Source of the DNA: Litorivivens lipolytica | Lineage (GTDB): Bacteria > Pseudomonadota > Gammaproteobacteria > Pseudomonadales > Spongiibacteraceae | Reading direction: 5' to 3' | Length of the DNA stretch: 64,000 nucleotides | NCBI RefSeq assembly: GCF_014191715.1 | Contig: NZ_JACHWY010000002.1 | Span: forward strand, 372,001 to 436,000 | Part shown: positions 1 through 64,000 of the stretch, piece after piece | Numbering within the stretch: the stretch's first letter is position 1 | How the letters are laid out: every line of letters begins with the position of its first letter | Position numbers and translations under genes: made by a program | Notes under the pieces: generated by a model | The model's input: only the letters and a program-made list of their open reading frames with translations | The model's database searches: none | What the model was told of the DNA's origin: nothing

Positions 1-1
1 G

Positions 2-2899
2 CCGATCGATCCGCTGCGCGAAGCGATCGTCATGAGCTTGGAAACCTGTCTGGGCCGTGAGAAAAACGTTTTCGAAGAAACGGCCGATCACGCCGAGCGC
101 CTGATTCTGTCTAGCCCCGTGCTGTCGCCGGATAAATTCCAGCGTTTGCTGGAACTGAACAATCCGAATTTCGACGTTGCGCGCCTGGATTTGACTTACG
201 ATCCGGCCACGACTGACCTGCGCAGTGCGATCAATAAACTGTGTGATGACGCGGTTGCTGCGGTTAACAGCGGCAAAACCATTATGCTGCTGAGTGATCG
301 CGGTCTTGAGCCCGGTCTGCTGGCTATTCACTCGCTGATGGCCACCGGTGCCGTGCACCACCACCTGATCAAGCAGGGTCTGCGTTGCGACGCCAACATC
401 GTGGTGGAGTCCGGCAGTGCCCGCGATTCTCACCAACTCGCCTGTCTGTTTGGTTATGGCGCGACCGCGGTATACCCCTACATGGCCTACAGCGTGATCA
501 ACGACATGCTGCGCAGCGGCGAGCTGGTGGGTGATACCAACGAATGTCACACCGCTTACCGCAAGGGTATCAACAAAGGGCTGATGAAAATCCTCTCGAA
601 AATGGGGATTTCCACCATCGCCTCTTACCGCGGCGCCCAACTGTTTGAAATTATCGGTCTCGATGACGATGTTGTGGATCTGTGTTTCCGCGGCACCGCC
701 AGCCGCATCAAGGGCCCGACCTTTGCCGAACTGCAGAAAGATCAGGAAGCGCTGGCAACCATCGCCTGGATTCCGCGCAAACCGATTAATCCCGGCGGTC
801 AGCTCAAGTTTGTTCACGGCCAGGAATTCCACAGCTTTAACCCGGACGTGGTTAAAGGCTTGCAAGACGCCGTGCAAACTGGCGATTACACACGTTGGAA
901 AGCCTACAGCAAACTGGTCAATGAGCGCCCGGTAGCCACCCTGCGCGACCTGCTGAAACTGAAAGACGCCAAGCCGATTCCGCTGGAAGAGGTTGAGCCC
1001 ATTGAAAACATCCTGCCGCGCTTTGACTCGGCCGGTATGTCGCTGGGTGCCTTGAGCCCGGAGGCGCACGAAGCTCTGGCAACTGCCATGAACCGTTTGG
1101 GCGGTCGCTCCAACTCCGGTGAGGGTGGCGAAGATCCAGCCCGCTACGGCACCGAGCGCAACTCCAAGATCAAACAGGTGGCTTCCGGCCGCTTTGGCGT
1201 GACCCCGCATTATCTGGTCAATGCCGAAGTGTTGCAGATCAAAGTCGCTCAGGGCGCCAAGCCCGGTGAAGGTGGTCAGCTGCCCGGTGGCAAGGTCAAC
1301 GAACTGATCGCTCGCCTGCGTTACTCCGTGCCCGGCGTGACCCTGATTTCACCGCCGCCGCACCACGACATTTACTCGATCGAAGACCTGGCTCAGCTGA
1401 TCTTTGACCTCAAGCAGGTCAACCCGGAAGCGCTGGTGTCGGTCAAGCTGGTATCTGAGCCCGGTGTCGGCACGATTGCTGCCGGTGTCGCCAAGGCCTA
1501 CGCGGATCTGATCACTATCTCCGGTTACGACGGTGGTACCGCAGCCAGCCCGATTACCTCTATTCGCTACGCTGGTTCGCCGTGGGAACTGGGTCTGTCA
1601 GAAGCCCAGCAAACCCTGCGCGGCAATGGCTTGCGTGGCATGGTGCGTGTGCAAACAGACGGTGGCTTGAAAACCGGTCTGGATGTGGTCAAGGCAGCAA
1701 TCCTCGGCGCGGAAAGCTTCGGTTTCGGTACCACGCCGATGGTGGCGCTGGGTTGTAAATACCTGCGTATCTGTCACCTGAACAACTGCGCGACGGGTGT
1801 TGCCACCCAGGATGGGCGTCTGCGCGACGAGCACTTTATTGGCACCGTCGACATGGTAGTGAACTTCTTCAAGTTTATGGCCATGGAAACCCGCGAGCTG
1901 ATGGCAAGCCTCGGCATTCGCACCATGGATGAACTGATTGGTCGCACCGATCTGCTGGAGCAGCACGCCGGCGCGACGGAAAAACACGGCAAGCTCGACC
2001 TGTCTCCGATTCTGCATAAAGACGCGGAAGCCGAAGGGCAGCCCGAATTTTGTCAGGTTGCTTTGAACGCACCCTTCGACAAAGGTGAAAAAGCCGAAGC
2101 GATGGTTGCCGCAACCCTCGATGCGATTGAGAACAAGCGCGGTGGCGAATTTGAATTTACCGTGACCAACTGCGACCGCTCTATCGGTGCGCGTCTGTCC
2201 GGTGAAATTGCCAAGCGCTACGGCAATATGGGTATGGCCGACACGCCGATCACCTTGCGCCTGACCGGTACCAGTGGTCAGAGCTTTGGGGTGTGGAACG
2301 CCGGCGGTTTGAACATGTATCTCGAAGGCGATGCCAACGATTACGTCGGTAAAGGCATGGCTGGCGGTAAGCTGGTGATATTCCCGCCCAAGGGCAGCCG
2401 TTTTGCCTCGCAAGACACCGCCATCATTGGTAACACCTGTCTGTACGGTGCCACCGGTGGCCGTCTGTTTGCCTCCGGCCGTGCCGGTGAGCGTTTCGGG
2501 GTGCGTAACTCCGGTGCTCATGCGGTGGTTGAAGGCACCGGTGACCACTGCTGTGAATACATGACCGGCGGTAACATCACGGTACTCGGCCCGACCGGGG
2601 TTAACTTCGGCGCGGGCATGACCGGTGGTTTTGCCTATGTGCTGGATATGGAGCATCGTTTTGTCGATCGCTACAACAGCGAGCTGGTGGAAATCTGCCG
2701 TATTACATCCGAGTCGATGGAAGCCTATCGCTCGCATCTGCGCGCCAATATTCAGGAATTTGTAGCCGAAACCGGCTCTGCCTGGGGCGCCGAAATTCTG
2801 GAGAACTTCTCCGACTACATCGCCAAGTTCTGGATGGTGAAACCCAAGGCCGCAAGCCTGGGAGCCCTGCTGGCCAGCACGCGCCAGCGTCCGGAATAA
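2..2899 (+). CDS. gltB: Glutamate synthase [NADPH] large subunit (5'-truncated by window edge)
   Basis: Large (alpha) subunit of NADPH-dependent GOGAT, which makes glutamate from glutamine and 2-oxoglutarate with GltD. The frame is open from base 2 and carries the family stretch [16 protein letters not shown], so the real start lies left of the window. About 966 residues of a usual ~1480-1500 are visible; the N-terminal class II glutaminase is missing. The FMN/2-oxoglutarate synthase domain is present ([14 protein letters not shown] near base 1115). The 3Fe-4S cysteines have Cx5Cx4C spacing (Cys codons at 1754, 1772, 1787). The C-terminal GXGXG beta-helix domain lies at about 2160-2700. gltD follows 28 bases downstream, so the two are an operon. 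Very sure of identity. Confidence 0.98.
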
Positions 2900-2918
2900 G
2901 TTGAGCGGAGAAGATTGA

Positions 2919-4346
<1,428 letters not shown>

Positions 4347-4381
4347 GCCTGAAGGTATAAGCCTTAAAACAAGCTTCTTTT

Positions 4382-4409
4382 TGTCGGGCCTCGCGCCCGA
4401 CACTTTTAT
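4382..4409 (+). terminator. Probable intrinsic terminator after gltBD
   Basis: Perfect 8-bp stem TGTCGGGC (4382-4389) / GCCCGACA (4395-4402) with a 5-base loop, followed by CTTTTATC. The T run is short. It lies between gltD and hemE and probably separates their transcription. Confidence 0.6.
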
Positions 4410-4431
4410 CTGAATTGCCGGATTTCGCAGC

Positions 4432-5496
4432 ATGACTGAACTGAAGAACGATACTTTCCTTCGCGCCCTGCTGCGTGAGCCCGTGGACTACACGCCGGTG
4501 TGGATGATGCGTCAGGCCGGTCGCTACTTGCCTGAGTACCGTGCAACGCGCGCCAAGGCCGGCGACTTCATGTCCCTGTGCATGAACCCTGAACTGGCCT
4601 GCGAAGTGACCCTGCAACCGCTGGAGCGCTACCCGCTCGATGCCGCGATTTTGTTTTCAGATATTCTGACCATCCCGGATGCGATGGGGCAGGGCCTGTA
4701 TTTTGAAACCGGCGAAGGCCCGAAATTCAAAAAGGTCATTCGCAGCCAGGCGGATGTGGATGCGCTGCCAGTTCCCGATCCGGAAAAAGATCTCGGCTAT
4801 GTGATGGATGCGGTGCGCACCATTCGCCGCGAACTGAATGGCCGTGTACCGCTGATCGGTTTTTCCGGCAGCCCCTGGACGCTGGCGACCTACATGGTCG
4901 AGGGCGGTTCCTCAAAAGATTTTCGCACCACCAAGGCCTTGGCCTACGATCAACCGGCATTGATGCACAGCCTGCTGGATAAGCTGGCGCAATCGGTGGT
5001 GAGCTACCTTAACGGTCAGATCCTGGCTGGCGCTCAAGCGGTGCAGATTTTTGATACTTGGGGCGGCACCCTGAGTGCAGCGGCTTATCAGGAATTTTCA
5101 CTTTGCTACATGCAGAAGATTGTTGATGGCCTGATCAAGGAACACGACGGCCGCAAGATTCCCTGCATTCTGTTTACCAAAAATGGCGGTTTGTGGCTGG
5201 AAAGTATTGCGGCCAGTGGCTGTCAGGCGGTGGGATTGGATTGGACGATCAATATCGGCGAAGCGCGCAAGCGCATCGGTGACAAGGTTGCCCTGCAGGG
5301 GAATATGGATCCGACCATGCTGTACGCCTCGCCTGAACGCATCCGCCAGGAAGTCGCCACTATTTTGGAAAGCTTCGGCCACGGTACCGGCCACGTATTC
5401 AACCTCGGTCACGGCATTACCCCGGAAGTCGATCCCGCCCATGCCGGTGCCTTTATCGAGTGTGTTAGGGAGTTGTCGGCGCCCTATCACCAGTAA
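4432..5496 (+). CDS. hemE: Uroporphyrinogen decarboxylase
   Basis: Cytoplasmic haem-pathway enzyme that removes four acetate carboxyls from uroporphyrinogen III to give coproporphyrinogen III. Its 354 aa match the family. Both family signatures are visible: [15 protein letters not shown] near residue 23, with the substrate-binding Arg residues, and [17 protein letters not shown] near residue 143. The neighbouring order gltB-gltD-hemE is conserved in pseudomonads. It converges on the DUF4136 gene, and a 14-bp tandem repeat lies between them. Confidence 0.98.
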
Positions 5497-5527
5497 ACGA
5501 GCGTTTTCTCGGGAGAGGGCTTGGGCC

Positions 5528-5580
5528 TACTTAGGCGGGCTTACTTAGGCGGGCTTACTTAGGCGGGCTTACTTAGGTGG
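5528..5580. repeat. 14-bp tandem repeat, 3.8 copies
   Basis: Three identical units of TACTTAGGCGGGCT (5528-5541, 5542-5555, 5556-5569) and a partial, diverged fourth (5570-5580). The fourth unit encodes the last codons and stop of the minus-strand DUF4136 gene. The copies therefore look like slippage duplicates of that gene's 3' end, placed between convergent hemE and DUF4136. Confidence 0.9.
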
Positions 5581-6114
5581 ATAAAGGGCCCACACGGTTT
5601 CAACGGCTTTTACGATCTCTTCCGCCAGCGCTTCGCTGTCCTGATCTGCATCGATCAGGCCGGTGCCGCGCCAGCTCAATTGGTTGGCGCGTGCATCGAT
5701 GACATCGATTATCAGCTTGAAATTCCGCTCTGGCTTGCTGCCACCCAACGGAAAACCGACCGACACACCCATACCAAAACCACCGCCACCGCTGCCGAGG
5801 CCAACGCTGCCGCGCGTGTTGCTGTGGCCATGACCTTCAACAGTTTCTGTGAGGTAGTAGCGGATTAAAAAGTCCGGATTTTCGGCTTGGTTTGCCTCCC
5901 GGTAACGCTGTTGATTCAGCAGGTTCTGCAAGGTAGTTTTTACCCGCTGCCCATGAAAGGGGCTGATAGAGCTATCGCTGCCACTGGTTTCCATCTGCCA
6001 GTGATAGCGCTGATAGCCATTGAAATTGGCGTCTGGGTTGTAGTCTGTTTCAACCGGCACTGATGAGCAGGCAGTGAGCAGCAGTGCCAGTAAAGGCATG
6101 GCGAGTCTGTGCAT
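5569..6114 (-). CDS. DUF4136 family lipoprotein
   Basis: Putative envelope lipoprotein of 181 aa. A short signal peptide ends in the lipobox LLTAC, with the acylated Cys at residue 16. The mature part resembles DUF4136 proteins: an N-terminal DYNPDANF and aromatic block, a glycine-rich centre (GSGGGGFGMGVSVG) and the C-terminal WRGTG stretch. Molecular function is unknown for the family. The start has a strong ribosome site (AAAGGAG, 6 bases before ATG). It lies 17 bases after tag on the same strand and is probably co-transcribed with it. Confidence 0.8.
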   Translation of the reverse strand: MHRLAMPLLALLLTACSSVPVETDYNPDANFNGYQRYHWQMETSGSDSSISPFHGQRVKTTLQNLLNQQRYREANQAENPDFLIRYYLTETVEGHGHSNTRGSVGLGSGGGGFGMGVSVGFPLGGSKPERNFKLIIDVIDARANQLSWRGTGLIDADQDSEALAEEIVKAVETVWALYPPK

Positions 6115-6131
6115 GGGTGTCTCCTTTCCTC

Positions 6132-6728
6132 TCAGACCGTAAACTTCCGCGCCAGTTCAGCGCAGTCTTCGTGGCGGTAACAGCTCAACAGATGGTCGTT
6201 GACCATGCCCGTCGCCTGCATAAAGGCGTAGACGGTCGTGCTGCCCAAAAATTTGAATCCGCGTTTTTTCAGGTCTTTGGACAGGGTATCGGAAAGTGGT
6301 GTGGTGGCGGGAATGGTTTTCATGGTCTTATGACGGTTTTGTAGAGGTTTGCCATCCACAAAATCCCAAAGGTAGCGAGCAAAACTGCCGTGGCTTGATT
6401 GCAGTTCCAGAAAGCGGTGGGCGTTATTGATGCATGCTTCGATTTTAGCGCGATTGCGTACGATGCCTTTGTCGGTAAGCAGTTTTTCTACCTGTTTTTC
6501 GCCGAAGCGTGACACCGCTATGGGATCGAAGCGTTTAAAGGCTTTTCGGTAATTATCGCGTTTTCGCAGAATGGTGATCCAACTCAGCCCCGCCTGTGCG
6601 GATTCCAATGCTAGGAACTCAAATAAGCGCTGGTCGTCGCTCAAGGGAGCGCCCCACTCATGGTCGTGGTAGCTGCAGTAGAGTTCGTCTGTGCCGCACC
6701 AGGGGCAACGCTCTAGATGTGTGCTCAT
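6132..6728 (-). CDS. tag: DNA-3-methyladenine glycosylase I
   Basis: Base-excision repair enzyme that removes 3-methyladenine from alkylated DNA. The 198 aa are close to the E. coli length. Visible family marks are the zinc-binding N-terminal CPWCGTDELYCSYHDHEWG, the SWITILRKR substrate-pocket segment near residue 50 and the C-terminal zinc-ligand region around H178, C182 and H186 (MVNDHLLSCYRHEDC). It is divergent from the M48 peptidase gene (82-bp gap), with the lipoprotein gene downstream. Confidence 0.96.
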   Translation of the reverse strand: MSTHLERCPWCGTDELYCSYHDHEWGAPLSDDQRLFEFLALESAQAGLSWITILRKRDNYRKAFKRFDPIAVSRFGEKQVEKLLTDKGIVRNRAKIEACINNAHRFLELQSSHGSFARYLWDFVDGKPLQNRHKTMKTIPATTPLSDTLSKDLKKRGFKFLGSTTVYAFMQATGMVNDHLLSCYRHEDCAELARKFTV

Positions 6729-6810
6729 ACCAAACCTTTCGCATTCCGTCGAAATGGGCGTGTGATACCATGCTGTCGATCAGGAACCCAGTGATTTTAA
6801 GGATACTCCG

Positions 6811-7599
6811 ATGAAGCGAACGCTGATACTGCTTTCCGTGGCACTGTTGGTGGTGGCCTGCACGACGTCGCCAACCGGGCGTCGGCAGCTGGTTATTTTT
6901 TCCGATGCTGAAATGTCTAACATGGGCGCAACAGCCTTCGATGAGATGAAGCAGAAAGCTTCTGTTGATCGCAGTGGCGAGGTGAATCAGTACGTAAGCT
7001 GTGTTGCAGATTCGATTACGCGCACCCTGCCAGAAGGTGAGCGCACGGGTTGGGAAGTCGTGGTCTTCGACGACGATAGCGCGAACGCCTTTGCGTTGCC
7101 CGGCAAAAAGATTGGTGTGCATACCGGACTGTTGAAAGTGGCCAAAAATCAGGATCAGCTGGCGTCAGTTATCGGCCACGAAGTGGGGCACGTGCTGGCT
7201 AAACACAGCGCCGAGCGTATGTCGATGCAGTTTGTCTCCCAGTCCAGTCAGCAAATTGTGGGTGCCTTGATCGGCGAAGGTGCTGGGCAGCAGGCGGTGA
7301 TGGCGGCGCTGGGTTTGGGTTCCCAATACGGTGTGCTGATGCCCTATGGGCGTCTGCAGGAGTCTGAGTCTGACAATATCGGCGTACAGTTAATGGCGCA
7401 GGCGGGCTTCAATCCCCAGGCCAGTATCGATCTGTGGCACAACATGGCGGCGGCATCGAATGGTCAGCCACCGGAATTCCTGTCGACTCACCCCTCCCAC
7501 GAAACTCGCATTTCCGATCTGCAGGCGCTGATGCCAGAAATGCAGCAGATCTATAAGCAAGCGCGCGCGGCGGGCTATAAACCCAACTGCCGGAAGTAA
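6811..7599 (+). CDS. M48 family metalloprotease lipoprotein (LoiP/YggG-like)
   Basis: Zinc metalloprotease probably anchored in the outer membrane and working in envelope quality control, by analogy with LoiP. The 262-aa protein has a lipoprotein signal ending VVAC (Cys17). The zinc site HEVGH is at residues 123-127, with the third ligand in ESESD (184-188). It has no transmembrane segment and no TPR repeats, unlike BepA. AAGGAT precedes the ATG. The gene converges on cysE with only 13 bases between the stops. Confidence 0.92.
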   Translation: MKRTLILLSVALLVVACTTSPTGRRQLVIFSDAEMSNMGATAFDEMKQKASVDRSGEVNQYVSCVADSITRTLPEGERTGWEVVVFDDDSANAFALPGKKIGVHTGLLKVAKNQDQLASVIGHEVGHVLAKHSAERMSMQFVSQSSQQIVGALIGEGAGQQAVMAALGLGSQYGVLMPYGRLQESESDNIGVQLMAQAGFNPQASIDLWHNMAAASNGQPPEFLSTHPSHETRISDLQALMPEMQQIYKQARAAGYKPNCRK

Positions 7600-7605
7600 A
7601 CAGGA

Positions 7606-7626
7606 GCGGGGATTAATCGTCCCCGC
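7606..7626. terminator. Convergent hairpin between M48 gene and cysE
   Basis: Perfect 7-bp inverted repeat GCGGGGA / TCCCCGC with a 7-base loop that contains the cysE stop codon. No T run follows on either strand, so intrinsic termination is uncertain; it may act as a 3'-end stabiliser. Confidence 0.4.
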
Positions 7627-8428
7627 AGCAAACCCGGTGATTCATTTCCAGTGCGGGCTGATCACAGTCCGGTTTGCCGACCACCTTGGCGGGCACGCCG
7701 GCAACCGTCGTATGCGGTTCGACGTCTTTTAGTACCACGCTGCCAGCGGCGATTTGAGCACCCTGACCGACGCGGATATTGCCGAGAATTTTGGCGCCAG
7801 CACCAATCAGTACACCATCGGAAATTTTCGGGTGGCGATCGCCGTGCTCTTTTCCCGTACCGCCCAGAGTGACCGACTGCATGATCGATACGTTGTTGCC
7901 GACCACAGCCGTTTCACCGATCACTACGCCGGTGGCATGATCCAGCATAATACCCTTGCCGACTTTGGCAGCGGGATGGATGTCGACGCCAAACTCGCAG
8001 GAAATGCGATTCTGAAAAAATAGCGCCAGCGATTCGCGCCCCTGTTTCCACAGCCAGTGAGCAATGCGATAAGACTGCAGTGCGTGGAAGCCTTTGAAAT
8101 AGAGAAAGGGCACCGAGAGGTTTTCGCAGGCGGAGTCGCGCTGTTTAACGGCGGCAATATCTGCGCGCATGGCTTCACCGATGCTCGGATCAGCGGCCAT
8201 GGCATTCTCAATGACCTCGCGCACCAGCAGGGCCGATGCGGTGGGTGAGTCTAGCTTGTTGGCCAGGTGGAAGCTGAGAGCAGTTTCCAGCGAGTCGTGG
8301 TTCAGAATGGTCGCATGCAGAAAGCTGGCCAGCACGGGCTCGTGTTTTACTTCCTCCGCGGTTTCGCTGCGGATAGTGTGCCAGATGCTGTCAGTCAGGC
8401 TTGCGGCTCTGAACGGTTCGGCGCTCAT
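7613..8428 (-). CDS. cysE: Serine O-acetyltransferase
   Basis: Makes O-acetylserine from serine and acetyl-CoA, the first step of cysteine synthesis. The N-terminal helical domain (~1-140) is followed by the left-handed beta-helix of hexapeptide repeats (GVDIHPAAKVGKGIMLDHATG onwards). The catalytic His is probably that of LDHATG. The conserved GGTGKEHGDRHPKI loop follows. The chosen start (271 aa) has AGAGGA 7 bases upstream; an in-frame ATG at 8452 has no such site. The protein ends in VCCGDD rather than the usual C-terminal Ile tail used for binding CysK, so complex formation may differ. It follows the TrmB-like gene closely. Confidence 0.95.
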   Translation of the reverse strand: MSAEPFRAASLTDSIWHTIRSETAEEVKHEPVLASFLHATILNHDSLETALSFHLANKLDSPTASALLVREVIENAMAADPSIGEAMRADIAAVKQRDSACENLSVPFLYFKGFHALQSYRIAHWLWKQGRESLALFFQNRISCEFGVDIHPAAKVGKGIMLDHATGVVIGETAVVGNNVSIMQSVTLGGTGKEHGDRHPKISDGVLIGAGAKILGNIRVGQGAQIAAGSVVLKDVEPHTTVAGVPAKVVGKPDCDQPALEMNHRVCCGDD

Positions 8429-8455
8429 GATGAAATCCTCTAGGTTGCCCAATCA

Positions 8456-9154
8456 TTATACCGATGAAGGCGGGTGCGATGACAATGGCGCGACAACCTG
8501 CCACAGCGTCTGTCCAGCCTCGTGGTACTTGCGCTCAAAGGCGGTAACTGGTTGACCTACGTGAAGAATTTTTGGTTCAACGGAAAAACCGGCAATTTTC
8601 AAGGCAAAGCAGAATTCTTCTGCATAGATGCGCCAGTTGGTGCGTAACTCAATGATTCCACCCAGATTCAACAGTGTCGGCAGCAGGGGAGAGCCCTGCA
8701 CGCGGCGTTTCAAGTGCTCGGATTTGGGCCAGGGGTTGGGATAGAAGAGGGTGTGCTGCTGCGGCTGCCAGTTGGCGGCAAGAGCCAGTCGCCAGAAATC
8801 ATCGGCATCGGCGCGCACCAGCAAGGCGTTGTCCGGGAGGTGCTTTTGTTTGTCCAGACGCGCGGCAGATTTATCGATGCCAATCACTGCGCAGTCGGGG
8901 TGACTCTGGGCGAGCCAGACGGTGCTCTCGCCGGTGCCGCAGAAAGAATCCAGAAGTAGTGGGCGATGCTGTGAAGCCAGCCAGTTCGCTGCGGCATCGA
9001 AGGCTGCCTGGGTGTGAGCGGTAATGGGTTTGCGGAAAGGGTGTTCAAGGTGGCGTCGAACGGTAGTTTCCAGTTTGTCGTGCACACCGCTCTGGTTGCT
9101 GGTAACCGCACGTACTCCCTTTGAATTGTTGCCCTTTACGGTCTCGCTTGTCAC
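8456..9154 (-). CDS. trmB: TrmB-like tRNA (guanine-N7)-methyltransferase
   Basis: SAM-dependent methyltransferase of the TrmB family, 232 aa. Visible are the SAM motif LLDSFCGTGESTVWLA (~67-82), a DKSAARLDKQ acidic strand (~93) and the family-specific YPNPWPKSEHLKRR (~138-151), which corresponds to the (F/Y)PDPWPK..H.KRR motif of m7G46 methyltransferases. The central Asp is Asn here (PNPWP), so specificity is less certain than for a typical TrmB. GTG start. cysE follows 27 bases downstream, and the gene is divergent from an acyltransferase. Confidence 0.8.
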   Translation of the reverse strand: MTSETVKGNNSKGVRAVTSNQSGVHDKLETTVRRHLEHPFRKPITAHTQAAFDAAANWLASQHRPLLLDSFCGTGESTVWLAQSHPDCAVIGIDKSAARLDKQKHLPDNALLVRADADDFWRLALAANWQPQQHTLFYPNPWPKSEHLKRRVQGSPLLPTLLNLGGIIELRTNWRIYAEEFCFALKIAGFSVEPKILHVGQPVTAFERKYHEAGQTLWQVVAPLSSHPPSSV

Positions 9155-9183
9155 ACTTTCCGTCCCTGAATCAGAGACATCCC

Positions 9184-9906
9184 ATGCGCCAGGATCGACG
9201 CCCCTACTGGGTCAAAAAAAATTATTTGCGCTTTCGGCGCTGGTATACCAATCACTTTCTAAAACCTGCCTGCGATTATCTGGGGGATTATCACACGTGC
9301 ATGAAGCCCTGGTACATCTCGATTTCCGGGCCGAACATCTCGATAGGCAAATGCGCCACGATTATCGGCGAACCGGATAATCGCGTGAAAATCGGCGTGT
9401 GGGGGCGTGAGCCGGAAACCGGGCGCATCGAGATTGGCGACTACGTGATGATAAGTCCCGGGACCCGGATATCAGCCAGCGATGAGGTGAAAATCGGTCA
9501 CAGCGTGATGATGGCCAACGGTGTGTATATCACCGACTGCGACTGGCATGGGGTATATGACCGCACCAAGCGCGATGATCGGGTGGCACCAGTGATTATC
9601 GAAGACAATGTCTGGTTGGGCGATCACGCGACCATTTTGAAAGGCGTGACCATCGGTGAAAACTCGGTAGTGGCAGCGGGCGCTGTGGTCAGTCGTGATG
9701 TCCCGGCCAATGTGATTGTGGCGGGGAATCCGGCGAAGGTGGTCAAAGAACTCGACCCTGAGCGAGAAATGGTAACCCGCGCCGATTACTTCAAAGACCC
9801 GGCAGCGCTGGAAGATTTCTTCGACAAGGTCGATCACATGGTGCTGTCGCAGAATGGCTTTTTTAACTGGCTGCGCGCGTTGATTAGACCAACGATGCGA
9901 GACTGA
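9184..9906 (+). CDS. Hexapeptide-repeat acyltransferase (LbH family)
   Basis: Soluble acetyl/acyltransferase of about 240 aa with a left-handed beta-helix (residues ~50-195): IGDYVMISPGTRISA, a loop with TDCDWHGVYDR, VWLGDHATILKGVTIGENSVVAAGAVVSRDVP and the closing VAGNPAKVVKEL. The substrate is unknown; the closest look is the maltose/galactoside O-acetyltransferase-like class. The start at 9184 is chosen because the region upstream would overlap the divergent methyltransferase start. It converges on srkA (23 bases between stops). Confidence 0.82.
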   Translation: MRQDRRPYWVKKNYLRFRRWYTNHFLKPACDYLGDYHTCMKPWYISISGPNISIGKCATIIGEPDNRVKIGVWGREPETGRIEIGDYVMISPGTRISASDEVKIGHSVMMANGVYITDCDWHGVYDRTKRDDRVAPVIIEDNVWLGDHATILKGVTIGENSVVAAGAVVSRDVPANVIVAGNPAKVVKELDPEREMVTRADYFKDPAALEDFFDKVDHMVLSQNGFFNWLRALIRPTMRD

Positions 9907-9929
9907 TCTCTCCTGCCTGATAGCTGCTG

Positions 9930-10919
9930 TCAGAATACTTCCAGCGGAGGTTCATTGAGCAGGGCCAGTTGCTCGCGCAATTCCAGAATATGTTCGGCCC
10001 AGTAGCGCTCGGTATTGAACCAGGGGAAGGTGCGCGGAAAGGCCGGATCACTCCAGCGGCGGGCCAGCCAGGCACTGTAATGCATGATGCGCAGGCTGCG
10101 CAGGGCTTCCACCAGCGGCAGTTCGCGAACGTTAAAATCGCTGAATTCGTTGTAGCCTTCCACCAATTCCGATAGCTGCCGCTGCTGCTGATCGCGACTG
10201 CCGGACAGGAACATCCAGATATCCTGAATCGCTGGTGCCATGCGGCTGTCATCCAGATCCACAAAATGCACTTCGTCGCCGCGCCACAAAATATTGCCCA
10301 CGTGGCAGTCCCCGTGAATTCGCTGCAGCGTAGGTTGCACTTCGTCAAAGCGTTGGCGAATGCGATACAAAAGATCGCGAGTCAGGGTTTCATAAGCATT
10401 GCGCAGCTCGCTGGGAATAAAGTGCTGGAGCAGGAAGGCGGCACTGCTGTCACCAAAGGATTCGGTGGTCAGGGCGGGGCGATGCTGAAAAGGTTCCAGC
10501 CGGGCAATGGCGTGCAGACGTCCGGTGAGGCGGCCGAGCTGGAACAGGCTGTCGAGATCGTCCAACGCGGGAGCGTGACCGCCGCGGCGTGGATACAGTG
10601 CAAAGCGGTAACCCTGGTAGGCGAACAGGGTGTCACCGTTCTCATTCTTTTGTGGCGGTACTACCGGAATGTCGGCGTCAAACAGTTGCCAGCTGAAGTG
10701 ATGCTCTTCAAGTATCTGCTCGTCCGACCAGCGTTCAGGCCGATAGAACTTGGCAATCAGCGGTTCGCCATCTTCTATGCCAATTTGATAAACCCGATTT
10801 TCGTAGCTGTTCAGCGGCAGAATCCGCAGGTCGCTCAGAAATCCCAAGCTTTCCACGGCATCGATTACCGCATCAGGGCTCAGGGCTTCGTAGGGGTGGG
10901 GGTTTACATCATCACGCAT
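9930..10919 (-). CDS. srkA: Stress response kinase A (YihE family)
   Basis: Eukaryotic-like Ser/Thr kinase with the aminoglycoside-phosphotransferase fold, 329 aa, the usual length. Visible: nucleotide-binding NSYENRVYQIG (~37), the kinase Lys in LIAKFYRPERW (~56), the catalytic loop HGDCHVGNILW (~200) and the metal-binding FVDLDDSRMAPAIQDIW. E. coli SrkA counters stress-induced programmed death; that role is inferred here from family. GGAG precedes the ATG by 7 bases. It lies 39 bases after comF on the same strand. Confidence 0.94.
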   Translation of the reverse strand: MRDDVNPHPYEALSPDAVIDAVESLGFLSDLRILPLNSYENRVYQIGIEDGEPLIAKFYRPERWSDEQILEEHHFSWQLFDADIPVVPPQKNENGDTLFAYQGYRFALYPRRGGHAPALDDLDSLFQLGRLTGRLHAIARLEPFQHRPALTTESFGDSSAAFLLQHFIPSELRNAYETLTRDLLYRIRQRFDEVQPTLQRIHGDCHVGNILWRGDEVHFVDLDDSRMAPAIQDIWMFLSGSRDQQQRQLSELVEGYNEFSDFNVRELPLVEALRSLRIMHYSAWLARRWSDPAFPRTFPWFNTERYWAEHILELREQLALLNEPPLEVF

Positions 10920-10958
10920 ACGAGGGCTCCAACAGCCAGCCAGGGGTTCGATTCGGGT

Positions 10959-11678
10959 TCAGGGCGTGCGCGCCAGACACCAGATGGATATTTCGGCGGC
11001 GCCAGCCCTGCGCAGTATAGCGGCGAGGGTGTTGGCTGTCGCGCCAGTTGTCAGCACATCGTCAACTAGCACAACGTGCTTGCCACGCACTGCGTCTGGT
11101 GCAGGCAAGGCAAATGCCCCCAGCAAATTGCGGCGCCGAGCACTCGCGCTCAGCCCCTGTTGGGTGGGAGTGGCCTTGGTTCGCTTTATGGCGTGGCGAA
11201 CCGGGATGTTGAAAGCGTATCCCCAGTGGTTTGCGAGGATCTCTGTCTGGTTATAACCCCTGGTCAGTTGGCGCCGCCAGTGCATGGGGACTGGAATCAG
11301 CATGTCCACTGTGGTTTTTGAAAAGGCGGTTTGTGAAAAGCCGGTTTGGGAAAAAACAGTCTGCGCCAGCTCTGCCAGCAGTGCACCGCAGGCTTTGTCG
11401 CCGTGGTATTTGAAGCGACTGATCAGAGCGTCGATGGGGAAACCGTACTCCCAGCAGGCTATGCATTGATCAAAGACGGGAGCCTGTTTCAGGCAGTGGC
11501 CGCACAGGTCGCCCGTGGCCAGTGGCAGGGCGCAGCGTCGACAGCAGGCCTGAAGCCAGGGCAGATCGCGCTCGCAATCGATACAGATATCGCTTGGGCG
11601 CCGGGAGGGCGAGAGACAAAGTTGACACTGCCCGGGAAAGAGCTTGTATGACAGATGCTTAAGTTTGCTGTTAACCAT
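10959..11678 (-). CDS. comF: ComF family phosphoribosyltransferase-like protein
   Basis: ComF/GntX family protein, 239 aa. It has an N-terminal zinc-finger-like double CxxC region (CQLCLS, CIDC, CCRRC, CGHC; residues 18-65) and a C-terminal PRTase fold with the PRPP loop VVLVDDVLTTGATA (~195-210). The family is needed for DNA uptake in naturally competent bacteria; its biochemical role is unsettled. A 5-residue repeat (FSQTG/FSQTA/FSKTT) interrupts the middle. The start codon lies inside the BirA operator of bioB, so biotin status may also affect this gene. Confidence 0.9.
   Translation of the reverse strand: MVNSKLKHLSYKLFPGQCQLCLSPSRRPSDICIDCERDLPWLQACCRRCALPLATGDLCGHCLKQAPVFDQCIACWEYGFPIDALISRFKYHGDKACGALLAELAQTVFSQTGFSQTAFSKTTVDMLIPVPMHWRRQLTRGYNQTEILANHWGYAFNIPVRHAIKRTKATPTQQGLSASARRRNLLGAFALPAPDAVRGKHVVLVDDVLTTGATANTLAAILRRAGAAEISIWCLARTP
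11313..11357. repeat. Three 15-bp in-frame repeats inside comF
   Basis: Units GGTTTTTGAAAAGGC, GGTTTGTGAAAAGCC and GGTTTGGGAAAAAAC lie head to tail. Read on the minus strand they encode three pentapeptides of the type FSQTG between the zinc-finger part and the PRTase part of ComF, so the length can change without a frameshift. Confidence 0.85.
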
Positions 11679-11700
11679 TTGCGTCCCTGCAGGTTGACAG
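11668..11700 (+). promoter_or_regulatory. BirA (biotin repressor) operator
   Basis: CTGTTAACC, 15 bases, then GGTTGACAG: an imperfect dyad (8 of 9 positions) matching the known BirA operator form TTGTNAACC-N15/16-GGTTNACAA. It lies 60 bases before bioB and overlaps the comF start codon (complement at 11676-11678). BirA with biotinyl-AMP would block the bioB promoter, and perhaps comF. Confidence 0.85.
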
Positions 11701-11707
11701 ATAAAAT
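11679..11707 (+). promoter_or_regulatory. Probable bioB promoter inside the BirA operator
   Basis: -35 TTGCGT (11679-11684), 17 bases, -10 TAAAAT (11702-11707). An alternative -35 TTGACA at 11694 has only a poor -10. Overlap with the operator gives a direct mechanism for biotin repression. Confidence 0.55.
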
Positions 11708-11760
11708 GGGCGGCTTGCTTACACCAGAAAAACCTACCCTAGAAGAATGCAGGATACGCC

Positions 11761-12807
11761 ATGAGCACCCCGATTCGCCACGACTGGACCCACGCCGAAG
11801 TCAAAGCCCTGTTTGAGCTGCCCTTCAATGATCTGCTGTTCAAGGCGCAGACCGTTCACCGTGAATTTTTTGACCCGAATCAGGTACAAGTGAGCACTCT
11901 GCTTTCCATCAAAACCGGCGCCTGCCCGGAAGATTGCAAATACTGCCCTCAGAGCAATCGTTACGACACGGGCCTGGAGCAGGAAAAACTAATGGAAGTG
12001 GAAAAAGTGCTGGCCGAGGCCCGTGCCGCCAAGGCCACCGGTGCCAGCCGCTTCTGCATGGGCGCCGCTTGGCGCTCGCCCAAGAAGAAAGACATGCCCT
12101 ACGTGACCGCCATGGTGAAAGGCGTGAAGGAAATGGGGTTGGAAACCTGCATGACCCTCGGCATGCTCAGCGAAGAGCAGGCTGAAGAGCTGGCTGAGGC
12201 CGGCCTCGACTACTACAACCACAATCTGGACACCTCGCCCGAGTTTTACGGCGAGATTATTACCACCCGCACCTACCAGCATCGTCTGGATACCCTCTCC
12301 AATGTGCGCAAGGCCGGCCTGAAGGTCTGCAGCGGCGGCATCGTGGGTATGGGTGAAAGCGTCCGCGATCGCGCCGGTCTGTTGATTCAGCTGGCGAACC
12401 TGCCTGAGCACCCCGAGAGCGTGCCGATCAATATGCTGGTGCGCGTGGAAGGAACGCCGCTGGCTGAAGAGGCTGATCTCGACCCCTTCGATTTTATTCG
12501 CACCATCGCCGTGGCTCGTATCCTGATGCCTGCTTCTCACGTGCGTCTGTCGGCCGGTCGTGAGGAAATGAACGAACAGATGCATGCGCTGGCCTATTTC
12601 GCCGGTGCCAACTCGATTTTCTATGGTGAGAAGCTGCTGACCACGCCGAACCCCGAGGCCAACAAGGATCTCAAGCTGTTCGATCGCCTCGGCATCAAAC
12701 CGGAAGAGCGCGACGAGCAGTACTGCGAAGACGAGCAGGAAGCGGCGCTGCAGGCCAAGGTAGAGCAGGCGCGCAACGACCAGTTCTTTTACGACGCCAC
12801 CGCCTGA
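11761..12807 (+). CDS. bioB: Biotin synthase
   Basis: Radical-SAM enzyme that inserts sulfur into dethiobiotin, the last step of biotin synthesis. The 348 aa match the family. The radical-SAM cluster motif [11 protein letters not shown] has Cys55, Cys59 and Cys62. The second-cluster cysteines fall in [17 protein letters not shown] and [12 protein letters not shown], and the conserved RLSAGRE segment is present. First gene of bioB-F-HC-D under the BirA operator, with GCAGGA as ribosome site. Confidence 0.98.
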
Positions 12808-12838
12808 TCGACCGGCGCTTCACTGACACGGAATTCCC

Positions 12839-14017
12839 GTGACACACCCTTTAGAGCACACCCTGGCTGCGGCGCTGACAAAGCGCCGCGAGCTGCACCG
12901 CTATCGCGTGCGCCGGACGCTGGAGAGCGCCACCGGCGCGACCGCCCGTGTCGATGGTAAAAACTTTCTGCTGTTTTGCAGCAACGATTATCTGGGTTTG
13001 GCCAATCATCCTGTCCTGATCAGCGCGATGCAAAAAGCCGCAGAGGATGTGGGCGTTGGTAGCGGGGCCTCCCATCTGGTTTGCGGCCACTCCCGCTATC
13101 ACCATCAGCTGGAAGATCGGCTTGCAGAAATGACCGGGCGGGATCGGGCGTTGCTGTTTTCCACCGGTTATATGGCCAACTTTGGCGTGATTGCGGCACT
13201 GGTGGGTCGCGGTGATGCGGTGTTTGAAGACCGTTTGAATCATGCCTCACTGCTCGATGGTGGCCTGCTCAGTGGCGCCCGTTTTCAGCGCTTTGCCCAC
13301 AACGATGTAGCAGACCTTGAACGACGGCTGCAGAAAACCGAGTCCGGTCGCAAATTGGTGGTCGTGGATCACGTCTTCAGTATGGACGGCGATCAGGCGC
13401 CGATGGCCGAGTTGGTGGCAACCAGCCGTGACAACAAGGCCTGGTTGATGGCCGATGATGCGCACGGTTTTGGCGTGTTGGGTGAAAACGGCGCGGGCTG
13501 TGCGGATATCTTTTCTCAAGATGATTTGCCGATTCTGATGGCGACGCTGGGTAAAGCCATCGGCGGCTTTGGTGCCTTTGTGGCGGGCAGCGAGATGTTG
13601 ATTGAAAGCTTGATCCAATTCGCTCGCCCCTATATATACACCACCGCCATGCCACCGGCCGTTGCCGCTGCCAATCTGGCCGCGCTGGATTTACTGGAAA
13701 GCGAGAGTTGGCGCCGCGACAAATTGCAAAGCCTGATTCAGCGTTTTCGGCAGGGAGCAGAGCAGTTGGGTCTGCCCTTGATGGCCTCTGACACAGCTAT
13801 TCAGCCGCTGCAGGTGGGCCCGGACGATCAGGCGCTGACCATGAGTTGGGCGCTGGAAGAAAAAGGCATTCTGGTTTCGGCCATTCGTCCACCGACCGTG
13901 CCGGAAGGCACTTCCCGACTGCGCATTACCCTCAGCGCAGCCCACAGCGAAGCGCAGGTGGATCAACTATTGGATGCACTCGAAGATATTGCCCGTCACT
14001 CAGGGATGACAGCGTAA
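12839..14017 (+). CDS. bioF: 8-amino-7-oxononanoate synthase
   Basis: PLP enzyme that condenses pimeloyl-ACP (or -CoA) with L-alanine. 392 aa. Visible: N-terminal [15 protein letters not shown], the glycine-rich [40 protein letters not shown], and the PLP lysine in [11 protein letters not shown] (~240). GTG start 31 bases after bioB; the stop overlaps the next ATG by one base (TAATG), which suggests translational coupling. Confidence 0.97.
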
Positions 14018-15528
14018 TGCTGTATCGCGAGCGACTGCCCGCACGACAGGGCGATGCGGAACTGGTGCTCTTGCATGGCTGGGGTTCCAGTAGTGCTTGC
14101 TGGCGCAGTGCGTTGCCGCTATTGCGCGATCACTTTAACGTGACGTTGGTAGATCTTCCTGGTCACGGGCGCAGCGCGAACTACGCGGCTACCTACGAAC
14201 AGTTTACCCGAGACCTTCTCGAACAACTGCCGGCGAAGGCGATGTATCTGGGCTGGTCACTGGGTGGCATGATTGCGACGCGGATCACGGCGGATTTTCC
14301 CGAGCGCGTGTCGGCCTTGATAACCGTCGCCAGCAATCCGAGTTTTATCCGGCGGGACGATTGGCCGGCGGCCATGCCGTCAGCAACCTTTGACGATTTC
14401 CTGACGCGCTTCCAAAAAAATCCTGTTCGAGGGTTAAAGCGTTTTGATGTGTTGCAGGGGGGCGTTGTCGGCAGCGAGTTGGGAGCACCCGAAGTGCAGT
14501 ACGACGTGCTGCATTGGTTGGCGGAGCTGGATAATCGACAGGGCATTGCTCAATTGAATTGCCCGAGTCTGTTTCTTTTCGGGGAAAAGGATGGCTTGGT
14601 ACCGGTTGCAGTAACACAGCAAATCGGTAGTCTCCAAAATATTCAGGTGTTTTCTGATAGTGGGCATCAGCCTTTCCTGGAAGAGCCTGAAGCCTTCTGG
14701 TCGGCGGTAATAGCGTTTTGTCAGCGCCACAAAGGCGAGGCAGAGGTCGCACAACATTATCTCGACAAGCAGAAAGTCGCTGCCTCTTTCAGTCGCGCCG
14801 CTGAAAGTTACGATGGCGTGGCGGATCTGCAACGACGGGTAGCCGATTATCTCGCTGACAAGCTCAATGCAAACTCTGCAAGTGCCCTGGATCTTGGAAC
14901 GGGCACGGGCTACAGCCTGCCAGCATTGAACGCGCAATCAGATACCGTCATTGCCATGGATCTCGCCGAAGGCATGCTGGCCTACGCCCGAGAACAGAAA
15001 TCCCGGCCGGCGGATGCCTGGCTCTGCGGCGATGCGGAAGATCTGCCGTTGGCTGATGACAGCGTCAATACAATCTTTTCATCACTGGCGGTGCAGTGGT
15101 GTGAAAATATTGCGGCCGTATTTGCCGAAGCCTATCGCGTGCTGAAGCCGGGCGGTACGTTCCTGCTGAGTACCCTTGGCCCCGATACCCTGTTTGAATT
15201 ACGCGAAGCGGGTAAGGCCGCGGACAACGCTACCCACGTCAATCGCTTTCTGCCACGCGAGGTGCTTGAGCGCGGTATTGAACGCAGTGGTTTGACATTA
15301 CAGGTGTGGCAGCAAACTACCGAAGTGCTGGAATACCAGACCCTGCGTGAATTGATGAATGAGTTGAAAAGCCTCGGTGCTCATAACGTTAACAGTGACC
15401 GGGGCATGATGGGAAAACAGGCGATGAAGCGTTTTATCGCGGCTTATGAAGACTTCCGTCAGCCCAACGGCAAACTGCCTGCGAGTTATCAGGTGTGGTA
15501 TCTCGCATTGCAGAAACCGAAGCTTTAA
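14017..15528 (+). CDS. bioC: Fused BioH-BioC: pimeloyl-ACP methyl ester esterase + malonyl-ACP O-methyltransferase
   Basis: One 503-aa protein joins two biotin enzymes. Residues ~1-240 are a BioH-like alpha/beta hydrolase: oxyanion LHGWGSSS, nucleophile Ser81 in GWSLGG, Asp192 in GEKDG, His217 in SGHQPFLE. Residues ~251-503 are BioC: KVAASFSRAAESYD start, SAM motif LDLGTGTG (291-298) and LKPGGTFLLSTLGPDTLFEL. BioC methylates malonyl-ACP to disguise the primer for fatty-acid synthesis, and BioH removes the methyl from pimeloyl-ACP methyl ester. The start overlaps the bioF stop by one base. The frame is continuous, so the fusion is real at the DNA level. Such fusions occur in some Cellvibrio relatives, to my knowledge. 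Confidence 0.95.
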   Translation: MLYRERLPARQGDAELVLLHGWGSSSACWRSALPLLRDHFNVTLVDLPGHGRSANYAATYEQFTRDLLEQLPAKAMYLGWSLGGMIATRITADFPERVSALITVASNPSFIRRDDWPAAMPSATFDDFLTRFQKNPVRGLKRFDVLQGGVVGSELGAPEVQYDVLHWLAELDNRQGIAQLNCPSLFLFGEKDGLVPVAVTQQIGSLQNIQVFSDSGHQPFLEEPEAFWSAVIAFCQRHKGEAEVAQHYLDKQKVAASFSRAAESYDGVADLQRRVADYLADKLNANSASALDLGTGTGYSLPALNAQSDTVIAMDLAEGMLAYAREQKSRPADAWLCGDAEDLPLADDSVNTIFSSLAVQWCENIAAVFAEAYRVLKPGGTFLLSTLGPDTLFELREAGKAADNATHVNRFLPREVLERGIERSGLTLQVWQQTTEVLEYQTLRELMNELKSLGAHNVNSDRGMMGKQAMKRFIAAYEDFRQPNGKLPASYQVWYLALQKPKL

Positions 15529-15545
15529 GAAAAGAGTTAAATACA

Positions 15546-16229
15546 ATGGGAAAGAAATTTTTCGTTGCCGGCACCGACACGGAAATTGGCAAAACAACGA
15601 TTGCCTGTGGTCTGCTGGAGAAAGCCAATCAACTGAGACTCAGAACGCTCGCCCTGAAACCGGTCGCCGCGGGCGCTGAACGGACCGCTGAGGGTGCGCG
15701 CAACGATGATGCGCTGGCGCTAATGCAGAGTGCCAGTATTGAGCTGAGCTACGAGCAGGTAAACCCGGTGCTGTTTGCGCCTCCCATCGCCCCCCATATC
15801 GCTGCTCAACAGGCAGGCAAGCGATTGACTGTTTCTCAGCTCGCCGGCTATTGCCGCGGTACTCTGATGACGCCGAGCGATTTTGCGCTGGTAGAAGGTG
15901 CTGGCGGTTGGCGCGTACCGTTAAGCGGTCGCGAGACCCTGGCCGGGCTCGCGGTCGAGTTACAACTGCCGGTCATTCTGGTGATAGGTATGAAGCTGGG
16001 CTGCCTCAACCATGCCCTATTAACCGCCGAAGCCATCCGCCGCGATGGCCTGCCCCTGGTGGGTTGGGTCGCAAACCGCGTCGATCCGGATATGTCCTGT
16101 TTTGATGAGAATGTCGAAACCCTGAAGCAGTTTTTACCGGCGCCCTGTTTGGGTGTTGTGCCGCATCTGCCGGGGGCGAGCCCGGCGGCGCTGGCAGAGC
16201 ATCTGGATATCTCCCCGCTCGGCTACTAA
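15546..16229 (+). CDS. bioD: Dethiobiotin synthetase
   Basis: ATP-dependent ureido-ring closure of 7,8-diaminopelargonic acid; 227 aa. P-loop GTDTEIGKTT at residues 9-18, KPVAAG near 38, and the EGAGGWRVP substrate/magnesium motif near 118. The start at 15546 lies 17 bases after the bioC stop with AAGAG upstream; an upstream frame extension would run into bioC. Last gene of the biotin operon. bioA is not in this cluster. Confidence 0.96.
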   Translation: MGKKFFVAGTDTEIGKTTIACGLLEKANQLRLRTLALKPVAAGAERTAEGARNDDALALMQSASIELSYEQVNPVLFAPPIAPHIAAQQAGKRLTVSQLAGYCRGTLMTPSDFALVEGAGGWRVPLSGRETLAGLAVELQLPVILVIGMKLGCLNHALLTAEAIRRDGLPLVGWVANRVDPDMSCFDENVETLKQFLPAPCLGVVPHLPGASPAALAEHLDISPLGY

Positions 16230-16263
16230 GCGGGCTTATAAGCACTATTTAACAAGCGGGCTT
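16228..16263. repeat. 10-bp direct repeat after bioD
   Basis: AAGCGGGCTT occurs at 16228-16237 and again at 16254-16263, 16 bases apart; each copy is nearly self-complementary (AAGC-GG-GCTT). The first overlaps the bioD stop. No clear terminator is formed. Confidence 0.6.
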
Positions 16264-16339
16264 TACGACCGCGCCCGGACAATGTTTACTCTGCATATTT
16301 CGTAGAACCCTCTCAGGGAAAACTTGTTCAGGAGCGGCT

Positions 16340-17977
16340 ATGAGTTTCGACGCTACCCACCCCACCCATGAAGTCATTAATCAGGCTTCGCCTCTCGAAA
16401 ACCACAATCTTTATTTGGGTGACCAGGCCCTGCGCGAAGCGGTATCGGCGCAGGCGCCTGATGCGGATGAAGCCTTGGTGGACTACGGCGCTTTGTGCGG
16501 TCTGCCGGAATTTATCGAGCTCGGATTTCAGGCCAATGCCCACAAGCCGGTGTTGCATACCCACGACCGTTTCGGTCATCGGCTGGATCAGATCGAGTTT
16601 CACCCCAGCTACCACGCCTTGATGGATCAAGCCTATCAGGCGGGTCTGCACAGCGAGCCGTGGACCGGCGGCAGCCATGCGGCGCGGGCGGCGAAATATT
16701 ATCTGCACGCTCAGGTTGAAGCCGCTCACGGTTGCCCGGTCACCATGACTTTCGCGTCCGTGCCCACCTTCCAGCTCAATCCGGTGCTCGCCGAACGCTG
16801 GCTGCCCAAGGTGCTGGCCAATGAATACGATCCGCGCAATGTGCATTACAACGAAAAGTCTGCGCTGACGATTGGTATGGGCATGACCGAAAAGCAGGGC
16901 GGTTCCGATGTGCGTGCCAATACCACGCAGGCCACTTTGATCGGTGAGGTGGAAGGCTGCGCCGCCTATTCACTGGTAGGCCACAAATGGTTCTTATCGG
17001 CGCCTATGTGTGATGCCTTTCTGGTGTTGGCGCGAACCGATAAAGGTATTAGCTGTTTTCTGGTGCCGCGCTGGCATCCAGAAGGCCACAAGAATCCGCT
17101 GGAAATTCAGCGCCTGAAAGACAAGATGGGCAATGTGGCCAATGCCTCGTCTGAAGTGGAATTCCGCGGCGCGCTGGGTTGGCTGGTCGGCGAGCCCGGT
17201 CGCGGTGTGCCGGCGATTATTCAGATGGTGGCCATGACCCGGTTTGACTGCATGATTGGCTCCAGCGCCGGTCAGCGTCAGGCGGTGGTGCAGGCAGCCC
17301 ACCACGCTACCCAGCGTGAAGCCTTTGGTAAGCGCCTGATCGACCAACCCATCATGCGCAATGTGATTGCCGACTTGCAGTTGGAGGTCGAGGGCTCGCT
17401 GGCGATGACCTTCCGCATGGCGAAAGCGCTGGACAGCGGCAGCGAACAGGATCAACTCCTCTTGCGCCTCGGTACAGCCGTTGGCAAATACTGGATCTGC
17501 AAGCGCACGGCGCAGCATGCTTACGAGGCCATGGAATGTATTGGCGGTAACGGGGTGATGGAAAACTGCATCATGCCGCGCCTCTATCGAGAAGCACCGA
17601 TTAATGCGATTTGGGAAGGCTCTGGCAATATTCAGGCCTTGGATGTGCGCCGCGCCATGCAGCGCAGCCCCGAGGTGGTGGATGCCTGGATGGCCGAGCT
17701 GCTGACCACGGCGAATGTCGATCCGCGTCAGGATGCCATCGTCGAAAACCTCAAGCACGAGCTGTCGGGCTCGGACGAGGGTTCCGCCCGACGTTTGGCC
17801 GAATTGCTCGGTTTGAGTTTGCAGGGGTCGCTGCTTCTCAGGGGCGATAACTCGGCCATCGCTGAAGCCTTTTTGGCGGGTCGCTGCGCCGCCCCAAGCC
17901 ATCATTTTGGTGCTTTACCGGCCGGATTAAAGCTGGATTTGTTGATAGATCGCGCCAATCCGCACGTATACGAGTAA
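16340..17977 (+). CDS. aidB: AidB-like acyl-CoA dehydrogenase family flavoprotein
   Basis: 545-aa flavoprotein very like E. coli AidB (541 aa). It has the AidB-type N-terminus (VINQASPLENHNLYLGD), FHPSYHALM, IGMGMTEKQGGSDVRANTT in the FAD domain (~165-185), TRFDCMIGSSAGQRQA and the C-terminal IWEGSGNIQALDV. AidB is linked to protection from alkylation damage and may have isovaleryl-CoA dehydrogenase activity; the physiological substrate is unsettled. Here it sits between the biotin operon and two FadE-like genes, so a fatty or branched acyl-CoA role is possible. AGGAGCGGCT precedes the ATG. Confidence 0.88.
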   Translation: MSFDATHPTHEVINQASPLENHNLYLGDQALREAVSAQAPDADEALVDYGALCGLPEFIELGFQANAHKPVLHTHDRFGHRLDQIEFHPSYHALMDQAYQAGLHSEPWTGGSHAARAAKYYLHAQVEAAHGCPVTMTFASVPTFQLNPVLAERWLPKVLANEYDPRNVHYNEKSALTIGMGMTEKQGGSDVRANTTQATLIGEVEGCAAYSLVGHKWFLSAPMCDAFLVLARTDKGISCFLVPRWHPEGHKNPLEIQRLKDKMGNVANASSEVEFRGALGWLVGEPGRGVPAIIQMVAMTRFDCMIGSSAGQRQAVVQAAHHATQREAFGKRLIDQPIMRNVIADLQLEVEGSLAMTFRMAKALDSGSEQDQLLLRLGTAVGKYWICKRTAQHAYEAMECIGGNGVMENCIMPRLYREAPINAIWEGSGNIQALDVRRAMQRSPEVVDAWMAELLTTANVDPRQDAIVENLKHELSGSDEGSARRLAELLGLSLQGSLLLRGDNSAIAEAFLAGRCAAPSHHFGALPAGLKLDLLIDRANPHVYE

Positions 17978-18048
17978 GCCCTTACCTCGCTAACATATTG
18001 AATTTAAAAGCGTAAAGCACGATTCTTGTGATTTTGGCGGCAAACGTC

Positions 18049-18095
18049 TTGCAATGTTGACGGTGATTTGCCTAATATACTCGCCGTCAACATTG
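18049..18095 (+). promoter_or_regulatory. 12-bp perfect inverted repeat flanking a promoter-like sequence
   Basis: CAATGTTGACGG (18052-18063), 20 bases, CCGTCAACATTG (18084-18095). The repeats start 32 bp apart, about three helical turns. Between and beside them lie TTGCAA (18049) and TAATAT (18073) with 18-base spacing, and TATACT at 18076. Likely the operator and promoter of the downstream acyl-CoA dehydrogenase gene; the regulator is unknown. Confidence 0.55.
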
Positions 18096-18139
18096 GCGGT
18101 TGAGATGTTCTCCTGCCACAAACATTTGAGGTTAGAGCC

Positions 18140-19927
18140 ATGCCACTTTACAAAGCTCCGTTGCGCGATATGCAGTTTGTGCTGAATGATCTGTTGAAAG
18201 TTGATCAGCACTATCCGACGCTGTCCGGTCGCGAGGAAGTGACCCCCGATCTGCTCGATGCGATTCTGACTGAAGGCGCCAAGTTTGCCGAGGAAGTGAT
18301 TGCACCGCTGAACCAGATTGGCGACCAGCAGGGCTGTACCTGGAGCGAAGACGGTGTAAAAACACCCGACGGTTTCAAGGAAGCCTACCAACAGTACTGC
18401 GAGTCTGGCTGGACCAGCGTGAGTGCCCGCGCCGAATTTGGCGGTCAGGGGCTGCCCCCCTCTGTGGGCCTGTTGCTGTCCGATATGATGGGTGGCGCTA
18501 ACTGGTCCTGGAGCATGTATCCCGGCCTGTCCAGCTCTGCGGCGCGAGTACTGGAAGAGTACGGCAACGAAATGCAGCAGACTCGTTACCTGCCGAAAAT
18601 GGTCGACGGTACCTGGACTGGCACCATGTGTCTGACCGAGCCGCACGCGGGTTCCGACGTCGGTCTGTCGCGCACCAAAGCGAAAGACAATGGCGATGGC
18701 ACTTACGCTATCACCGGTACCAAAATCTTTATCTCCTCCGGTGAGCACGACATGGCGGAGAACATTATTCATCTGGTACTGGCCCGCACTGAAGGCGCGC
18801 CCGAAGGTACCAAAGGTATTTCTCTGTTCCTGGTGCCCAAATTTATTGCCCACGAAGATTCCAGCCTGGGCGATCGCAACGGTGTGACCTGTGGCTCCAT
18901 CGAGCACAAGATGGGCATCAAGGGTTCTGCGACTGCAGTGCTGAACTTTGACGGTGCGACCGGCTACATGATCGGTGAGGAAAACAAAGGCCTTACCTAC
19001 ATGTTCGTTATGATGAACACCGCCCGTATGGGTACTGCGATGCAGGGTCTGTGTCTCGGTCAGCTGTCTTATCAAGGTGGTCTGGAATATGCCCGCGAGC
19101 GTTTGCAGATGCGTTCACTGTCTGGTCCTAAGAACCCGGATGGTCCGGCTGATCCGATCATCGTTCACCCCGATGTGCGTCGCATGCTGCTGACCCAGAA
19201 GGCTCTGACCGAAGGCAGCCGTGCCTTCCTGTACTGGATCCTGATGGTGGTTGATAAAGCTAACTGCGGTGCCACAGAAGAAGAGCGTGCACAAGCGGAC
19301 GACTTGCTGCACCTGCTGACACCGATTGCTAAGGCTTTTGTCACTGAAACCGGTCTGGAAGTGGCCAACTACGGTATGCAAATTTATGGCGGCCACGGCT
19401 TTATCAGCGAGTGGGGCATGGAGCAGATCGTACGTGACTTGCGTATTGCGACGCTGTACGAAGGGACGACGGGTATTCAAGCTCTGGATTTGCTGGGGCG
19501 CAAGATTATGGGTACCGGTGGTCAGGCGCTGATGAACCTGACCAAGATCATCCATAAGTACTGTGAATCACAGAAAGAAAACGCAGGAATGGCGGAGTTT
19601 ATCGAGCCGCTGGCCGCGCTAAACAAGGAGTGGGGCGAAATCACCATGCAAATTGGTGAGAAGGCCATGCAGAACCCCGATGAGGTAGGTGCAGCGTCGG
19701 TTGATTATCTGATGTACTCCGGCTACATTGCGCTCGCGTATATGTGGGCGCAAATGGCCGAACTCGCGCTTGGGGGCAGCGAGGGCGATACCTTTATGGC
19801 GTCCAAACTGAAGACTGCGAAGTTCTACTTCCAGCGCCTGTTGCCGCGCACCGAGAGCCACAAGCTGAGCATGCTCAGTGGCGCCGACAACCTGATGGCA
19901 ATGGATGTAGACGAGTTCGCGTTTTAA
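18140..19927 (+). CDS. Long-form acyl-CoA dehydrogenase (FadE-like), first paralogue
   Basis: 595-aa acyl-CoA dehydrogenase with the C-terminal extension of the ~600-aa class found in pseudomonads; it starts beta-oxidation by forming trans-2-enoyl-CoA and passes electrons to ETF. Visible: N-terminal YKAPLRDMQFVL, FAD-binding MCLTEPHAGSDVGLSRTKA (~165), KIFISSGEHDMAENIIHLVL, GGHGFISEWGMEQIVRD (~415), and the probable catalytic Glu in LYEGTTGIQALDL (~440). It is a clear paralogue of the next gene, 33 bases downstream. Chain-length preference cannot be read from the sequence. Confidence 0.93.
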   Translation: MPLYKAPLRDMQFVLNDLLKVDQHYPTLSGREEVTPDLLDAILTEGAKFAEEVIAPLNQIGDQQGCTWSEDGVKTPDGFKEAYQQYCESGWTSVSARAEFGGQGLPPSVGLLLSDMMGGANWSWSMYPGLSSSAARVLEEYGNEMQQTRYLPKMVDGTWTGTMCLTEPHAGSDVGLSRTKAKDNGDGTYAITGTKIFISSGEHDMAENIIHLVLARTEGAPEGTKGISLFLVPKFIAHEDSSLGDRNGVTCGSIEHKMGIKGSATAVLNFDGATGYMIGEENKGLTYMFVMMNTARMGTAMQGLCLGQLSYQGGLEYARERLQMRSLSGPKNPDGPADPIIVHPDVRRMLLTQKALTEGSRAFLYWILMVVDKANCGATEEERAQADDLLHLLTPIAKAFVTETGLEVANYGMQIYGGHGFISEWGMEQIVRDLRIATLYEGTTGIQALDLLGRKIMGTGGQALMNLTKIIHKYCESQKENAGMAEFIEPLAALNKEWGEITMQIGEKAMQNPDEVGAASVDYLMYSGYIALAYMWAQMAELALGGSEGDTFMASKLKTAKFYFQRLLPRTESHKLSMLSGADNLMAMDVDEFAF

Positions 19928-19930
19928 TCA

Positions 19931-19944
19931 GGGCCGCAAGGCCC
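19931..19944 (+). other. GNRA-type hairpin between the two acyl-CoA dehydrogenase genes
   Basis: Perfect GGGCC / GGCCC stem with a GCAA tetraloop, just before the GGAGG (19950-19954) of the second gene. No T run, so not a terminator; it may stabilise or tune the processed mRNA. Confidence 0.5.
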
Positions 19945-19960
19945 ACACTGGAGGATAACC

Positions 19961-21730
19961 GTGCCGGAATATAAAGCCCCTGTCAGAGACATGCAGTTTG
20001 TCTTGCATGAGGTATTTAATGCAGAGTCAATCTGGGCCAAGCTGGGTCTGGATGAGGTGAATCGGGAGCTGGCGGATGCCATTCTTGATGAAGCTGCAAA
20101 AATCAGCGAAACCCTGCTATCCCCGCTCAATCGCAGCGGTGATGAAGAAGGCGTAAGCTGGAACGACACGGTTGTCACTACCCCTAAAGGCTATCCGGAA
20201 GCCTTTAAGGAACTGGCCGAAGGTGGCTGGGGCGCCCTTGCGGGTGACCCGGAGTACGGTGGCCAGGTTATTCCCAAGATGCTGGTGCTGATGTTCGAGG
20301 AAATGAGCTATGGCTCGAACATCGCGCTGGGCCTCTACCTCTCTTTGACCTCCGGTGCGGCACTGGCCATGGCCAACCACGCCAGCGAGGAATTGAAACA
20401 GAAATACCTGCCGAACATGTACGCAGGCAAATGGGCGGGCAGCATGTGTCTGACCGAAGCCCATGCCGGTACCGACCTCGGTATGATCCGCACCAAGGCC
20501 GAGCCGCAGGCGGATGGCAGCTACAGTATCACCGGTAACAAGATCTTTATCACCGGCGGTGAGCACGACCTGACCGAGAACATCATTCACTTGGTGCTTG
20601 CGAAACTGCCTGATGCCCCGGCGGGCTCCAAAGGCATTTCTCTGTTTCTTGTACCGAAATTCCACGTCAACGATGACGGCAGCTTGGGCGAGCGCAACGG
20701 TGTGAGCTGTGGCAGCGTCGAGCACAAGATGGGTATTCACGCCTCGGCAACCTGTGTGCTGAATTTCGATGACGCCAAGGGTTATCTGGTGGGTGAGGTG
20801 AACAAGGGGCTGATGGCCATGTTCACCATGATGAACTATGAGCGTCTGTCTGTGGGTGTGCAGGGGCTCGGCCTCGCTGCAGCTTCCTACAATGGCGCGC
20901 TGGACTATGCTCGCGAGCGCCTGCAGAGCCGTTCACCCGCTGGTCCGCAAAATGCCGATGGTCCGGCCGATCCCATTATTGTTCATCCCGACGTACGCCG
21001 CATGCTGCTGACGCAGAAAGCCTATGTTGAAGCCGGTCGTGCGTTCTCTGTATTTGTGGGCCAGCAGCTAGATACCGCCAAGTTCGGCGAAGGTGAGGAG
21101 CAGGTACGCGCCGCCGGTTTGGTTGAGCTGCTCACGCCGATTGCCAAGGCCTTCCTGACCGACAAAGGTCTGGAATGTACCGTGATTGGTCAGCAGTGTT
21201 TCGGCGGTCACGGTTACGTGCGCGAGTGGGGCATGGAACAGTACGTGCGCGATGTGCGTATTGCCCAGATCTACGAAGGCACCAACGGCATTCAGGCCCT
21301 CGACCTGATGGGTCGCAAGGTTGCTGCCAATGGCGGCAAGAACATGGCGGTGCTGATTCAGGAAATGCGTGACTACGCGGCCTCGGCAACCACGGCCGGT
21401 ATGGACGAATTCACCGCCCCCCTGAAGAAAGCCTGTGATTCGCTCGAGTCGCTGACTCAGGACGTTCTCGCGGCTGCGAAAGACGATCCTCATGCTGTAG
21501 GTGCTGCATCGGTGGAATACCTGAACGCAGCGGGCTACACCATCTACGCCTACATGTGGGCACGTATGGCAGAAGTGGCTTTACAGAATAGCGATGACGC
21601 GTTCTACAGCGCCAAGCTGCATACGGCGCGTTTCTACATGACTCGCTTGCTGCCGCAACTGGATGCCATGGCGGCTTCCGTGCGTGCAGGCAGTGATGTA
21701 CTGATGGCATTGCCAGAAGAAGCCTTCTAA
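19961..21730 (+). CDS. Long-form acyl-CoA dehydrogenase (FadE-like), second paralogue
   Basis: 589-aa paralogue of the preceding enzyme with the same layout: YKAPVRDMQFVLHEV start, MCLTEAHAGTDLGMIRTKA, KIFITGGEHDLTENIIHLVLA, GGHGYVREWGMEQYVRD and the probable catalytic Glu in IYEGTNGIQALDL. GTG start with an ideal GGAGG 6 bases upstream. Tandem arrangement and a 33-base gap imply one transcript. Different substrate ranges are a reasonable but untested reason to keep both. A GC-rich hairpin at 21740 follows. Confidence 0.93.
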   Translation: MPEYKAPVRDMQFVLHEVFNAESIWAKLGLDEVNRELADAILDEAAKISETLLSPLNRSGDEEGVSWNDTVVTTPKGYPEAFKELAEGGWGALAGDPEYGGQVIPKMLVLMFEEMSYGSNIALGLYLSLTSGAALAMANHASEELKQKYLPNMYAGKWAGSMCLTEAHAGTDLGMIRTKAEPQADGSYSITGNKIFITGGEHDLTENIIHLVLAKLPDAPAGSKGISLFLVPKFHVNDDGSLGERNGVSCGSVEHKMGIHASATCVLNFDDAKGYLVGEVNKGLMAMFTMMNYERLSVGVQGLGLAAASYNGALDYARERLQSRSPAGPQNADGPADPIIVHPDVRRMLLTQKAYVEAGRAFSVFVGQQLDTAKFGEGEEQVRAAGLVELLTPIAKAFLTDKGLECTVIGQQCFGGHGYVREWGMEQYVRDVRIAQIYEGTNGIQALDLMGRKVAANGGKNMAVLIQEMRDYAASATTAGMDEFTAPLKKACDSLESLTQDVLAAAKDDPHAVGAASVEYLNAAGYTIYAYMWARMAEVALQNSDDAFYSAKLHTARFYMTRLLPQLDAMAASVRAGSDVLMALPEEAF

Positions 21731-21739
21731 GCAAGCCTT

Positions 21740-21768
21740 TGCGCGGTCGGGACTCTCCCGTCCGCGCA
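21740..21768 (+). terminator. Probable terminator hairpin after the acyl-CoA dehydrogenases
   Basis: TGCGCGG-T-CGGG / CCCG-T-CCGCGCA: 11 pairs with one T-T mismatch and a 5-base loop, followed by a pyrimidine-rich TCTTCTCCTCTCT. Strong stem, weak T run. Confidence 0.55.
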
Positions 21769-21845
21769 TCTTCTCCTCTCTTGTCTACTCTTGGCCTGAC
21801 TACTTCCCGGTGGGATAATGGTGTCTTCAACTGAAGTGATGTGCC

Positions 21846-22031
21846 ATGTCTGAAGAACGCAAGCTCTACCCCGAAGATCAGAAACGCGTCGATGAGTACC
21901 TGAAAACGGGTTACAACGATGTCGAACGCAAGCCCTTCAAACCGATGCGTATGATCGTCATGCTGATTGTGGTGGTGACTGGTTTTAGCGCTTTCAGTAT
22001 TTTTCTGGCGCGTTCATCCGGCGTCTACTGA
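21846..22031 (+). CDS. DUF3094 family small membrane protein
   Basis: 61-aa protein with the DUF3094 layout: an N-terminal LYPEDQKRVDEYL block, a VERKPFKP linker and one transmembrane helix (~35-54) with a short tail. Function unknown; the family is typical of pseudomonads and relatives. Convergent with the GGDEF gene (6 bases between stops). Confidence 0.75.
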   Translation: MSEERKLYPEDQKRVDEYLKTGYNDVERKPFKPMRMIVMLIVVVTGFSAFSIFLARSSGVY

Positions 22032-22037
22032 GCGTTA

Positions 22038-23615
22038 TCAATAGGGAAGCTGAATCACTTCCGCTGAGGTGACCTGATTGACGTTATCCACCAGCGCGTC
22101 GCTATACATGGCTCGGTTACGTCCGTTCTCCTTGGCAGCGTAGAGAATCTCATCGGCGCGCTGCAAGGCTAACTCCAAAGTCAGGTTGGCGTCGGGCACG
22201 CAATGAAAAATACCGGCGCTGGCTGTGACGATGCCTTGTCCAGTGTTGCCGGCGTGTTCAATACGTTCCTCGCGCAGTGCCTGCAGTACGCGGTGCGTCA
22301 GTACCTGACTCGCGCCCGATGGCGAATCCTGAGTCAGTACCAGAAACTCCTCACCACCCACACGCGCGACCACATCGCTGGCACGCTTAAAAGTTTCTCC
22401 TAGTATGCGCGCAAAGGTTTTGATTACCTTGTCACCCGCCGGGTGGCCGTAAGTGTCGTTGTAGGCTTTGAAGTGATCCAGGTCAAAGGCGATCAGCGCC
22501 ATCCGCGTGTCAGCGCGTTCAGCCAGCGGCCAGACTCGGTGAGACTGAACATCAAAGGCGCGGCGGTTGTTGAGATCTGTAAGGGGGTCGGTAAGGGATA
22601 GTAGCTCCAATTCACTCGTGCGCTGATCCACCATGTTCAACAGGCGGTTGAAAAACTGCGTGAGCTGGCCGAACTCATCCGGATGGGGATACTCCAATCG
22701 TCGCCCGTAATCCTGATCGGTCATGATCTGCTGTAGCGTCTTACTGGCCGCATTCATTGGGCGGATCAGTGTTCGGTAAAGCAGCCAGATGGCACCGCTC
22801 CACATCAGCAGTGTGAAGAATAAGGCGGTGGCCAGGGTTGGCGTCAGTATCTTGTCGTCGTAACTGCGCGGAGGAAGCCCAACTGCGAAGGACACTGCCG
22901 GCTGTCCTCGAGCATCGTTCACCGTCCACTGTAAGTTATTGGATTCCGAGCGGATGCCGGATAAAGCGCGAGGCTCCTGCAATATTTGAGCGCGCTCTTC
23001 AAAACTGATCAGTTGGAGGTCAACGCCGGCAAAGGCTGATATGCGATTTATAAACGCTTCGTCGATACGGCTGACGACAATAAATAATTCAGGCCCTTGA
23101 TTATCTGGGTGACGCAGCTGCTGGGCCGCAATGACCGACGTTCCCTCGGGTAGGGTGATAAAGTCCACGTAAGGGTAGCGCGGTGCGGCGCGGGCACGAG
23201 TAATAATCTGACGGATATCGCTGGGAGAGGGCGCCGCAGATTCATGAAAGTAGCGGCCGGGACGAACCTGGGAAAAATCGCCTTTAGCCGAGGTGCTGAT
23301 CAGATAGCCGAAATCACTACTACTAGCCACAGAGCTGATGGCAGAAGAGTACGCCTTCCAGTGATCACTGCGGATGGTGGCTGCCGCTTGCCGAGCTCTA
23401 TTGGCCGAATCTATGAGGCTGGCGGTAATCAGTTCCTGTATCAGCGCGAGCTGGGTAAGGGTTTTCTCATCGTTGGTGCGCTCGATTTTCGCGAGCTCGG
23501 GATTGAGGAGATAATTGCGTGCGAGCAGGCCTGCGGAGAAAGTTATCACCACATTTATAAGAATTAGTGCCGTAGCTTTCCACGCGAGTTTCATACTTGA
23601 TATAGGCTCTCGCAC
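22038..23615 (-). CDS. Membrane-bound diguanylate cyclase (periplasmic sensor-HAMP-GGDEF)
   Basis: 525-aa c-di-GMP synthase. Transmembrane helix ~13-33, periplasmic sensor ~35-258 (CHASE-like by layout), transmembrane helix ~259-281, HAMP ~283-335, GGDEF domain ~340-505. The active site is GGEEF (420-424). An intact inhibitory RxxD (RASD, 411-414) stands five residues before it, so product inhibition is expected. GTG start at 23615; an in-frame ATG at 23594 is equally possible. Divergent from the trypsin-like lipoprotein. Downstream effectors may include the MshEN protein at 30693. Confidence 0.93.
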   Translation of the reverse strand: MREPISSMKLAWKATALILINVVITFSAGLLARNYLLNPELAKIERTNDEKTLTQLALIQELITASLIDSANRARQAAATIRSDHWKAYSSAISSVASSSDFGYLISTSAKGDFSQVRPGRYFHESAAPSPSDIRQIITRARAAPRYPYVDFITLPEGTSVIAAQQLRHPDNQGPELFIVVSRIDEAFINRISAFAGVDLQLISFEERAQILQEPRALSGIRSESNNLQWTVNDARGQPAVSFAVGLPPRSYDDKILTPTLATALFFTLLMWSGAIWLLYRTLIRPMNAASKTLQQIMTDQDYGRRLEYPHPDEFGQLTQFFNRLLNMVDQRTSELELLSLTDPLTDLNNRRAFDVQSHRVWPLAERADTRMALIAFDLDHFKAYNDTYGHPAGDKVIKTFARILGETFKRASDVVARVGGEEFLVLTQDSPSGASQVLTHRVLQALREERIEHAGNTGQGIVTASAGIFHCVPDANLTLELALQRADEILYAAKENGRNRAMYSDALVDNVNQVTSAEVIQLPY

Positions 23616-23798
23616 TCACGCTCTACGCTCAAGTTGTTGAAACTGCGTATCCGTATTGTGGTTGCTACTTAGTGCTCGAAATCAAGTTAGGGTATGTCTG
23701 CGTATAGGCTAATTAACCTTATCGGAAGTCGCGGGGCCCAGTTAATGCCGCAGAGCTTGGTTAGTGATAGTCTTCGGGGCGGTACTCAGGAGTGGAAT

Positions 23799-24665
23799 AT
23801 GGCGCATACCTCGATGGAGGCTGGCAAACTGATGGTGGCCGCAATGGCGGGTTTCCTGTTGGCGGGCTGTAATTCTGACAGCTCCAGTGATACTAGCGAT
23901 GGCGGTGCCCCGATCGATCGCGATTTCGGTCAGCCTACTTCCAGTCAGATACGGCCCGGCGTGGAAATTTCGGCCACCGGCTACGGGGTCTGCACGTCGA
24001 ACTTTATTTTTGCGGCAGACGAAGTGACTTACTACATCGGCGTCGCCGCACATTGTTTTAGCAATGATACCAATCAGCAGCCCCCGGTCGATCCCTGCGT
24101 AGCGCGCAATGCGCCGCTGGGGTTTAGCGATATTCGCATCGAAAATGCCAGTCAGCCGGGTGAGCTGGCGTATTCCAGTTGGGCAGCAATGAATGAGAAT
24201 GGTGAGACTCCCGGCTCTGACATCTGTACCTACAACGACTTTGCACTGGTGAAAATCCATCCTGACGATATCGCCAACGTCCATCCGGCTGCCATCACCT
24301 ATGGTGGCCCCACCGCGCTTTTTACCGGCAGTGCACAGGTGGGCGATGCGGTTTACAGTTACGGCCGCTCCTCCTTTCATTCTGGCGTTCAGGATCTCGA
24401 GGCCAAGGAAGGGCAGGTTTCCGGGATTCAAGCCGAGGGTTTGAACTATCGTCTTTCGTTCGACAATCCAGGGTTGCCTGGCGACAGCGGCAGCGCCGTG
24501 CTGCACAGCGATGGTCGGGCGCTGGCTGTGTTGACCACGGTAGGAGTTGCTGTTGGAGTCAGTAACGGCGCAGTCAGCTTGGAGCGCGCGTTAAACTACG
24601 GTAAGAACAGCGGTCATATCCGCTCGTCAACCCGGCTTATGACCTGGTCTGTCTTTACGCCTTGA
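23799..24665 (+). CDS. Trypsin-like serine protease, lipoprotein
   Basis: Secreted, probably lipid-anchored protease of about 288 aa. The signal peptide ends LLAGC, followed by a Ser/Asp linker. The S1-type triad is visible: His in GVAAHCF (~86), Asp in YNDFALVKI and Ser in PGDSGSAVL (~229). The start at 23799 has AGGAG 9 bases upstream; an earlier in-frame start lacks that site and would bury the signal peptide. Asp-Ile/Val-rich spacing fits chymotrypsin-fold proteases; target unknown. Ends just before a bidirectional terminator. Confidence 0.82.
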   Translation: MAHTSMEAGKLMVAAMAGFLLAGCNSDSSSDTSDGGAPIDRDFGQPTSSQIRPGVEISATGYGVCTSNFIFAADEVTYYIGVAAHCFSNDTNQQPPVDPCVARNAPLGFSDIRIENASQPGELAYSSWAAMNENGETPGSDICTYNDFALVKIHPDDIANVHPAAITYGGPTALFTGSAQVGDAVYSYGRSSFHSGVQDLEAKEGQVSGIQAEGLNYRLSFDNPGLPGDSGSAVLHSDGRALAVLTTVGVAVGVSNGAVSLERALNYGKNSGHIRSSTRLMTWSVFTP

Positions 24666-24701
24666 TCGCTTGTTGCGATGCCCATGCAGGGCTCCAGAAA
24701 C

Positions 24702-24729
24702 GAAAAAACCGGCCGAGGCCGGTTTTTTC
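24702..24729. terminator. Bidirectional intrinsic terminator
   Basis: A run of six A, CCGGC / GCCGG stem with a 4-base loop, and a run of six T. It works on both strands between the protease gene (+) and the LysM gene (-). Confidence 0.9.
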
Positions 24730-24752
24730 TGTTGAGGGATACACAGTGCGGA

Positions 24753-26453
24753 TCAATCGCGGTCGCGAATAACCATGGCATTGTTGCGACGCTTGTCGCG
24801 ATAGATACCGAAGCCAATTACCAGGGCCATGCCCAATGTAATCCAGCCCAGAGCATTGACGATGCTATTGCTCGGGCTCAGCTCGGCGATCATGTCTGAA
24901 GCGTCTTCGTCAGCGGGTTGGCTTTCGGCCGCGTCGGCTTCCTGGTCAATAACCGCCAGCGCTTGATCCAACTGGGCTTCCAGTTCTCGAAGGCGCTGCT
25001 CTTCATCCGCAGGCTGCTCGATCGCCGCTGCTTCTTCTGTGCTCGGCTCTTCCATATCGGTTGAGTCGGCATAGGGGTCGCTGACAAAGCTTTTGCCTTC
25101 GTATTCAAAAACACCGCTGTCAGCAGGCTCTGGTGAAGCAGGTTCTTCAGCGGGCGTTTTAACCTGCGGCTGAGCGACAACAGGCTGTGCACTTTCTGCT
25201 TCGACGCTGGCTGCTTCGGTCGTCTCTGCTTCTACATCTACTGTGTCGACACTGGCACTTGCTTCAGTGTCTTCGGCGGGTGTGTCAACAACGGGAGCTG
25301 CGGGTGTAGTGGTTTCCGCGTCTGCAACTACAGGGGCTTCTGCTACATCGACGGCATCAGGGTACTCGCCCTCAACCAGCGCATAGTCAATGCCGTTTTC
25401 TTCGAAGCGCATTTCCATATTGCCGGCTTCGCTCGGAATGGCCAGGGTGAAATCCTGGCGCAGGCGATCCGGGCGACCTGCGATAAAGGCGCGAGGGTTC
25501 AAGCGGAACAGGGCGGCCATCCAGCGGGCCCGATTGCCTTCTTTTTCAGAACTCAAACGATCAGCAATGCCCCACAAGGTTTCGCCACGAACCACCTGGT
25601 AGGTTCGCTCGATTTCATCCTTGGACTGGTAGACCGCAACGCGCGGTTCTTCGGGGGCAGGGTTCGGCTCATCAATCGGCTCAACTGAGGAGGGGGCCGG
25701 GACATCGCCGGTGATAGCGGTCCGCGTGTCACTGAAAATCTGCTGTGTTACAACACGGCCATCAGCGTCGATCAGGCGGAAGGAGCGACCATCGGCATCC
25801 AGCACCAGGCGCACTTTGCTGCACTGTTGCGGAATATCCAGGCTGTACGCAGCCCGGATGCGATCCGGGCGGCCACCGATAAAGGCGTCGGCATTGCGCT
25901 GATAGACCGTTGCCATCCACTGCTCGTGACTGCCGTCGCGACCGATACTGACGTTGCGGGCAATCGTCCAGAGCGAGTCGCCTTGTTCGACGAGGTAGTG
26001 TCGGTTGGCCGTCTCATCGGCGGAAACAATCGCGGGTAGCACGGTCACCGGTGAGATGATGGAAGCGGCACGCCGTGAGCTATCATTGCCGAGGGCAATG
26101 GCGTAGGCGCGCTGCAGAAAACCTTCATTCCAGCGCACGTTCAGCGTGAAGCTGAGCCGAGGGGCTGAAATCACATTGTTGGAGCGGAGCACGATGGCTT
26201 TGGCGCGGCGATCATAGCGCACGTCGCCAGCAAAGGTCTCCGGTGGCAGGGCATCGCGAGGGCTGGCTCGAGAGATCAACGCTACGCGCAGATCCTGCCC
26301 TTTGAGTTCCTCCGCATTGTTCACGGGGATTTGCACTTCCAGCGGGTTGCCGGGGGCAGATAGCACTTCGGGCTGGCCCAAGCTCAAGGCCTGAGCGAAT
26401 CCTCCTGCAAACAGCAGGCTGGAAGTCATTATGTACTTCAGAATATTACGCAT
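24753..26453 (-). CDS. FimV/HubP-like LysM envelope protein (short form)
   Basis: 566-aa inner-membrane, peptidoglycan-binding protein. Signal peptide 1-22; FimV-type N-terminal domain (ALSLGQPEVLSAPGNPLEV); two LysM-like motifs, YLVEQGDSLWTIARN (~153) and YQVVRGETLWGIADR (~285), each followed by a repeated FI(G/A)GRPDR(I/L)R segment. Then comes a long Ala/Glu/Pro-rich acidic linker with a short coiled coil (EEQRLRELEAQLDQAL), one transmembrane helix near the C-terminus and a short basic tail. FimV homologues organise polar pili and secretion. The usual long cytoplasmic TPR part is missing, so this is a short variant. Confidence 0.8.
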   Translation of the reverse strand: MRNILKYIMTSSLLFAGGFAQALSLGQPEVLSAPGNPLEVQIPVNNAEELKGQDLRVALISRASPRDALPPETFAGDVRYDRRAKAIVLRSNNVISAPRLSFTLNVRWNEGFLQRAYAIALGNDSSRRAASIISPVTVLPAIVSADETANRHYLVEQGDSLWTIARNVSIGRDGSHEQWMATVYQRNADAFIGGRPDRIRAAYSLDIPQQCSKVRLVLDADGRSFRLIDADGRVVTQQIFSDTRTAITGDVPAPSSVEPIDEPNPAPEEPRVAVYQSKDEIERTYQVVRGETLWGIADRLSSEKEGNRARWMAALFRLNPRAFIAGRPDRLRQDFTLAIPSEAGNMEMRFEENGIDYALVEGEYPDAVDVAEAPVVADAETTTPAAPVVDTPAEDTEASASVDTVDVEAETTEAASVEAESAQPVVAQPQVKTPAEEPASPEPADSGVFEYEGKSFVSDPYADSTDMEEPSTEEAAAIEQPADEEQRLRELEAQLDQALAVIDQEADAAESQPADEDASDMIAELSPSNSIVNALGWITLGMALVIGFGIYRDKRRNNAMVIRDRD

Positions 26454-26565
26454 TCTGGGCTCTTTTTATTGCGGTCGCGGGAGTGGCAGCGGCGTACGCG
26501 CCAAACCCCGGAAGGATAGCGTAATTCGCCCCAAATTCCCATCTCCCCGGGGCTTGGCGCCGGGT

Positions 26566-28959
26566 TTACGGGTTTTTCGAGGGCTTCCCGGCAAATTGAT
26601 GCAGCAGGGCGGGTAACAGGGTCAGGTCAGTCAGCATGGCGATACCCATGGCGAGGCCGGTAAATGCGCCGAACATGATGCTGGGAGTAAAGTCGGAAAA
26701 GGCCAGAAGCGCGAAGCCGAAAATCACGATAAGACTGGTATACAAGAGTGCGTAGCCAACCGCGTGGTGAGTGCGATCGCAGATTTCGGTGGCATCCCCA
26801 CCCCGTTCGCGCTCTTCAAGAAAGCGGTGGATGTAGTGAATCGTGTCGTCTACCGCGATGCCCACTGCGATCGCGGCGATGGTGATCGTCATGAAGTCTA
26901 GCGGAACGTTGAGCCAGCCCATGCTGCCGAGCACAAATAATGCGGTAAAACTATTCGGCACCAATGCTATCAGCGCGAGTTTTAATGAGCGGAAAATCAG
27001 GGCAAATGCAACGCCCAACACGGCAAAAACCGCCCCGAGGGTTAGGATCTGCGAGCTGAATAATTGCTCCAGCAAGCCTTGATACAGCACGAACAAATTG
27101 GTCAGTTTGACGTCTTTTTCCGGGATATTCTGCTGTTTTAAGTCCTCACGGATGTCGGTGAGTAGCTGTTTCCGGTTAAGGTTTTTCGTGCTGTCCTTGA
27201 TGCGCGTGCTGATACGTAACTCCTGCGCATCTGGCGCAAAAAAAGCACCGAGCAGGTCGCGTCGCACGGACTTGTCCAGACTCCAATAAACGGCGGTCAG
27301 CTCATATTCGGTAAGGGGTTTACCCTGATTGATTTGCTTGGCCAGCTCTGTGAAATTCACCACCGATAGTGTGGTTCCGACAGCTTCGTGCTGTTCCAGT
27401 TGATGTTGAATCCGCTGTAGGCGCTGTACGGTTTCTGCGCTCAGAGTTGGAATTTCAGCCTGCTCATCACGGGGTATGCGGTAGATGATATCGAGCGGGG
27501 TGGAGCCGCCAAATTTCTGGTCAACATAGCTCAATTCCCGGTGAATCCGGGTGTCATCCGCAAAATAGTTGATGAAGCTGTTTTCGACCGATAACTGCAT
27601 CACGCCGGCACCTACCGCCAGGGCGAGGAGTGCACTACCCGGATAAACCGCAGCTTTCTTCTGGGTGGCCAGATGATGGCAGCCGCCGATAAATTCGCGG
27701 AAAAAACTATTTCGCTCAGGCGCCTGTCGGCGCGGCAGAATCAAGTTGATTGCCGGCACAAGTAACAAGCTGCAGAGGGTGGAGACGGCCATGGCGACCA
27801 CCATCATCCAGCCGAAGCTGATAACCGGCTGAATACCACTCAGGAGCAGTGAGCCAAACCCGATGGACGTGGTCGCGGCGGCAAACAGACAGGGCGCTAT
27901 TTTGCGACGCACGCTGTCCAGCACCACCTCGTATTGACTGGCGTCTGGCAGCTTTCGGAGGGACTCACGATACTGCACGATCAAATGGATAACGATGGCC
28001 AGCGTGAGTATCAGCTGCAGGGCGACAAAGCTTGAAGAGATTACGGTGGCTTTCAGGCCCAACAGGCCAAATAAGCCCAAAGTGAGCGCGACACTGCTGG
28101 CACAGCAGACCACGGGAATCAGTACCCAGCGAACACTGCGAAACAGCAGGGCCAGCACCAGGCAGATCACCACGGCGATGGCCGAGCCAAACAGTGCCAG
28201 ATCGCGTTTTATGATAGAGATGAGTTCGTACCCCAAGACCTGAACGCCGCCCAGATACAATTCGGCCTCGCTGCGATAGGGTTCGATAATCTCCAGAATG
28301 TGTTCGACTTCGCGGTGGCGCTGTTCACGCAGTTCGGACCGCAGTGGTTCGGCCTGACGCACCAGTTTTTCCAGTTCCAGCGTTTCTTCATAGCTGAGGG
28401 TTTCGTCCAGTGCTTTCAGCTTGAGGGTGGTGATGCGCGACTCCAGCGCTTCGAGTTTGGGGTTCTGGCGATATAGCAACTGGATGGCACTGGCCGTTTG
28501 CTCCCGGTCTACGATCAGGCCCTCGTATATAGGGTGATTCCTGAAAATGTCTGACAGGCGCTCCGCGGGTAACTGCAGCCGATTCTGGGTGTAATCCTCG
28601 GGATTAACCTCACCAGCCAAGGCATCCAGTTCGCTTAACAGGGGAACATTCAGGATGCTGCGCACGGTTTCCACCCGCTCCAGCGCCGACAGTTTTTCGG
28701 TGAGTTCGCGGATGTCGGCAAAACTCTTTTCGCTAAACAAGGCGTGATTGCGCGGTTCGTAAACCACCAGCAGGAATTCCTCGGGCGCGAAGCGCTGGTT
28801 GATTTTGCGCGATTCCAGATAGTCGCGATTGTTGTCGGAGATCAGAGTTTCTGCAGAGGCATTAATCTCAAAGTGTCGCCCCTGCCAGCCAAGCAGAATG
28901 CTCGCACTCAGCACCGCCATAATGATTGCGCGAGGGTGGCGGAATAGGCGGCTTAACAT
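26566..28959 (-). CDS. MMPL/RND-family lipid transporter
   Basis: 797-aa RND-superfamily (MMPL/SSD) inner-membrane exporter. N-terminal transmembrane helix, a large periplasmic loop (~35-245), a sterol-sensing-like bundle of helices (~250-405), a second periplasmic loop and a C-terminal helix bundle with AIAVGIAVDDTIHYIHRFLEE, the typical SSD acidic motif. Its start overlaps the end of mlaA by 7 bases, so the two are translated together and probably move envelope lipids jointly (hopanoid/phospholipid-type cargo is inferred). No TolC or periplasmic adaptor gene is adjacent. Confidence 0.9.
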   Translation of the reverse strand: MLSRLFRHPRAIIMAVLSASILLGWQGRHFEINASAETLISDNNRDYLESRKINQRFAPEEFLLVVYEPRNHALFSEKSFADIRELTEKLSALERVETVRSILNVPLLSELDALAGEVNPEDYTQNRLQLPAERLSDIFRNHPIYEGLIVDREQTASAIQLLYRQNPKLEALESRITTLKLKALDETLSYEETLELEKLVRQAEPLRSELREQRHREVEHILEIIEPYRSEAELYLGGVQVLGYELISIIKRDLALFGSAIAVVICLVLALLFRSVRWVLIPVVCCASSVALTLGLFGLLGLKATVISSSFVALQLILTLAIVIHLIVQYRESLRKLPDASQYEVVLDSVRRKIAPCLFAAATTSIGFGSLLLSGIQPVISFGWMMVVAMAVSTLCSLLLVPAINLILPRRQAPERNSFFREFIGGCHHLATQKKAAVYPGSALLALAVGAGVMQLSVENSFINYFADDTRIHRELSYVDQKFGGSTPLDIIYRIPRDEQAEIPTLSAETVQRLQRIQHQLEQHEAVGTTLSVVNFTELAKQINQGKPLTEYELTAVYWSLDKSVRRDLLGAFFAPDAQELRISTRIKDSTKNLNRKQLLTDIREDLKQQNIPEKDVKLTNLFVLYQGLLEQLFSSQILTLGAVFAVLGVAFALIFRSLKLALIALVPNSFTALFVLGSMGWLNVPLDFMTITIAAIAVGIAVDDTIHYIHRFLEERERGGDATEICDRTHHAVGYALLYTSLIVIFGFALLAFSDFTPSIMFGAFTGLAMGIAMLTDLTLLPALLHQFAGKPSKNP

Positions 28960-29741
28960 GCCCGTGCCTCCTGTTGGCAGGCCCTTTGATGATCGGCATC
29001 ACGCTGCACGCCCTGCAGATACAGGTTTCGGAAAAACAGATAGGGGTCGTCACTTTCGCTGCGCAGTTTTTCGTACTGTTCGGCGCGCCCGGAGAAGGAC
29101 TGCAACTGATCAAAGGTCATGATGTAGGTGGTGTCGGGCTGCCGGGTCAGATGCGGAATGGGGTTCAGCAGGAAGTCGGCAATCAGCGCTGAACCATTAC
29201 GCAAATCCGACGGGCCGACGATGGGTAGCACAAGATAGGTTCCGTAGCCGCTGCCATAATGGCTGAGCGTATTTTCAAAGCCATTGTCAGTTCGCTTTAG
29301 GTTGAACCAGTGTTCGGCCGGATCAAAGAGCCCGAGTAGCCCCACGGTCGAGTTAACCGCAAAGCGCAGTAGATCCACACCGGCGGCCTTGGGTTTTAGT
29401 TGCACCAGATAATTGATACTGCGAATGGGCATTTTTATATTGTGAAAGGCGTTGCCAATACTGCTGCGCACCGGGTTTGGCAGAAGCCAGTTGTAACCCT
29501 TGGCGACAGGGATCATGGCGTAGCGATAAACGACATCGTTAAAGGCAAAAATTGCGCGGTTCATGCCTTGCAGAGGATCGTGGTAGTCCTCGTAGGCGAC
29601 CACGGTCGGTTCGAGTTCGTCTGACTGGCGGGGCTCTGTGGTTTGCGTTTGGCTGGCGCAGCCTGTCAGCAGCAATAGCAGCAGACCGATCAACGGCCAG
29701 GATCGGGCCGGGATTTGGAAGCGTGTGCGGTACGGCGCCAT
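28953..29741 (-). CDS. mlaA: MlaA/VacJ outer-membrane lipoprotein
   Basis: 262-aa phospholipid-channel lipoprotein. Lipobox LLTGC (Cys28). MlaA core: DPLQGMNRAIFAFND (~55), LPNPVRSSIGNAFHNIKMP, GLFDPAEHW, ENTLSHYGSGYGTYLVLPIVGPSDLRNG. In the Mla system MlaA removes mislocalised phospholipid from the outer leaflet. Here the partner gene is an MMPL transporter rather than mlaBCDEF, which is nowhere in the window. The C-terminal tail RDADHQRACQQEARAC is cysteine-containing and is encoded in the overlap. Confidence 0.94.
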   Translation of the reverse strand: MAPYRTRFQIPARSWPLIGLLLLLLTGCASQTQTTEPRQSDELEPTVVAYEDYHDPLQGMNRAIFAFNDVVYRYAMIPVAKGYNWLLPNPVRSSIGNAFHNIKMPIRSINYLVQLKPKAAGVDLLRFAVNSTVGLLGLFDPAEHWFNLKRTDNGFENTLSHYGSGYGTYLVLPIVGPSDLRNGSALIADFLLNPIPHLTRQPDTTYIMTFDQLQSFSGRAEQYEKLRSESDDPYLFFRNLYLQGVQRDADHQRACQQEARAC

Positions 29742-29962
29742 GACCCCTTGCCTCTTTTAGTTGTAGCGTTGTGAGCAATGCCTGTATAGAAGCAGAAATA
29801 CCTTCTCAGGTTCAGTCAGAGTGGTAAGAGGTCACAGAAATCCTTGGGCAGAAAGGGGAATTTGTTAGCTTGTTCATCTTTCGACGTGAATGCTGGCGCT
29901 TTCTGACGAGCGCCGAACAGGCTATGCTCAGAGTTATCGCGAAGCGTCTTTACAGGTGAACC

Positions 29963-30688
29963 GTGAGTGAAACGACTGGAAGCAAATCGCAGCAGCCCGG
30001 CAGCAAATCCAAGTCGGGGAATAGTGAGTCGGGCGAGCGAAAGAGTTCTCTGCTTGATCAGCTATTGGATTACACCGGTTTAATTACCGGCAGCATCGTC
30101 GAGGTTGTTAAAACCGGTTCGGCCATCCCGTTGATGTATACCGATAACTGGCTCAAGGACTTGTACATGAAGTCGCTTGATCCAGAGCGGCTGCGGGCGA
30201 TGGCTGAAGCCGGCGAGTTCCTGAAAGATGCCCGGGAGGTCGCGGGTCTTAATCTGAAGGAGCTGGCGGAGATTCTCGGGCTCAAGGATGAGGAACTACT
30301 TCAGGAGGTTGAAAGCGGGCGTGCGACCCTGCCTTTCGACATGATTTTGCGCATAGCTGCGCTGGTGGCCCGCCACGACCCGATCCCTTTTATCCTTAAA
30401 TTTGTGCGCACATACAATCCGGCACTTGAACAACGGCTGGATGAACTCGGCATTATGCAACTGCCCAAGCAGTATGAGCGGGAGCGGCGTTACGTAAACC
30501 TGCTGCGCAAGCATGACCGACTGCGAGCCATGAGAGACAGCGAATTCGAGCATTTTATCGCGTTACAGGAAAAGGCTGTCGACTTCAGTTTGCATGTGCT
30601 GGAGGCTGCGAATACGTCGAAGAACAAGTCGTCGAAGAAACCGAGCAAGAAGAAAAGCGCTTCCAGCTCAAAGAGCAAAAACAGTTAG
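29963..30688 (+). CDS. Helix-turn-helix (XRE-like) protein with low-complexity ends
   Basis: 241-aa protein. N-terminal Ser/Lys/Gly-rich disordered stretch (1-28), a possibly amphipathic segment LLDYTGLITGSIVEVVKTG, then an XRE-type HTH at ~90-140 (AREVAGLNLKELAEILGL...LQEVESG), a helical middle, and a basic Lys/Ser tail (KNKSSKKPSKKKS). It may be a DNA-binding regulator; its target is unknown. GTG start with CAGGTG upstream. Convergent with the MshEN gene (4 bases between stops). Confidence 0.65.
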   Translation: MSETTGSKSQQPGSKSKSGNSESGERKSSLLDQLLDYTGLITGSIVEVVKTGSAIPLMYTDNWLKDLYMKSLDPERLRAMAEAGEFLKDAREVAGLNLKELAEILGLKDEELLQEVESGRATLPFDMILRIAALVARHDPIPFILKFVRTYNPALEQRLDELGIMQLPKQYERERRYVNLLRKHDRLRAMRDSEFEHFIALQEKAVDFSLHVLEAANTSKNKSSKKPSKKKSASSSKSKNS

Positions 30689-30692
30689 TGCG

Positions 30693-31376
30693 TCAAAAAA
30701 ACTTGCGGAATTCCACGCCGGTATCGGTGAGCCGCAATTCCATCTTGCCGCTCTTGCTACGAAACAGTGTGTCTTCCGGTGCGTAGCGAACCATCGCCAT
30801 GCTGTCGTTGAAGCCCGGTCGCAGCCAGTTGGCATTGAGCGAGTGCGGGGACGCTTTTTTGACCGCCGCGTGTACTGTTCCCCAAGCAGGTTCACTCTCT
30901 TTTCCCGTGTCGGCAAAGCAGGGGTTGCCCATTGCCAGCAGTGCGGCGCATGCAGCGGCGATCAGTTTTTGCTGTAGGCGCAGAAAGCGCGTCAGGGCTT
31001 TGAGGGTAATCGACCCACGTTTCAGCAGGACCATGCCGAGCGGGACGCGAGAGGCCTTATGTTGTTCCAGTGCGGCCTGCAATTCTTCTGGCTTAATCTG
31101 ACCTTCGGCAAGCAATAGGTCACCGAGTCGGCAATGTAGCTGTTCGACATTGTGTTGTTCCGGCGAACGCAGGTGGTCTTGTAGCTTCAGAAGGGCATTT
31201 TTTTCAAGCCGGTCTAGGCGCCGTTGACGCTGGAGTACCTGACACAGGGGGACATGATGTCGGCTGGCGATGCTTAGGGCAGACTGCAATTCCCGGCGCG
31301 AAATAAAGCCTCCGGCTACCAGCAGGTCACCAATGCGGCTGGGATCCGTCGAAGATGTCAGAGCATGGGGAAGCAT
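30693..31376 (-). CDS. Orphan MshEN (GspE N-terminal-like) protein
   Basis: 227-aa protein with no ATPase domain. Two GspE-N/MshEN-type domains: RIGDLLVAGGFISRRELQSA (~14) and RLGDLLLAEGQIKPEELQAA (~80) with the second motif RVPLGMVLLKRGSI. MshEN domains bind c-di-GMP in MshE and related ATPases through RLGxxL motifs; domain 2 keeps both motifs best. A hydrophobic helix (LIAAACAALLAM) follows, then an ~65-residue C-terminal part of unknown fold. The start at 31376 has GGAG 5 bases upstream. Standing alone, it could be a c-di-GMP-responsive adaptor for a distant system. Confidence 0.65.
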   Translation of the reverse strand: MLPHALTSSTDPSRIGDLLVAGGFISRRELQSALSIASRHHVPLCQVLQRQRRLDRLEKNALLKLQDHLRSPEQHNVEQLHCRLGDLLLAEGQIKPEELQAALEQHKASRVPLGMVLLKRGSITLKALTRFLRLQQKLIAAACAALLAMGNPCFADTGKESEPAWGTVHAAVKKASPHSLNANWLRPGFNDSMAMVRYAPEDTLFRSKSGKMELRLTDTGVEFRKFF

Positions 31377-31504
31377 GAGCTCTCCTGCGCACCGTCTGCG
31401 GGTTTGGGCAGTACAGTATTGGCAGGGAGGCGGGTGGTGAACAATACGTATAGCCCGCAATTGATTCGCTGTTCGGGCTCTACGGCGGGAGCTTTAAATC
31501 ACGC

Positions 31505-31993
31505 TCAGACGTAGTTCAATGGCAATGCCGGGCGGTCAACGACCTTGCGCATCACAAAGCTGGAATGCACCCCGGTTACGCCGGGGATGCGGGTGATGCG
31601 CTCCAGCAGCAGGGACTGATAGGCATCCATATCCGGCACAATCACCTGTAGCAGGTAATCTGCATCCTGCCCGGTAATTAGGTAGCAGGCTTGCACTTCC
31701 GGGTAGCCGGCGACGGTTTTCTCAAAGGTCTCGAAGCGGTCTGGCGTGTGGCGATCCATGCCGATCTGCACCATGGCGGTCAGGGTCAGGCCGAGCTTGC
31801 GGGCGTTGAGCACCGTGACCTTGCGCACGATGATGCCGGCCTCTTCCAGCAGTCGGACCCGGCGCAGACAGGGTGACGGCGACAATCCGACCCTGTCGGC
31901 CAGATCGGTGTTGCTGAGATCGCCGTTTTCTTGCAGCTGGGCGAGAATGCTGCGGTCAATTCTGTCGAGTTTGACTAAGCTCTTTTCTTCCAT
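31505..31993 (-). CDS. Lrp/AsnC family transcriptional regulator
   Basis: 162-aa regulator with an N-terminal HTH (LDRIDRSILAQLQENG...LADRVGLSPSPCLRRVRLLEEAGII) and the C-terminal RAM effector domain (TGQDADYLLQVIVPDMDAYQSLL). The family responds to amino acids, often leucine. Divergent from leuA and close to a leucine-type dehydrogenase and indolepyruvate oxidoreductase, so branched-chain or aromatic amino-acid control is likely. The chosen ATG gives normal family length; an upstream in-frame ATG at 32041 would run through the operator-like dyad. Confidence 0.9.
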   Translation of the reverse strand: MEEKSLVKLDRIDRSILAQLQENGDLSNTDLADRVGLSPSPCLRRVRLLEEAGIIVRKVTVLNARKLGLTLTAMVQIGMDRHTPDRFETFEKTVAGYPEVQACYLITGQDADYLLQVIVPDMDAYQSLLLERITRIPGVTGVHSSFVMRKVVDRPALPLNYV

Positions 31994-32001
31994 TGGTGTA
32001 A

Positions 32002-32052
32002 TATTCCAATATTTAGCTTTAGGCTGGAATAAATATCTCATATTGGCGCCAA
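32002..32052. promoter_or_regulatory. Dyad operators between lrp-like gene and leuA
   Basis: TATTCCA (32002-32008), 16 bases, TGGAATA (32025-32031); then a perfect 10-bp palindrome TTGGCGCCAA (32043-32052). They begin 9 bases upstream of the Lrp-like start. Likely autoregulatory sites that may also act on leuA. Confidence 0.5.
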
Positions 32053-32106
32053 ATAAAGCAACTTAGCAAGAAAATTGCGCGCGGAAGGGCGTAGAGTGGT
32101 CACCAT

Positions 32107-32227
32107 CTGACAGGGCAGGCACACCGGCGCGAACATCGCGAGTGTGGGCGCCGGGGCCAAAAGCCCTAAGCGCCACTGCCGCAGGTTTGCGGGCGGGGTG
32201 CTTTCCCACCGGAGAGTGCCCTGTCGG
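32107..32227 (+). ncRNA. Structured leader RNA upstream of leuA (unrecognised)
   Basis: A 121-base element closed by an 11-pair helix, 32107-32117 with 32217-32227 (CTGACAGGGCA / TGCCCTGTCGG, one G-U). Inside are four hairpins: CACAC/GTGTG plus CGCGA/TCGCG (32120-32146); GGCGC/GCGCC plus GGGGC/GCCCT with loop CAAAA (32147-32174); CCGCA/TGCGG (32179-32192); GGTG/CACC (32197-32210). A competing 7-pair helix CCGGCGC (32124-32130) / GCGCCGG (32148-32154) would break the first two. It ends 39 bases before the leuA start. I do not recognise a known riboswitch class. Confidence 0.55.
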
Positions 32228-32266
32228 TAAAGATCCCCTTAGCTAAAGAACCCGCTGGAGCTCGAC

Positions 32267-33922
32267 ATGTCTTTCGACCATCGCAAATACCGCCGCTTTG
32301 ACGTGCCTAACAAGCCCGACCGTCAGTGGCCTAATCACCGTATCGACAGCGCCCCGCGCTGGTGTGCGGTTGACCTGCGCGATGGTAACCAGGCGCTGGT
32401 CAAACCAATGAGTCCGGCGCAAAAGCAGCGCCTGTTTGACCTGCTGGTAAAGGTCGGCTGTAAAGAGATCGAAATCGGTTTCCCTTCGGCCTCGCAGCCC
32501 GATTTTGATTTCTGCCGCAAACTGATTGAGGAAAACCGTATTCCTGATGACGTGACTATTCAGGTACTGACTCAGGCTCGCCCCGAGCTGATTGAAAGAA
32601 GTTTTGAGGCGTTGAAAGGAGCGCGTCGCGCCATCGTGCATGTCTATAACTCCACCTCGGTGGTGCAGCGAGAGCAGGTGTTTTCGATGGATAAGGCCGG
32701 CATCAAACAGATCGCGGTTAGCGGCGCCCAGCTGGTCAAAGATGAAGCCGCTAAGTATCCCGCGACGGAATGGGTCTTCCAGTATTCGCCGGAGAGTTTT
32801 ACCGGAACCGAAACCGATTATGCGATTGAAGTGATCGACGCGGTCAATGCGGTGTGGCAACCGGAAAACGGGCAGGAAGTCATTATCAACCTCCCGGCCA
32901 CGGTGGAAATGTCCAGTCCCAATGTCTTTGCGGATCAGGTGGAAACGGTTTGCGAAGGCATCAAACATCGCGAGCATCTCACCATTAGTCTTCACACCCA
33001 CAATGACCGTGGCTGTGCAGTGGCAGCGGCCGAGCTAGGTGTGATGGCCGGTGCCGACCGTATTGAGGGCACGCTGATGGGTAACGGCGAGCGCACCGGC
33101 AATATGGATCTGATCACCATGGCCATGAATCTGTATTCCCAAGGGATCGATCCCAAACTGAATTTTGAAAACATGGCGGAGATTCGCGAGGTGGTGGAGA
33201 GCTGCACCGATATCGCGACCCACCCGCGCCACCCCTATGTAGGCGAGCTGGTCTTTACTGCTTTCTCCGGCAGTCATCAGGATGCTATCCGCAAATGTCT
33301 GGTGCGGCGCGAGGAGGGGGATATCTGGAATGTGGCCTATCTGCCCATCGACCCTCACGATCTTGGGCGTCGCTACGAAGAAGTGGTGCGCATCAACAGT
33401 CAGTCCGGCAAGGGCGGTGTGGCGCATGTACTCGAGCGCGACTACAACATTGATCTGCCGCGTTGGCTGCAGCAGGAGTTTTCGCGTTTGGTGCAGAAGG
33501 CCGCGGAAGATCAGGGCGGAGAAATCGATTCACTGACGATTCGCCGTCTGTTTGACGAGCATTATCTGGCGGTGGCCGAGGGGTGGCAGCTGGAAAACTA
33601 CGATCTGCATCGAAGTGACAGCGGCGTCTCTGCGAAGGTCATTGCCGGTGGTTGCGAATTCAGTGGTGTGGCCCAGGGCGTCCTTGAAGCGGTTGTGCAG
33701 GCGGTCAGCGCCCAGACCGGTGCCAGTATTGATATCGATGAATACAACGAGTTTGCGGTTGAGTGGGGGACGCATGCCAGTGCGCTGGCCTGTATTCGTG
33801 CAGATATCGACGGCCAAAGTTTTTCTGCGGCCTCTCTGGGTGAAGATACGACCTCGGCCATGCTGCAGGCGCTGTTGTCGGTGGTGGGCCAACAGCAGAA
33901 GGTAGCGCAGCGCGCCGCTTAG
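32267..33922 (+). CDS. leuA: 2-isopropylmalate synthase
   Basis: First committed enzyme of leucine synthesis (acetyl-CoA + 2-oxoisovalerate). 551 aa, the longer LeuA form found in Pseudomonas and actinobacteria. The TIM-barrel catalytic domain starts at WCAVDLRDGNQALVKPM (metal-binding Asp). Metal His residues lie in SLHTHNDRG, and a C-terminal regulatory domain (~430-551) is expected to bind leucine for feedback. GGAG lies 6 bases before the ATG. A structured leader and an Lrp-like gene sit upstream; a terminator follows. leuB/C/D are not adjacent. Confidence 0.97.
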   Translation: MSFDHRKYRRFDVPNKPDRQWPNHRIDSAPRWCAVDLRDGNQALVKPMSPAQKQRLFDLLVKVGCKEIEIGFPSASQPDFDFCRKLIEENRIPDDVTIQVLTQARPELIERSFEALKGARRAIVHVYNSTSVVQREQVFSMDKAGIKQIAVSGAQLVKDEAAKYPATEWVFQYSPESFTGTETDYAIEVIDAVNAVWQPENGQEVIINLPATVEMSSPNVFADQVETVCEGIKHREHLTISLHTHNDRGCAVAAAELGVMAGADRIEGTLMGNGERTGNMDLITMAMNLYSQGIDPKLNFENMAEIREVVESCTDIATHPRHPYVGELVFTAFSGSHQDAIRKCLVRREEGDIWNVAYLPIDPHDLGRRYEEVVRINSQSGKGGVAHVLERDYNIDLPRWLQQEFSRLVQKAAEDQGGEIDSLTIRRLFDEHYLAVAEGWQLENYDLHRSDSGVSAKVIAGGCEFSGVAQGVLEAVVQAVSAQTGASIDIDEYNEFAVEWGTHASALACIRADIDGQSFSAASLGEDTTSAMLQALLSVVGQQQKVAQRAA

Positions 33923-33993
33923 GCGGAAATGGGGCTGTTATATCGCTCTAAGGGCTTCTTACAGGTTAGATAATTCTATATATGATATTTGAG

Positions 33994-34024
33994 GGTCTTA
34001 ATTTATCAGTTAAGGCCTTTTTTT
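33994..34024 (+). terminator. Intrinsic terminator after leuA
   Basis: Stem GGTCTTAA (33994-34001) / TTAAGGCC (34010-34017) with one G-U pair, loop TTTATCAG, followed by seven T. Confidence 0.85.
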
Positions 34025-34041
34025 ATGTCTAGATAACATAA
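34023..34041. promoter_or_regulatory. Dyad upstream of the indolepyruvate oxidoreductase gene
   Basis: TTATGT, 7 bases, ACATAA. It begins inside the leuA terminator T run and lies 55 bases before the next start. Possible operator; regulator unknown. Confidence 0.3.
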
Positions 34042-34096
34042 ATTTCGCGCTCCGGGCCGACTATATTTTCAGAAACACTCTGGAAGTCTATCAGTC

Positions 34097-37000
34097 ATGA
34101 CCCAACGCAAGATTTCTCTCGACGACAAGTATGCCCTCGATACGACCCGCGCCTACCTGACCGGCATTGAGGCTCTGGTGCGGCTGCCGATACTGCAGCA
34201 CCAGCGGGATCTGGAGGCGGGTTTGCATACGGCCGGCTTTATTTCCGGGTATCGGGGGTCGCCGCTTGGCGGGGTGGATCAGGCCTTGTGGAAGGCCGGC
34301 AAATACCTCGACAAGCACAACATCACCTTTCAGCCCGGGGTTAATGAAGACCTTGCCGCCACTGCCGTGTGGGGCAGTCAGCAGGTGGGGCTCTTTCCCG
34401 GTGCCAAATACGATGGCGTGTTCGGCATGTGGTATGGCAAGGGGCCGGGGGTGGATCGCAGCATGGATGTGATCAAACACGCCAACGCGGCCGGTACCGC
34501 CAAATTCGGCGGCGTGCTGGCCGTTGCGGGTGACGACCATGCGGCCAAATCCTCAACCTTGCCCCATCAGTCCGAACATATGTTTATGGGTGCCTCCATG
34601 CCCGTGCTGGCGCCGGCCAATGTTCAGGAAGTGCTCGACCTCGGTATTTATGGCTGGGAGCTGTCGCGTTATAGCGGCTGTTGGGTTGGTCTGAAAGCTA
34701 TTACCGAAAACATGGATTCGGCCATCTCTGCGGAGATTGATCCGCACCGCATCAATATCGTGATTCCCGATCAATTCGAACTCCCGTCTGATGGTGTGCA
34801 TATCCGCCACCCGGATAACGCACTGGATCAGGAGCGGCGGCTAAACAAATTCAAGATTTACGCGGCGCGGGAGTTTGCGCGCGTTAACAACCTGAATCGC
34901 ACCGTTATCGATAGCCCCAAGGCGCGTCTCGGCATCATTACCAGCGGCAAGAGCTACCTGGATGTGTTACAGGCTTTGGAAGATCTCGGCATTGATCAGC
35001 GCAAGGCTGCCGATATCGGGCTACGGGTGTTTAAGGTGGGTATGCCCTGGCCGCTGGAGCCCGTCGCCACGCACGCCTTTGCAGATGGGCTGGAAGAGAT
35101 TCTGGTGGTGGAAGAGAAACGCTCCATTATTGAAGATCAGCTGACAGGGCAGCTATACAACTGGCCGGTGGATCGCCGACCCCGTGTGATCGGCGAGTTC
35201 GACGAGCAGGGCAAGGATCTATTGCCCAACCTGAGTGAGCTGACACCGGCGATGGTGGCCCGCGCCATTGCTTCGCGAATCCGCCGCTTCTATCAGAGCG
35301 AGGAAATTGAAAAACGCCTGAGTTTCTACAACCAGAAAGAGCAGTCCTTGGCCAGCAAGCGCAACAAGATCGCGCGCTTGCCTCATTACTGTTCGGGTTG
35401 CCCGCATAACACTTCGACGCAGGTGCCGGAAGGCAGTCAAGCCATGGGCGGGATTGGCTGTCACTACATGAGCACCTTTATGGAAAGTCGTCCGGCCAAG
35501 ACCTTTACCCAAATGGGCGGCGAAGGGGTGACCTGGGTGGGGCAGGCCCATTTCACGGACAACAAACACATCTTTCAAAACCTTGGCGACGGCACCTATT
35601 TCCACTCGGGTTTGCTGGCCATTCGTCAGGCGGTCGCCTCCGGCGTCAATATCACCTACAAACTGCTCTATAACGATGCGGTCGCGATGACCGGAGGCCA
35701 GCCGGTCGACGGCTCGCTCAGTGTCGAGCAGATTATTTTGCAGCTGCGCGGTGAAGGGGTGAAGCGTATTGCGGTGGTATCGGATGCCCCCGAGAAATTT
35801 AACTTCAAAAAAGAAGACGACGTCAGTCTCGACCACCGCGATCGTTTGATGGCGGTGCAGAAGGAGCTGCGGGAAATCCCCGGTACCACGGTTCTGATCT
35901 ACGAACAGACATGTGCCGCGGAAAAACGTCGTCGCCGTAAAAAAGGGCTGATGGAGGATCCGAATCGCCGCATTTTTATCAATCCGGCGGTCTGTGAGGG
36001 CTGCGGCGATTGTGGCAAGAAATCCAATTGCTTGTCTGTGATCCCGAAAGAAACCGAGCTGGGTCGCAAGCGTCAGATCGATCAGAGTGCCTGCAATAAA
36101 GATTATTCCTGTGTTGAGGGTTTTTGCCCGAGCTTTGTCTCTGTGATTGGCGGTACTCCGCGCAAAAACAAGGCGGCCAGTGGCGTTACCGAATTCGCAG
36201 CCCTGCCCGAGCCGGTACATCCTGCGCTGGATCAGCCCTGGAATATCGTGGTCACCGGCGTGGGGGGGACGGGCGTGCTCACCGTTACCGCCGTTCTGGC
36301 AATGGCGGCACACATTGAAGGCAAGGGCTGCGCCACCATGAACCAGACGGGCTTGGCACAAAAGTTTGGTCCGGTGGTAAGCCACTTGCGTGTGGCAGCC
36401 AAGCAGGACGATATCAATGCGGTGCGGATTCCCGCGGGTGATGCGGATCTCTTGCTGGGCTGCGATCTGGTGGTAAGTACCAACGATGAGGCCATTGCCA
36501 AGGTCAATGTCGAGCGCTCCTACGCCGTGATCAACGAAACCGAAGCGCCGACGGCCGAGTTTGTCTACAACCCGGATGCCCAGTTCCCGATGGACTCCAT
36601 GAAACGCATCATCGTGGAAGAAGTGGGTGAGGGTAAGGTCGACTTTATCGAAGCCACAGATATCGCTACGCACCTGTTGGGCGATGCGGTAGCCACCAAC
36701 TTTTTCATGCTCGGTCACGCTTATCAGAAGGGCTATATCCCGGTTAGCGCAGAAGCTATTGATGAAGCCATTGCCCTGAACGGTGTTGCGATTGAGTTCA
36801 ATCGTCAGGCCTTCGTGTGGGGACGCCGCTGTGTGGTAGATAAAGAATCGGTCAAGAAACTCGCAGGCGTCGGCAAAACCCACTGGGAGCCGCTGGAATC
36901 ACTGGACGAGATAGTGGCGTTTCGAGTCGACCATCTGACCAAGTATCAGGATGAAGCCTATGCCCGTCGTTATCGTGAGCGAGTGGAGCAGGTGCGCGCA

Positions 37001-37570
37001 GTGGAAGAAACGCTGGATGCCACTGGCGAGCTGAAATTCACTAAGGCGATTGCCAAAGCCCTGCATAAACTGATGGCTTACAAGGATGAATACGAAGTTG
37101 CCCGTCTGTTTAGCGACTCGGCCTTTACCGATGCATTGACTGAAACTTTTGAAGGTGACATGAAATTGCAGTTCCACATGGCACCGCCAATCTTGTCAAA
37201 AATCGACCCCGATACAGGCTTGCCCAAAAAACGTGTCTTTGGTGGCTGGATGCTGCCGATGTTCCGTGTGCTCGCGCGATTTAAAAACCTGCGTGGCACG
37301 CGCTGGGATATTTTCGGCTACAGCGCTGAGCGGAAAACCGAGCGCGCCTTGATAGGCGAGTTTGAAAACACGCTGGACACCATGCTGCCAAAACTGACCG
37401 CAGCCAAGTTGCCGTTGGCTATTGAATGTGCCGAATTGGTGCAGTCCATTCGTGGCTTTGGCCATGTAAAAGACGCAGCAATTGCGCAGTACCGCGAGCG
37501 TGACAAGGTATTGGCCCAACGCTTTGACGACAACGTCGTGCAAATCGTCGAGATAGAGTCTGCTGCTTAA
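34097..37570 (+). CDS. Indolepyruvate ferredoxin oxidoreductase, fused alpha-beta
   Basis: 1157-aa 2-oxoacid:ferredoxin oxidoreductase that converts aryl- or branched pyruvates plus CoA to acyl-CoA, CO2 and reduced ferredoxin. N-terminal pyrimidine-binding domain (TAGFISGYRGSPLGGVD), TPP domain with CSGCPHNTSTQVPEGSQ (~430) and GGEGVTWVGQA, a cysteine-rich Fe-S segment (CEGCGDCGKKSNCLSV and CNKDYSCVEGFC, ~635-680), then the gamma-type domain (VVTGVGGTGVLTVTAVL, ~715) and a C-terminal extension. The single-chain aerobic form is typical of proteobacteria. The leucine-type dehydrogenase 18 bases downstream would supply 2-oxoacids. Confidence 0.93.
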   Translation: MTQRKISLDDKYALDTTRAYLTGIEALVRLPILQHQRDLEAGLHTAGFISGYRGSPLGGVDQALWKAGKYLDKHNITFQPGVNEDLAATAVWGSQQVGLFPGAKYDGVFGMWYGKGPGVDRSMDVIKHANAAGTAKFGGVLAVAGDDHAAKSSTLPHQSEHMFMGASMPVLAPANVQEVLDLGIYGWELSRYSGCWVGLKAITENMDSAISAEIDPHRINIVIPDQFELPSDGVHIRHPDNALDQERRLNKFKIYAAREFARVNNLNRTVIDSPKARLGIITSGKSYLDVLQALEDLGIDQRKAADIGLRVFKVGMPWPLEPVATHAFADGLEEILVVEEKRSIIEDQLTGQLYNWPVDRRPRVIGEFDEQGKDLLPNLSELTPAMVARAIASRIRRFYQSEEIEKRLSFYNQKEQSLASKRNKIARLPHYCSGCPHNTSTQVPEGSQAMGGIGCHYMSTFMESRPAKTFTQMGGEGVTWVGQAHFTDNKHIFQNLGDGTYFHSGLLAIRQAVASGVNITYKLLYNDAVAMTGGQPVDGSLSVEQIILQLRGEGVKRIAVVSDAPEKFNFKKEDDVSLDHRDRLMAVQKELREIPGTTVLIYEQTCAAEKRRRRKKGLMEDPNRRIFINPAVCEGCGDCGKKSNCLSVIPKETELGRKRQIDQSACNKDYSCVEGFCPSFVSVIGGTPRKNKAASGVTEFAALPEPVHPALDQPWNIVVTGVGGTGVLTVTAVLAMAAHIEGKGCATMNQTGLAQKFGPVVSHLRVAAKQDDINAVRIPAGDADLLLGCDLVVSTNDEAIAKVNVERSYAVINETEAPTAEFVYNPDAQFPMDSMKRIIVEEVGEGKVDFIEATDIATHLLGDAVATNFFMLGHAYQKGYIPVSAEAIDEAIALNGVAIEFNRQAFVWGRRCVVDKESVKKLAGVGKTHWEPLESLDEIVAFRVDHLTKYQDEAYARRYRERVEQVRAVEETLDATGELKFTKAIAKALHKLMAYKDEYEVARLFSDSAFTDALTETFEGDMKLQFHMAPPILSKIDPDTGLPKKRVFGGWMLPMFRVLARFKNLRGTRWDIFGYSAERKTERALIGEFENTLDTMLPKLTAAKLPLAIECAELVQSIRGFGHVKDAAIAQYRERDKVLAQRFDDNVVQIVEIESAA

Positions 37571-37588
37571 AGTAGTAAGGAATAGATA

Positions 37589-38653
37589 ATGAGTATTTTT
37601 TCTGATCCTGCGTTTGATGGTCACGAACTGGTGGCTTTTCACGAGCATGCCGCTTCCGGATTGCGCGCCATTGTGGCGGTCCATAATGCCAGTCTCGGGC
37701 CAGCCGTTGGCGGCTGCCGGATGTATGCCTACGACAGCGACGCCGCAGCGCTCAACGATGTTTTGCGCTTGTCGCGGGGCATGACTTATAAATCCGCGCT
37801 GGCCGGCATCCCGCTGGGCGGAGGCAAGTCGGTGATTATTGGCGACCCGAAAAAACTCAAAAACCGAGAGCTGTTGCTGGCCTTTGGTGAGTTTATTGAC
37901 AGCCTCAATGGTCGCTATGTGACTGCAGAGGATTCCGGTACCACGGTGGCGGATATGAAAGTCATAGGCGAGCGCACCGCCCATGTTTCCGGTGTGACCA
38001 GTCAGCAGCGCTTTGGGGGCGATCCTTCGCCTTACACTGCCTATGGCGTGTACTGCGGTATTCGCGCAGCGCTTCGCTTTCAGCGCGGTACTGATGACCT
38101 TAAAGGTCTGCGCATCGCGATCCAGGGTGTCGGTGCTGTAGGTCGCCACCTTGCCGAGCGATTGTTGCGACAAGGCGCCGACGTGATTGTTGCAGATGTT
38201 TGCCGGGACAACCTGTCACGTGCAGAAAAGCTCGGTGCCCGAATCGTGCCTGTCGAGGATATCCTGTCTGTCCGCTGTGACGTGCTGGCACCTTGCGCTA
38301 TGGGTGCAGTGATCAACCCACAAACCGTTACTACACTGCGTACCGATATCGTTGCCGGTGCGGCCAACAACCAGCTCGCCACACCACTTCAGTCAGAACA
38401 ACTGCTACAGCGCGGCATTCTGTACGCGCCGGATTTTGTGATTAACGCTGGCGGCATAATCGACGTCTACTACCAGCAGCAGGGTGGCAGTAGCGAGCAG
38501 AGCGAAAAGCATGTGGAGCGGATTGCGGATACGTTGACCGAGATTTTTAACAAGGCTGAAGGCGAGCGGCAGTCAACGCATGCGATTGCAGAAGCCATGG
38601 CGGAATCTATATTTCGCGGGGAAAAGGGCTTCGGGGTTAAGGCGAGTGCTTAA
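37589..38653 (+). CDS. Leu/Phe/Val dehydrogenase (Glu/Leu/Phe/Val family)
   Basis: 354-aa NAD-dependent amino-acid dehydrogenase that deaminates branched or aromatic amino acids to 2-oxoacids. GGCRMYAYDSD (~47), catalytic Lys in MTYKSALAGIPLGGGKSVI (~70), the AEDSGTTVADM segment and the Rossmann motif GVGAVGRHLAERL (~178). The length fits leucine/valine dehydrogenases rather than ~450-aa glutamate dehydrogenases. AAGGAATAG precedes the start. Its 18-base spacing from the oxoacid oxidoreductase gene makes a deaminate-then-decarboxylate pathway likely. Confidence 0.93.
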   Translation: MSIFSDPAFDGHELVAFHEHAASGLRAIVAVHNASLGPAVGGCRMYAYDSDAAALNDVLRLSRGMTYKSALAGIPLGGGKSVIIGDPKKLKNRELLLAFGEFIDSLNGRYVTAEDSGTTVADMKVIGERTAHVSGVTSQQRFGGDPSPYTAYGVYCGIRAALRFQRGTDDLKGLRIAIQGVGAVGRHLAERLLRQGADVIVADVCRDNLSRAEKLGARIVPVEDILSVRCDVLAPCAMGAVINPQTVTTLRTDIVAGAANNQLATPLQSEQLLQRGILYAPDFVINAGGIIDVYYQQQGGSSEQSEKHVERIADTLTEIFNKAEGERQSTHAIAEAMAESIFRGEKGFGVKASA

Positions 38654-38692
38654 CCCCATCGAGTCGGTAACCCTGCGGTTCGGCTAACATGG

Positions 38693-39871
38693 TTACGGGC
38701 GATTGCGCCCGTACTGGTCATGGCTTGAGACCCATTCGTCGGATACGATCGCGGCGGCGAGTGACAGATCACCCGCCAGCACCGTCGCGCCGATGATTTC
38801 TGCCAATTTTCGCGCCTTGCCCTTGCCGTAACAGCCCATCATTTCCAGACACTCGCGCTGGGTCGCGAGCCCGGTTCCGCCGCCGTAAGACGCACAGATA
38901 ACCGAAGGCAGTGTGACCGAGTAGTACAGATCTCCCTCGTCAGTCAGTTCCATAAAGGCGATGCCGGTGTGAGATTCCACCACATTGGCTTCATCCTGCC
39001 CGGTGGCGATAAATAGCGAGGCGATGCCATTGGCTGAATGAGGGCCGTTGTAGGCCGAGCCCGCCAGCAGACTGCCCAATATGGTCCGCTGGCGCAGTTT
39101 GACCATTTTGGCCGGGTCGGCGCGCATGGTATTCAACAAAATATCTTTCTTGATGACAGCTTCGGCTACTACGCGCTTGCCGCGAGGATGCAGCAGGTTC
39201 ATGTGGGAATGCTTCTTATCGGTTTCGATGCCGCCGGAGAGAGAAAAGTTGGTAAAGGCGCCATCGTAGTTTTTCAATATCCACTGGCAGGCCACATGCG
39301 TTGCCTTGCCCGTCATGTTCTGACCGGCGGCATCGCCCGTGGTGTAGTTGAAGCGGGTAAAGAGTTTGTTGGCGATTACCCACTTTTGTATATGCTGTAA
39401 TTTGGCGACCGAGCTGCTGCTTTCCGCCTGCGCTTTGATGTCGTCGTAGCGTTCTTCCAGCCAGCGGGAAAAGGCAATGGCTTCACGAGCGGTGGCAAAT
39501 TCAAACAGGGGCGCCCGCTGCATGAATTCATCGACGACGCTGACGGAGACGCCGCCGGACTCGCTCACAACGCGCATCCCGCGAGAATATGAGGCTACCA
39601 GCGTGCCCTCCGTGGTCGCCAGCGGAATGTAAAACTCCCCCTGCGCATGTTCGCCATTAATCTGATAGGGGCCCGCAACGCCCACCGGCATTTGCACCAC
39701 GCCGATAAAGTTTTCGGTATTGCCGGTCAGTGACTCAGGCGGCAGTGAATAGTGGGCCGTATGATTAAGCGCGGCGCCGGTTTTGCGGCTGAGAAAGTCG
39801 CGGCGCTGCTGGGCGGCCTCTTCGCTGTAGTCGTTGCCTTTCAGTCTCGGTATTTTGCGATCGTCGCTCAT
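38693..39871 (-). CDS. Hydroxymethylglutaryl-CoA reductase (class I-like)
   Basis: 392-aa enzyme that makes mevalonate from HMG-CoA (or the reverse). Visible: ENFIGVVQMPVGVAGPYQI (~60), the catalytic Glu in TTEGTLVASYSRG (~92), DAAGQNMTGKAT with the catalytic-domain Asp/Asn region (~190), and GTGLATQRECLEMMGCYG (~320); a C-terminal His is in SSHDQYG. The single-subunit form and motifs look class I. Start at 39871 is set by AAAGGAA 7 bases upstream. No other mevalonate gene is nearby, and gammaproteobacteria normally use the MEP pathway, so acquisition by transfer is likely. Divergent from frmA. Confidence 0.9.
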   Translation of the reverse strand: MSDDRKIPRLKGNDYSEEAAQQRRDFLSRKTGAALNHTAHYSLPPESLTGNTENFIGVVQMPVGVAGPYQINGEHAQGEFYIPLATTEGTLVASYSRGMRVVSESGGVSVSVVDEFMQRAPLFEFATAREAIAFSRWLEERYDDIKAQAESSSSVAKLQHIQKWVIANKLFTRFNYTTGDAAGQNMTGKATHVACQWILKNYDGAFTNFSLSGGIETDKKHSHMNLLHPRGKRVVAEAVIKKDILLNTMRADPAKMVKLRQRTILGSLLAGSAYNGPHSANGIASLFIATGQDEANVVESHTGIAFMELTDEGDLYYSVTLPSVICASYGGGTGLATQRECLEMMGCYGKGKARKLAEIIGATVLAGDLSLAAAIVSDEWVSSHDQYGRNRP

Positions 39872-39959
39872 CGGGGTTTCCTTTATTTGATCCATGCGTT
39901 TTGTACCGCGTTGCCTGCTGTCTCTGCAACTCTGTGCATCTATTGCCTTTACTCCGCCA

Positions 39960-39992
39960 GTTTCAATACGCACTATGGGTGCTTGTTGAAAC
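39960..39992 (+). promoter_or_regulatory. Nested perfect dyad directly before the frmA ribosome site
   Basis: GTTTCAA (39960-39966) and TTGAAAC (39986-39992) enclose GCAC (39970-39973) and GTGC (39979-39982), with 3-base spacers on both sides. GGGAGG of frmA starts at 39993. It could be a repressor operator or an mRNA hairpin that controls access to the ribosome site. Confidence 0.5.
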
Positions 39993-40004
39993 GGGAGGTA
40001 GAAA

Positions 40005-41135
40005 ATGAGAACACGCGCCGCAGTTGCACTGGAAGCCGGTAAGCCACTGGAAATCATGGACGTTAATCTCGACGGCCCCAAGGCCGGTGAGGTGCTGGTT
40101 GAAATTAAGGCAACGGGCATTTGCCACACCGACGATTTCACCCGGTCTGGCGCTGACCCGGAAGGTCTGTTTCCCGCCATCCTTGGCCATGAAGGCGCCG
40201 GAGTGGTGCGGGAGGTTGGCGAGGGCGTGACTACCCTAAAACCGGGAGATCACGTGATTCCGCTCTATACCCCCGAATGTCGTCAGTGCCACGCCTGCCT
40301 TAGCGGCAAAACCAATCTCTGTACGGCGATTCGCGGCACACAGGGCCAGGGTCTCATGCCCGACGGTACCACCCGGTTTTCCATGTTGGATGGTACGCCC
40401 ATCTACCACTACATGGGCTGTTCTACCTTTGCCAACCACACGGTGATGCCGGAGATCGCGCTGGCGAAGGTGCGCGACGACGCGCCTTTCGACAAGATCT
40501 GCTACATCGGCTGCGGCGTCACCACGGGCATTGGGGCGGTGATCAATACCGCAGGTGTGGAGATCGGTTCTACCGCTGCGGTGTTTGGTCTCGGAGGCAT
40601 CGGGCTGAATGTGATTCAGGGCCTGCGCATGGCCGGCGCCGATAAAATCATTGGTGTGGACCTTAATGATGCAAAAGAAGCGATGGCGCGGCAGTTTGGC
40701 ATGACCGACTTTGTAAACCCTTCAAAACTCAGCGGCTCGGTGACCGAGGCGATCATCGAGATGACCAAAACCGAGCGCGATCCCTTTGGCGGTGTCGACT
40801 ATTCCTTCGATGCCACGGGTAACGTGAATGTCATGCGCGAGGCGCTGGAATGCTCTCACCGTGGCTGGGGTGTATCGGTGATTATTGGTGTGGCACCGGC
40901 TGGCGCGGAGATCAGCACGCGGCCCTTCCAGCTGGTAACCGGTCGTGTCTGGAAGGGCACCGCCTTTGGTGGTGCTAAAGGCCGTACCGATGTGCCGCGA
41001 ATTGTTGATTGGTATATGGATGGCAAGATCGACATTGATCCGATGATTACCCACACCATGCCGCTGGATGACATCAATACGGCCTTTGATCTGATGCACT
41101 CCGGGGAGAGCATTCGATCGGTCGTTTTGTATTGA
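40005..41135 (+). CDS. frmA: S-(hydroxymethyl)glutathione dehydrogenase / class III alcohol dehydrogenase
   Basis: 376-aa zinc dehydrogenase that oxidises the glutathione-formaldehyde adduct to S-formylglutathione. Catalytic zinc ligands lie in GICHTDDF and GHEGAG; the structural zinc Cys set is in [15 protein letters not shown] (~97-111). The NAD motif [12 protein letters not shown] (~200) and the class III stretch [20 protein letters not shown] are present. Strong GGGAGG ribosome site. fghA follows 16 bases downstream to complete formaldehyde detoxification. No frmR regulator gene is adjacent. Confidence 0.97.
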
Positions 41136-41151
41136 TGGAGGGATGACGCCA

Positions 41152-41994
41152 ATGGAGAAAGTTTCGGAAGTTCGCTGTTTCGATGGCTGGCAGCTGCGCT
41201 ACAAGCACCGCGCTGCGTCCCTGAATTGTGTCATGCATTTTTCCGTTTATCTGCCACCGCATGCAGAAACACAGCGGGTACCGGTGCTGTATTGGCTGTC
41301 GGGACTGACCTGTACCGACGAGAACTTTGTGACCAAGGCGGGAGCGCAGCGCTACGCGGCTGAGCACGGCATTGCGATTGTTGCACCCGACACCAGCCCC
41401 CGGGGTGATAATGTGCCCGATGATCCGGAAGGCGCCTACGATTTTGGTCTGGGCGCGGGGTTTTATGTAAACGCCACGCAGCCGCCGTGGTCCAGCTATT
41501 ACCGGATGTACGACTACATCGTCGATGAGTTGCCCGCCTTGGTGGCTGAGCATCTGCCGGTCGATGCCGGGCGGGAGTCGGTGTTCGGTCATTCGATGGG
41601 TGGCCACGGCGCGCTGACCATCGCGCTGAAGAATCCGGGGCGTTTTCGTTCGGTCTCGGCGTTTGCGCCGATTTGCGCGCCAACCCAGTGCCCGTGGGGA
41701 GAGAAGGCCTTTACCGGATATCTCGGTAACAATCGGGAAGATTGGCAAGCCTATGACGCGGTTGAACTGATCACTGCCGGTGCCAGGCTGCCGCCATTAA
41801 AGGTGGATCAGGGCCGCAGTGATAACTTTCTGGCGGAGCAATTGCACGCGGATCGGCTGATTCAGGCCTGCAAAGCCAAGGGGATCGCTGCCGATATTCA
41901 ATACCGCGATGATTACGATCACAGTTACTTTTTTATCGCGAGCTTTATCGGTGAGCACATCGCGTTTCACAGTGCGGCGCTTTCTGCGCAGTAG
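41152..41994 (+). CDS. fghA: S-formylglutathione hydrolase
   Basis: 280-aa alpha/beta hydrolase (esterase D family) that splits S-formylglutathione to formate and glutathione. Visible: PVLYWLSGLTCTDENFVTKAG, the nucleophile in GHSMGGHGAL, and the catalytic His in YDHSYFFIASF. Start at 41152 chosen because GGAGG (41137-41141) then has a 10-base spacing; the in-frame ATG at 41143 would touch the ribosome site. Functional partner of frmA just upstream. Confidence 0.96.
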   Translation: MEKVSEVRCFDGWQLRYKHRAASLNCVMHFSVYLPPHAETQRVPVLYWLSGLTCTDENFVTKAGAQRYAAEHGIAIVAPDTSPRGDNVPDDPEGAYDFGLGAGFYVNATQPPWSSYYRMYDYIVDELPALVAEHLPVDAGRESVFGHSMGGHGALTIALKNPGRFRSVSAFAPICAPTQCPWGEKAFTGYLGNNREDWQAYDAVELITAGARLPPLKVDQGRSDNFLAEQLHADRLIQACKAKGIAADIQYRDDYDHSYFFIASFIGEHIAFHSAALSAQ

Positions 41995-42058
41995 GCTGTG
42001 AGCGCCTGATCCAAATAGTCTATGCTTTCGTAAATATTAACTTTTATGGGGACAAACG

Positions 42059-42934
42059 ATGGCTGCAATTTTCCGGGCGCTGATCGTCATTCTGGTCAGC
42101 GTCGGTCTGGCTTTGGGGCTTGCGTTAGTTGTCGATAACAGTCAGCAGCAGCTTTTCGGGCTGCCTGCGCTGGTGGCTTTGGCGCTGGTAGCGCTAGGCA
42201 TTCAGTGGTTGGTGTTTATTCCGTCCTACCTCTTTCAGACCGAAATTTACTATGACCTCACCGGCAGTCTGACCTACCTGCTGGTGACAGGCGTTGCCGT
42301 GGCGTTTCTCGCCGGTAGTGAGCCCTCATTGCGCGCGGTATTGTTGGCGGCCTTGGTTGTTATCTGGGCACTGAGGCTCGGCCCCTTTCTTTTTCGGCGC
42401 ATCAAAAAAGCGGGTAAAGACGGTCGTTTCGACGAGATCAAAACCCGCTGGCCGCGCTTTCTGGTCACCTGGACGCTGCAGGGGCTTTGGGTCTTTATCA
42501 CCTTGCTGGCGGCGCTGGTTGCCATCACCACGCCGGATGCCAAACCGCTCGGTGTGACGGCACTGATCGGCTTTGCTATGTGGCTGATTGGCTTTACCTT
42601 CGAGGCGGTTGCCGATGCCCAGAAATCAGCCTTCAATAGCGACCCCGCCAACCAGGGCCGCTTCGTGGACGTCGGTCTCTGGCGCTGGTCGCGTCACCCG
42701 AATTATTTTGGCGAGATTCTGTTGTGGATGGGTGTGGCCGTTATCGCCGCCCCGGTTTTCCAGGGCTTGCAGTGGCTTGCACTCATTTCGCCGCTGTTCG
42801 TTATTTTCCTGCTGATGAAGGTCAGCGGTGTGCCCTTGCTGGAAAAACGCGCCGACGAAAAGTGGGGCGATAGCCCCGAGTACCAGCGCTACAAGAAAGA
42901 TGTTCCCGTGTTGTTGCCAAGGCCCCCTCGATGA
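42059..42934 (+). CDS. DUF1295 (steroid 5-alpha-reductase-like) membrane protein
   Basis: 291-aa integral membrane protein with about six helices and the C-terminal DUF1295/ICMT-like signature: NQGRFVDVGLWRWSRHPNYFGEILLWMG, then SGVPLLEKRADEKWGDSPEYQRYKK. Proteins of this fold are NADPH-dependent lipid or steroid reductases or methyltransferases; the substrate here is unknown. Its stop overlaps the start of the TonB-dependent receptor gene (ATGA), so the two are translationally coupled and may share a substrate. Confidence 0.85.
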   Translation: MAAIFRALIVILVSVGLALGLALVVDNSQQQLFGLPALVALALVALGIQWLVFIPSYLFQTEIYYDLTGSLTYLLVTGVAVAFLAGSEPSLRAVLLAALVVIWALRLGPFLFRRIKKAGKDGRFDEIKTRWPRFLVTWTLQGLWVFITLLAALVAITTPDAKPLGVTALIGFAMWLIGFTFEAVADAQKSAFNSDPANQGRFVDVGLWRWSRHPNYFGEILLWMGVAVIAAPVFQGLQWLALISPLFVIFLLMKVSGVPLLEKRADEKWGDSPEYQRYKKDVPVLLPRPPR

Positions 42935-45186
42935 AGAAATGTTTGTCCCTGCTAGCCCTTGCGGTTGCGGCACAGGGTATCTATGCCAAGCCCGTGCTTG
43001 AGGAAGTTATAGTCACGGCCCAAAAGCGTGAAGAGAGTCTGCAGGATGTGCCGATCTCGGTGGTGGCCGTTGACGCGCAGATGATGCGCGACGCCAACAT
43101 GGAAGATATGGCGGATATTGCCGTGTTTACGCCCAACCTGAGTGTTTACAGCCATCCGCCCTTTACCTCCTTGCGTGTGCGCGGTCTGGGTTCCCCGTTT
43201 GATAAGGGCTTTGAGCACTCGGCCGGGCTCTTCCTCGACGGTGTGTATGTCGGCCGTTTGGCGTTTCTGGATGCTGCCTTTCTCGATGTGCAGAGCGTGG
43301 AAATTTTGCGCGGCCCGCAAGGTACCCTGTTCGGTAAAAACACGATTTCCGGCGCGATCAGTATTCGCTCGGTGCAGCCCTCGCAGGATCTTTCCGCCAG
43401 TGGTTCTGTCAGCGGCGGCGATGAGAATCTGAAAAAATACTCCCTAGCCGGCAACCTGCCGCTGGGTGACAGGCTGGCTGTGCGTGCGGCTTTTATGTCG
43501 AACGAGCGCGACGGACCGGTATACAACACGACACTGGATCGCGATGAAGGCAGTACTGATGCCGAATCCAGCCGCATTCAGGTGCGCTGGGACGCCCTAG
43601 ATTGGCTGGATGTTACGCTGGCTGCCGCGCAGACCGAGCAGCTATTTCGGCTAGGCAGCTTTCAGGTGATGACGGCGAGCGACGACCAGTTTCAGCTGAT
43701 GCAGTTTTACGATCCGCAAGTCGAGCGCGATGTAACCGATCACCAGAGCTCACAGAATTTTCCTTCAGAAACCGAGCAGGATGGCAGCAAACTGGATCTT
43801 CGTTTTAATGCCAGCTTGTGGGAGCACGAGTTCGCGCTGATAGCCGCGCGCAGTGAGATAGAAGAAGGTTCGCGAACCGACCTCGACTTTTCGCCCATCC
43901 CCTTGCTGTTCTTTTTTAATGGCGAAGATTACGAACAGGACAGCGTCGAGCTACGTGTGGTGTCGCCGCTCGGTCTGTTTGATGGCAAGCTCGATTACGT
44001 GGCCGGTATCTATGCCGCTGAAAGTGAAACCGCGATTCAGGTCATTATCGATGCCGCGCCCGATCCCGCTGCATTGGCCAATGGCCTGACGGCGACTGGC
44101 GGAGGCCTTGGCGCGGTTACCCCACTGCTTGGTCCCGCGGTGGGTAACGAACCCGGCGAACGCCTGTTGATCAACGGGTTTCAGGAAGGCAGCAGTCGGG
44201 CCATCTACGGTCAGGCGAGCTGGCATTTCAGCCCCGAGTGGACGCTCACTGCCGGGCTGCGTTTTTCCCGTGAGGAGAAAACGGTCGATCAGACCCTGAA
44301 GCTGTTCAGCGGCGGTACGGACGCGGACGGGCCAATCTTTACCCAGCTGGTGACTGCCGAAGAATACCGACTGATAGACAAGCGTGTGGACCGCGACGTA
44401 GACCCTAAACTCTCGCTGAGCTGGAACCCCAACGATGAGCTGACCGTATACGCCAGTGCGGCCGAAGGCTTTAAGGGTGGAGGCTATAGCGGCTCTGCGG
44501 TGCGCGCGGAGATCACAGAGGTCGAGCCCGAAAACTCCCTGACCTATGAGAGCGGCGTAAAAACGCGTCTGCTGGAAGGTTCGGCAACACTGAACTTCGC
44601 CGTCTTTTATACCGAGTTTGAAGACCTGCAGCTGACCATCTTCGAAGGCAATGTGAGCCGGATCTCCAACGCCGCCGGTGCGATATCCAAAGGTGCTGAG
44701 CTGGACGCTGCCTTTATCACCGACTTCGGTGTTTCCGGCAATTTCTCTGTGGCCTATCTCGACGCTCGCTTTACCGACTACGAGAACGGCCCCTGCCCGG
44801 CGGGCGAGGATCCCCCCTGCGACCTGACTGACGACCACCTGTCCTTTGCGCCGTTCTGGAAAAGCAGCCTGAGCCTGAACTACCAAAATCAGCTGTTCGA
44901 TTGGCCGCTCACCTGGCTGGTGGGTTTTGATGTGCTGTTCGAGGATGAGAAATTGCTACAACCGGATCAGGACCCCATCGACCAGCAGGGCGCCTACACC
45001 ACCTACAATGTGCGGGCGCGGCTGGCGGATATCGACGAGCGCTGGTCGCTACAGGCTTTTCTGCGCAATGCCAGCGATGAGCATGCTCTGGATGGCAGCG
45101 GCGATATTCCTACCCTCACCGGCGCCCATTTTGGCCGCGCCATCGCCCCCCGGCAGCTGGATATCACCCTGCGTTTTGACTTCTGA
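42931..45186 (+). CDS. TonB-dependent outer-membrane receptor
   Basis: 751-aa receptor. Signal peptide ~1-20; TonB-box/plug region EEVIVTAQKREESLQDVPIS; plug motif RGPQGTLFGKNTISGAI (~125); 22-strand barrel ending in a typical terminal Phe (ITLRFDF). The VTAQKREE form is common in sphingomonad- and Cellvibrio-type receptors for glycans, lignin-derived or polyketide-like compounds. Ligand unknown. The gene overlaps the DUF1295 gene by four bases. Confidence 0.93.
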   Translation: MKKCLSLLALAVAAQGIYAKPVLEEVIVTAQKREESLQDVPISVVAVDAQMMRDANMEDMADIAVFTPNLSVYSHPPFTSLRVRGLGSPFDKGFEHSAGLFLDGVYVGRLAFLDAAFLDVQSVEILRGPQGTLFGKNTISGAISIRSVQPSQDLSASGSVSGGDENLKKYSLAGNLPLGDRLAVRAAFMSNERDGPVYNTTLDRDEGSTDAESSRIQVRWDALDWLDVTLAAAQTEQLFRLGSFQVMTASDDQFQLMQFYDPQVERDVTDHQSSQNFPSETEQDGSKLDLRFNASLWEHEFALIAARSEIEEGSRTDLDFSPIPLLFFFNGEDYEQDSVELRVVSPLGLFDGKLDYVAGIYAAESETAIQVIIDAAPDPAALANGLTATGGGLGAVTPLLGPAVGNEPGERLLINGFQEGSSRAIYGQASWHFSPEWTLTAGLRFSREEKTVDQTLKLFSGGTDADGPIFTQLVTAEEYRLIDKRVDRDVDPKLSLSWNPNDELTVYASAAEGFKGGGYSGSAVRAEITEVEPENSLTYESGVKTRLLEGSATLNFAVFYTEFEDLQLTIFEGNVSRISNAAGAISKGAELDAAFITDFGVSGNFSVAYLDARFTDYENGPCPAGEDPPCDLTDDHLSFAPFWKSSLSLNYQNQLFDWPLTWLVGFDVLFEDEKLLQPDQDPIDQQGAYTTYNVRARLADIDERWSLQAFLRNASDEHALDGSGDIPTLTGAHFGRAIAPRQLDITLRFDF

Positions 45187-45194
45187 AGGGTCTG

Positions 45195-45240
45195 AAATGG
45201 CCCTTTTGGGACCCAAAATCCCGGTTTCTGGCCATTTTCG
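45195..45240 (+). terminator. Probable terminator after the TonB receptor gene
   Basis: Outer stem AAATGGCC (45195-45202) / GGCCATTT (45230-45237) and inner stem TTTTGG / CCAAAA (45204-45218), then TTTTCG. A large, stable hairpin with a short T run. Confidence 0.55.
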
Positions 45241-45342
45241 ACCGAAATCGGGGGGAATTTAAAAAATAAACGAGAAATTTTTGCTCACTTCCAGTATCGT
45301 AGGCGCCCATTTTTAACCCAGTTTACTTTTCAAGAGAGCGCC

Positions 45343-47433
45343 GTGACTGACTTATCCTTTTACCGCAACATCGGTATTTTCGCCCACGTAGATGCCGGAA
45401 AAACCACCACGACTGAGCGTATCCTCAAGCTCACCGGTAAAATCCACAAGATCGGTGAGGTTCACGAAGGTGAGTCTACGACTGACTTCATGGAGCAGGA
45501 AGCTGAGCGTGGTATTACCATCCAGTCTGCTGCCGTTACCTGTGAATGGAACGGTCACCGTCTGAACGTCATCGACACCCCCGGGCACGTTGACTTCACT
45601 GTAGAAGTTTATCGCTCGCTGAAAGTGCTGGACGGCGGTATCGGCGTATTCTGTGGTTCCGGCGGCGTTGAGCCCCAGTCTGAAACCAACTGGCGCTACG
45701 CGAATGACTCCAAAGTTTCTCGTCTGATCTTCGTGAACAAGCTGGACCGTATCGGTGCTGACTTCCTGCGCGTTACTGACCAGGTTAAGAAAGTACTGGG
45801 TGCCACCCCGCTGATCATGACCCTGCCGATTGGCCGCGAAGACACTTTCAAAGGTGTTGTCGACCTGCTGACGCGTAAAGCCTACGTGTGGGACGACTCT
45901 GGCCAGCCCGAGAACTACACCGTTGAAGACGTGCCTGCCGATATGGTCGACGACGTTGAAATGTACCGCGAGCAGCTGATCGAAAATGCGGTTGAGCAAG
46001 ACGACGATGTGATGATGGCTTACATGGAAGGTGAAGAGCCCTCCCTGGAAGACATCAAGCGCTGCATCCGTAAAGGTACGCTGGAACTGGCTTTCTTCCC
46101 GACCTACTGTGGTTCTGCGTTCAAGAACAAGGGCATGCAGCTGCTGCTGGACGCGGTTGTTGACTACCTGCCGTCTCCGACCGAAGTTAACCCGCAGCCG
46201 CTGACTGACGAAGAGGGTAACCCGACTGGCGAGCACGCCATCGTTTCTGCGGACGAGCCTTTCCGCGCTCTGGCGTTTAAGATCATGGACGACCGTTTCG
46301 GCGCCCTGACCTTCGTTCGTATCTACTCCGGTAAGCTGAACAAGGGTGACACCATCCTGAACTCCTTCACCGGCAAGACCGAGCGTGTTGGCCGTATGTG
46401 TGAGATGCAGGCGGACGAGCGCAACGAACTGACACACGCGCAAGCGGGTGACATCATTGCGATCATCGGTATGAAGAACGTACAGACCGGTCACACCCTG
46501 TGTGACGTGGACCACCCCTGTACGCTGGAAGCGATGGTCTTCCCTGATCCGGTTATCTCTATCGCGGTGACTCCGAAAGACAAAGGTTCAACCGAGAAAA
46601 TGGGTATCGCCATCGGTAAGATGGTTGCAGAAGATCCCTCATTCCGCGTTGAAACCGACGAAGACTCCGGTGAAACCATCCTGAAAGGTATGGGTGAACT
46701 GCACCTGGATATCAAAGTCGACATCCTCAAACGTACCTACGGTGTTGAGCTGGAAGTTGGCCAGCCTCAGGTTGCCTACCGCGAGACCATCACCCAGAAG
46801 ATCGAAGACAGCTACACCCACAAGAAACAGTCTGGTGGTTCTGGTCAGTTTGGTAAGATCGACTACACCATCGAGCCCGGCGAGCCCGGCACTGGCTTCG
46901 AGTTCAGCTCCACGGTTGTGGGCGGTAACGTACCGAAGGAATTCTTCCCGGCTATCGAGAAGGGCTTCAAGTCCATGATGGAAACTGGCCCGCTGGCTGG
47001 CTTCCCTGTGTTGGACGTGAAAGTTAACCTGCACGACGGTGCGTACCACGCGGTTGACTCCTCGGCAGTGGCCTTCGAAATCGCCGCTAAGGGCGCTTTC
47101 CGTCAGTCCATGCCGAAAGCTGGCGCCCAACTGCTGGAGCCGGTCATGAAGGTTGACGTATTCAGCCCCGAAGACAACGTCGGTGACGTTATCGGTGACC
47201 TGAACCGTCGTCGCGGTATGATCTCTGGTCAGGAGCCCGGTGCAACTGGCGTTCGTATCAAGGCGTCCGTACCGCTGTCTGAAATGTTCGGTTATATCAG
47301 CAGCCTGCGTACCATGACCTCCGGTCGCGGCCAGTTCTCCATGGAGTTCTCGCACTACGCTCCGTGTCCTGCCAACGTGGCGGAAGAAGTCATTGCGAAA
47401 GAGAAAGAGAAGCGCGCGGCGAAAGCCAAGTAA
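45343..47433 (+). CDS. fusA: Elongation factor G, second type (EF-G2-like)
   Basis: 696-aa translational GTPase. G1 [15 protein letters not shown] (~14), G3 DTPGHVDF (~83), G4 NKLD (~137; the housekeeping form usually reads NKMD), domains II-V following, with a [11 protein letters not shown] stretch in domain IV. It stands alone, without rpsL/rpsG/tuf, so it is probably not the str-operon copy. It resembles the second EF-G of Pseudomonas-type bacteria; a split role in translocation versus ribosome recycling is possible. GTG start with GAGAG upstream. A strong terminator follows. Confidence 0.9.
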
Positions 47434-47454
47434 GCTCTCTGCTCAAAAAAACAC

Positions 47455-47488
47455 AAGCCCCGTCAGCGATGCTGGCGGGGCTTTTTTT
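47455..47488 (+). terminator. Intrinsic terminator after the EF-G gene
   Basis: 13-pair stem AAGCCCCGTCAGC / GCTGGCGGGGCTT with one G-U pair, a 3-base loop, then seven T (47482-47488). Upstream A residues suggest weaker use for the convergent DUF1214 gene. Confidence 0.95.
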
Positions 47489-47499
47489 ATGCCTTTGAA

Positions 47500-48615
47500 T
47501 CAGCGGAGCGAAGCCAGCTCTACCACCTCAGCCTGTGGGGTTTCCACCTCACCTTCTACCAGAAAGAAGCGCCAGAACATCAAACCCAGCACTCGCCCCT
47601 CGGTATCGATCCAATTCGGCAAGCCCGGATCTTCATGGGCGAGAATCATTTTAAAGCTGCCATCCGGCTCCAACTGGGTTTGCGCCCGGTTCAGCGATAC
47701 CGTGCGATTGCAGTAGTCATAGGTCTGCTGGTGGCGTGTCCACAAATCGAGGCTGCCAAAACGGCAGATGGGCCAGCGTCCGGTAATCACCAGCGCCTGA
47801 TGGGGCTCAAGGTAGTAGGGCGCCATTGAGTAATGCGCATCAAAGGCCGACAGACCGAAATCACCCGGCACCACCGGCTTGGGAAATTGATTGGGCGTCA
47901 ATGCCACGAACGCTGGTTGTTTCTCTACGTTTGCCATGGGCGGCATACCCAGCGTGCGGCTGCGTACAAACCCGGCAACGCGCTTTATGCCCTCAGCAAT
48001 GGACTGGTCGTTGGGAACGGCTGGCGCACGCTCGGGATTGATGGCGTCAATATACAGTGCCGGTTCTAACGCCGGGTCTCCCGCACCGCACTGTTTGTGT
48101 TCGAAGTAATGGCGCGTGGTGATACGGGAAGCTCCCTCGGGTAGCGGCAGCCAGTTGCGTTCGGCGGGCTCGCCGCCCAATCGCAGCTCGAACCAGCCGT
48201 TAGCATCGACATCAAATTGGGTGTCGTTAATGACACCGGCGGTCTTCGACGCCATACTGCCGTCTTCTGTACCCATTTCCACAGTAATCGAAACGTAGAC
48301 AGCCCCATTGATCTGACCACGCACCCGGTACTCATAATCGGCGCTAACCGGCGCATCAAAATAGATGGCGTCGCCATTGTCGCCGGTAAATTTGCGCCAG
48401 GGCGTCACAATGCGTCGGAACTGCGGGTAGGCCACATCGTTTTCAAACATGGTGGCCAGGCCGCCTTCAAGCACATGCATCAGCGAGCGATGCGCAGCCG
48501 CAACATCTTCGGGCGAGTGCAGGTTCCATTCCGGGCCGGCCCAGCGCTCGTCGATCTCTTCCAGTAGGTTAATCAAATCCCGCAGTGCCGAGCGGCTGGC
48601 AGTTTGCACAGTCAT
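47500..48615 (-). CDS. DUF1214 domain protein
   Basis: 371-aa cytoplasmic protein (no signal peptide). The N-terminal helical part is followed by a DUF1254/DUF1214-like beta region: DANGWFELRLGGEPAERNWLPLPEGA (~150) and the C-terminal SDCNR-type region YDYCNRTVSLNRAQTQLEPDG with GLPNWIDTEGRVLGLMFWRF. Function unknown; some relatives are annotated near lipid or steroid metabolism. AAGGAT stands 7 bases before the ATG. Palindromic half-sites lie just upstream (48642-48665). It converges on the EF-G gene. Confidence 0.75.
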   Translation of the reverse strand: MTVQTASRSALRDLINLLEEIDERWAGPEWNLHSPEDVAAAHRSLMHVLEGGLATMFENDVAYPQFRRIVTPWRKFTGDNGDAIYFDAPVSADYEYRVRGQINGAVYVSITVEMGTEDGSMASKTAGVINDTQFDVDANGWFELRLGGEPAERNWLPLPEGASRITTRHYFEHKQCGAGDPALEPALYIDAINPERAPAVPNDQSIAEGIKRVAGFVRSRTLGMPPMANVEKQPAFVALTPNQFPKPVVPGDFGLSAFDAHYSMAPYYLEPHQALVITGRWPICRFGSLDLWTRHQQTYDYCNRTVSLNRAQTQLEPDGSFKMILAHEDPGLPNWIDTEGRVLGLMFWRFFLVEGEVETPQAEVVELASLR

Positions 48616-48641
48616 TGCAAATATCCTTTTTGATTATGGTT

Positions 48642-48665
48642 GGTACAATTTACCGTATGGTATAC
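48642..48665. promoter_or_regulatory. Alternating half-sites upstream of the DUF1214 gene
   Basis: GGTA (48642), TACC (48651), GGTA (48659) and the palindrome GTATAC (48660-48665) form two overlapping dyads 27-50 bases before the DUF1214 start. Candidate site for a TetR-like repressor; none is encoded nearby. The rest of the 293-base gap to 48908 shows only a short AGGCC/GGCCT hairpin near 48827. Confidence 0.4.
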
Positions 48666-48908
48666 GCTTATTGGGCCTCGGGCGCAATACTTCAGCGAAA
48701 ATACGGATCTGTAGGCGGGAGAGTTCAATATCAGTCATCGCGCGGGCCCAACGCTAGCAGCCCCGCTGCGGCCTGTCGTCTGCCATTGTGGCAAATGCCG
48801 AGGAGAGGAATATACTCAAACAACGTAGGCCTGCTGCTGGCCTGCAATCAGTACCCGATTGCTTCAGCCTCGATAACCGATAAATGATGACGTTAATGGG
48901 TTGGTGAT

Positions 48909-50603
48909 ATGGAAAAAAGAAAAATAAAAGTCGGGTTATTGCTGGATACTTTCGAAGTGCCAGCGTGGGCAGCGAGACTGATCGAAAATATCGCTGCCAG
49001 TGATTTTGCTGAAATTACACTGGTCGTTCTAAATGACAACACAGAAGAAGTACCCGCACCTAACAAAGCACTTGTCAGCAAACTCATCAATAATCGCGAC
49101 CGCCTGGGATCGGTCGTCGTTAGAAAGCTGCTGGAAACAGCCTATTCAGCGCTAATTGAGCGCAATACCTACTTGCCCGATGCGAACCAGCCAATTAATT
49201 GCGAGTCCCTGATAAAGCATTGTCCCGTGATCAAGGCGAAAACACGTCGCACAACATGGTGCGACTATTTTTATGAGGATGACATCGAGGCAATAAGAAA
49301 CCTTGCCCCCGACCTGCTTTTCCGATGTGGATTCCGAATTCTGAAGGGCGACATCCTGAGCTGCGCCAAATACGGCGTCTGGTCATTTCATCATGGCGAC
49401 AACCTGACCAATCGGGGCGGGCCTGCGGGCTTTTGGGAATCCATGGAAAGCTGGCCGGAGACAGGCTCGATTCTGCAAATACTGACAGAAGATATCGATA
49501 ACGGTGCAGTTTTGTACCGATCGCACTCGTGCACCAACACAATGTCGGTGCACGACAACGTCAACAATTACTACTGGAAATCCCTGTCGTTTATGCAGCG
49601 TAAGATACGCGAGCTCTATGACAGGGGAGAAAGCGAGTTTTTTTCAGACGTTGCCTTTAATAACAGACACCCGGTCTTCTACTCGGAACGCCTGTACAGA
49701 CGCCCGACAAACCGCGAGCTCGCAAGACTGACTGTCAATAAAATCATCGAAAAAACAAAGCTCTTATATACAAACGCCTTCTTTCTCGATCAATGGATAC
49801 TGCTGTTTCACCTGAAAAATGAATTCTCATCCTCACTGTGGCGCTACCAAAAAATCATTCCCCCGAAAGACCGCTTCTGGGCTGACCCGCACGTGATCAG
49901 GAGGCATAACAAATATTACATTTTCATCGAAGAGTACCTTTATTCAACGCAAAAGGGGCATATCGCGGTCATGGAGATGGATGATGACGGATGCTACAGC
50001 GAGCCCGCCCCCATCCTTGAAGCTCCCTATCACCTCTCCTATCCCTTTGTTTTTGAGCACCACAATGAGCTTTACATGATTCCCGAGTCCGCCGAGAACA
50101 GAACCATCGAGCTCTACAAATGTGTTGAATTCCCTAGCAAGTGGGAATTCCAGATGAACCTAATGGAAGATGTTGAAGCCGTAGATACCACTATTTATTT
50201 CCAGAACAACAGATTCTGGATGTTTACCAACTTGGCTGAGAATGTCGGTGCGTCGACCTGGGATGAACTGTTTCTATTTTACTCAAACACCTTTCCTTCC
50301 AGAAACTGGACACCCCACCCGCAGAATCCGGTTGTCTCTGACTGCAAGTCAGCTCGGCCCGCTGGAAAGCTATTTCTTGAGAATGGCCGGTTGTACCGGC
50401 CGTCCCAGAACTGCTCACACCACTACGGTTACGGCTTCAATCTCAACGAGATAACCAGGCTCGACGACAAGGCTTATGCAGAAAATGTCGTCTCGCGGGT
50501 TAAACCTCATTGGGATCAACAAATTCGGGGTTGCCACACTTTTAACCGCGAACACTCACTGCACATCATCGATGCCATCTACAGGCGCCGAAAATACCTT
50601 TAA
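48909..50603 (+). CDS. Formyltransferase-like / GINT1-like fusion in polysaccharide locus
   Basis: 564-aa protein. Residues ~1-240 resemble formyltransferases (PDLLFRCGFRIL, then VWSFHHGDNLTNRGGPAGFWE with the catalytic-like His, and EDIDNGAVLYRS with the Asp). Residues ~290-564 resemble the GINT1 N-terminal/five-bladed propeller-like domain (FWADPHVIRRHNKYYIFIEEY, YPFVFEHHNELYMIPES, RPAGKLFLENGRLYRPSQNCS). A role in N-formylating or otherwise modifying an aminosugar of the polysaccharide fits the locus, but this is inference. First gene of the locus; composition is more A+T rich than upstream. Confidence 0.65.
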   Translation: MEKRKIKVGLLLDTFEVPAWAARLIENIAASDFAEITLVVLNDNTEEVPAPNKALVSKLINNRDRLGSVVVRKLLETAYSALIERNTYLPDANQPINCESLIKHCPVIKAKTRRTTWCDYFYEDDIEAIRNLAPDLLFRCGFRILKGDILSCAKYGVWSFHHGDNLTNRGGPAGFWESMESWPETGSILQILTEDIDNGAVLYRSHSCTNTMSVHDNVNNYYWKSLSFMQRKIRELYDRGESEFFSDVAFNNRHPVFYSERLYRRPTNRELARLTVNKIIEKTKLLYTNAFFLDQWILLFHLKNEFSSSLWRYQKIIPPKDRFWADPHVIRRHNKYYIFIEEYLYSTQKGHIAVMEMDDDGCYSEPAPILEAPYHLSYPFVFEHHNELYMIPESAENRTIELYKCVEFPSKWEFQMNLMEDVEAVDTTIYFQNNRFWMFTNLAENVGASTWDELFLFYSNTFPSRNWTPHPQNPVVSDCKSARPAGKLFLENGRLYRPSQNCSHHYGYGFNLNEITRLDDKAYAENVVSRVKPHWDQQIRGCHTFNREHSLHIIDAIYRRRKYL

Positions 50604-50776
50604 CGCTTCCTCAACACCAGCGATCACCACAATTCAGGTTTTTACCAGCAACAATTAGTATTTTTCCCTGTCGAGTCCCGCCGGGCAGGGTCCTACCATG
50701 GTGGAAAATCAGTCTCTTACTTTAAAGAGCGACAGGCAGCGCAGGTTTTTCGCGAGCCACGCAGGAAAAGCCATAC

Positions 50777-52735
50777 GTGAAATACAGAGCTGAGGTAGAC
50801 GGACTCCGGGCTTTGGCGGTTGTCCCGGTTATACTATTCCACGCTGGCTTTGAGCCTTTCAGCGGCGGCTATGTCGGTGTCGACGTCTTTTTCGTTATCA
50901 GTGGTTACCTCATTACCACTATCCTGATTGACGATATAGAAAACAACCGCTTTAGCGTTATCAATTTCTATGAGAGACGCGCTAGAAGGATCGTTCCGGC
51001 GCTCGCCTTTGTCATGCTGTGCTGCGTACCCTTTGCTTGGATGTGGATGCTGCCTCACCAGCTCAAGGACTTTTCCCAAAGCTTTATAGCCGTCACCTTA
51101 TTCTCGTCGAACGTTCTGTTTTGGTTGGAAAGCGACTATTTCGATGCCGCATCCGAAGAAAAACCACTGTTGCATACTTGGAGCTTGGCGGTTGAGGAGC
51201 AGTACTACGTCCTATTCCCTATCTTCCTGTTTTTATGCTGGAAAACAGGAAAGAACCGCACCTTTTGGATAATCGTTGTCATCGCCGCCATGAGCTTTCT
51301 GCTCAGCGAGTGGAGTTCCCGAAACCATCCCGCCGCTAATTTCTACCTTGCTCCGACCAGAGCCTGGGAGCTTTTTGCCGGATCCATCACAGCCTTTATT
51401 GCGCAAAGGCACGGCGTACGGACTAACAACCTACTCTCCAGTATCGGGATGGCGGCCATCGTCACCGCTATCTTTGCCTACGATCATACAACACCGTTCC
51501 CGGGTGTCTACGCGCTGCTACCGGTTCTTGGTACGGTATTGGTGATACTGTTCGCGACCCGGCACACCCTGGTCGGGGCCGTTCTCAACATTCGCATCGT
51601 GGTCGGAATCGGCTTGATAAGTTACAGCGCCTATCTCTGGCATCAGCCGCTTCTTGCATTTGCACGAATCAGATCCATCGAGCTACCAAGCCAAACTCTG
51701 ATGACAGTGTTAGCTGCGCTGTCACTGGTTCTCGCGTCGTTCAGCTACCGCTATGTTGAACAGCCTTTTAGAAACAAACGCACTTGCTCCCGCTCCTTCA
51801 TTTTTTCCTCGTCAGCTGCAGTGGCCGTGCTATGCCTTGGGCTGGGCGCAAGCGGATATTTTACCAAGGGACTACCCACGCGATTCCAGCAGGAGCTTTT
51901 TGTTAATTGGGAAGACACCGACCGCTGTACCAAACAGGGGGTCAGATCCGAGACCGAGCTCGCAGAGATCACCGGCGACTGCTTTCCCTCAACAGTTGAC
52001 AAAAAATACATTTTGATCGGCGACTCACATGCAGAAACTGTGAGCAAGCCCCTGCGTAGAGTGATCGAGGCGAATAACGGCGCGCTCATTACCTTGATCG
52101 ATAAAGGTTGCCTGCCCATCCCCGGCACATCAAGATACCCGATCCAGAAAAACTGCATCTTTGCCAAAGACTTGTTCTGGCGAATCGCAAACCAGACCGA
52201 CGCGACCGTCATTTTGTCGGCGCGCTGGCGCCTCTATTTCGAAGGCACCCGCTACAACAACGGCGAGGGCGGCGTCGAATACGGCGACAACTGGGCGAAC
52301 TACGTTTTCGACAACACGGCGCGGGATATCTACCAGTACACGCGCGACGAACTGATTGATCTCGCCCTGAAAAACCCCGTAGTTATCCTGTCACAGATAC
52401 CCGAAACCGGCTGGAAAGTTCCGGAAGTGGTAGCCAAGTACCGCAAATACAGAAATGAGAACAGTGTTACCGTGAGCACCAGCTATGAGATTTACCTTGA
52501 AAAAAACAGACAGGTCAATCGCTGGCTCAGAGAATTAGAATCCCATGAGACGATTTCAGTATTGCGCACCGAAGATATCGTGTGTGACTTCAGTACAATG
52601 CGCTGCGCCAACGCCAGAAACGGAGTATCCCTTTACCGGGACAACAACCATCCAAGTCCACGATACGCGGCGATGATTGCGCAGAAATTCAAGGATTTGT
52701 ATCTTCATAAGAATAGCGCCGTTGACACGCTATAG
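50777..52735 (+). CDS. OafA/YrhL-type O-acyltransferase with SGNH domain
   Basis: 652-aa membrane acyltransferase. The acyltransferase-3 domain (~1-340) has YRAEVDGLRALAVVPVILFHAGF, the FFVISGYLITT motif and WSLAVEEQYYVLFP, with about ten helices. A C-terminal periplasmic SGNH domain (~380-650) has block I IGDSHAET and block V NNHPSPRY, with the Asp and His of the triad. Such proteins O-acetylate surface polysaccharide. GTG start with AGGAAAAG upstream. Confidence 0.9.
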   Translation: MKYRAEVDGLRALAVVPVILFHAGFEPFSGGYVGVDVFFVISGYLITTILIDDIENNRFSVINFYERRARRIVPALAFVMLCCVPFAWMWMLPHQLKDFSQSFIAVTLFSSNVLFWLESDYFDAASEEKPLLHTWSLAVEEQYYVLFPIFLFLCWKTGKNRTFWIIVVIAAMSFLLSEWSSRNHPAANFYLAPTRAWELFAGSITAFIAQRHGVRTNNLLSSIGMAAIVTAIFAYDHTTPFPGVYALLPVLGTVLVILFATRHTLVGAVLNIRIVVGIGLISYSAYLWHQPLLAFARIRSIELPSQTLMTVLAALSLVLASFSYRYVEQPFRNKRTCSRSFIFSSSAAVAVLCLGLGASGYFTKGLPTRFQQELFVNWEDTDRCTKQGVRSETELAEITGDCFPSTVDKKYILIGDSHAETVSKPLRRVIEANNGALITLIDKGCLPIPGTSRYPIQKNCIFAKDLFWRIANQTDATVILSARWRLYFEGTRYNNGEGGVEYGDNWANYVFDNTARDIYQYTRDELIDLALKNPVVILSQIPETGWKVPEVVAKYRKYRNENSVTVSTSYEIYLEKNRQVNRWLRELESHETISVLRTEDIVCDFSTMRCANARNGVSLYRDNNHPSPRYAAMIAQKFKDLYLHKNSAVDTL

Positions 52736-53048
52736 TGTGACGCGCTTTGAACCAGCCTGTCTTTCCTGACGAACAGATTCCGCTGACCCCCCACCCGATA
52801 ACACAGCCCGACGAAGGTGTATCAGGGAATTACCTAGGCAGCTTTCAGGCTTTCCCCTGATCGCGACAACTCGGTATGTAACTTATTCTCTAAATCTCGG
52901 GGGGAATCGGTTAACTACTAACCAGGAAGATTTCCAGAAAGCGCCGCCACGCAAGGACGCGACAACAGACAATACCAAGGCGCAGAGCACAAACCCAAAC
53001 CCAAACCATAGACTAGCCGAAGCCAAAAATGGCCGAAGGGGCGAAGCT
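52736..53048 (+). promoter_or_regulatory. Leader region upstream of the antiterminator gene
   Basis: A 313-base non-coding stretch. It contains a long-range hairpin ATCAGGG (52821-52827) / CCCTGAT (52855-52861) and a short hairpin GGTTA-ACTAC-TAACC (52909-52923), preceded by GGGGGG. No ops or JUMPstart consensus is visible. It probably holds the promoter of the export operon and may be a loading site for the NusG-like protein; no -35/-10 pair is convincing. Confidence 0.4.
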
Positions 53049-53642
53049 TTGCCGGTAACTAATCATCGAGACAGCAACTTCTACTTGGACGACAGCAAAA
53101 CTGCACTTTCTGAACTGGGTGAAAACGAAGCTGCTTGGCACGTCGTCTGGACCCGCAGCAACTGTGAGCACTTGGTGTCCGACCTGCTGGAAGCAAAAGG
53201 CTACGAGGTCTTCCTTCCACTCATTGAAGAATGGCGAATGCCAACCAAAACCAATTCCGGTCGGCCTGTAGGGCTGGCATCCAACCCCATGTTCAAGGGC
53301 TACCTTTTCGTCAAACACTGCATAGACAGAGAGGCGTTTTTGGATATTTCCAACACCAGAGGCGTTGCCCACCTGCTGGGTTCTCGCTGGAATGCCTTGG
53401 CGCGCGTGCCCGAGGAGGAAATACAGTCCATAAAATGCCTGATGAACAGCCAACTGCCGCTAATGCCACACCCCTACCTTGAAAAAGGTGACAAAGTGTT
53501 GATTACCCGCGGAATGCTTGCCAACACCAACGGCATTTTAACTGAGAAATCCAATGAAAAAGGAATTTTCGTTGTCTCCATCTCGTTGCTCAAAAGTAGT
53601 GTTGCTGTCAGTGTTGACTACAACGATTTGATACCCGTATGA
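53049..53642 (+). CDS. NusG/RfaH-like transcription antiterminator
   Basis: 197-aa NusG-family paralogue. NGN domain from ~27 (AAWHVVWTRSNCEHLVSDLLEAKGYEVFLP) with the core NPMFKGYLFVK (~80), and a C-terminal KOW-like part (EKGDKVLITRGMLANTNGIL). Such paralogues switch on long polysaccharide operons. TTG start, set by AGGGG 7 bases upstream and the absence of any in-frame ATG or GTG near by. The stop overlaps the next ATG (ATGA). It probably acts on its own operon. Confidence 0.85.
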   Translation: MPVTNHRDSNFYLDDSKTALSELGENEAAWHVVWTRSNCEHLVSDLLEAKGYEVFLPLIEEWRMPTKTNSGRPVGLASNPMFKGYLFVKHCIDREAFLDISNTRGVAHLLGSRWNALARVPEEEIQSIKCLMNSQLPLMPHPYLEKGDKVLITRGMLANTNGILTEKSNEKGIFVVSISLLKSSVAVSVDYNDLIPV

Positions 53643-54826
53643 CGCTGACAAAGAAGACAAAATCGTCCTCGGCAACGCGTCGCGCAGGTATCGCAATGGT
53701 GCTCGCAGCAATAGACCTACCTATGCTCGCTTGGGCTGACGGAGGCTACTATCTTGAACCCTCCCTGTCTGTCTACACGATCTACGACGACAATATCTTC
53801 TATACATTTACTGACGAGGAATCCTCGCACATTGCGCGTTATAGCCCCTCCTTGGGTTTGGGTTATGAGCAGTCAATACTGAACTGGAATGTCGTCTACC
53901 GTATCGATTTGGAAGATTATATAGATAACGACAACATCAGTGACGGCGTTATAAGGCGGTTCGCCGACACGTCTCTGCATTATCAACCAATCCCCCGGTT
54001 AATATTGAGCGGCGACGTCAGGTATACCAAGACAGATACACCTGCCGATTTGACGCTAGTGCCTGGCGGATCGGTGAGAGGTTCCCTGCAGGAGCGGACC
54101 AATGTCAAGCGAATCTCCTTCAACCCTTCGGTGACCTACCGACTTTCACCTACGGCCACTGGAATCCTGTCCTACATCCGCACCGAAGATAGCATCTCCA
54201 GCCTGCTTGAGACCGATATCCGGCGCATGGCAATCGAAATGCAGCATGCAATCACATCCAAAACGTCTATCTTGTACGGCTACTTTGAACGCGAGGTTCG
54301 CTACGATGAATCTCCATCTTCCTCGAGTAGTGCGGACAATGCATCGAGCGAAAGTTCTGGTACTACCTGGGTCGGCCTCTCACGTGATTTGACACCGACT
54401 ATCGTCGCGAGCGTGCGCGGCGGGAGCAGATCCGCGAATGGTAGAAGCAGCCCCTACTGGACGCTTAGCATTGAGAAAGACTATCGCCGGGGAGAAGCCG
54501 TGCTAGCTTTTGAGCGTAATGAAACTACCGCCCCCGGAACTACCGACAGTCAGGAATTTGAGACTGTAAATGCAACGATTGTGCATAAGTATGGATTGAA
54601 CTGGGTCACCACGATCACACCGAGTTACGCGAAAATCACTCAGCGTTCGGGATCGCAGAAAATCTACCGTCTGGCGATAAGTTCTAACTACCGGTTTAAC
54701 GAGTTCTGGTCACTGACCGCGTCCTACGAACGCAATCACCAGCCTATTGAATTCTCGGAAGCCGATGACGAATCCATTGATCGAAATGTCGCGCTTATTG
54801 GCATCACTTACATTTATCCGAAGTGA
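53639..54826 (+). CDS. Outer-membrane beta-barrel protein of the polysaccharide locus
   Basis: 395-aa protein with a weak signal peptide (~1-33, ending LAWADGG) and an alternating beta-strand pattern to the C-terminus. It resembles the outer-membrane beta-barrel proteins found in exosortase/PEP-CTERM-type polysaccharide loci (TIGR03016-like). Repeated YDDNIFYT and LxxSxxxRY strands and a Ser-rich external loop (SPSSSSSADNASSESSG) are visible. Likely takes part in polymer passage through the outer membrane. Coupled to the antiterminator gene by ATGA overlap. Confidence 0.7.
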   Translation: MTLTKKTKSSSATRRAGIAMVLAAIDLPMLAWADGGYYLEPSLSVYTIYDDNIFYTFTDEESSHIARYSPSLGLGYEQSILNWNVVYRIDLEDYIDNDNISDGVIRRFADTSLHYQPIPRLILSGDVRYTKTDTPADLTLVPGGSVRGSLQERTNVKRISFNPSVTYRLSPTATGILSYIRTEDSISSLLETDIRRMAIEMQHAITSKTSILYGYFEREVRYDESPSSSSSADNASSESSGTTWVGLSRDLTPTIVASVRGGSRSANGRSSPYWTLSIEKDYRRGEAVLAFERNETTAPGTTDSQEFETVNATIVHKYGLNWVTTITPSYAKITQRSGSQKIYRLAISSNYRFNEFWSLTASYERNHQPIEFSEADDESIDRNVALIGITYIYPK

Positions 54827-54896
54827 GCATAACGTGCGTAGCTTGATATCGTGAAAAGTCGAGCTGATCTCACGCACGCCGAATTGGAAGATGCAA

Positions 54897-55517
54897 ATGC
54901 CTTCGTTTCGCGGGGCTGCCATGAAAATTAATACTGTATCGATAGCGCTCATTATTCTAGCTATCGCGTTCTCGGGTTGCTCGACCACAAACACCACTAA
55001 GGCCTCAAGTAACAACCAAGCCATAGCCGACCGTTATCACATCGGTGCCTCTGACGTGCTGACAATAAACGTTTGGAACCGTTCCAATCTTGATCGCAGT
55101 GTCACAGTCAGGCCGGACGGGAAGATATCCTTTCCTCTGGTCGGTGATATCTACGTCGCCGGCCTGCAACCGACGGAGCTCCAATTAGCTCTGGAGGAAG
55201 CGCTACGTAAATACATGAAAGTTATTCCCGGGGAGGTTTCCGTCACCGTGGACGAAGTCCATAGCTATAAGGTGTCGGTTCTCGGTGAAGTACGTGCGCC
55301 CGGGCGATTCGAGTTCCAAACTCAGGTGTCGATTCTGGAAGCACTCGCGCAGGCCGGCGGTCTGACTGAATTTGCGACCCGCGACCGGATTCTGATTATA
55401 CGAAACTATCTGGGAAACAAAGAGGATATTGTCTTCGATTACCAGAAGGCGGCAAAGCTAAGGGGAGGCAGCGATCCCTTAATGCTGCTGCCGGGCGACG
55501 TGGTACTTGTGCCCTGA
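54897..55517 (+). CDS. Wza-like polysaccharide export lipoprotein
   Basis: About 206 aa. Lipobox AFSGC near residue 28; Poly_export domain (YHIGASDVLTINVW...VRPDGKISFPLVGDI) and one SLBB domain (VLGEVRAPGRFEF...SILEALAQAGGLT). Forms the outer-membrane/periplasmic export channel with the chain-length protein encoded next. Short, without Wza's extra SLBB domain, as in single-SLBB export proteins. Start chosen at 54897, where GGAAG stands 6 bases upstream; ATGs at 54891 and 54921 are alternatives. Confidence 0.92.
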   Translation: MPSFRGAAMKINTVSIALIILAIAFSGCSTTNTTKASSNNQAIADRYHIGASDVLTINVWNRSNLDRSVTVRPDGKISFPLVGDIYVAGLQPTELQLALEEALRKYMKVIPGEVSVTVDEVHSYKVSVLGEVRAPGRFEFQTQVSILEALAQAGGLTEFATRDRILIIRNYLGNKEDIVFDYQKAAKLRGGSDPLMLLPGDVVLVP

Positions 55518-55571
55518 AAGACCGATTAGGCACTGGTTCGGCACTAGCGATAATTTGACTGAGACTCGATC

Positions 55572-57080
55572 ATGACCGCGAACGAAGACTCGCTTTTTGA
55601 AACACTGCTAGATCAATGGAAGCGGCAGAAGTGTCTTATTGCAGCTGTATTCATCCTTATTGTGTCTGTTTTTGGGAGTTTGATAGTGACCCTGCCGTCA
55701 TTGTATCGCTCTTCTACGACCATTCTGTTTGGTGAAGGAAATATCGCAACATCGATGGTGAAGAGCGGGGCGGGCAATGAACTCGAAATGCGACTTGGCG
55801 TTATTCAGCAAGCAGTATTGAGCCGGTCTCAGCTGCAGGAAATCATTACTAAGTTTGACCTGTACTCTCCATGGCGAGGAAAGGCCTCACCAGAGCTGCT
55901 AATCGAGCGCATGAGAAAGGATATAAAAATACAGAAAAGAACCTCTACCCAACCGCAGTGGGGCCAGAACTCTACCTATGCCATCACTATAACCTACCAG
56001 GGCTGGGACGCTGACGTCGTCGCGGCAGTAACCAATGATCTCGCCGACAGATTCCGATCCGAAAACGAGCGTATCCGCATCAGTCAGGCATCAAACACTG
56101 CAGCGTTTATTCGCCAGGAACTCGAAGCCGCCAGAAACGAATTTATCAACCAGGAACTGCGAATAAACGCCTTTAGAAATGATCATATTGGCAAGCTTCC
56201 CGAGCAGCAGCAAATGAACTTGGCGACGCTGGAACGACTGAATGCAGACCTTAGGCTGAACCGAGAGCGGCAATTGCAGATGCTGAAAGAGCGCTCGGTA
56301 CTGGTAGCAAGCGATTCAAGCAGTGTCGATATCTCTGGACCATTGAGGCTTCAGAAACTCAAGGCCGAGCTTGCCAACCTGCGAACCAGCTACAAGGAGA
56401 CCTACCCCGGTATACTTCGGCTTAAAAATGAGATTCATTCTCTGAGTATCGAACTCGGTATTGATCCAGATGCGAGTTATATTGACAAGAACGAAGCCAA
56501 CGCCATCGATAAGACCGACCTCGAGCTTAACACCTTGCGTCAGGAAGAGCGTAGGCTCAACGACACCATACAAGCCACGATGCGCCGGATAGAGAGCGCT
56601 CCGAAGATCGATCAGCAACTCAAGCAGTTCGCCTACGACTACGAAATAGCCAAAGAACGCTATCTGTCTTTGCAAAAGAAACACCAGGAGGCCCAGTTGG
56701 CTGAATCGCTGGAGGCTGAGCAGAACCAGCAAATACGAGTTGTAGACGCAGCGATTCCAGCTGCATTCCCCGCCGCACCCAACAAGGCAGCACTGTTACT
56801 TATAACTTTGATTGTAGGCCTTGCAGTCGCGGGAAACGCCGCATTTATGTCAGATCAGGCTGATCGAAGCTTCCACTCGACTGCCTCGATCCGTCAGTTT
56901 ACGAATGTTCCGCTGCTGGCGAGTATTAATACGATCCCGGCACGAGTCGATCATATCGAAGCGTCGGCCCGCAATTCGGTAGCTGCAGTGAGCTTTCTAG
57001 CTGTGGTCGTAATACTGTCGGTCGTAGCTTACGAGGCCGGGAAAGGGGCACAAAATCTCGTCTGGATACTGGCTGGTTAG
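55572..57080 (+). CDS. Wzz/GumC-like polysaccharide chain-length and export protein
   Basis: 502-aa inner-membrane polysaccharide co-polymerase. Transmembrane helix ~17-40, a large periplasmic part with long coiled coils (~160-400, e.g. LEAARNEFINQELRINAFRN and the GNVR-like KIDQQLKQFAYDYEIAKERY), a helix ~410-430 and an extra hydrophobic segment at the C-terminus (~475-495). Links the Wza-like channel to synthesis and, with the ATPase encoded next, sets chain length. Sits 54 bases after the Wza-like gene. Confidence 0.9.
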   Translation: MTANEDSLFETLLDQWKRQKCLIAAVFILIVSVFGSLIVTLPSLYRSSTTILFGEGNIATSMVKSGAGNELEMRLGVIQQAVLSRSQLQEIITKFDLYSPWRGKASPELLIERMRKDIKIQKRTSTQPQWGQNSTYAITITYQGWDADVVAAVTNDLADRFRSENERIRISQASNTAAFIRQELEAARNEFINQELRINAFRNDHIGKLPEQQQMNLATLERLNADLRLNRERQLQMLKERSVLVASDSSSVDISGPLRLQKLKAELANLRTSYKETYPGILRLKNEIHSLSIELGIDPDASYIDKNEANAIDKTDLELNTLRQEERRLNDTIQATMRRIESAPKIDQQLKQFAYDYEIAKERYLSLQKKHQEAQLAESLEAEQNQQIRVVDAAIPAAFPAAPNKAALLLITLIVGLAVAGNAAFMSDQADRSFHSTASIRQFTNVPLLASINTIPARVDHIEASARNSVAAVSFLAVVVILSVVAYEAGKGAQNLVWILAG

Positions 57081-57141
57081 CCTGCTTTTGATTAGAGCGG
57101 AGAGACACAACCTCCGTGTCCAATGACTCTAGCTTGCCCTT

Positions 57142-57906
57142 ATGGGCCAGATAATTTTGGAACCTACTATGACCCCAGTACAGTATTTGGAAGGGAAACT
57201 AAAAACTGCGCGAGAGTTTAGCGAGTTAGAAAGCCTCGTACCTAGTTGTGAGTCACCTCAGATTGATCCACGTTTGGTCTGTCTATTGCGACCCAACTCT
57301 GAGTTATCTGAAACCTATTCTCGCCTTCGTTTAGCGCTGGAGAATAGCTTCACAGAACAGGAGGGTGCGGTACTGGGCATAACCAGCGCCTCAGCCCATG
57401 ACGGTAAAACTCTTACGGCAATCAACGTTGCCAGCGCTCTCGCCAGTGGGCCTGACAATCGCGTGCTATTGGTAGATTTGGTGCTAAGGCCTGCCTCCAG
57501 ACGGGTGGCCGATTACCTCAACTTCAACAACAATGACGCATCCGGCATAACCGAATGGCTGGATAACTCGGAACTCTCGTATGTTGAGCCCCAGCTTCGT
57601 TACCTCAGGCCATACAATCTGCATATTTTGACCGCGGGGAAAGCTGCTAAGGCGCCTTATGAAGTCCTTAAATCAAAACGGCTGATGCGATTTTTCGAAA
57701 CTGCCCGTAAACGCTTTGACTTTATCATCGTAGACACCCCAAAGGTCCTCAACCTACCCGATACGGAGTTGATATCTCGGCTGCTGGATAAGTTTGTTCT
57801 GGTGGTCCGCGCGAATAAAACCAAACGCCGGGAGCTTGAAGAGACTTTGAGTCTGATGTCACCGGACAAAGTTGCCGGGCTAGTATTCAACGACAACGGC
57901 CGATAG
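57142..57906 (+). CDS. CpsD/CapB-like tyrosine-kinase-type ATPase (atypical)
   Basis: 254-aa soluble BY-kinase-like ATPase, the cytoplasmic partner of the chain-length protein. Walker A SASAHDGKTLTA (~82), Walker B IIVDTPKV (~196). Walker A' reads VDLVLRPAS, so the second Asp of the usual DxDxR is Val. The C-terminus ends FNDNGR without a tyrosine cluster. Autophosphorylation on a Tyr tail is therefore not expected; it may act as an ATPase switch only. Start could also be the ATG at 57169. Confidence 0.85.
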   Translation: MGQIILEPTMTPVQYLEGKLKTAREFSELESLVPSCESPQIDPRLVCLLRPNSELSETYSRLRLALENSFTEQEGAVLGITSASAHDGKTLTAINVASALASGPDNRVLLVDLVLRPASRRVADYLNFNNNDASGITEWLDNSELSYVEPQLRYLRPYNLHILTAGKAAKAPYEVLKSKRLMRFFETARKRFDFIIVDTPKVLNLPDTELISRLLDKFVLVVRANKTKRRELEETLSLMSPDKVAGLVFNDNGR

Positions 57907-57977
57907 CAGATAAAAGCGACCTACCGATAACGCCCAATGATCAAGCCTCAGATTTACTGTAACGGATACCAATAGTT

Positions 57978-59123
57978 ATGCTTTCACGTCGACCAGCCCG
58001 GCGTACCCTGTTGATTGGTTCGGGCTCATTAATGGAAAGGCTGCTCACCGAAAGCAAAATTTTACAGGGTGAGCAGTATGCTATCACTGGCGCCGTGGCT
58101 AGCAAGCAAGGCGTAGCTGAATGGCAAGGCTTGCCAATCGTCGGCACGATATATGATCTCCCTGCTATCGCAAAGCAGCATACACCCGATGTAATAATTG
58201 TAGGTGACGTTTTGGATGTCGGGCGCGACGGGCATAAATCCCGCGAAAGGTTCAATCATTTCCTGCTTGAAGCAAAACTGTTTCACAATGTCCACATAGA
58301 ATCGGTGGCGAGTGTCTATGAGCGTCTGACCGGAAAACTCCCGATCGAAGCCTATGCACCCGAGGACATTCTGAGGGGGCCTGACTACCACGATCACCAC
58401 ATCTCCGATTTCATCGAACGCCTAGTGAGCAGCGTAGCCTCCGGTCTTGCACTGCTGCTGCTGTTTCCGTTTCTACTGATACTCGGTGTTCTGGTCAGAC
58501 TGGACTCCGATGGCCCTGCGCTCTTCGTACAGGAAAGAGTAGGGCTAAATGGCAGGCGTTTTAAACTTTTCAAGTTCAGGACCATGAGGCCGTCAATCGC
58601 TGAACATACCGAATGGGCCCGCGACAATTGCGAACGTATCACGGCCCTTGGAGGATGGCTAAGACGTTTTCGGCTGGATGAGCTTCCACAGTTCATCAAT
58701 GTTCTGCGGGGCGATATGAACCTGGTTGGCCCTCGCCCACACCCGGCATCAAACTTTGAACTGTTCGCGCTTACATCGAGAAATACGCCGGAGTCCGGAA
58801 GCGAAATACCTTTCTACCAGCTTCGCTGCTCAGTCAGGCCGGGTATCACCGGCTGGGCGCAGGTCCGGTACCGCTACGCCAACAACCTCGACGAAGAAAT
58901 AGAAAAGCTGCGCTACGACCTCTACTACATCCGTCACCGCTCGGTGTACTTAAACATTCGGATACTGTTTGCCACCATCGCTACCATCATCAAAGGACAT
59001 GGTGTCGCAGGCAAACCAGTTGCTACGCCATCCTACAAAAGCAACAGCAACGATAACGGTTTCGCCGCTCATTCTGAATCTGGCACAAACAACACTGACT
59101 CGACCTCCAAGGCAGTTTCCTAA
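57978..59123 (+). CDS. Undecaprenyl-phosphate sugar-1-phosphate transferase (WcaJ-like)
   Basis: 381-aa initiating glycosyltransferase that loads the first sugar-1-phosphate on undecaprenyl phosphate at the inner membrane. A Rossmann-like CoA-binding region (~8-125; LLIGSGSLMERLL), one membrane helix (~150-172) and the bacterial sugar-transferase domain: KLFKFRTMRPS, LRRFRLDELPQFINVLRGDM, LVGPRPH and RPGITGWAQVRYRY. Lacks the four N-terminal helices of full WcaJ. Ser/Asn-rich C-terminal tail. Sugar not predictable. Confidence 0.92.
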   Translation: MLSRRPARRTLLIGSGSLMERLLTESKILQGEQYAITGAVASKQGVAEWQGLPIVGTIYDLPAIAKQHTPDVIIVGDVLDVGRDGHKSRERFNHFLLEAKLFHNVHIESVASVYERLTGKLPIEAYAPEDILRGPDYHDHHISDFIERLVSSVASGLALLLLFPFLLILGVLVRLDSDGPALFVQERVGLNGRRFKLFKFRTMRPSIAEHTEWARDNCERITALGGWLRRFRLDELPQFINVLRGDMNLVGPRPHPASNFELFALTSRNTPESGSEIPFYQLRCSVRPGITGWAQVRYRYANNLDEEIEKLRYDLYYIRHRSVYLNIRILFATIATIIKGHGVAGKPVATPSYKSNSNDNGFAAHSESGTNNTDSTSKAVS

Positions 59124-59138
59124 CAAAGGATCTTTGTC

Positions 59139-60488
59139 ATGAACGAAATCGCACAAACATCGCCGCTCACTGGCGAATTCACCTACGTTGACTTGCTCGA
59201 AAAAATCCAACTAAAAGAAGCAGCTGTCTCTGTGGTCGGACAGGGCTACGTTGGTCTTCCGCTCGCTGTGGCATTTGCACAATCCGGATTCCAGGTTAAC
59301 GGGCTCGATATCGACGCTGAACGCGTGAGCCGTCTCCGGCAGTGCGACGCGAACAGCCCTGACATCGAAGATAGTGAACTGGCGCGGCTGAGTACCTCCG
59401 GGCACTATAAGCCCTCCGGGGATTTTTCCCTTCTGTGCGAAAGCGACGTAATCTTAATCTGTGTACCAACACCGCTAAGAAAGTCCAAAGACCCGGATAT
59501 ATCCTACGTCATCGACGTCGCAGAAACCCTTGCGATAACTCTGTCTCCCGGAAAATTGATCATTCTGGAATCGACAACCTACCCTGGCACAACGGAGGAG
59601 GTACTGCTGCCACTGTTCGAAGACAAGGGGCTGGTGTGCGGCAGGGACTTCTTTCTGGCGTTCTCACCGGAAAGGATAGATCCGGGTAACAAGCAGTACA
59701 GTGTAAGCGAAATACCCAAGGTTACGGGTGGTGTAACCAAACAGTGTACAACTTTGGCTGCAGCCCTCTACCGGCAGATTGTCGACCATGTCGTAGAGGT
59801 ATCATCACCCAAGGTAGCGGAATTAGCGAAGCTCTATGAGAACGTATTCCGAAGTGTAAATATTGCTCTCGCCAATGAGTTTTCAATCATGTGCCGGGAG
59901 CTCAACATCTGCTCTCGGGAGGTAATTGATGCGGCCGCCAGCAAGCCCTTTGGCTTCATGCCCTTCTATCCCGGTCCCGGCATCGGCGGGCATTGCATTC
60001 CAGTCGACCCGGCTTATCTTGCTTGGAAAATGCGCTTCAGCAACTACCAGGCCAGGTTTATCCCACTGGCAGAGGAAATCAATCAATCCATGCCGGGGCA
60101 CGTCGTAAAGCTTGTCAACGAGTCCCTGAACAGGCGCAAGCGCTGCGTAAACGGTGCCCGCATACTCGCTCTGGGCGTCGCTTACAAAGCAGGTGTCGGC
60201 GATATACGCGAATCCCCTGCACTGGGAATACTCAATACACTGATTTGTAGCGGCGCCGAAATTTCGTATATCGACCCCTATGTGCCCTCTATTGATATTG
60301 CCGGAATCCATTTTTTGTCGTCGAATCTCACTAGCGATCTGCTGGAGAAAACCGATTGCATACTCATACTCACTGACCATCCGAGCTTCGACTACACGAC
60401 AATACTGGATTCCGGAAAGCTGGTGGTTGATACCCGCGATGCAACCTGGGGCTATCGGGCAGATGCTGGGCAGGTGGTGCGTTTGTGA
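59139..60488 (+). CDS. UDP-sugar 6-dehydrogenase (WbpA/WecC-type nucleotide-sugar dehydrogenase)
   Basis: 449-aa NAD-dependent dehydrogenase that turns a UDP-hexosamine into the uronic acid, giving the polymer negative charge. GQGYVGLPLAVAFAQSG (~38), the central PSIDPGN-type stretch (FSPERIDPGN), and the catalytic Cys in GIGGHCIPVDPAYL (~285); C-terminal UDP-binding domain with ALGVAYKAGVGDIRESPA. The motif set matches UDP-GlcNAc/ManNAc dehydrogenases better than UDP-glucose dehydrogenases. Stop overlaps the next GTG. Confidence 0.92.
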   Translation: MNEIAQTSPLTGEFTYVDLLEKIQLKEAAVSVVGQGYVGLPLAVAFAQSGFQVNGLDIDAERVSRLRQCDANSPDIEDSELARLSTSGHYKPSGDFSLLCESDVILICVPTPLRKSKDPDISYVIDVAETLAITLSPGKLIILESTTYPGTTEEVLLPLFEDKGLVCGRDFFLAFSPERIDPGNKQYSVSEIPKVTGGVTKQCTTLAAALYRQIVDHVVEVSSPKVAELAKLYENVFRSVNIALANEFSIMCRELNICSREVIDAAASKPFGFMPFYPGPGIGGHCIPVDPAYLAWKMRFSNYQARFIPLAEEINQSMPGHVVKLVNESLNRRKRCVNGARILALGVAYKAGVGDIRESPALGILNTLICSGAEISYIDPYVPSIDIAGIHFLSSNLTSDLLEKTDCILILTDHPSFDYTTILDSGKLVVDTRDATWGYRADAGQVVRL

Positions 60489-61792
60489 CTGCTTTACCAC
60501 AGACACCATGGTGGCGGGACGATGCCCCAGAGGTTTTGGACAAGACACTGGTGGCCTGCAATCTCCGTTCAGCGCCGGGATCGCCAGTGGCCTTCTGGGC
60601 GCTTATCGCGTTTGCCTTTGTGCTGCTGCTTGCACCGCAAAACTATATCCCGGCGCTGGCGCCCCTGCGCATCGCGCTGCTGGCTGCGGCCGTTTCCATC
60701 GCCGCTCATATACTAAACCGACTTAAGGCCAAACGCCCCATCATTGAACTGGAACCCGCGATTGTTACGCTGTTCTACTTTCTTTGCTGGACAATTCTGA
60801 CAATCCCGTTCTCCCAATGGCCCGGCGGTAGTGTCGCCTTCCTGATGGAGCTCTACCTAAAGACGGTGATCGTCTTTATCCTGCTAACTCAGGTACTCGA
60901 TACGCCGGATCGACTTATGCGCCTGACCTCCGCTCTAGTCCTTATGGCTATTCCAATGGCAGGCACCACGGTGTCTAACTTTATGGCAGGTGCTTACGCG
61001 GTCGACGGCAATCGTGTGGCGGGTTACTTAGCAGGCCTTACCGAAAATCCGAACGACATGGCACTGATGCTGAATCTGCTTTTGCCGCTGGCAATTGCAC
61101 TCGCAATAGACGCTGACAAAAGGCTGCCGAAGCTAATTTACTTTGCGGTTTCGGTGCTTATCGTACTCGGTGTTATCTCAACTTTCTCTAGAGGAGGCTT
61201 TCTTACCCTCATCACGATCGGCCTGTGCTATGGCTGGTCCATGAAGAAATACCTGAGTCAGTTTTTGCTGCCGGTAATCGTCATTTTCGGCATCGGCGGA
61301 GCTTCGCTACTACCCGATGACTATATAAACCGCATTTCGACGATTACCAGTATTGAAAGCGACGAAACAGGTTCCGCGCAGGTTAGGCTGCACGATATGA
61401 AGAGCGCGATGAAGCACGCCATTACCCACCCCTTGATAGGATCGGGTGTCGGCATGAACGAGCTGACCATGAATGACATCAGAGGAGAAACCTGGACAGA
61501 AATCCACAACGTCTACTTGCAGATTTTGCTGGAGCTCGGTGCGCCGGGTCTGATCCTTTACCTTATGTTGCTCAAGAGAGCCTTCGGCGCCACACGATGC
61601 GCCACTACGGAGGGTCAACCGCACCCGCTGGCGCCACTTAAGCGGGGCTTGCGCATCAGCCTGATCGCATTCTGTGTCGCCGCGCTATTTCATCCGGTTG
61701 CCTACCACTTCTACTTCTACATAATCGCCGGAATAGCATTCGCCGCAGGACGAATTTCGACAACCGCCGCTTTCGGTGCCGACAATGTTTGA
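60485..61792 (+). CDS. Wzy-like O-antigen/polysaccharide polymerase (O-antigen ligase family)
   Basis: 435-aa integral membrane protein with about eleven helices. O-antigen-ligase-type central motif VAGYLAGLTENPNDMALML (~178) and the periplasmic loop with HPLIGSGVGMNEL and EIHNVYLQILLELGAPG (~335). Likely polymerises lipid-linked repeat units. GTG start overlapping the dehydrogenase stop (GTGA); overlaps the glycosyltransferase gene by 17 bases. Confidence 0.88.
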   Translation: MTALPQTPWWRDDAPEVLDKTLVACNLRSAPGSPVAFWALIAFAFVLLLAPQNYIPALAPLRIALLAAAVSIAAHILNRLKAKRPIIELEPAIVTLFYFLCWTILTIPFSQWPGGSVAFLMELYLKTVIVFILLTQVLDTPDRLMRLTSALVLMAIPMAGTTVSNFMAGAYAVDGNRVAGYLAGLTENPNDMALMLNLLLPLAIALAIDADKRLPKLIYFAVSVLIVLGVISTFSRGGFLTLITIGLCYGWSMKKYLSQFLLPVIVIFGIGGASLLPDDYINRISTITSIESDETGSAQVRLHDMKSAMKHAITHPLIGSGVGMNELTMNDIRGETWTEIHNVYLQILLELGAPGLILYLMLLKRAFGATRCATTEGQPHPLAPLKRGLRISLIAFCVAALFHPVAYHFYFYIIAGIAFAAGRISTTAAFGADNV

Positions 61793-62987
61793 CACTGCGT
61801 CTCGCGGAATCTACACCCGGAAGGTACTCAAAGTCTTGCCCAACTACTGCAAGGGCGGTACCGAAGGACAAGTGCTCAATCTGATCGCCAATCTGGACAA
61901 TCAGTTGTTTGATATCAGTTCAGCTTGTTTTAGCCGAAGCGGAAATATACTGAGTGAGTTTGAGAGTCTCGTTAGCAGTATAACGGAGTACCCGATTAAC
62001 AAGCTCTACCACCCTTTAACACTGCTGAAGCAGCTTCATTTCGCCGCGGATATTCGTAAACAGCAGTATCAAATTGTGCATAGCTACAACTTCTACGCTA
62101 ACTGTTTCTCTATCCCGGCGGCCAAGCTGGCAGGCGTACCCGTTGTCATTGCATCAATCCGCGATCAGGGGGTCTACCTCAGCCCGGCCAAAAAACGCGT
62201 GCAGAAGGTGATATGTAATCTCGCCGATCGGATACTCGTAAATGCGGATTCAATTCGAAGCTGGCTGCTGGAAGAAGGCTATAGCGAGCCCAAAATCACG
62301 GTGATCAAAAACGGCATCGATCTGTCGCTCTACGATTCAAATATGGCTAATCAGAGCATACGAGAAGAGTTCTCAATTCCGCAGGACGCCCCGCTCATCG
62401 TCATGCTCGCGCGCCTTAACCCTCAGAAAGGCTTTGACGACCTTATTGCCGCCGCGGAAAAGCTCAAGCAACGTCATCCGACGGCGTGTTATATGATCGT
62501 CGGTGCAAACAAGATATTAATTGGCGATCAGTACGTCGATGACCAGACCTATCTGAATCAGCTTAAGTCAATGACCGCTAAAGCGGGCGTAGATCACGCC
62601 TTTATCTTTACCGGACATCGACAGGACACCGCAGCAATACTTGCGGCCGCAGATATATCGGTACTGCCATCGCACAGTGAGGGGTTGTCAAATTCAATTC
62701 TCGAATCTATGGCTGCCGGAACGCCAGTAGTTGCAACTCGCGTTGGAGGAACCCCTGAACTCATCCAGCATGGCGCAAATGGATTGCTGATACCGGTAAA
62801 ATCGCCGGACTTACTTGCTCAAGCGCTCGATACCCTGATAACGGATTCTGCTCTCAGACAAGCACTAGGCGCAAAGGGCCGGTGTACCGCCGAGAGGGAA
62901 TATTCCATCGAAAAGACCGCTCGCGATACCAGCGTACTGTATCTATCGGAGTTAGACAGGGCGTGCCCCTCGCTGGCTCGGCTCTAG
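61776..62987 (+). CDS. Glycosyltransferase family 4
   Basis: 403-aa GT-B glycosyltransferase. N-terminal acceptor domain with LPNYCKGGTEGQVLNLI; C-terminal nucleotide-sugar domain with VIKNGIDLSLYD (~180), ARLNPQKGFDDLI (~205) and the EX7E-type HSEGLSNSILESMAAGTPVVATRVGGTPEL (~300). Extends the repeat unit; the donor sugar is not predictable. GTG start at 61776 or ATG at 61785, both inside the end of the polymerase gene. Confidence 0.92.
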   Translation: MPTMFDTASRGIYTRKVLKVLPNYCKGGTEGQVLNLIANLDNQLFDISSACFSRSGNILSEFESLVSSITEYPINKLYHPLTLLKQLHFAADIRKQQYQIVHSYNFYANCFSIPAAKLAGVPVVIASIRDQGVYLSPAKKRVQKVICNLADRILVNADSIRSWLLEEGYSEPKITVIKNGIDLSLYDSNMANQSIREEFSIPQDAPLIVMLARLNPQKGFDDLIAAAEKLKQRHPTACYMIVGANKILIGDQYVDDQTYLNQLKSMTAKAGVDHAFIFTGHRQDTAAILAAADISVLPSHSEGLSNSILESMAAGTPVVATRVGGTPELIQHGANGLLIPVKSPDLLAQALDTLITDSALRQALGAKGRCTAEREYSIEKTARDTSVLYLSELDRACPSLARL

Positions 62988-62997
62988 ACGATCACGT

Positions 62998-64000
62998 ATG
63001 GTTAATAGCGCCTTCGAACTAGGACCGCACGCACCAATACCGGACGCTCGAGAGCTAACGAATCCTGTATTCTCGACCGAGCTGATCGACGGTAAGGCAC
63101 TGCTGAAGCGCTATGCTTCCCAGTTACAAGAGCTCATCAGCAATGCAATAGAGCCTAATATTTGCTACGAGCCGTGGTTTATGGCATCAGCGATCAAGTA
63201 TCTAGGTGAAGAAAGCTGCCCCGTGTTTATCGCCATTTCGATAACCTCCCCAGAAAAAGACAATACGCTGCTGTGTGGACTAATTCCGATATGCTTCAAA
63301 AAGCGCTATCGTGGGGTTCCTGTCCGAACGATCACCCTGTGGCAGCACGACCACTGCTTTAATGCTACTCCTGTAATACATCTGGATTTCGCCAGACAAT
63401 GCGCCGACCAAGTCCTGCGCTGGTTTAAACGTGATTGTTCGGCATCGGTCATGGCGTTTAATCTGATCTCCGCCAGGAACACTTTCATTGAAAGCTTTAT
63501 CGATCATCTTTGCAGCTCGCCGTTGCGTAGCCGATGCTGGTACTACGATCGAGGCTGCGCCATTAAAGCCCGACAGCGAAACGCGTCCTGCATCAACCAA
63601 TTATCGAAGAAGACACTCAGCGAAGATCGCCGTCGCTTAAAGCGTCTGTCGGAACTAGGCAAAACAAGCTGGACTCAGTATGAGAGCAATGACGATATAG
63701 AGCAGTGGATTGTGGAGTTCATTTTTCTTGAATCCTCGGGCTGGAAGGGAGAAAGCAATACGGCAATTGCCTCGTCCAGAAAGGACGATAACTTTTTCAG
63801 AGCGATCATGCACGCAGCCCATCGTGAAAATAGGTTGAGAATTCTTGCGCTAAGATTGGATGGTAAAGCGATCGCAATAATTATAGTGTTTGTTTCCCAC
63901 CGGATCGCACATACCTATAAAGTCGCCTTCGACGAGGACTATCGACAGTGCGCACCGGGAGTGATGGCCAATATTGAGCTGCTTCGTCGAGCGGATAAGT
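62998..64000 (+). CDS. CelD/BcsL-like GNAT (FemAB-fold) protein, cut by the right edge
   Basis: Open frame of at least 334 codons starting ATG GTT AAT AGC 10 bases after the glycosyltransferase stop; no stop before the window end. The N-terminal half contains FEPN/CYEPWFMASAIKYL; the second half has the Acetyltransf_6 signature LSEDRRRLKRLSELG, then FIFLESSGWKGES and VAFDEDYRQCAPGVM, as in CelD/BcsL and FemAB-like proteins of exopolysaccharide loci. Probably acylates the polysaccharide or a precursor. Product incomplete, so length and exact subfamily are open. Confidence 0.8.
   Translation, partial: MVNSAFELGPHAPIPDARELTNPVFSTELIDGKALLKRYASQLQELISNAIEPNICYEPWFMASAIKYLGEESCPVFIAISITSPEKDNTLLCGLIPICFKKRYRGVPVRTITLWQHDHCFNATPVIHLDFARQCADQVLRWFKRDCSASVMAFNLISARNTFIESFIDHLCSSPLRSRCWYYDRGCAIKARQRNASCINQLSKKTLSEDRRRLKRLSELGKTSWTQYESNDDIEQWIVEFIFLESSGWKGESNTAIASSRKDDNFFRAIMHAAHRENRLRILALRLDGKAIAIIIVFVSHRIAHTYKVAFDEDYRQCAPGVMANIELLRRADK

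Follow-up and report, generated by a model that had tools for sequence, protein, structure and literature searches.

A structured leuA leader in Litorivivens lipolytica as a candidate divergent member of a proposed leuA/ilvI leader RNA class

The 121-nt segment at 32107-32227 of the window, the 64-kb stretch of Litorivivens lipolytica DNA analyzed here, is predicted to fold into a stable multibranched RNA directly upstream of leuA. We consider the chances even that this segment represents the transcribed leuA leader and a cis-regulatory RNA, belonging as a divergent member to a previously ungrouped class of leuA/ilvI leaders in its order of gammaproteobacteria. The computations established the fold, the presence of competing helices, the enrichment of particular loop hairpins in leuA leaders, and the near restriction of these hairpins to leuA and ilvI. 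A literature search found no description of a leuA leader of this kind.

The leuA gene, encoding 2-isopropylmalate synthase, occupies 32267-33922 on the plus strand, as do all features below unless stated otherwise. Its product matches LeuA-type proteins in relatives, the closest being that of the Spongiibacteraceae MAG UBA5047 (84% identity). The other boundary of the upstream spacer is a divergent gene on the minus strand (31505-32041, start codon uncertain), judged by eye to encode an Lrp/AsnC-like regulator. The sequence TAGAGT at 32092-32097 is probably the leuA -10 box, as its position matches the TANACT boxes of relatives, and it places the expected start site near 32104. A consensus scan of 31900-32400 picked up no promoter, the TAGAGT box included. 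An inverted repeat, GCAA-N5-TTGC (32066-32078), overlaps the -35 region just upstream of the -10 box, and similar GCAA/TTGC repeats precede leuA in many relatives. From its sequence, the repeat is likely to be an operator, perhaps serving the divergent Lrp/AsnC-type regulator. A probable Shine-Dalgarno sequence, GGAG, lies at 32257-32260, and the structured segment begins approximately 3 nt past the predicted start site.

The minimum free energy (MFE) fold of 32107-32227 has an energy of -68.5 kcal/mol, compared to -53.2 +/- 3.6 kcal/mol for dinucleotide shuffles (z -4.2; 0 of 200 shuffles as good). None of 3,182 other 121-nt windows, sampled from either strand of the 64 kb, was as stable; since only 6 of these matched the high GC content of the leader (70%), the shuffle result weighs more. 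This supports the structured leader RNA proposed in an earlier note on this DNA, as do the structured leuA leaders of relatives. The 11-pair closing helix described there, enclosing four internal hairpins, is also present. All 11 pairs between 32107-32117 and 32217-32227 are standard on reading the sequence, with one U-G, and the MFE fold retains 10 of them together with four hairpins. The best 5'-to-3' helix of the leader was equalled in 2 of 100 of its own shuffles. The first internal hairpin (32120-32146) consists of CACAC/GUGUG with an inner stem. The second (32147-32174), which we term the T1 arm, has an outer stem GGCGC/GCGCC, an inner stem GGGG/CCCU and a 7-nt loop, CCAAAAG (32157-32163), whose pattern is common to relatives. 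These are followed by a third hairpin (32176-32196) and by a T2-like hairpin, CUUUC[CCACCG]GAGAG (32200-32217).

The closing helix is not the dominant fold at every transcript length. A local hairpin of 15 predicted pairs (32192-32206 with 32211-32225) occupies the 3' strand of the closing helix (32217-32227) and excludes it. For transcripts taken from 32104, the closed form is favored at ends 32227-32228. At ends of 32234 and beyond the local hairpin usually wins, with a probability of about 0.7 versus about 0.25-0.3 for the closing helix at ends 32240 and 32266; the exception is end 32282, where the closed form mostly prevails. The 7-pair GC helix of the earlier note, CCGGCGC/GCGCCGG (32124-32130 with 32148-32154), was found with all 7 pairs G-C. 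It has a probability of about 0.14 in the full leader and is favored in several shorter transcripts. Mutually exclusive helices can form according to these folding figures, which are purely thermodynamic predictions. The GGAG Shine-Dalgarno sequence is predicted to lie outside the local hairpin as well as the closing helix.

Long, structured leuA leaders are also found in Saccharospirillum, Hahella, Alcanivorax, Ketobacter, Pseudomaricurvus, Spongiibacter and Aeromonas. An unbiased tally of loop 5-mers over 115 non-redundant leuA upstream regions placed UUACC (31), UACCC (30), CACAA (19) and CUACC (16) among the leading words, while the best word of any of 20 shuffles reached only 7-11; the leader words were also far above the antisense strand. 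We denote hairpins with a YCANRAG loop as T1, those with a YUACC(N)G loop as T2, and those with loops like ANCACCCC as T3. Strict T1/T2 patterns gave 61 hairpins, compared to an average of 1.4 (maximum 3) in shuffles and 1 on the antisense strand, a count that is a description and not a test because the patterns were derived from the same leaders. Fairer controls for the enrichment come from the tally of words, from the antisense strand and, as described below, from leuC and a genome scan. The enrichment extends across the order of the window genome and to Aeromonas. Strict-pattern hairpins occur in 50 of the 115 leuA leaders; the 65 leaders that have none, and the short leuA leaders of Marinobacter, count against the class. 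Between genera the conserved hairpins differ in number, order and spacing, and, given the differing order, an attempt to align the leaders of all genera in one piece was abandoned. The conserved loop letters sit on changing stems, although counts of stem changes are biased by the selection of hairpins for two inner pairs. A test for over-representation of GGUA or CUUGUG, words with which the loops could pair, gave no support.

The leuA leader of the bacterial family f41 is a clear example: its closing helices, GGCUG/CAGCC and CACCUGU/GCAGGUG, are accompanied by one UUACC and one YCANRAG arm. Across 17 sequences, trimmed on both sides to the outer closing helix and so biased towards it, 96.9% of cells pair, whereas slid controls are 32-40% paired. 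Seven pairs change on both sides, so that the covariation for which the earlier note had proposed to test related leuA leaders is seen in this family. The f41 covariance model (R2) detects five held-out f41 leaders (E 1e-7 to 4e-4) and gave no match to the window up to E 10, placing the window outside this narrower leader family.

Of the hairpins of the wider class, the window has a good T1 arm and a second arm that is T2-like. The hairpin CGGGG[CCAAAAG]CCCUA has the T1 loop of the proposed leuA/ilvI class on 4 pairs, and its plan of outer stem, internal loop, short inner stem and 7-nt loop is that of Alcanivorax. It is the top match in the 64 kb to a T1-arm model from whose construction the window genus was left out, though a weak one (E 0.14). 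Only two T1 hairpins with at least 4 pairs exist on both strands of the 64 kb, and one of them is this arm. Used as a whole-genome search, the T1-arm model matched 12 of 391 genomes, training members included, and was set aside as insufficiently specific. The T2-like hairpin only approximates YUACCG, with C where the pattern has U, and the pattern was widened to admit it. Within the genus, the comparison comprises the window leader and one other. This sister leader keeps the T1 loop as CCACAAG on a different stem; its counterpart of the closing helix comprises 7 pairs and is surpassed by another helix of that leader. A DNA similarity search found no homologue of the leader, the sister genome matching at the gene start only. 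We weighed the position of the leader directly at the predicted start site, the T1 plan, the T1 loop of the sister and the ilvI leader of the window genome itself against the f41 model miss, the T1 E-value, the approximate T2 loop and the weak sister closing helix, and regard membership in the loop-hairpin class as likely.

The hairpins recur at one further gene of branched-chain amino acid synthesis. T1/T2-type hairpins were found upstream of ilvI in 17 of 30 genomes, while upstream regions of leuC in 30 genomes gave two marginal matches. A scan of a relative of the window genome (G015), covering 2.0 of 3.5 Mb with crude ORF calls, returned five sense matches upstream of an ORF at a distance of 400 nt or less. 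Two of them belong to leuA and one to ilvI; of the remaining two, one is part of a terminator, its stem being followed by a T run, and the other precedes an ORF of doubtful status. Within the scanned 2.0 Mb, convincing loop hairpins are restricted to leuA and ilvI. The family of the window genome has a conserved ilvI leader, in which an orthologous hairpin bears the loop UUAUCC, UACCCC or ACACCCC depending on the genome, ACACCCC being that of the window genome. We treat T2 and T3 as equivalent because of this exchange of loops; T1 is grouped with them solely by its co-occurrence with them in leaders. One ilvI leader corresponds to the Rfam family ilvB-OMG (RF02919), whose consensus includes UACC-loop hairpins. 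Like the window leader, ilvB-OMG is a structured RNA upstream of a branched-chain amino acid gene, and it comes from related gammaproteobacteria. It differs in preceding ilvB/ilvI and not leuA, and its model gave no match in 31000-33500 of the window.

In the mechanism we favor, a leucine-linked trans-acting factor, probably a protein, would read the loops of the T1 and T2/T3 hairpins. Its binding would shift the balance between two RNA forms, the closed multibranched one and the one with the local hairpin, and this shift would alter the amount of full-length or translatable leuA mRNA. We infer the binding, the reporting of leucine status and the output. A working analogy is the operator of E. 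coli thrS, a leader with small hairpins whose 7-nt loops are read by a pathway-linked protein; the analogy is not meant to extend to the mimicry of a tRNA anticodon arm, which is a feature of the thrS loops. The output may vary by lineage, since hairpins resembling intrinsic terminators, recognized by eye, precede leuA in some leaders of Alcanivorax and Spongiibacter, and none was found upstream of leuA in the window.

Alternatively, the RNA itself could bind leucine or a pathway intermediate and switch between the closed and local-hairpin forms. The two nearly equal, mutually exclusive folds and the multibranched f41 leader with its conserved loops would suit such a riboswitch. We nevertheless judge this unlikely, as the conserved parts vary between genera in number, order and spacing and Aeromonas leaders hold T2-type hairpins only. 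In addition, no riboswitch matched in Rfam. A cmscan of 31000-33500 gave no match to any family, ilvB-OMG included, up to E 5, consistent with the view of the earlier note that no recognized class applies, and searches of 16 loci and 8 more gave no match before leuA. A trans-acting factor common to these leaders would explain the variation in hairpins and their recurrence at ilvI no less well than a single small-molecule aptamer. It is similarly improbable that the structured 5' end merely protects or stabilizes leuA mRNA without any sensing. A stable fold that starts at the predicted 5' end is what protection would predict, but protection requires neither conserved loops on changing stems nor hairpins that ilvI shares and leuC lacks.

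In this pathway there are precedents for attenuation by ribosomes translating a short upstream ORF with many branched-chain codons. Such attenuation has been proposed for ilvB-OMG, where function is unproven (PMC10272879), and leuA of Shewanella has a leader peptide attenuator (PMC2659441). The Leu leader attenuator (RF00512), with which the Shewanella leuA leader is grouped here, resembles the window in lying upstream of leuA and in having alternative helices, but differs in its leucine-coding leader peptide and T-run terminator. As the earlier note had stated, the window has neither: the leader contains no ATG-started upstream ORF, its GTG- and TTG-started ones have no Leu runs, and the scan of 31900-32400 found no intrinsic terminator before leuA. 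Across the leuA leaders, the Leu content of upstream ORFs equals that of shuffled sequences, and the spacing of hairpins keeps no frame (only 5 spacings were countable). We therefore think attenuation of this type very unlikely for the window. A chance fold of a GC-rich spacer, with the hairpin likeness chosen post hoc, would be in keeping with the 70% GC, the f41 model miss and the approximate T1 and T2 matches, but has equally little probability given the z of -4.2 against dinucleotide shuffles, the placement here of one of only two T1 hairpins of at least 4 pairs on both strands of the 64 kb, and the sister genome keeping the T1 loop on a changed stem.

Extending the factor-based reading beyond the window, the leuA and ilvI mRNAs of this group of gammaproteobacteria might form one post-initiation regulon, controlled by a leucine-linked factor that reads their common loops, of which ilvB-OMG would be the only part described to date. 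We offer this tentatively and rate it below an even chance. If true, the published, unexplained ilvB-OMG motif would be linked with leuA leaders that have not been described before, and a factor reading YUACC and YCANRAG loops would become a concrete search target. It would also add a further form of control to branched-chain synthesis, besides leader peptides, T-boxes and Lrp.

Several observations were made alongside this analysis. The ilvI leader of the window family (L221 in the window genome, G000:C3; L369-L384) is a strongly conserved structured RNA with a ACACAUGACCUGUGUUGCGAGA core, to which the ilvB-OMG model gave no match. LeuA of the window genus is approximately 70-72% identical to LeuA of Marinobacter, Hahella and Saccharospirillum, compared to approximately 59% within its own family, a pattern that may reflect gene transfer. 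In the sister genome, a REP-like hairpin (TTCGCGAGCAGGGCTCGCTCCCAC) lies between the leader structure and leuA (L004). Downstream of leuA in the window, a 1157-aa ORF at 34097-37570 reads, by eye, like an indolepyruvate ferredoxin oxidoreductase.

Follow-up and report, generated by a model that had tools for sequence, protein, structure and literature searches.

A formyltransferase-fold domain whose active site is altered, fused to a GINT1_N propeller, in a Litorivivens lipolytica protein and its relatives

Analysing a 64 000-nucleotide stretch of a Litorivivens lipolytica contig (hereafter the window), we saw that a gene close to an exopolysaccharide cluster codes for a protein of two parts: first a formyltransferase-like domain whose active site is altered and, behind it, a propeller resembling those of sugar enzymes (Table 1). 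The protein is a member of the GINT1_N family and a formyltransferase-fold protein; its domain composition, its fold, the altered motif and the spread of the fusion are computationally established. Its probable task is to modify an amino sugar during the assembly of a surface glycan; the cofactor, the acceptor, what the propeller does and the sharing of one substrate by both halves are what we infer. As the most likely reaction, though chosen tentatively, we consider N-formylation, dependent on 10-formyl-tetrahydrofolate (10-formyl-THF), of an amino sugar on a propeller-held glycan. The GINT1_N propeller would recognise or process a saccharide containing an amino sugar, probably lipid-linked; the N-domain would then move formyl from 10-formyl-THF to the free sugar amine, with His161 and Asp197 catalysing as in ArnA and GART, while Ser159, His162 and Asp164 would reshape the site where other enzymes have Asn.

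Table 1. Features of the fusion gene and its neighbourhood (window coordinates)
Feature	Position	Strand	Basis
Whole fusion gene	48909..50603	+	ORF list, 564 aa, ATG start; relatives full-length at 48-62% identity, 4 loci
N-terminal formyltransferase-fold domain, residues 1-284	48909..49760	+	FMT/ArnA profile matches; predicted model
GFRILKGDIL, residues 141-150, at the folate-binding-loop position of GART/ArnA	49329..49358	+	Alignment
Altered catalytic motif S159-F-H161-H162-G-D164...R169-G...W176-E177	49383..49439	+	10-member alignment
Asp197, the superfamily's conserved catalytic Asp	49497..49499	+	Asp in 11/11 HH-type rows
GINT1_N domain, residues 322-552, GH43/GH32-like propeller	49872..50564	+	Pfam PF24793; Foldseek
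AT3 acyltransferase with SGNH domain, second likely glycan-modifying gene	50777..52735	+	PF01757, PF19040
Exopolysaccharide cluster	53049..62987	+	Pfam families; NCBIfam XrtA-type models below cut-offs

Both domains had been named in an earlier note on this DNA, and both assignments were correct (GINT1_N at E-value 3.8e-43; a predicted formyltransferase fold); the sequence quoted there, FHHGDNLTNRGG, is present in the ORF product. At E ≤ 1 the window protein gives no formyltransferase match in Pfam, missing the gathering score of Formyl_trans_N, and its N-domain searched alone against Pfam hits none of the families; six of the 10 members of alignment A2 match Formyl_trans_N at E ≤ 1 (best 4.8e-4). 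The window protein itself matches ArnA in NCBIfam (E-value 2e-4) and FMT in PDB (1.4e-3), and a 10-member profile of the N-domain reaches FMT 4iqf at 2.4e-9 and ArnA 6pih at 3.7e-5. Structure prediction and comparison, proposed earlier as a check, gave the same fold: for a model of residues 1-284 built from six sequences (pLDDT 69.9, pTM 0.68), the best VIA-align match was E. coli FMT 1fmt (Z 13.6, 190 residues, rmsd 4.6), all 50 VIA rows listed belong to the formyltransferase superfamily, and structures of this superfamily rank first in Foldseek as well (best E-value 3.7e-7). From the N-domain of the full-length model (pLDDT 57.5) Foldseek found ArnA.

The claim that the His and Asp pattern is kept in an altered context was borne out: His161 and Asp197 are retained, and the catalytic Asn is Ser159, so that two-thirds of the canonical N-x-H...D set is present. 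Loss of this set in the modelled active site, together with the lack of a cofactor pocket, had been named as the finding that would speak against the formyltransferase reading; of the set, the Asn is lost in the whole clade, but the His and Asp remain. Among 18 S-x-H-type members (the window protein, 11 HH-type rows and six standalone haloarchaeal relatives) position 159 is occupied by Ser 17 times, by Ala once (the phage-borne L100) and by Asn never, whereas Asn of N-x-H is present in 34 of 35 canonical formyltransferases from the same searches (this count leaves aside a 36th row, L055, which represents a decayed fusion). The S, H, H, D, R, G, P, W and E of the motif are invariant in 10 members (bacteria and one archaeon), and its residues do not vary in relatives from Bacteroidota, Bdellovibrionota, Pseudomonadota and Halobacteria; the second His is variable in standalone proteins (Phe in L194, Arg in L118). 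A DNA pattern for the motif was found in four of 299 genomes, its reversed control in 0 of 299. Judged by sequence, the S-x-H proteins form a distinct clade, and the conservation of the motif exceeds chance.

The ArnA N-terminal domain and sugar N-formyltransferases (WbkC etc.) have the fold, the catalytic His and Asp and the RG motif in common with the window protein, and likely the folate loop too. The corresponding loop of GART/ArnA is folate-binding; I144, G147, I149 and L150 of its counterpart are invariant in 10 members, and the strand about this counterpart is kept in different phyla. The modelled loops 162-218, which bear on the geometry of a folate pocket, have pLDDT mostly under 50. 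Unlike those enzymes, the window protein belongs to a clade with Ser or Ala for Asn, has HGDN in place of the LLP loop and is fused to a GINT1_N propeller, the ArnA formyltransferase being fused to a dehydrogenase instead. A full N-H-D enzyme is ruled out, Asn being replaced by Ser or Ala throughout the clade. Nor do we classify the fusion protein as a sugar N-formyltransferase, because it lacks the Asn and falls short of the Pfam threshold.

Because a Ser stands in place of the formyl-orienting Asn, one could propose that the N-domain does other one-carbon or acyl chemistry, e.g. that it hydrolyses formyl groups or transfers them to a hydroxyl. We regard this as unlikely: Ser or Ala at this position in 18 of 18 members agrees with it, as do deformylases and the hydrolase domains of 10-formyl-THF dehydrogenase, standing at similar Z in the fold list, but direct sign of another reaction was not found in the data examined, and deacetylases adjoining the standalone relatives point to amine chemistry.

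These standalone S-x-H proteins, from haloarchaea and from locus L090, share the motif and the formyltransferase family with the window protein and, unlike it, are without a propeller. They reach Pfam Formyl_trans_N (L116 at E-value 2.8e-10, L090 at 1.9e-13). In two of the seven loci (L090, L116, L118, L120, L121, L194 and L197) a polysaccharide deacetylase gene directly adjoins the S-x-H gene: in Natronorubrum (L116) the two overlap by 4 bases and in L090 they are 4 bases apart. In L120 the deacetylase lies ∼4.5 kb away, and in the other four loci the probes found no deacetylase. A canonical N-x-H formyltransferase of Haloarcula halobia is coupled to a deacetylase likewise. Since deacetylases adjoin two standalone S-x-H genes, deacetylation followed by formylation is the order that suggests itself. 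Deacetylases directly beside formyltransferase genes were seen at L116:5640-7543 and L090:7741-9424 (S-x-H) and at L195:4883-6507 (canonical N-x-H). Beside fusion genes outside the host cluster, a deacetylase was found in 0 of 20 sampled loci and in none of the other fusion loci probed. The deacetylase of the host cluster is weak evidence, because such genes may belong to the usual equipment of XrtA-type clusters.

The C-terminal half matches PF24793 with 148.1 bits against a cut-off of 27, over profile positions 58-288 of 304. Its earlier description as propeller-like agrees with the Foldseek matches to GH43, GH32 and GH117 propellers, obtained from the C-domain of the full-length model; the best, 6ms3 of the five-bladed GH43 propellers, has E-value 4e-8, with low TM-scores at the model's pLDDT of 57.5, so that the likeness in fold to these glycosidases is one seen at low model confidence. 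By this fold the protein could be a glycosyltransferase or glycoside hydrolase working through the propeller, with the N-domain binding a nucleotide sugar, a reading we hold to be very improbable. D326, E341, E393 and D426 (window-protein numbering) are indeed invariant in alignment A3 and in the 20 domains of A4, but Pfam GH43 gives no match in the window protein and relatives match it under the cut-off (0.00048-0.011). Mapping of the GH43 Asp-Asp-Glu triad failed also, the hhalign profile alignment being out of blade register with no triad matched, and a GT64 domain gave no Pfam match at E ≤ 1 in the window protein. Plant GINT1, after which PF24793 is named, shares the GINT1_N domain; in the window protein this domain forms the C-terminal half, fused behind a formyltransferase fold, and the GT64 domain of the plant enzyme is absent. 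In the part of the literature consulted, plant GINT is assigned to GT64; its predicted reaction is the transfer of GlcNAc to GlcA-IPC, and a subsequent deacetylation has been proposed (PMC9113257).

GINT1_N was detected in 38 of the 299 phylum-sample genomes and in 11 of the 274 class-sample genomes (controls 0/14 in both). The phylum-sample search gave 41 places, of which 30 had loci that were read, and 11 without a locus were left out; we took entries duplicating the window or L001 out of the relative set. Among the nearest 38 genomes the only fusion gene is the window's own. A fusion unique to this protein is ruled out, since 42 of 49 GINT1_N proteins are fused to an N-terminal region: 11 with the motif (the window protein included) and 31 without it, the remaining seven being standalone; these counts include near-copies (e.g. 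L030/L032/L033) and are not counts of independent events.

The fused domain, therefore, can persist without the motif, and the N-domain may be a former formyltransferase serving for binding or scaffolding, while the propeller does the work by aiding a separate glycosyltransferase in HexNAc addition; the retained His and Asp would then be remnants or ligand-binding residues. To this reading we assign a real chance, below that of N-formylation. Besides the 31 of 42 fused proteins without the motif and the loss of Asn throughout the S-x-H clade, it has in its favour that seven of the 49 propellers stand alone, one of them genetically tied to HexNAc addition, and that the motif-less N-domains are still homologous to the intact ones. 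In profile comparisons the motif-less group degB scored a probability of 99.8 against intact domains and 87.6 against canonical formyltransferases; group degS scored 94-95 against degB and 0.5 against canonical ones, being linked through degB only, and controls (glycosyltransferase, SDR, GH43) scored 0 to 1.6. L059, read stop-to-stop with its N-terminal part partly out of the gene, was excluded. On the tree of GINT1 domains the intact label needs five changes, at least two of them forced by supported branches (the tree has no established root, and some of its branches are weakly supported), and repeated loss of the motif would be the simplest reading. The motif state is nevertheless clustered on this tree, and in the intact clade the site keeps its His, Asp, Arg, Gly, Trp and Glu unchanged from phylum to phylum, whereas an idle scaffold would need none of them. 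Such strong conservation in the intact clade, set against the 31 fused relatives that have lost the motif, makes a selected function of the motif there likely. N-formylation remains our first choice because the kept His and Asp, the conserved site and the deacetylase-linked relatives narrowly outweigh the lost Asn. If it is right, an easily measured sugar is predicted in exopolysaccharides; if it is wrong, we are dealing with an enzyme fold that has repeatedly lost its catalytic motif while fused to a glycan domain.

The exopolysaccharide cluster codes for a NusG-like regulator, a barrel protein, an export protein, a chain-length protein, a kinase, a sugar-phosphate transferase, a UDP-sugar dehydrogenase, a Wzy_C protein and a GT4; past the window it adds glycosyltransferases, GNAT/FemAB-like proteins, a flippase, two amidotransferases, a heparinase-like protein and a polysaccharide deacetylase. 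Eight of 20 sampled fusion loci had a glycosyltransferase-type neighbour and 12 had none, and no such neighbour was found in any of 18 control stretches (Fisher P = 0.0026). Three of the 20 loci were counted although the overlap filter did not recover their fusion ORF; 20 control stretches had been sought, of which two did not exist, and one of those used spanned just 2.9 kb. Among other loci the same probes found such a neighbour in six of 13. In three of the closest relatives (L001/L096, L002 and L003) these probes detected no glycosyltransferase or flippase nearby; at L004 a flippase seen by Pfam was missed by the probes. The suggestion of an undescribed sugar modification in polymer assembly had been drawn from the pairing of the two domains. 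We find such a modification plausible because of the exopolysaccharide context and the deacetylase neighbours of standalone relatives, both of which fit; the pairing, however, is widespread and not peculiar to the polymer of this cluster. AT3-type acyltransferase genes lie near formyltransferase-like genes at L090:1967-3868, at L092:4890-5819 and in the window. At L097:10942-13016 we saw a gene for an E1-type thiamine dehydrogenase (10942-11964, Pfam E1_dh) with another ORF behind it; an intact fusion gene lies nearby, as do genes for a nucleotidyltransferase and an NDP-sugar dehydratase-like protein.

A standalone GINT1_N protein of 296 aa (E-value 7e-34) was found in Acinetobacter baumannii at L058:12004-12894 (CP040041.1), in the ilvE-aspS outer-core locus, which also has a polysaccharide deacetylase. 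This finding gives a family to the gene orf1/ghy (2898 in ATCC 17978); like the window protein it combines GINT1_N with a glycan locus containing a deacetylase, and unlike it stands alone, without an N-domain. We equated 2898 with the GINT1_N family by locus position and by the former name ghy/orf1, as given in the relevant portion of the source (PMC4172580), and not by sequence. The sections concerned with 2898 report that its deletion led to loss of outer-core HexNAc, leave its role open and describe it as conserved even where the outer core is without HexNAc (PMC10936431). In the account of the renaming of ghy to orf1, the best match outside the genus is a 'putative formyl transferase' in Nitrosoarchaeum (PMC4172580). 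One could speculate, with considerable doubt, that the S-x-H clade partners with a supplier of free amine (a deacetylase if standalone, the propeller if fused), that the fusion, within a single polypeptide, turns an N-acetyl-hexosamine in a lipid-linked glycan into its N-formyl form and that the lone propeller is the cryptic outer-core HexNAc factor of A. baumannii. The analysis links a large, uncharacterised fusion family of bacteria and archaea, a formyltransferase clade without the elsewhere almost universal Asn and a published A. baumannii core-oligosaccharide gene. In the open-access literature searched, no paper was found on a GINT transferase together with a formyltransferase, on GINT1 together with a beta-propeller, or on PF24793, GINT1_N or the NCBI protein name.

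The GC content of the locus is ∼51%, compared with ∼56% to its left, and identity is 60-61% to a relative in Bdellovibrionota and 48-49% in Bacteroidota; this composition and these identities together suggest that the fusion gene may have been transferred horizontally. In the window at 48001-64000, GC falls from ∼56 to ∼51% where the exopolysaccharide region starts, and GC skew is negative from ∼44 kb, which suggests an acquired island.

Scanning of viral sequences with alignment A2 gave one phage contig, with a full-length fusion member beside tail-collar and virion-structural genes; a scan with the protein of that contig returned only itself, and scans with alignment A3, the L099 protein and the motif pattern returned no relatives. 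Phage records contained a single weak match, unannotated. On the phage or prophage contig IMGVR_UViG_3300044718_000027 (L103:2575-4278) the full-length fusion gene has Ala instead of Ser159 and lies on the strand opposite to the tail-collar gene, with a virion structural gene nearby; it is possibly a phage-borne glycan-modification gene.
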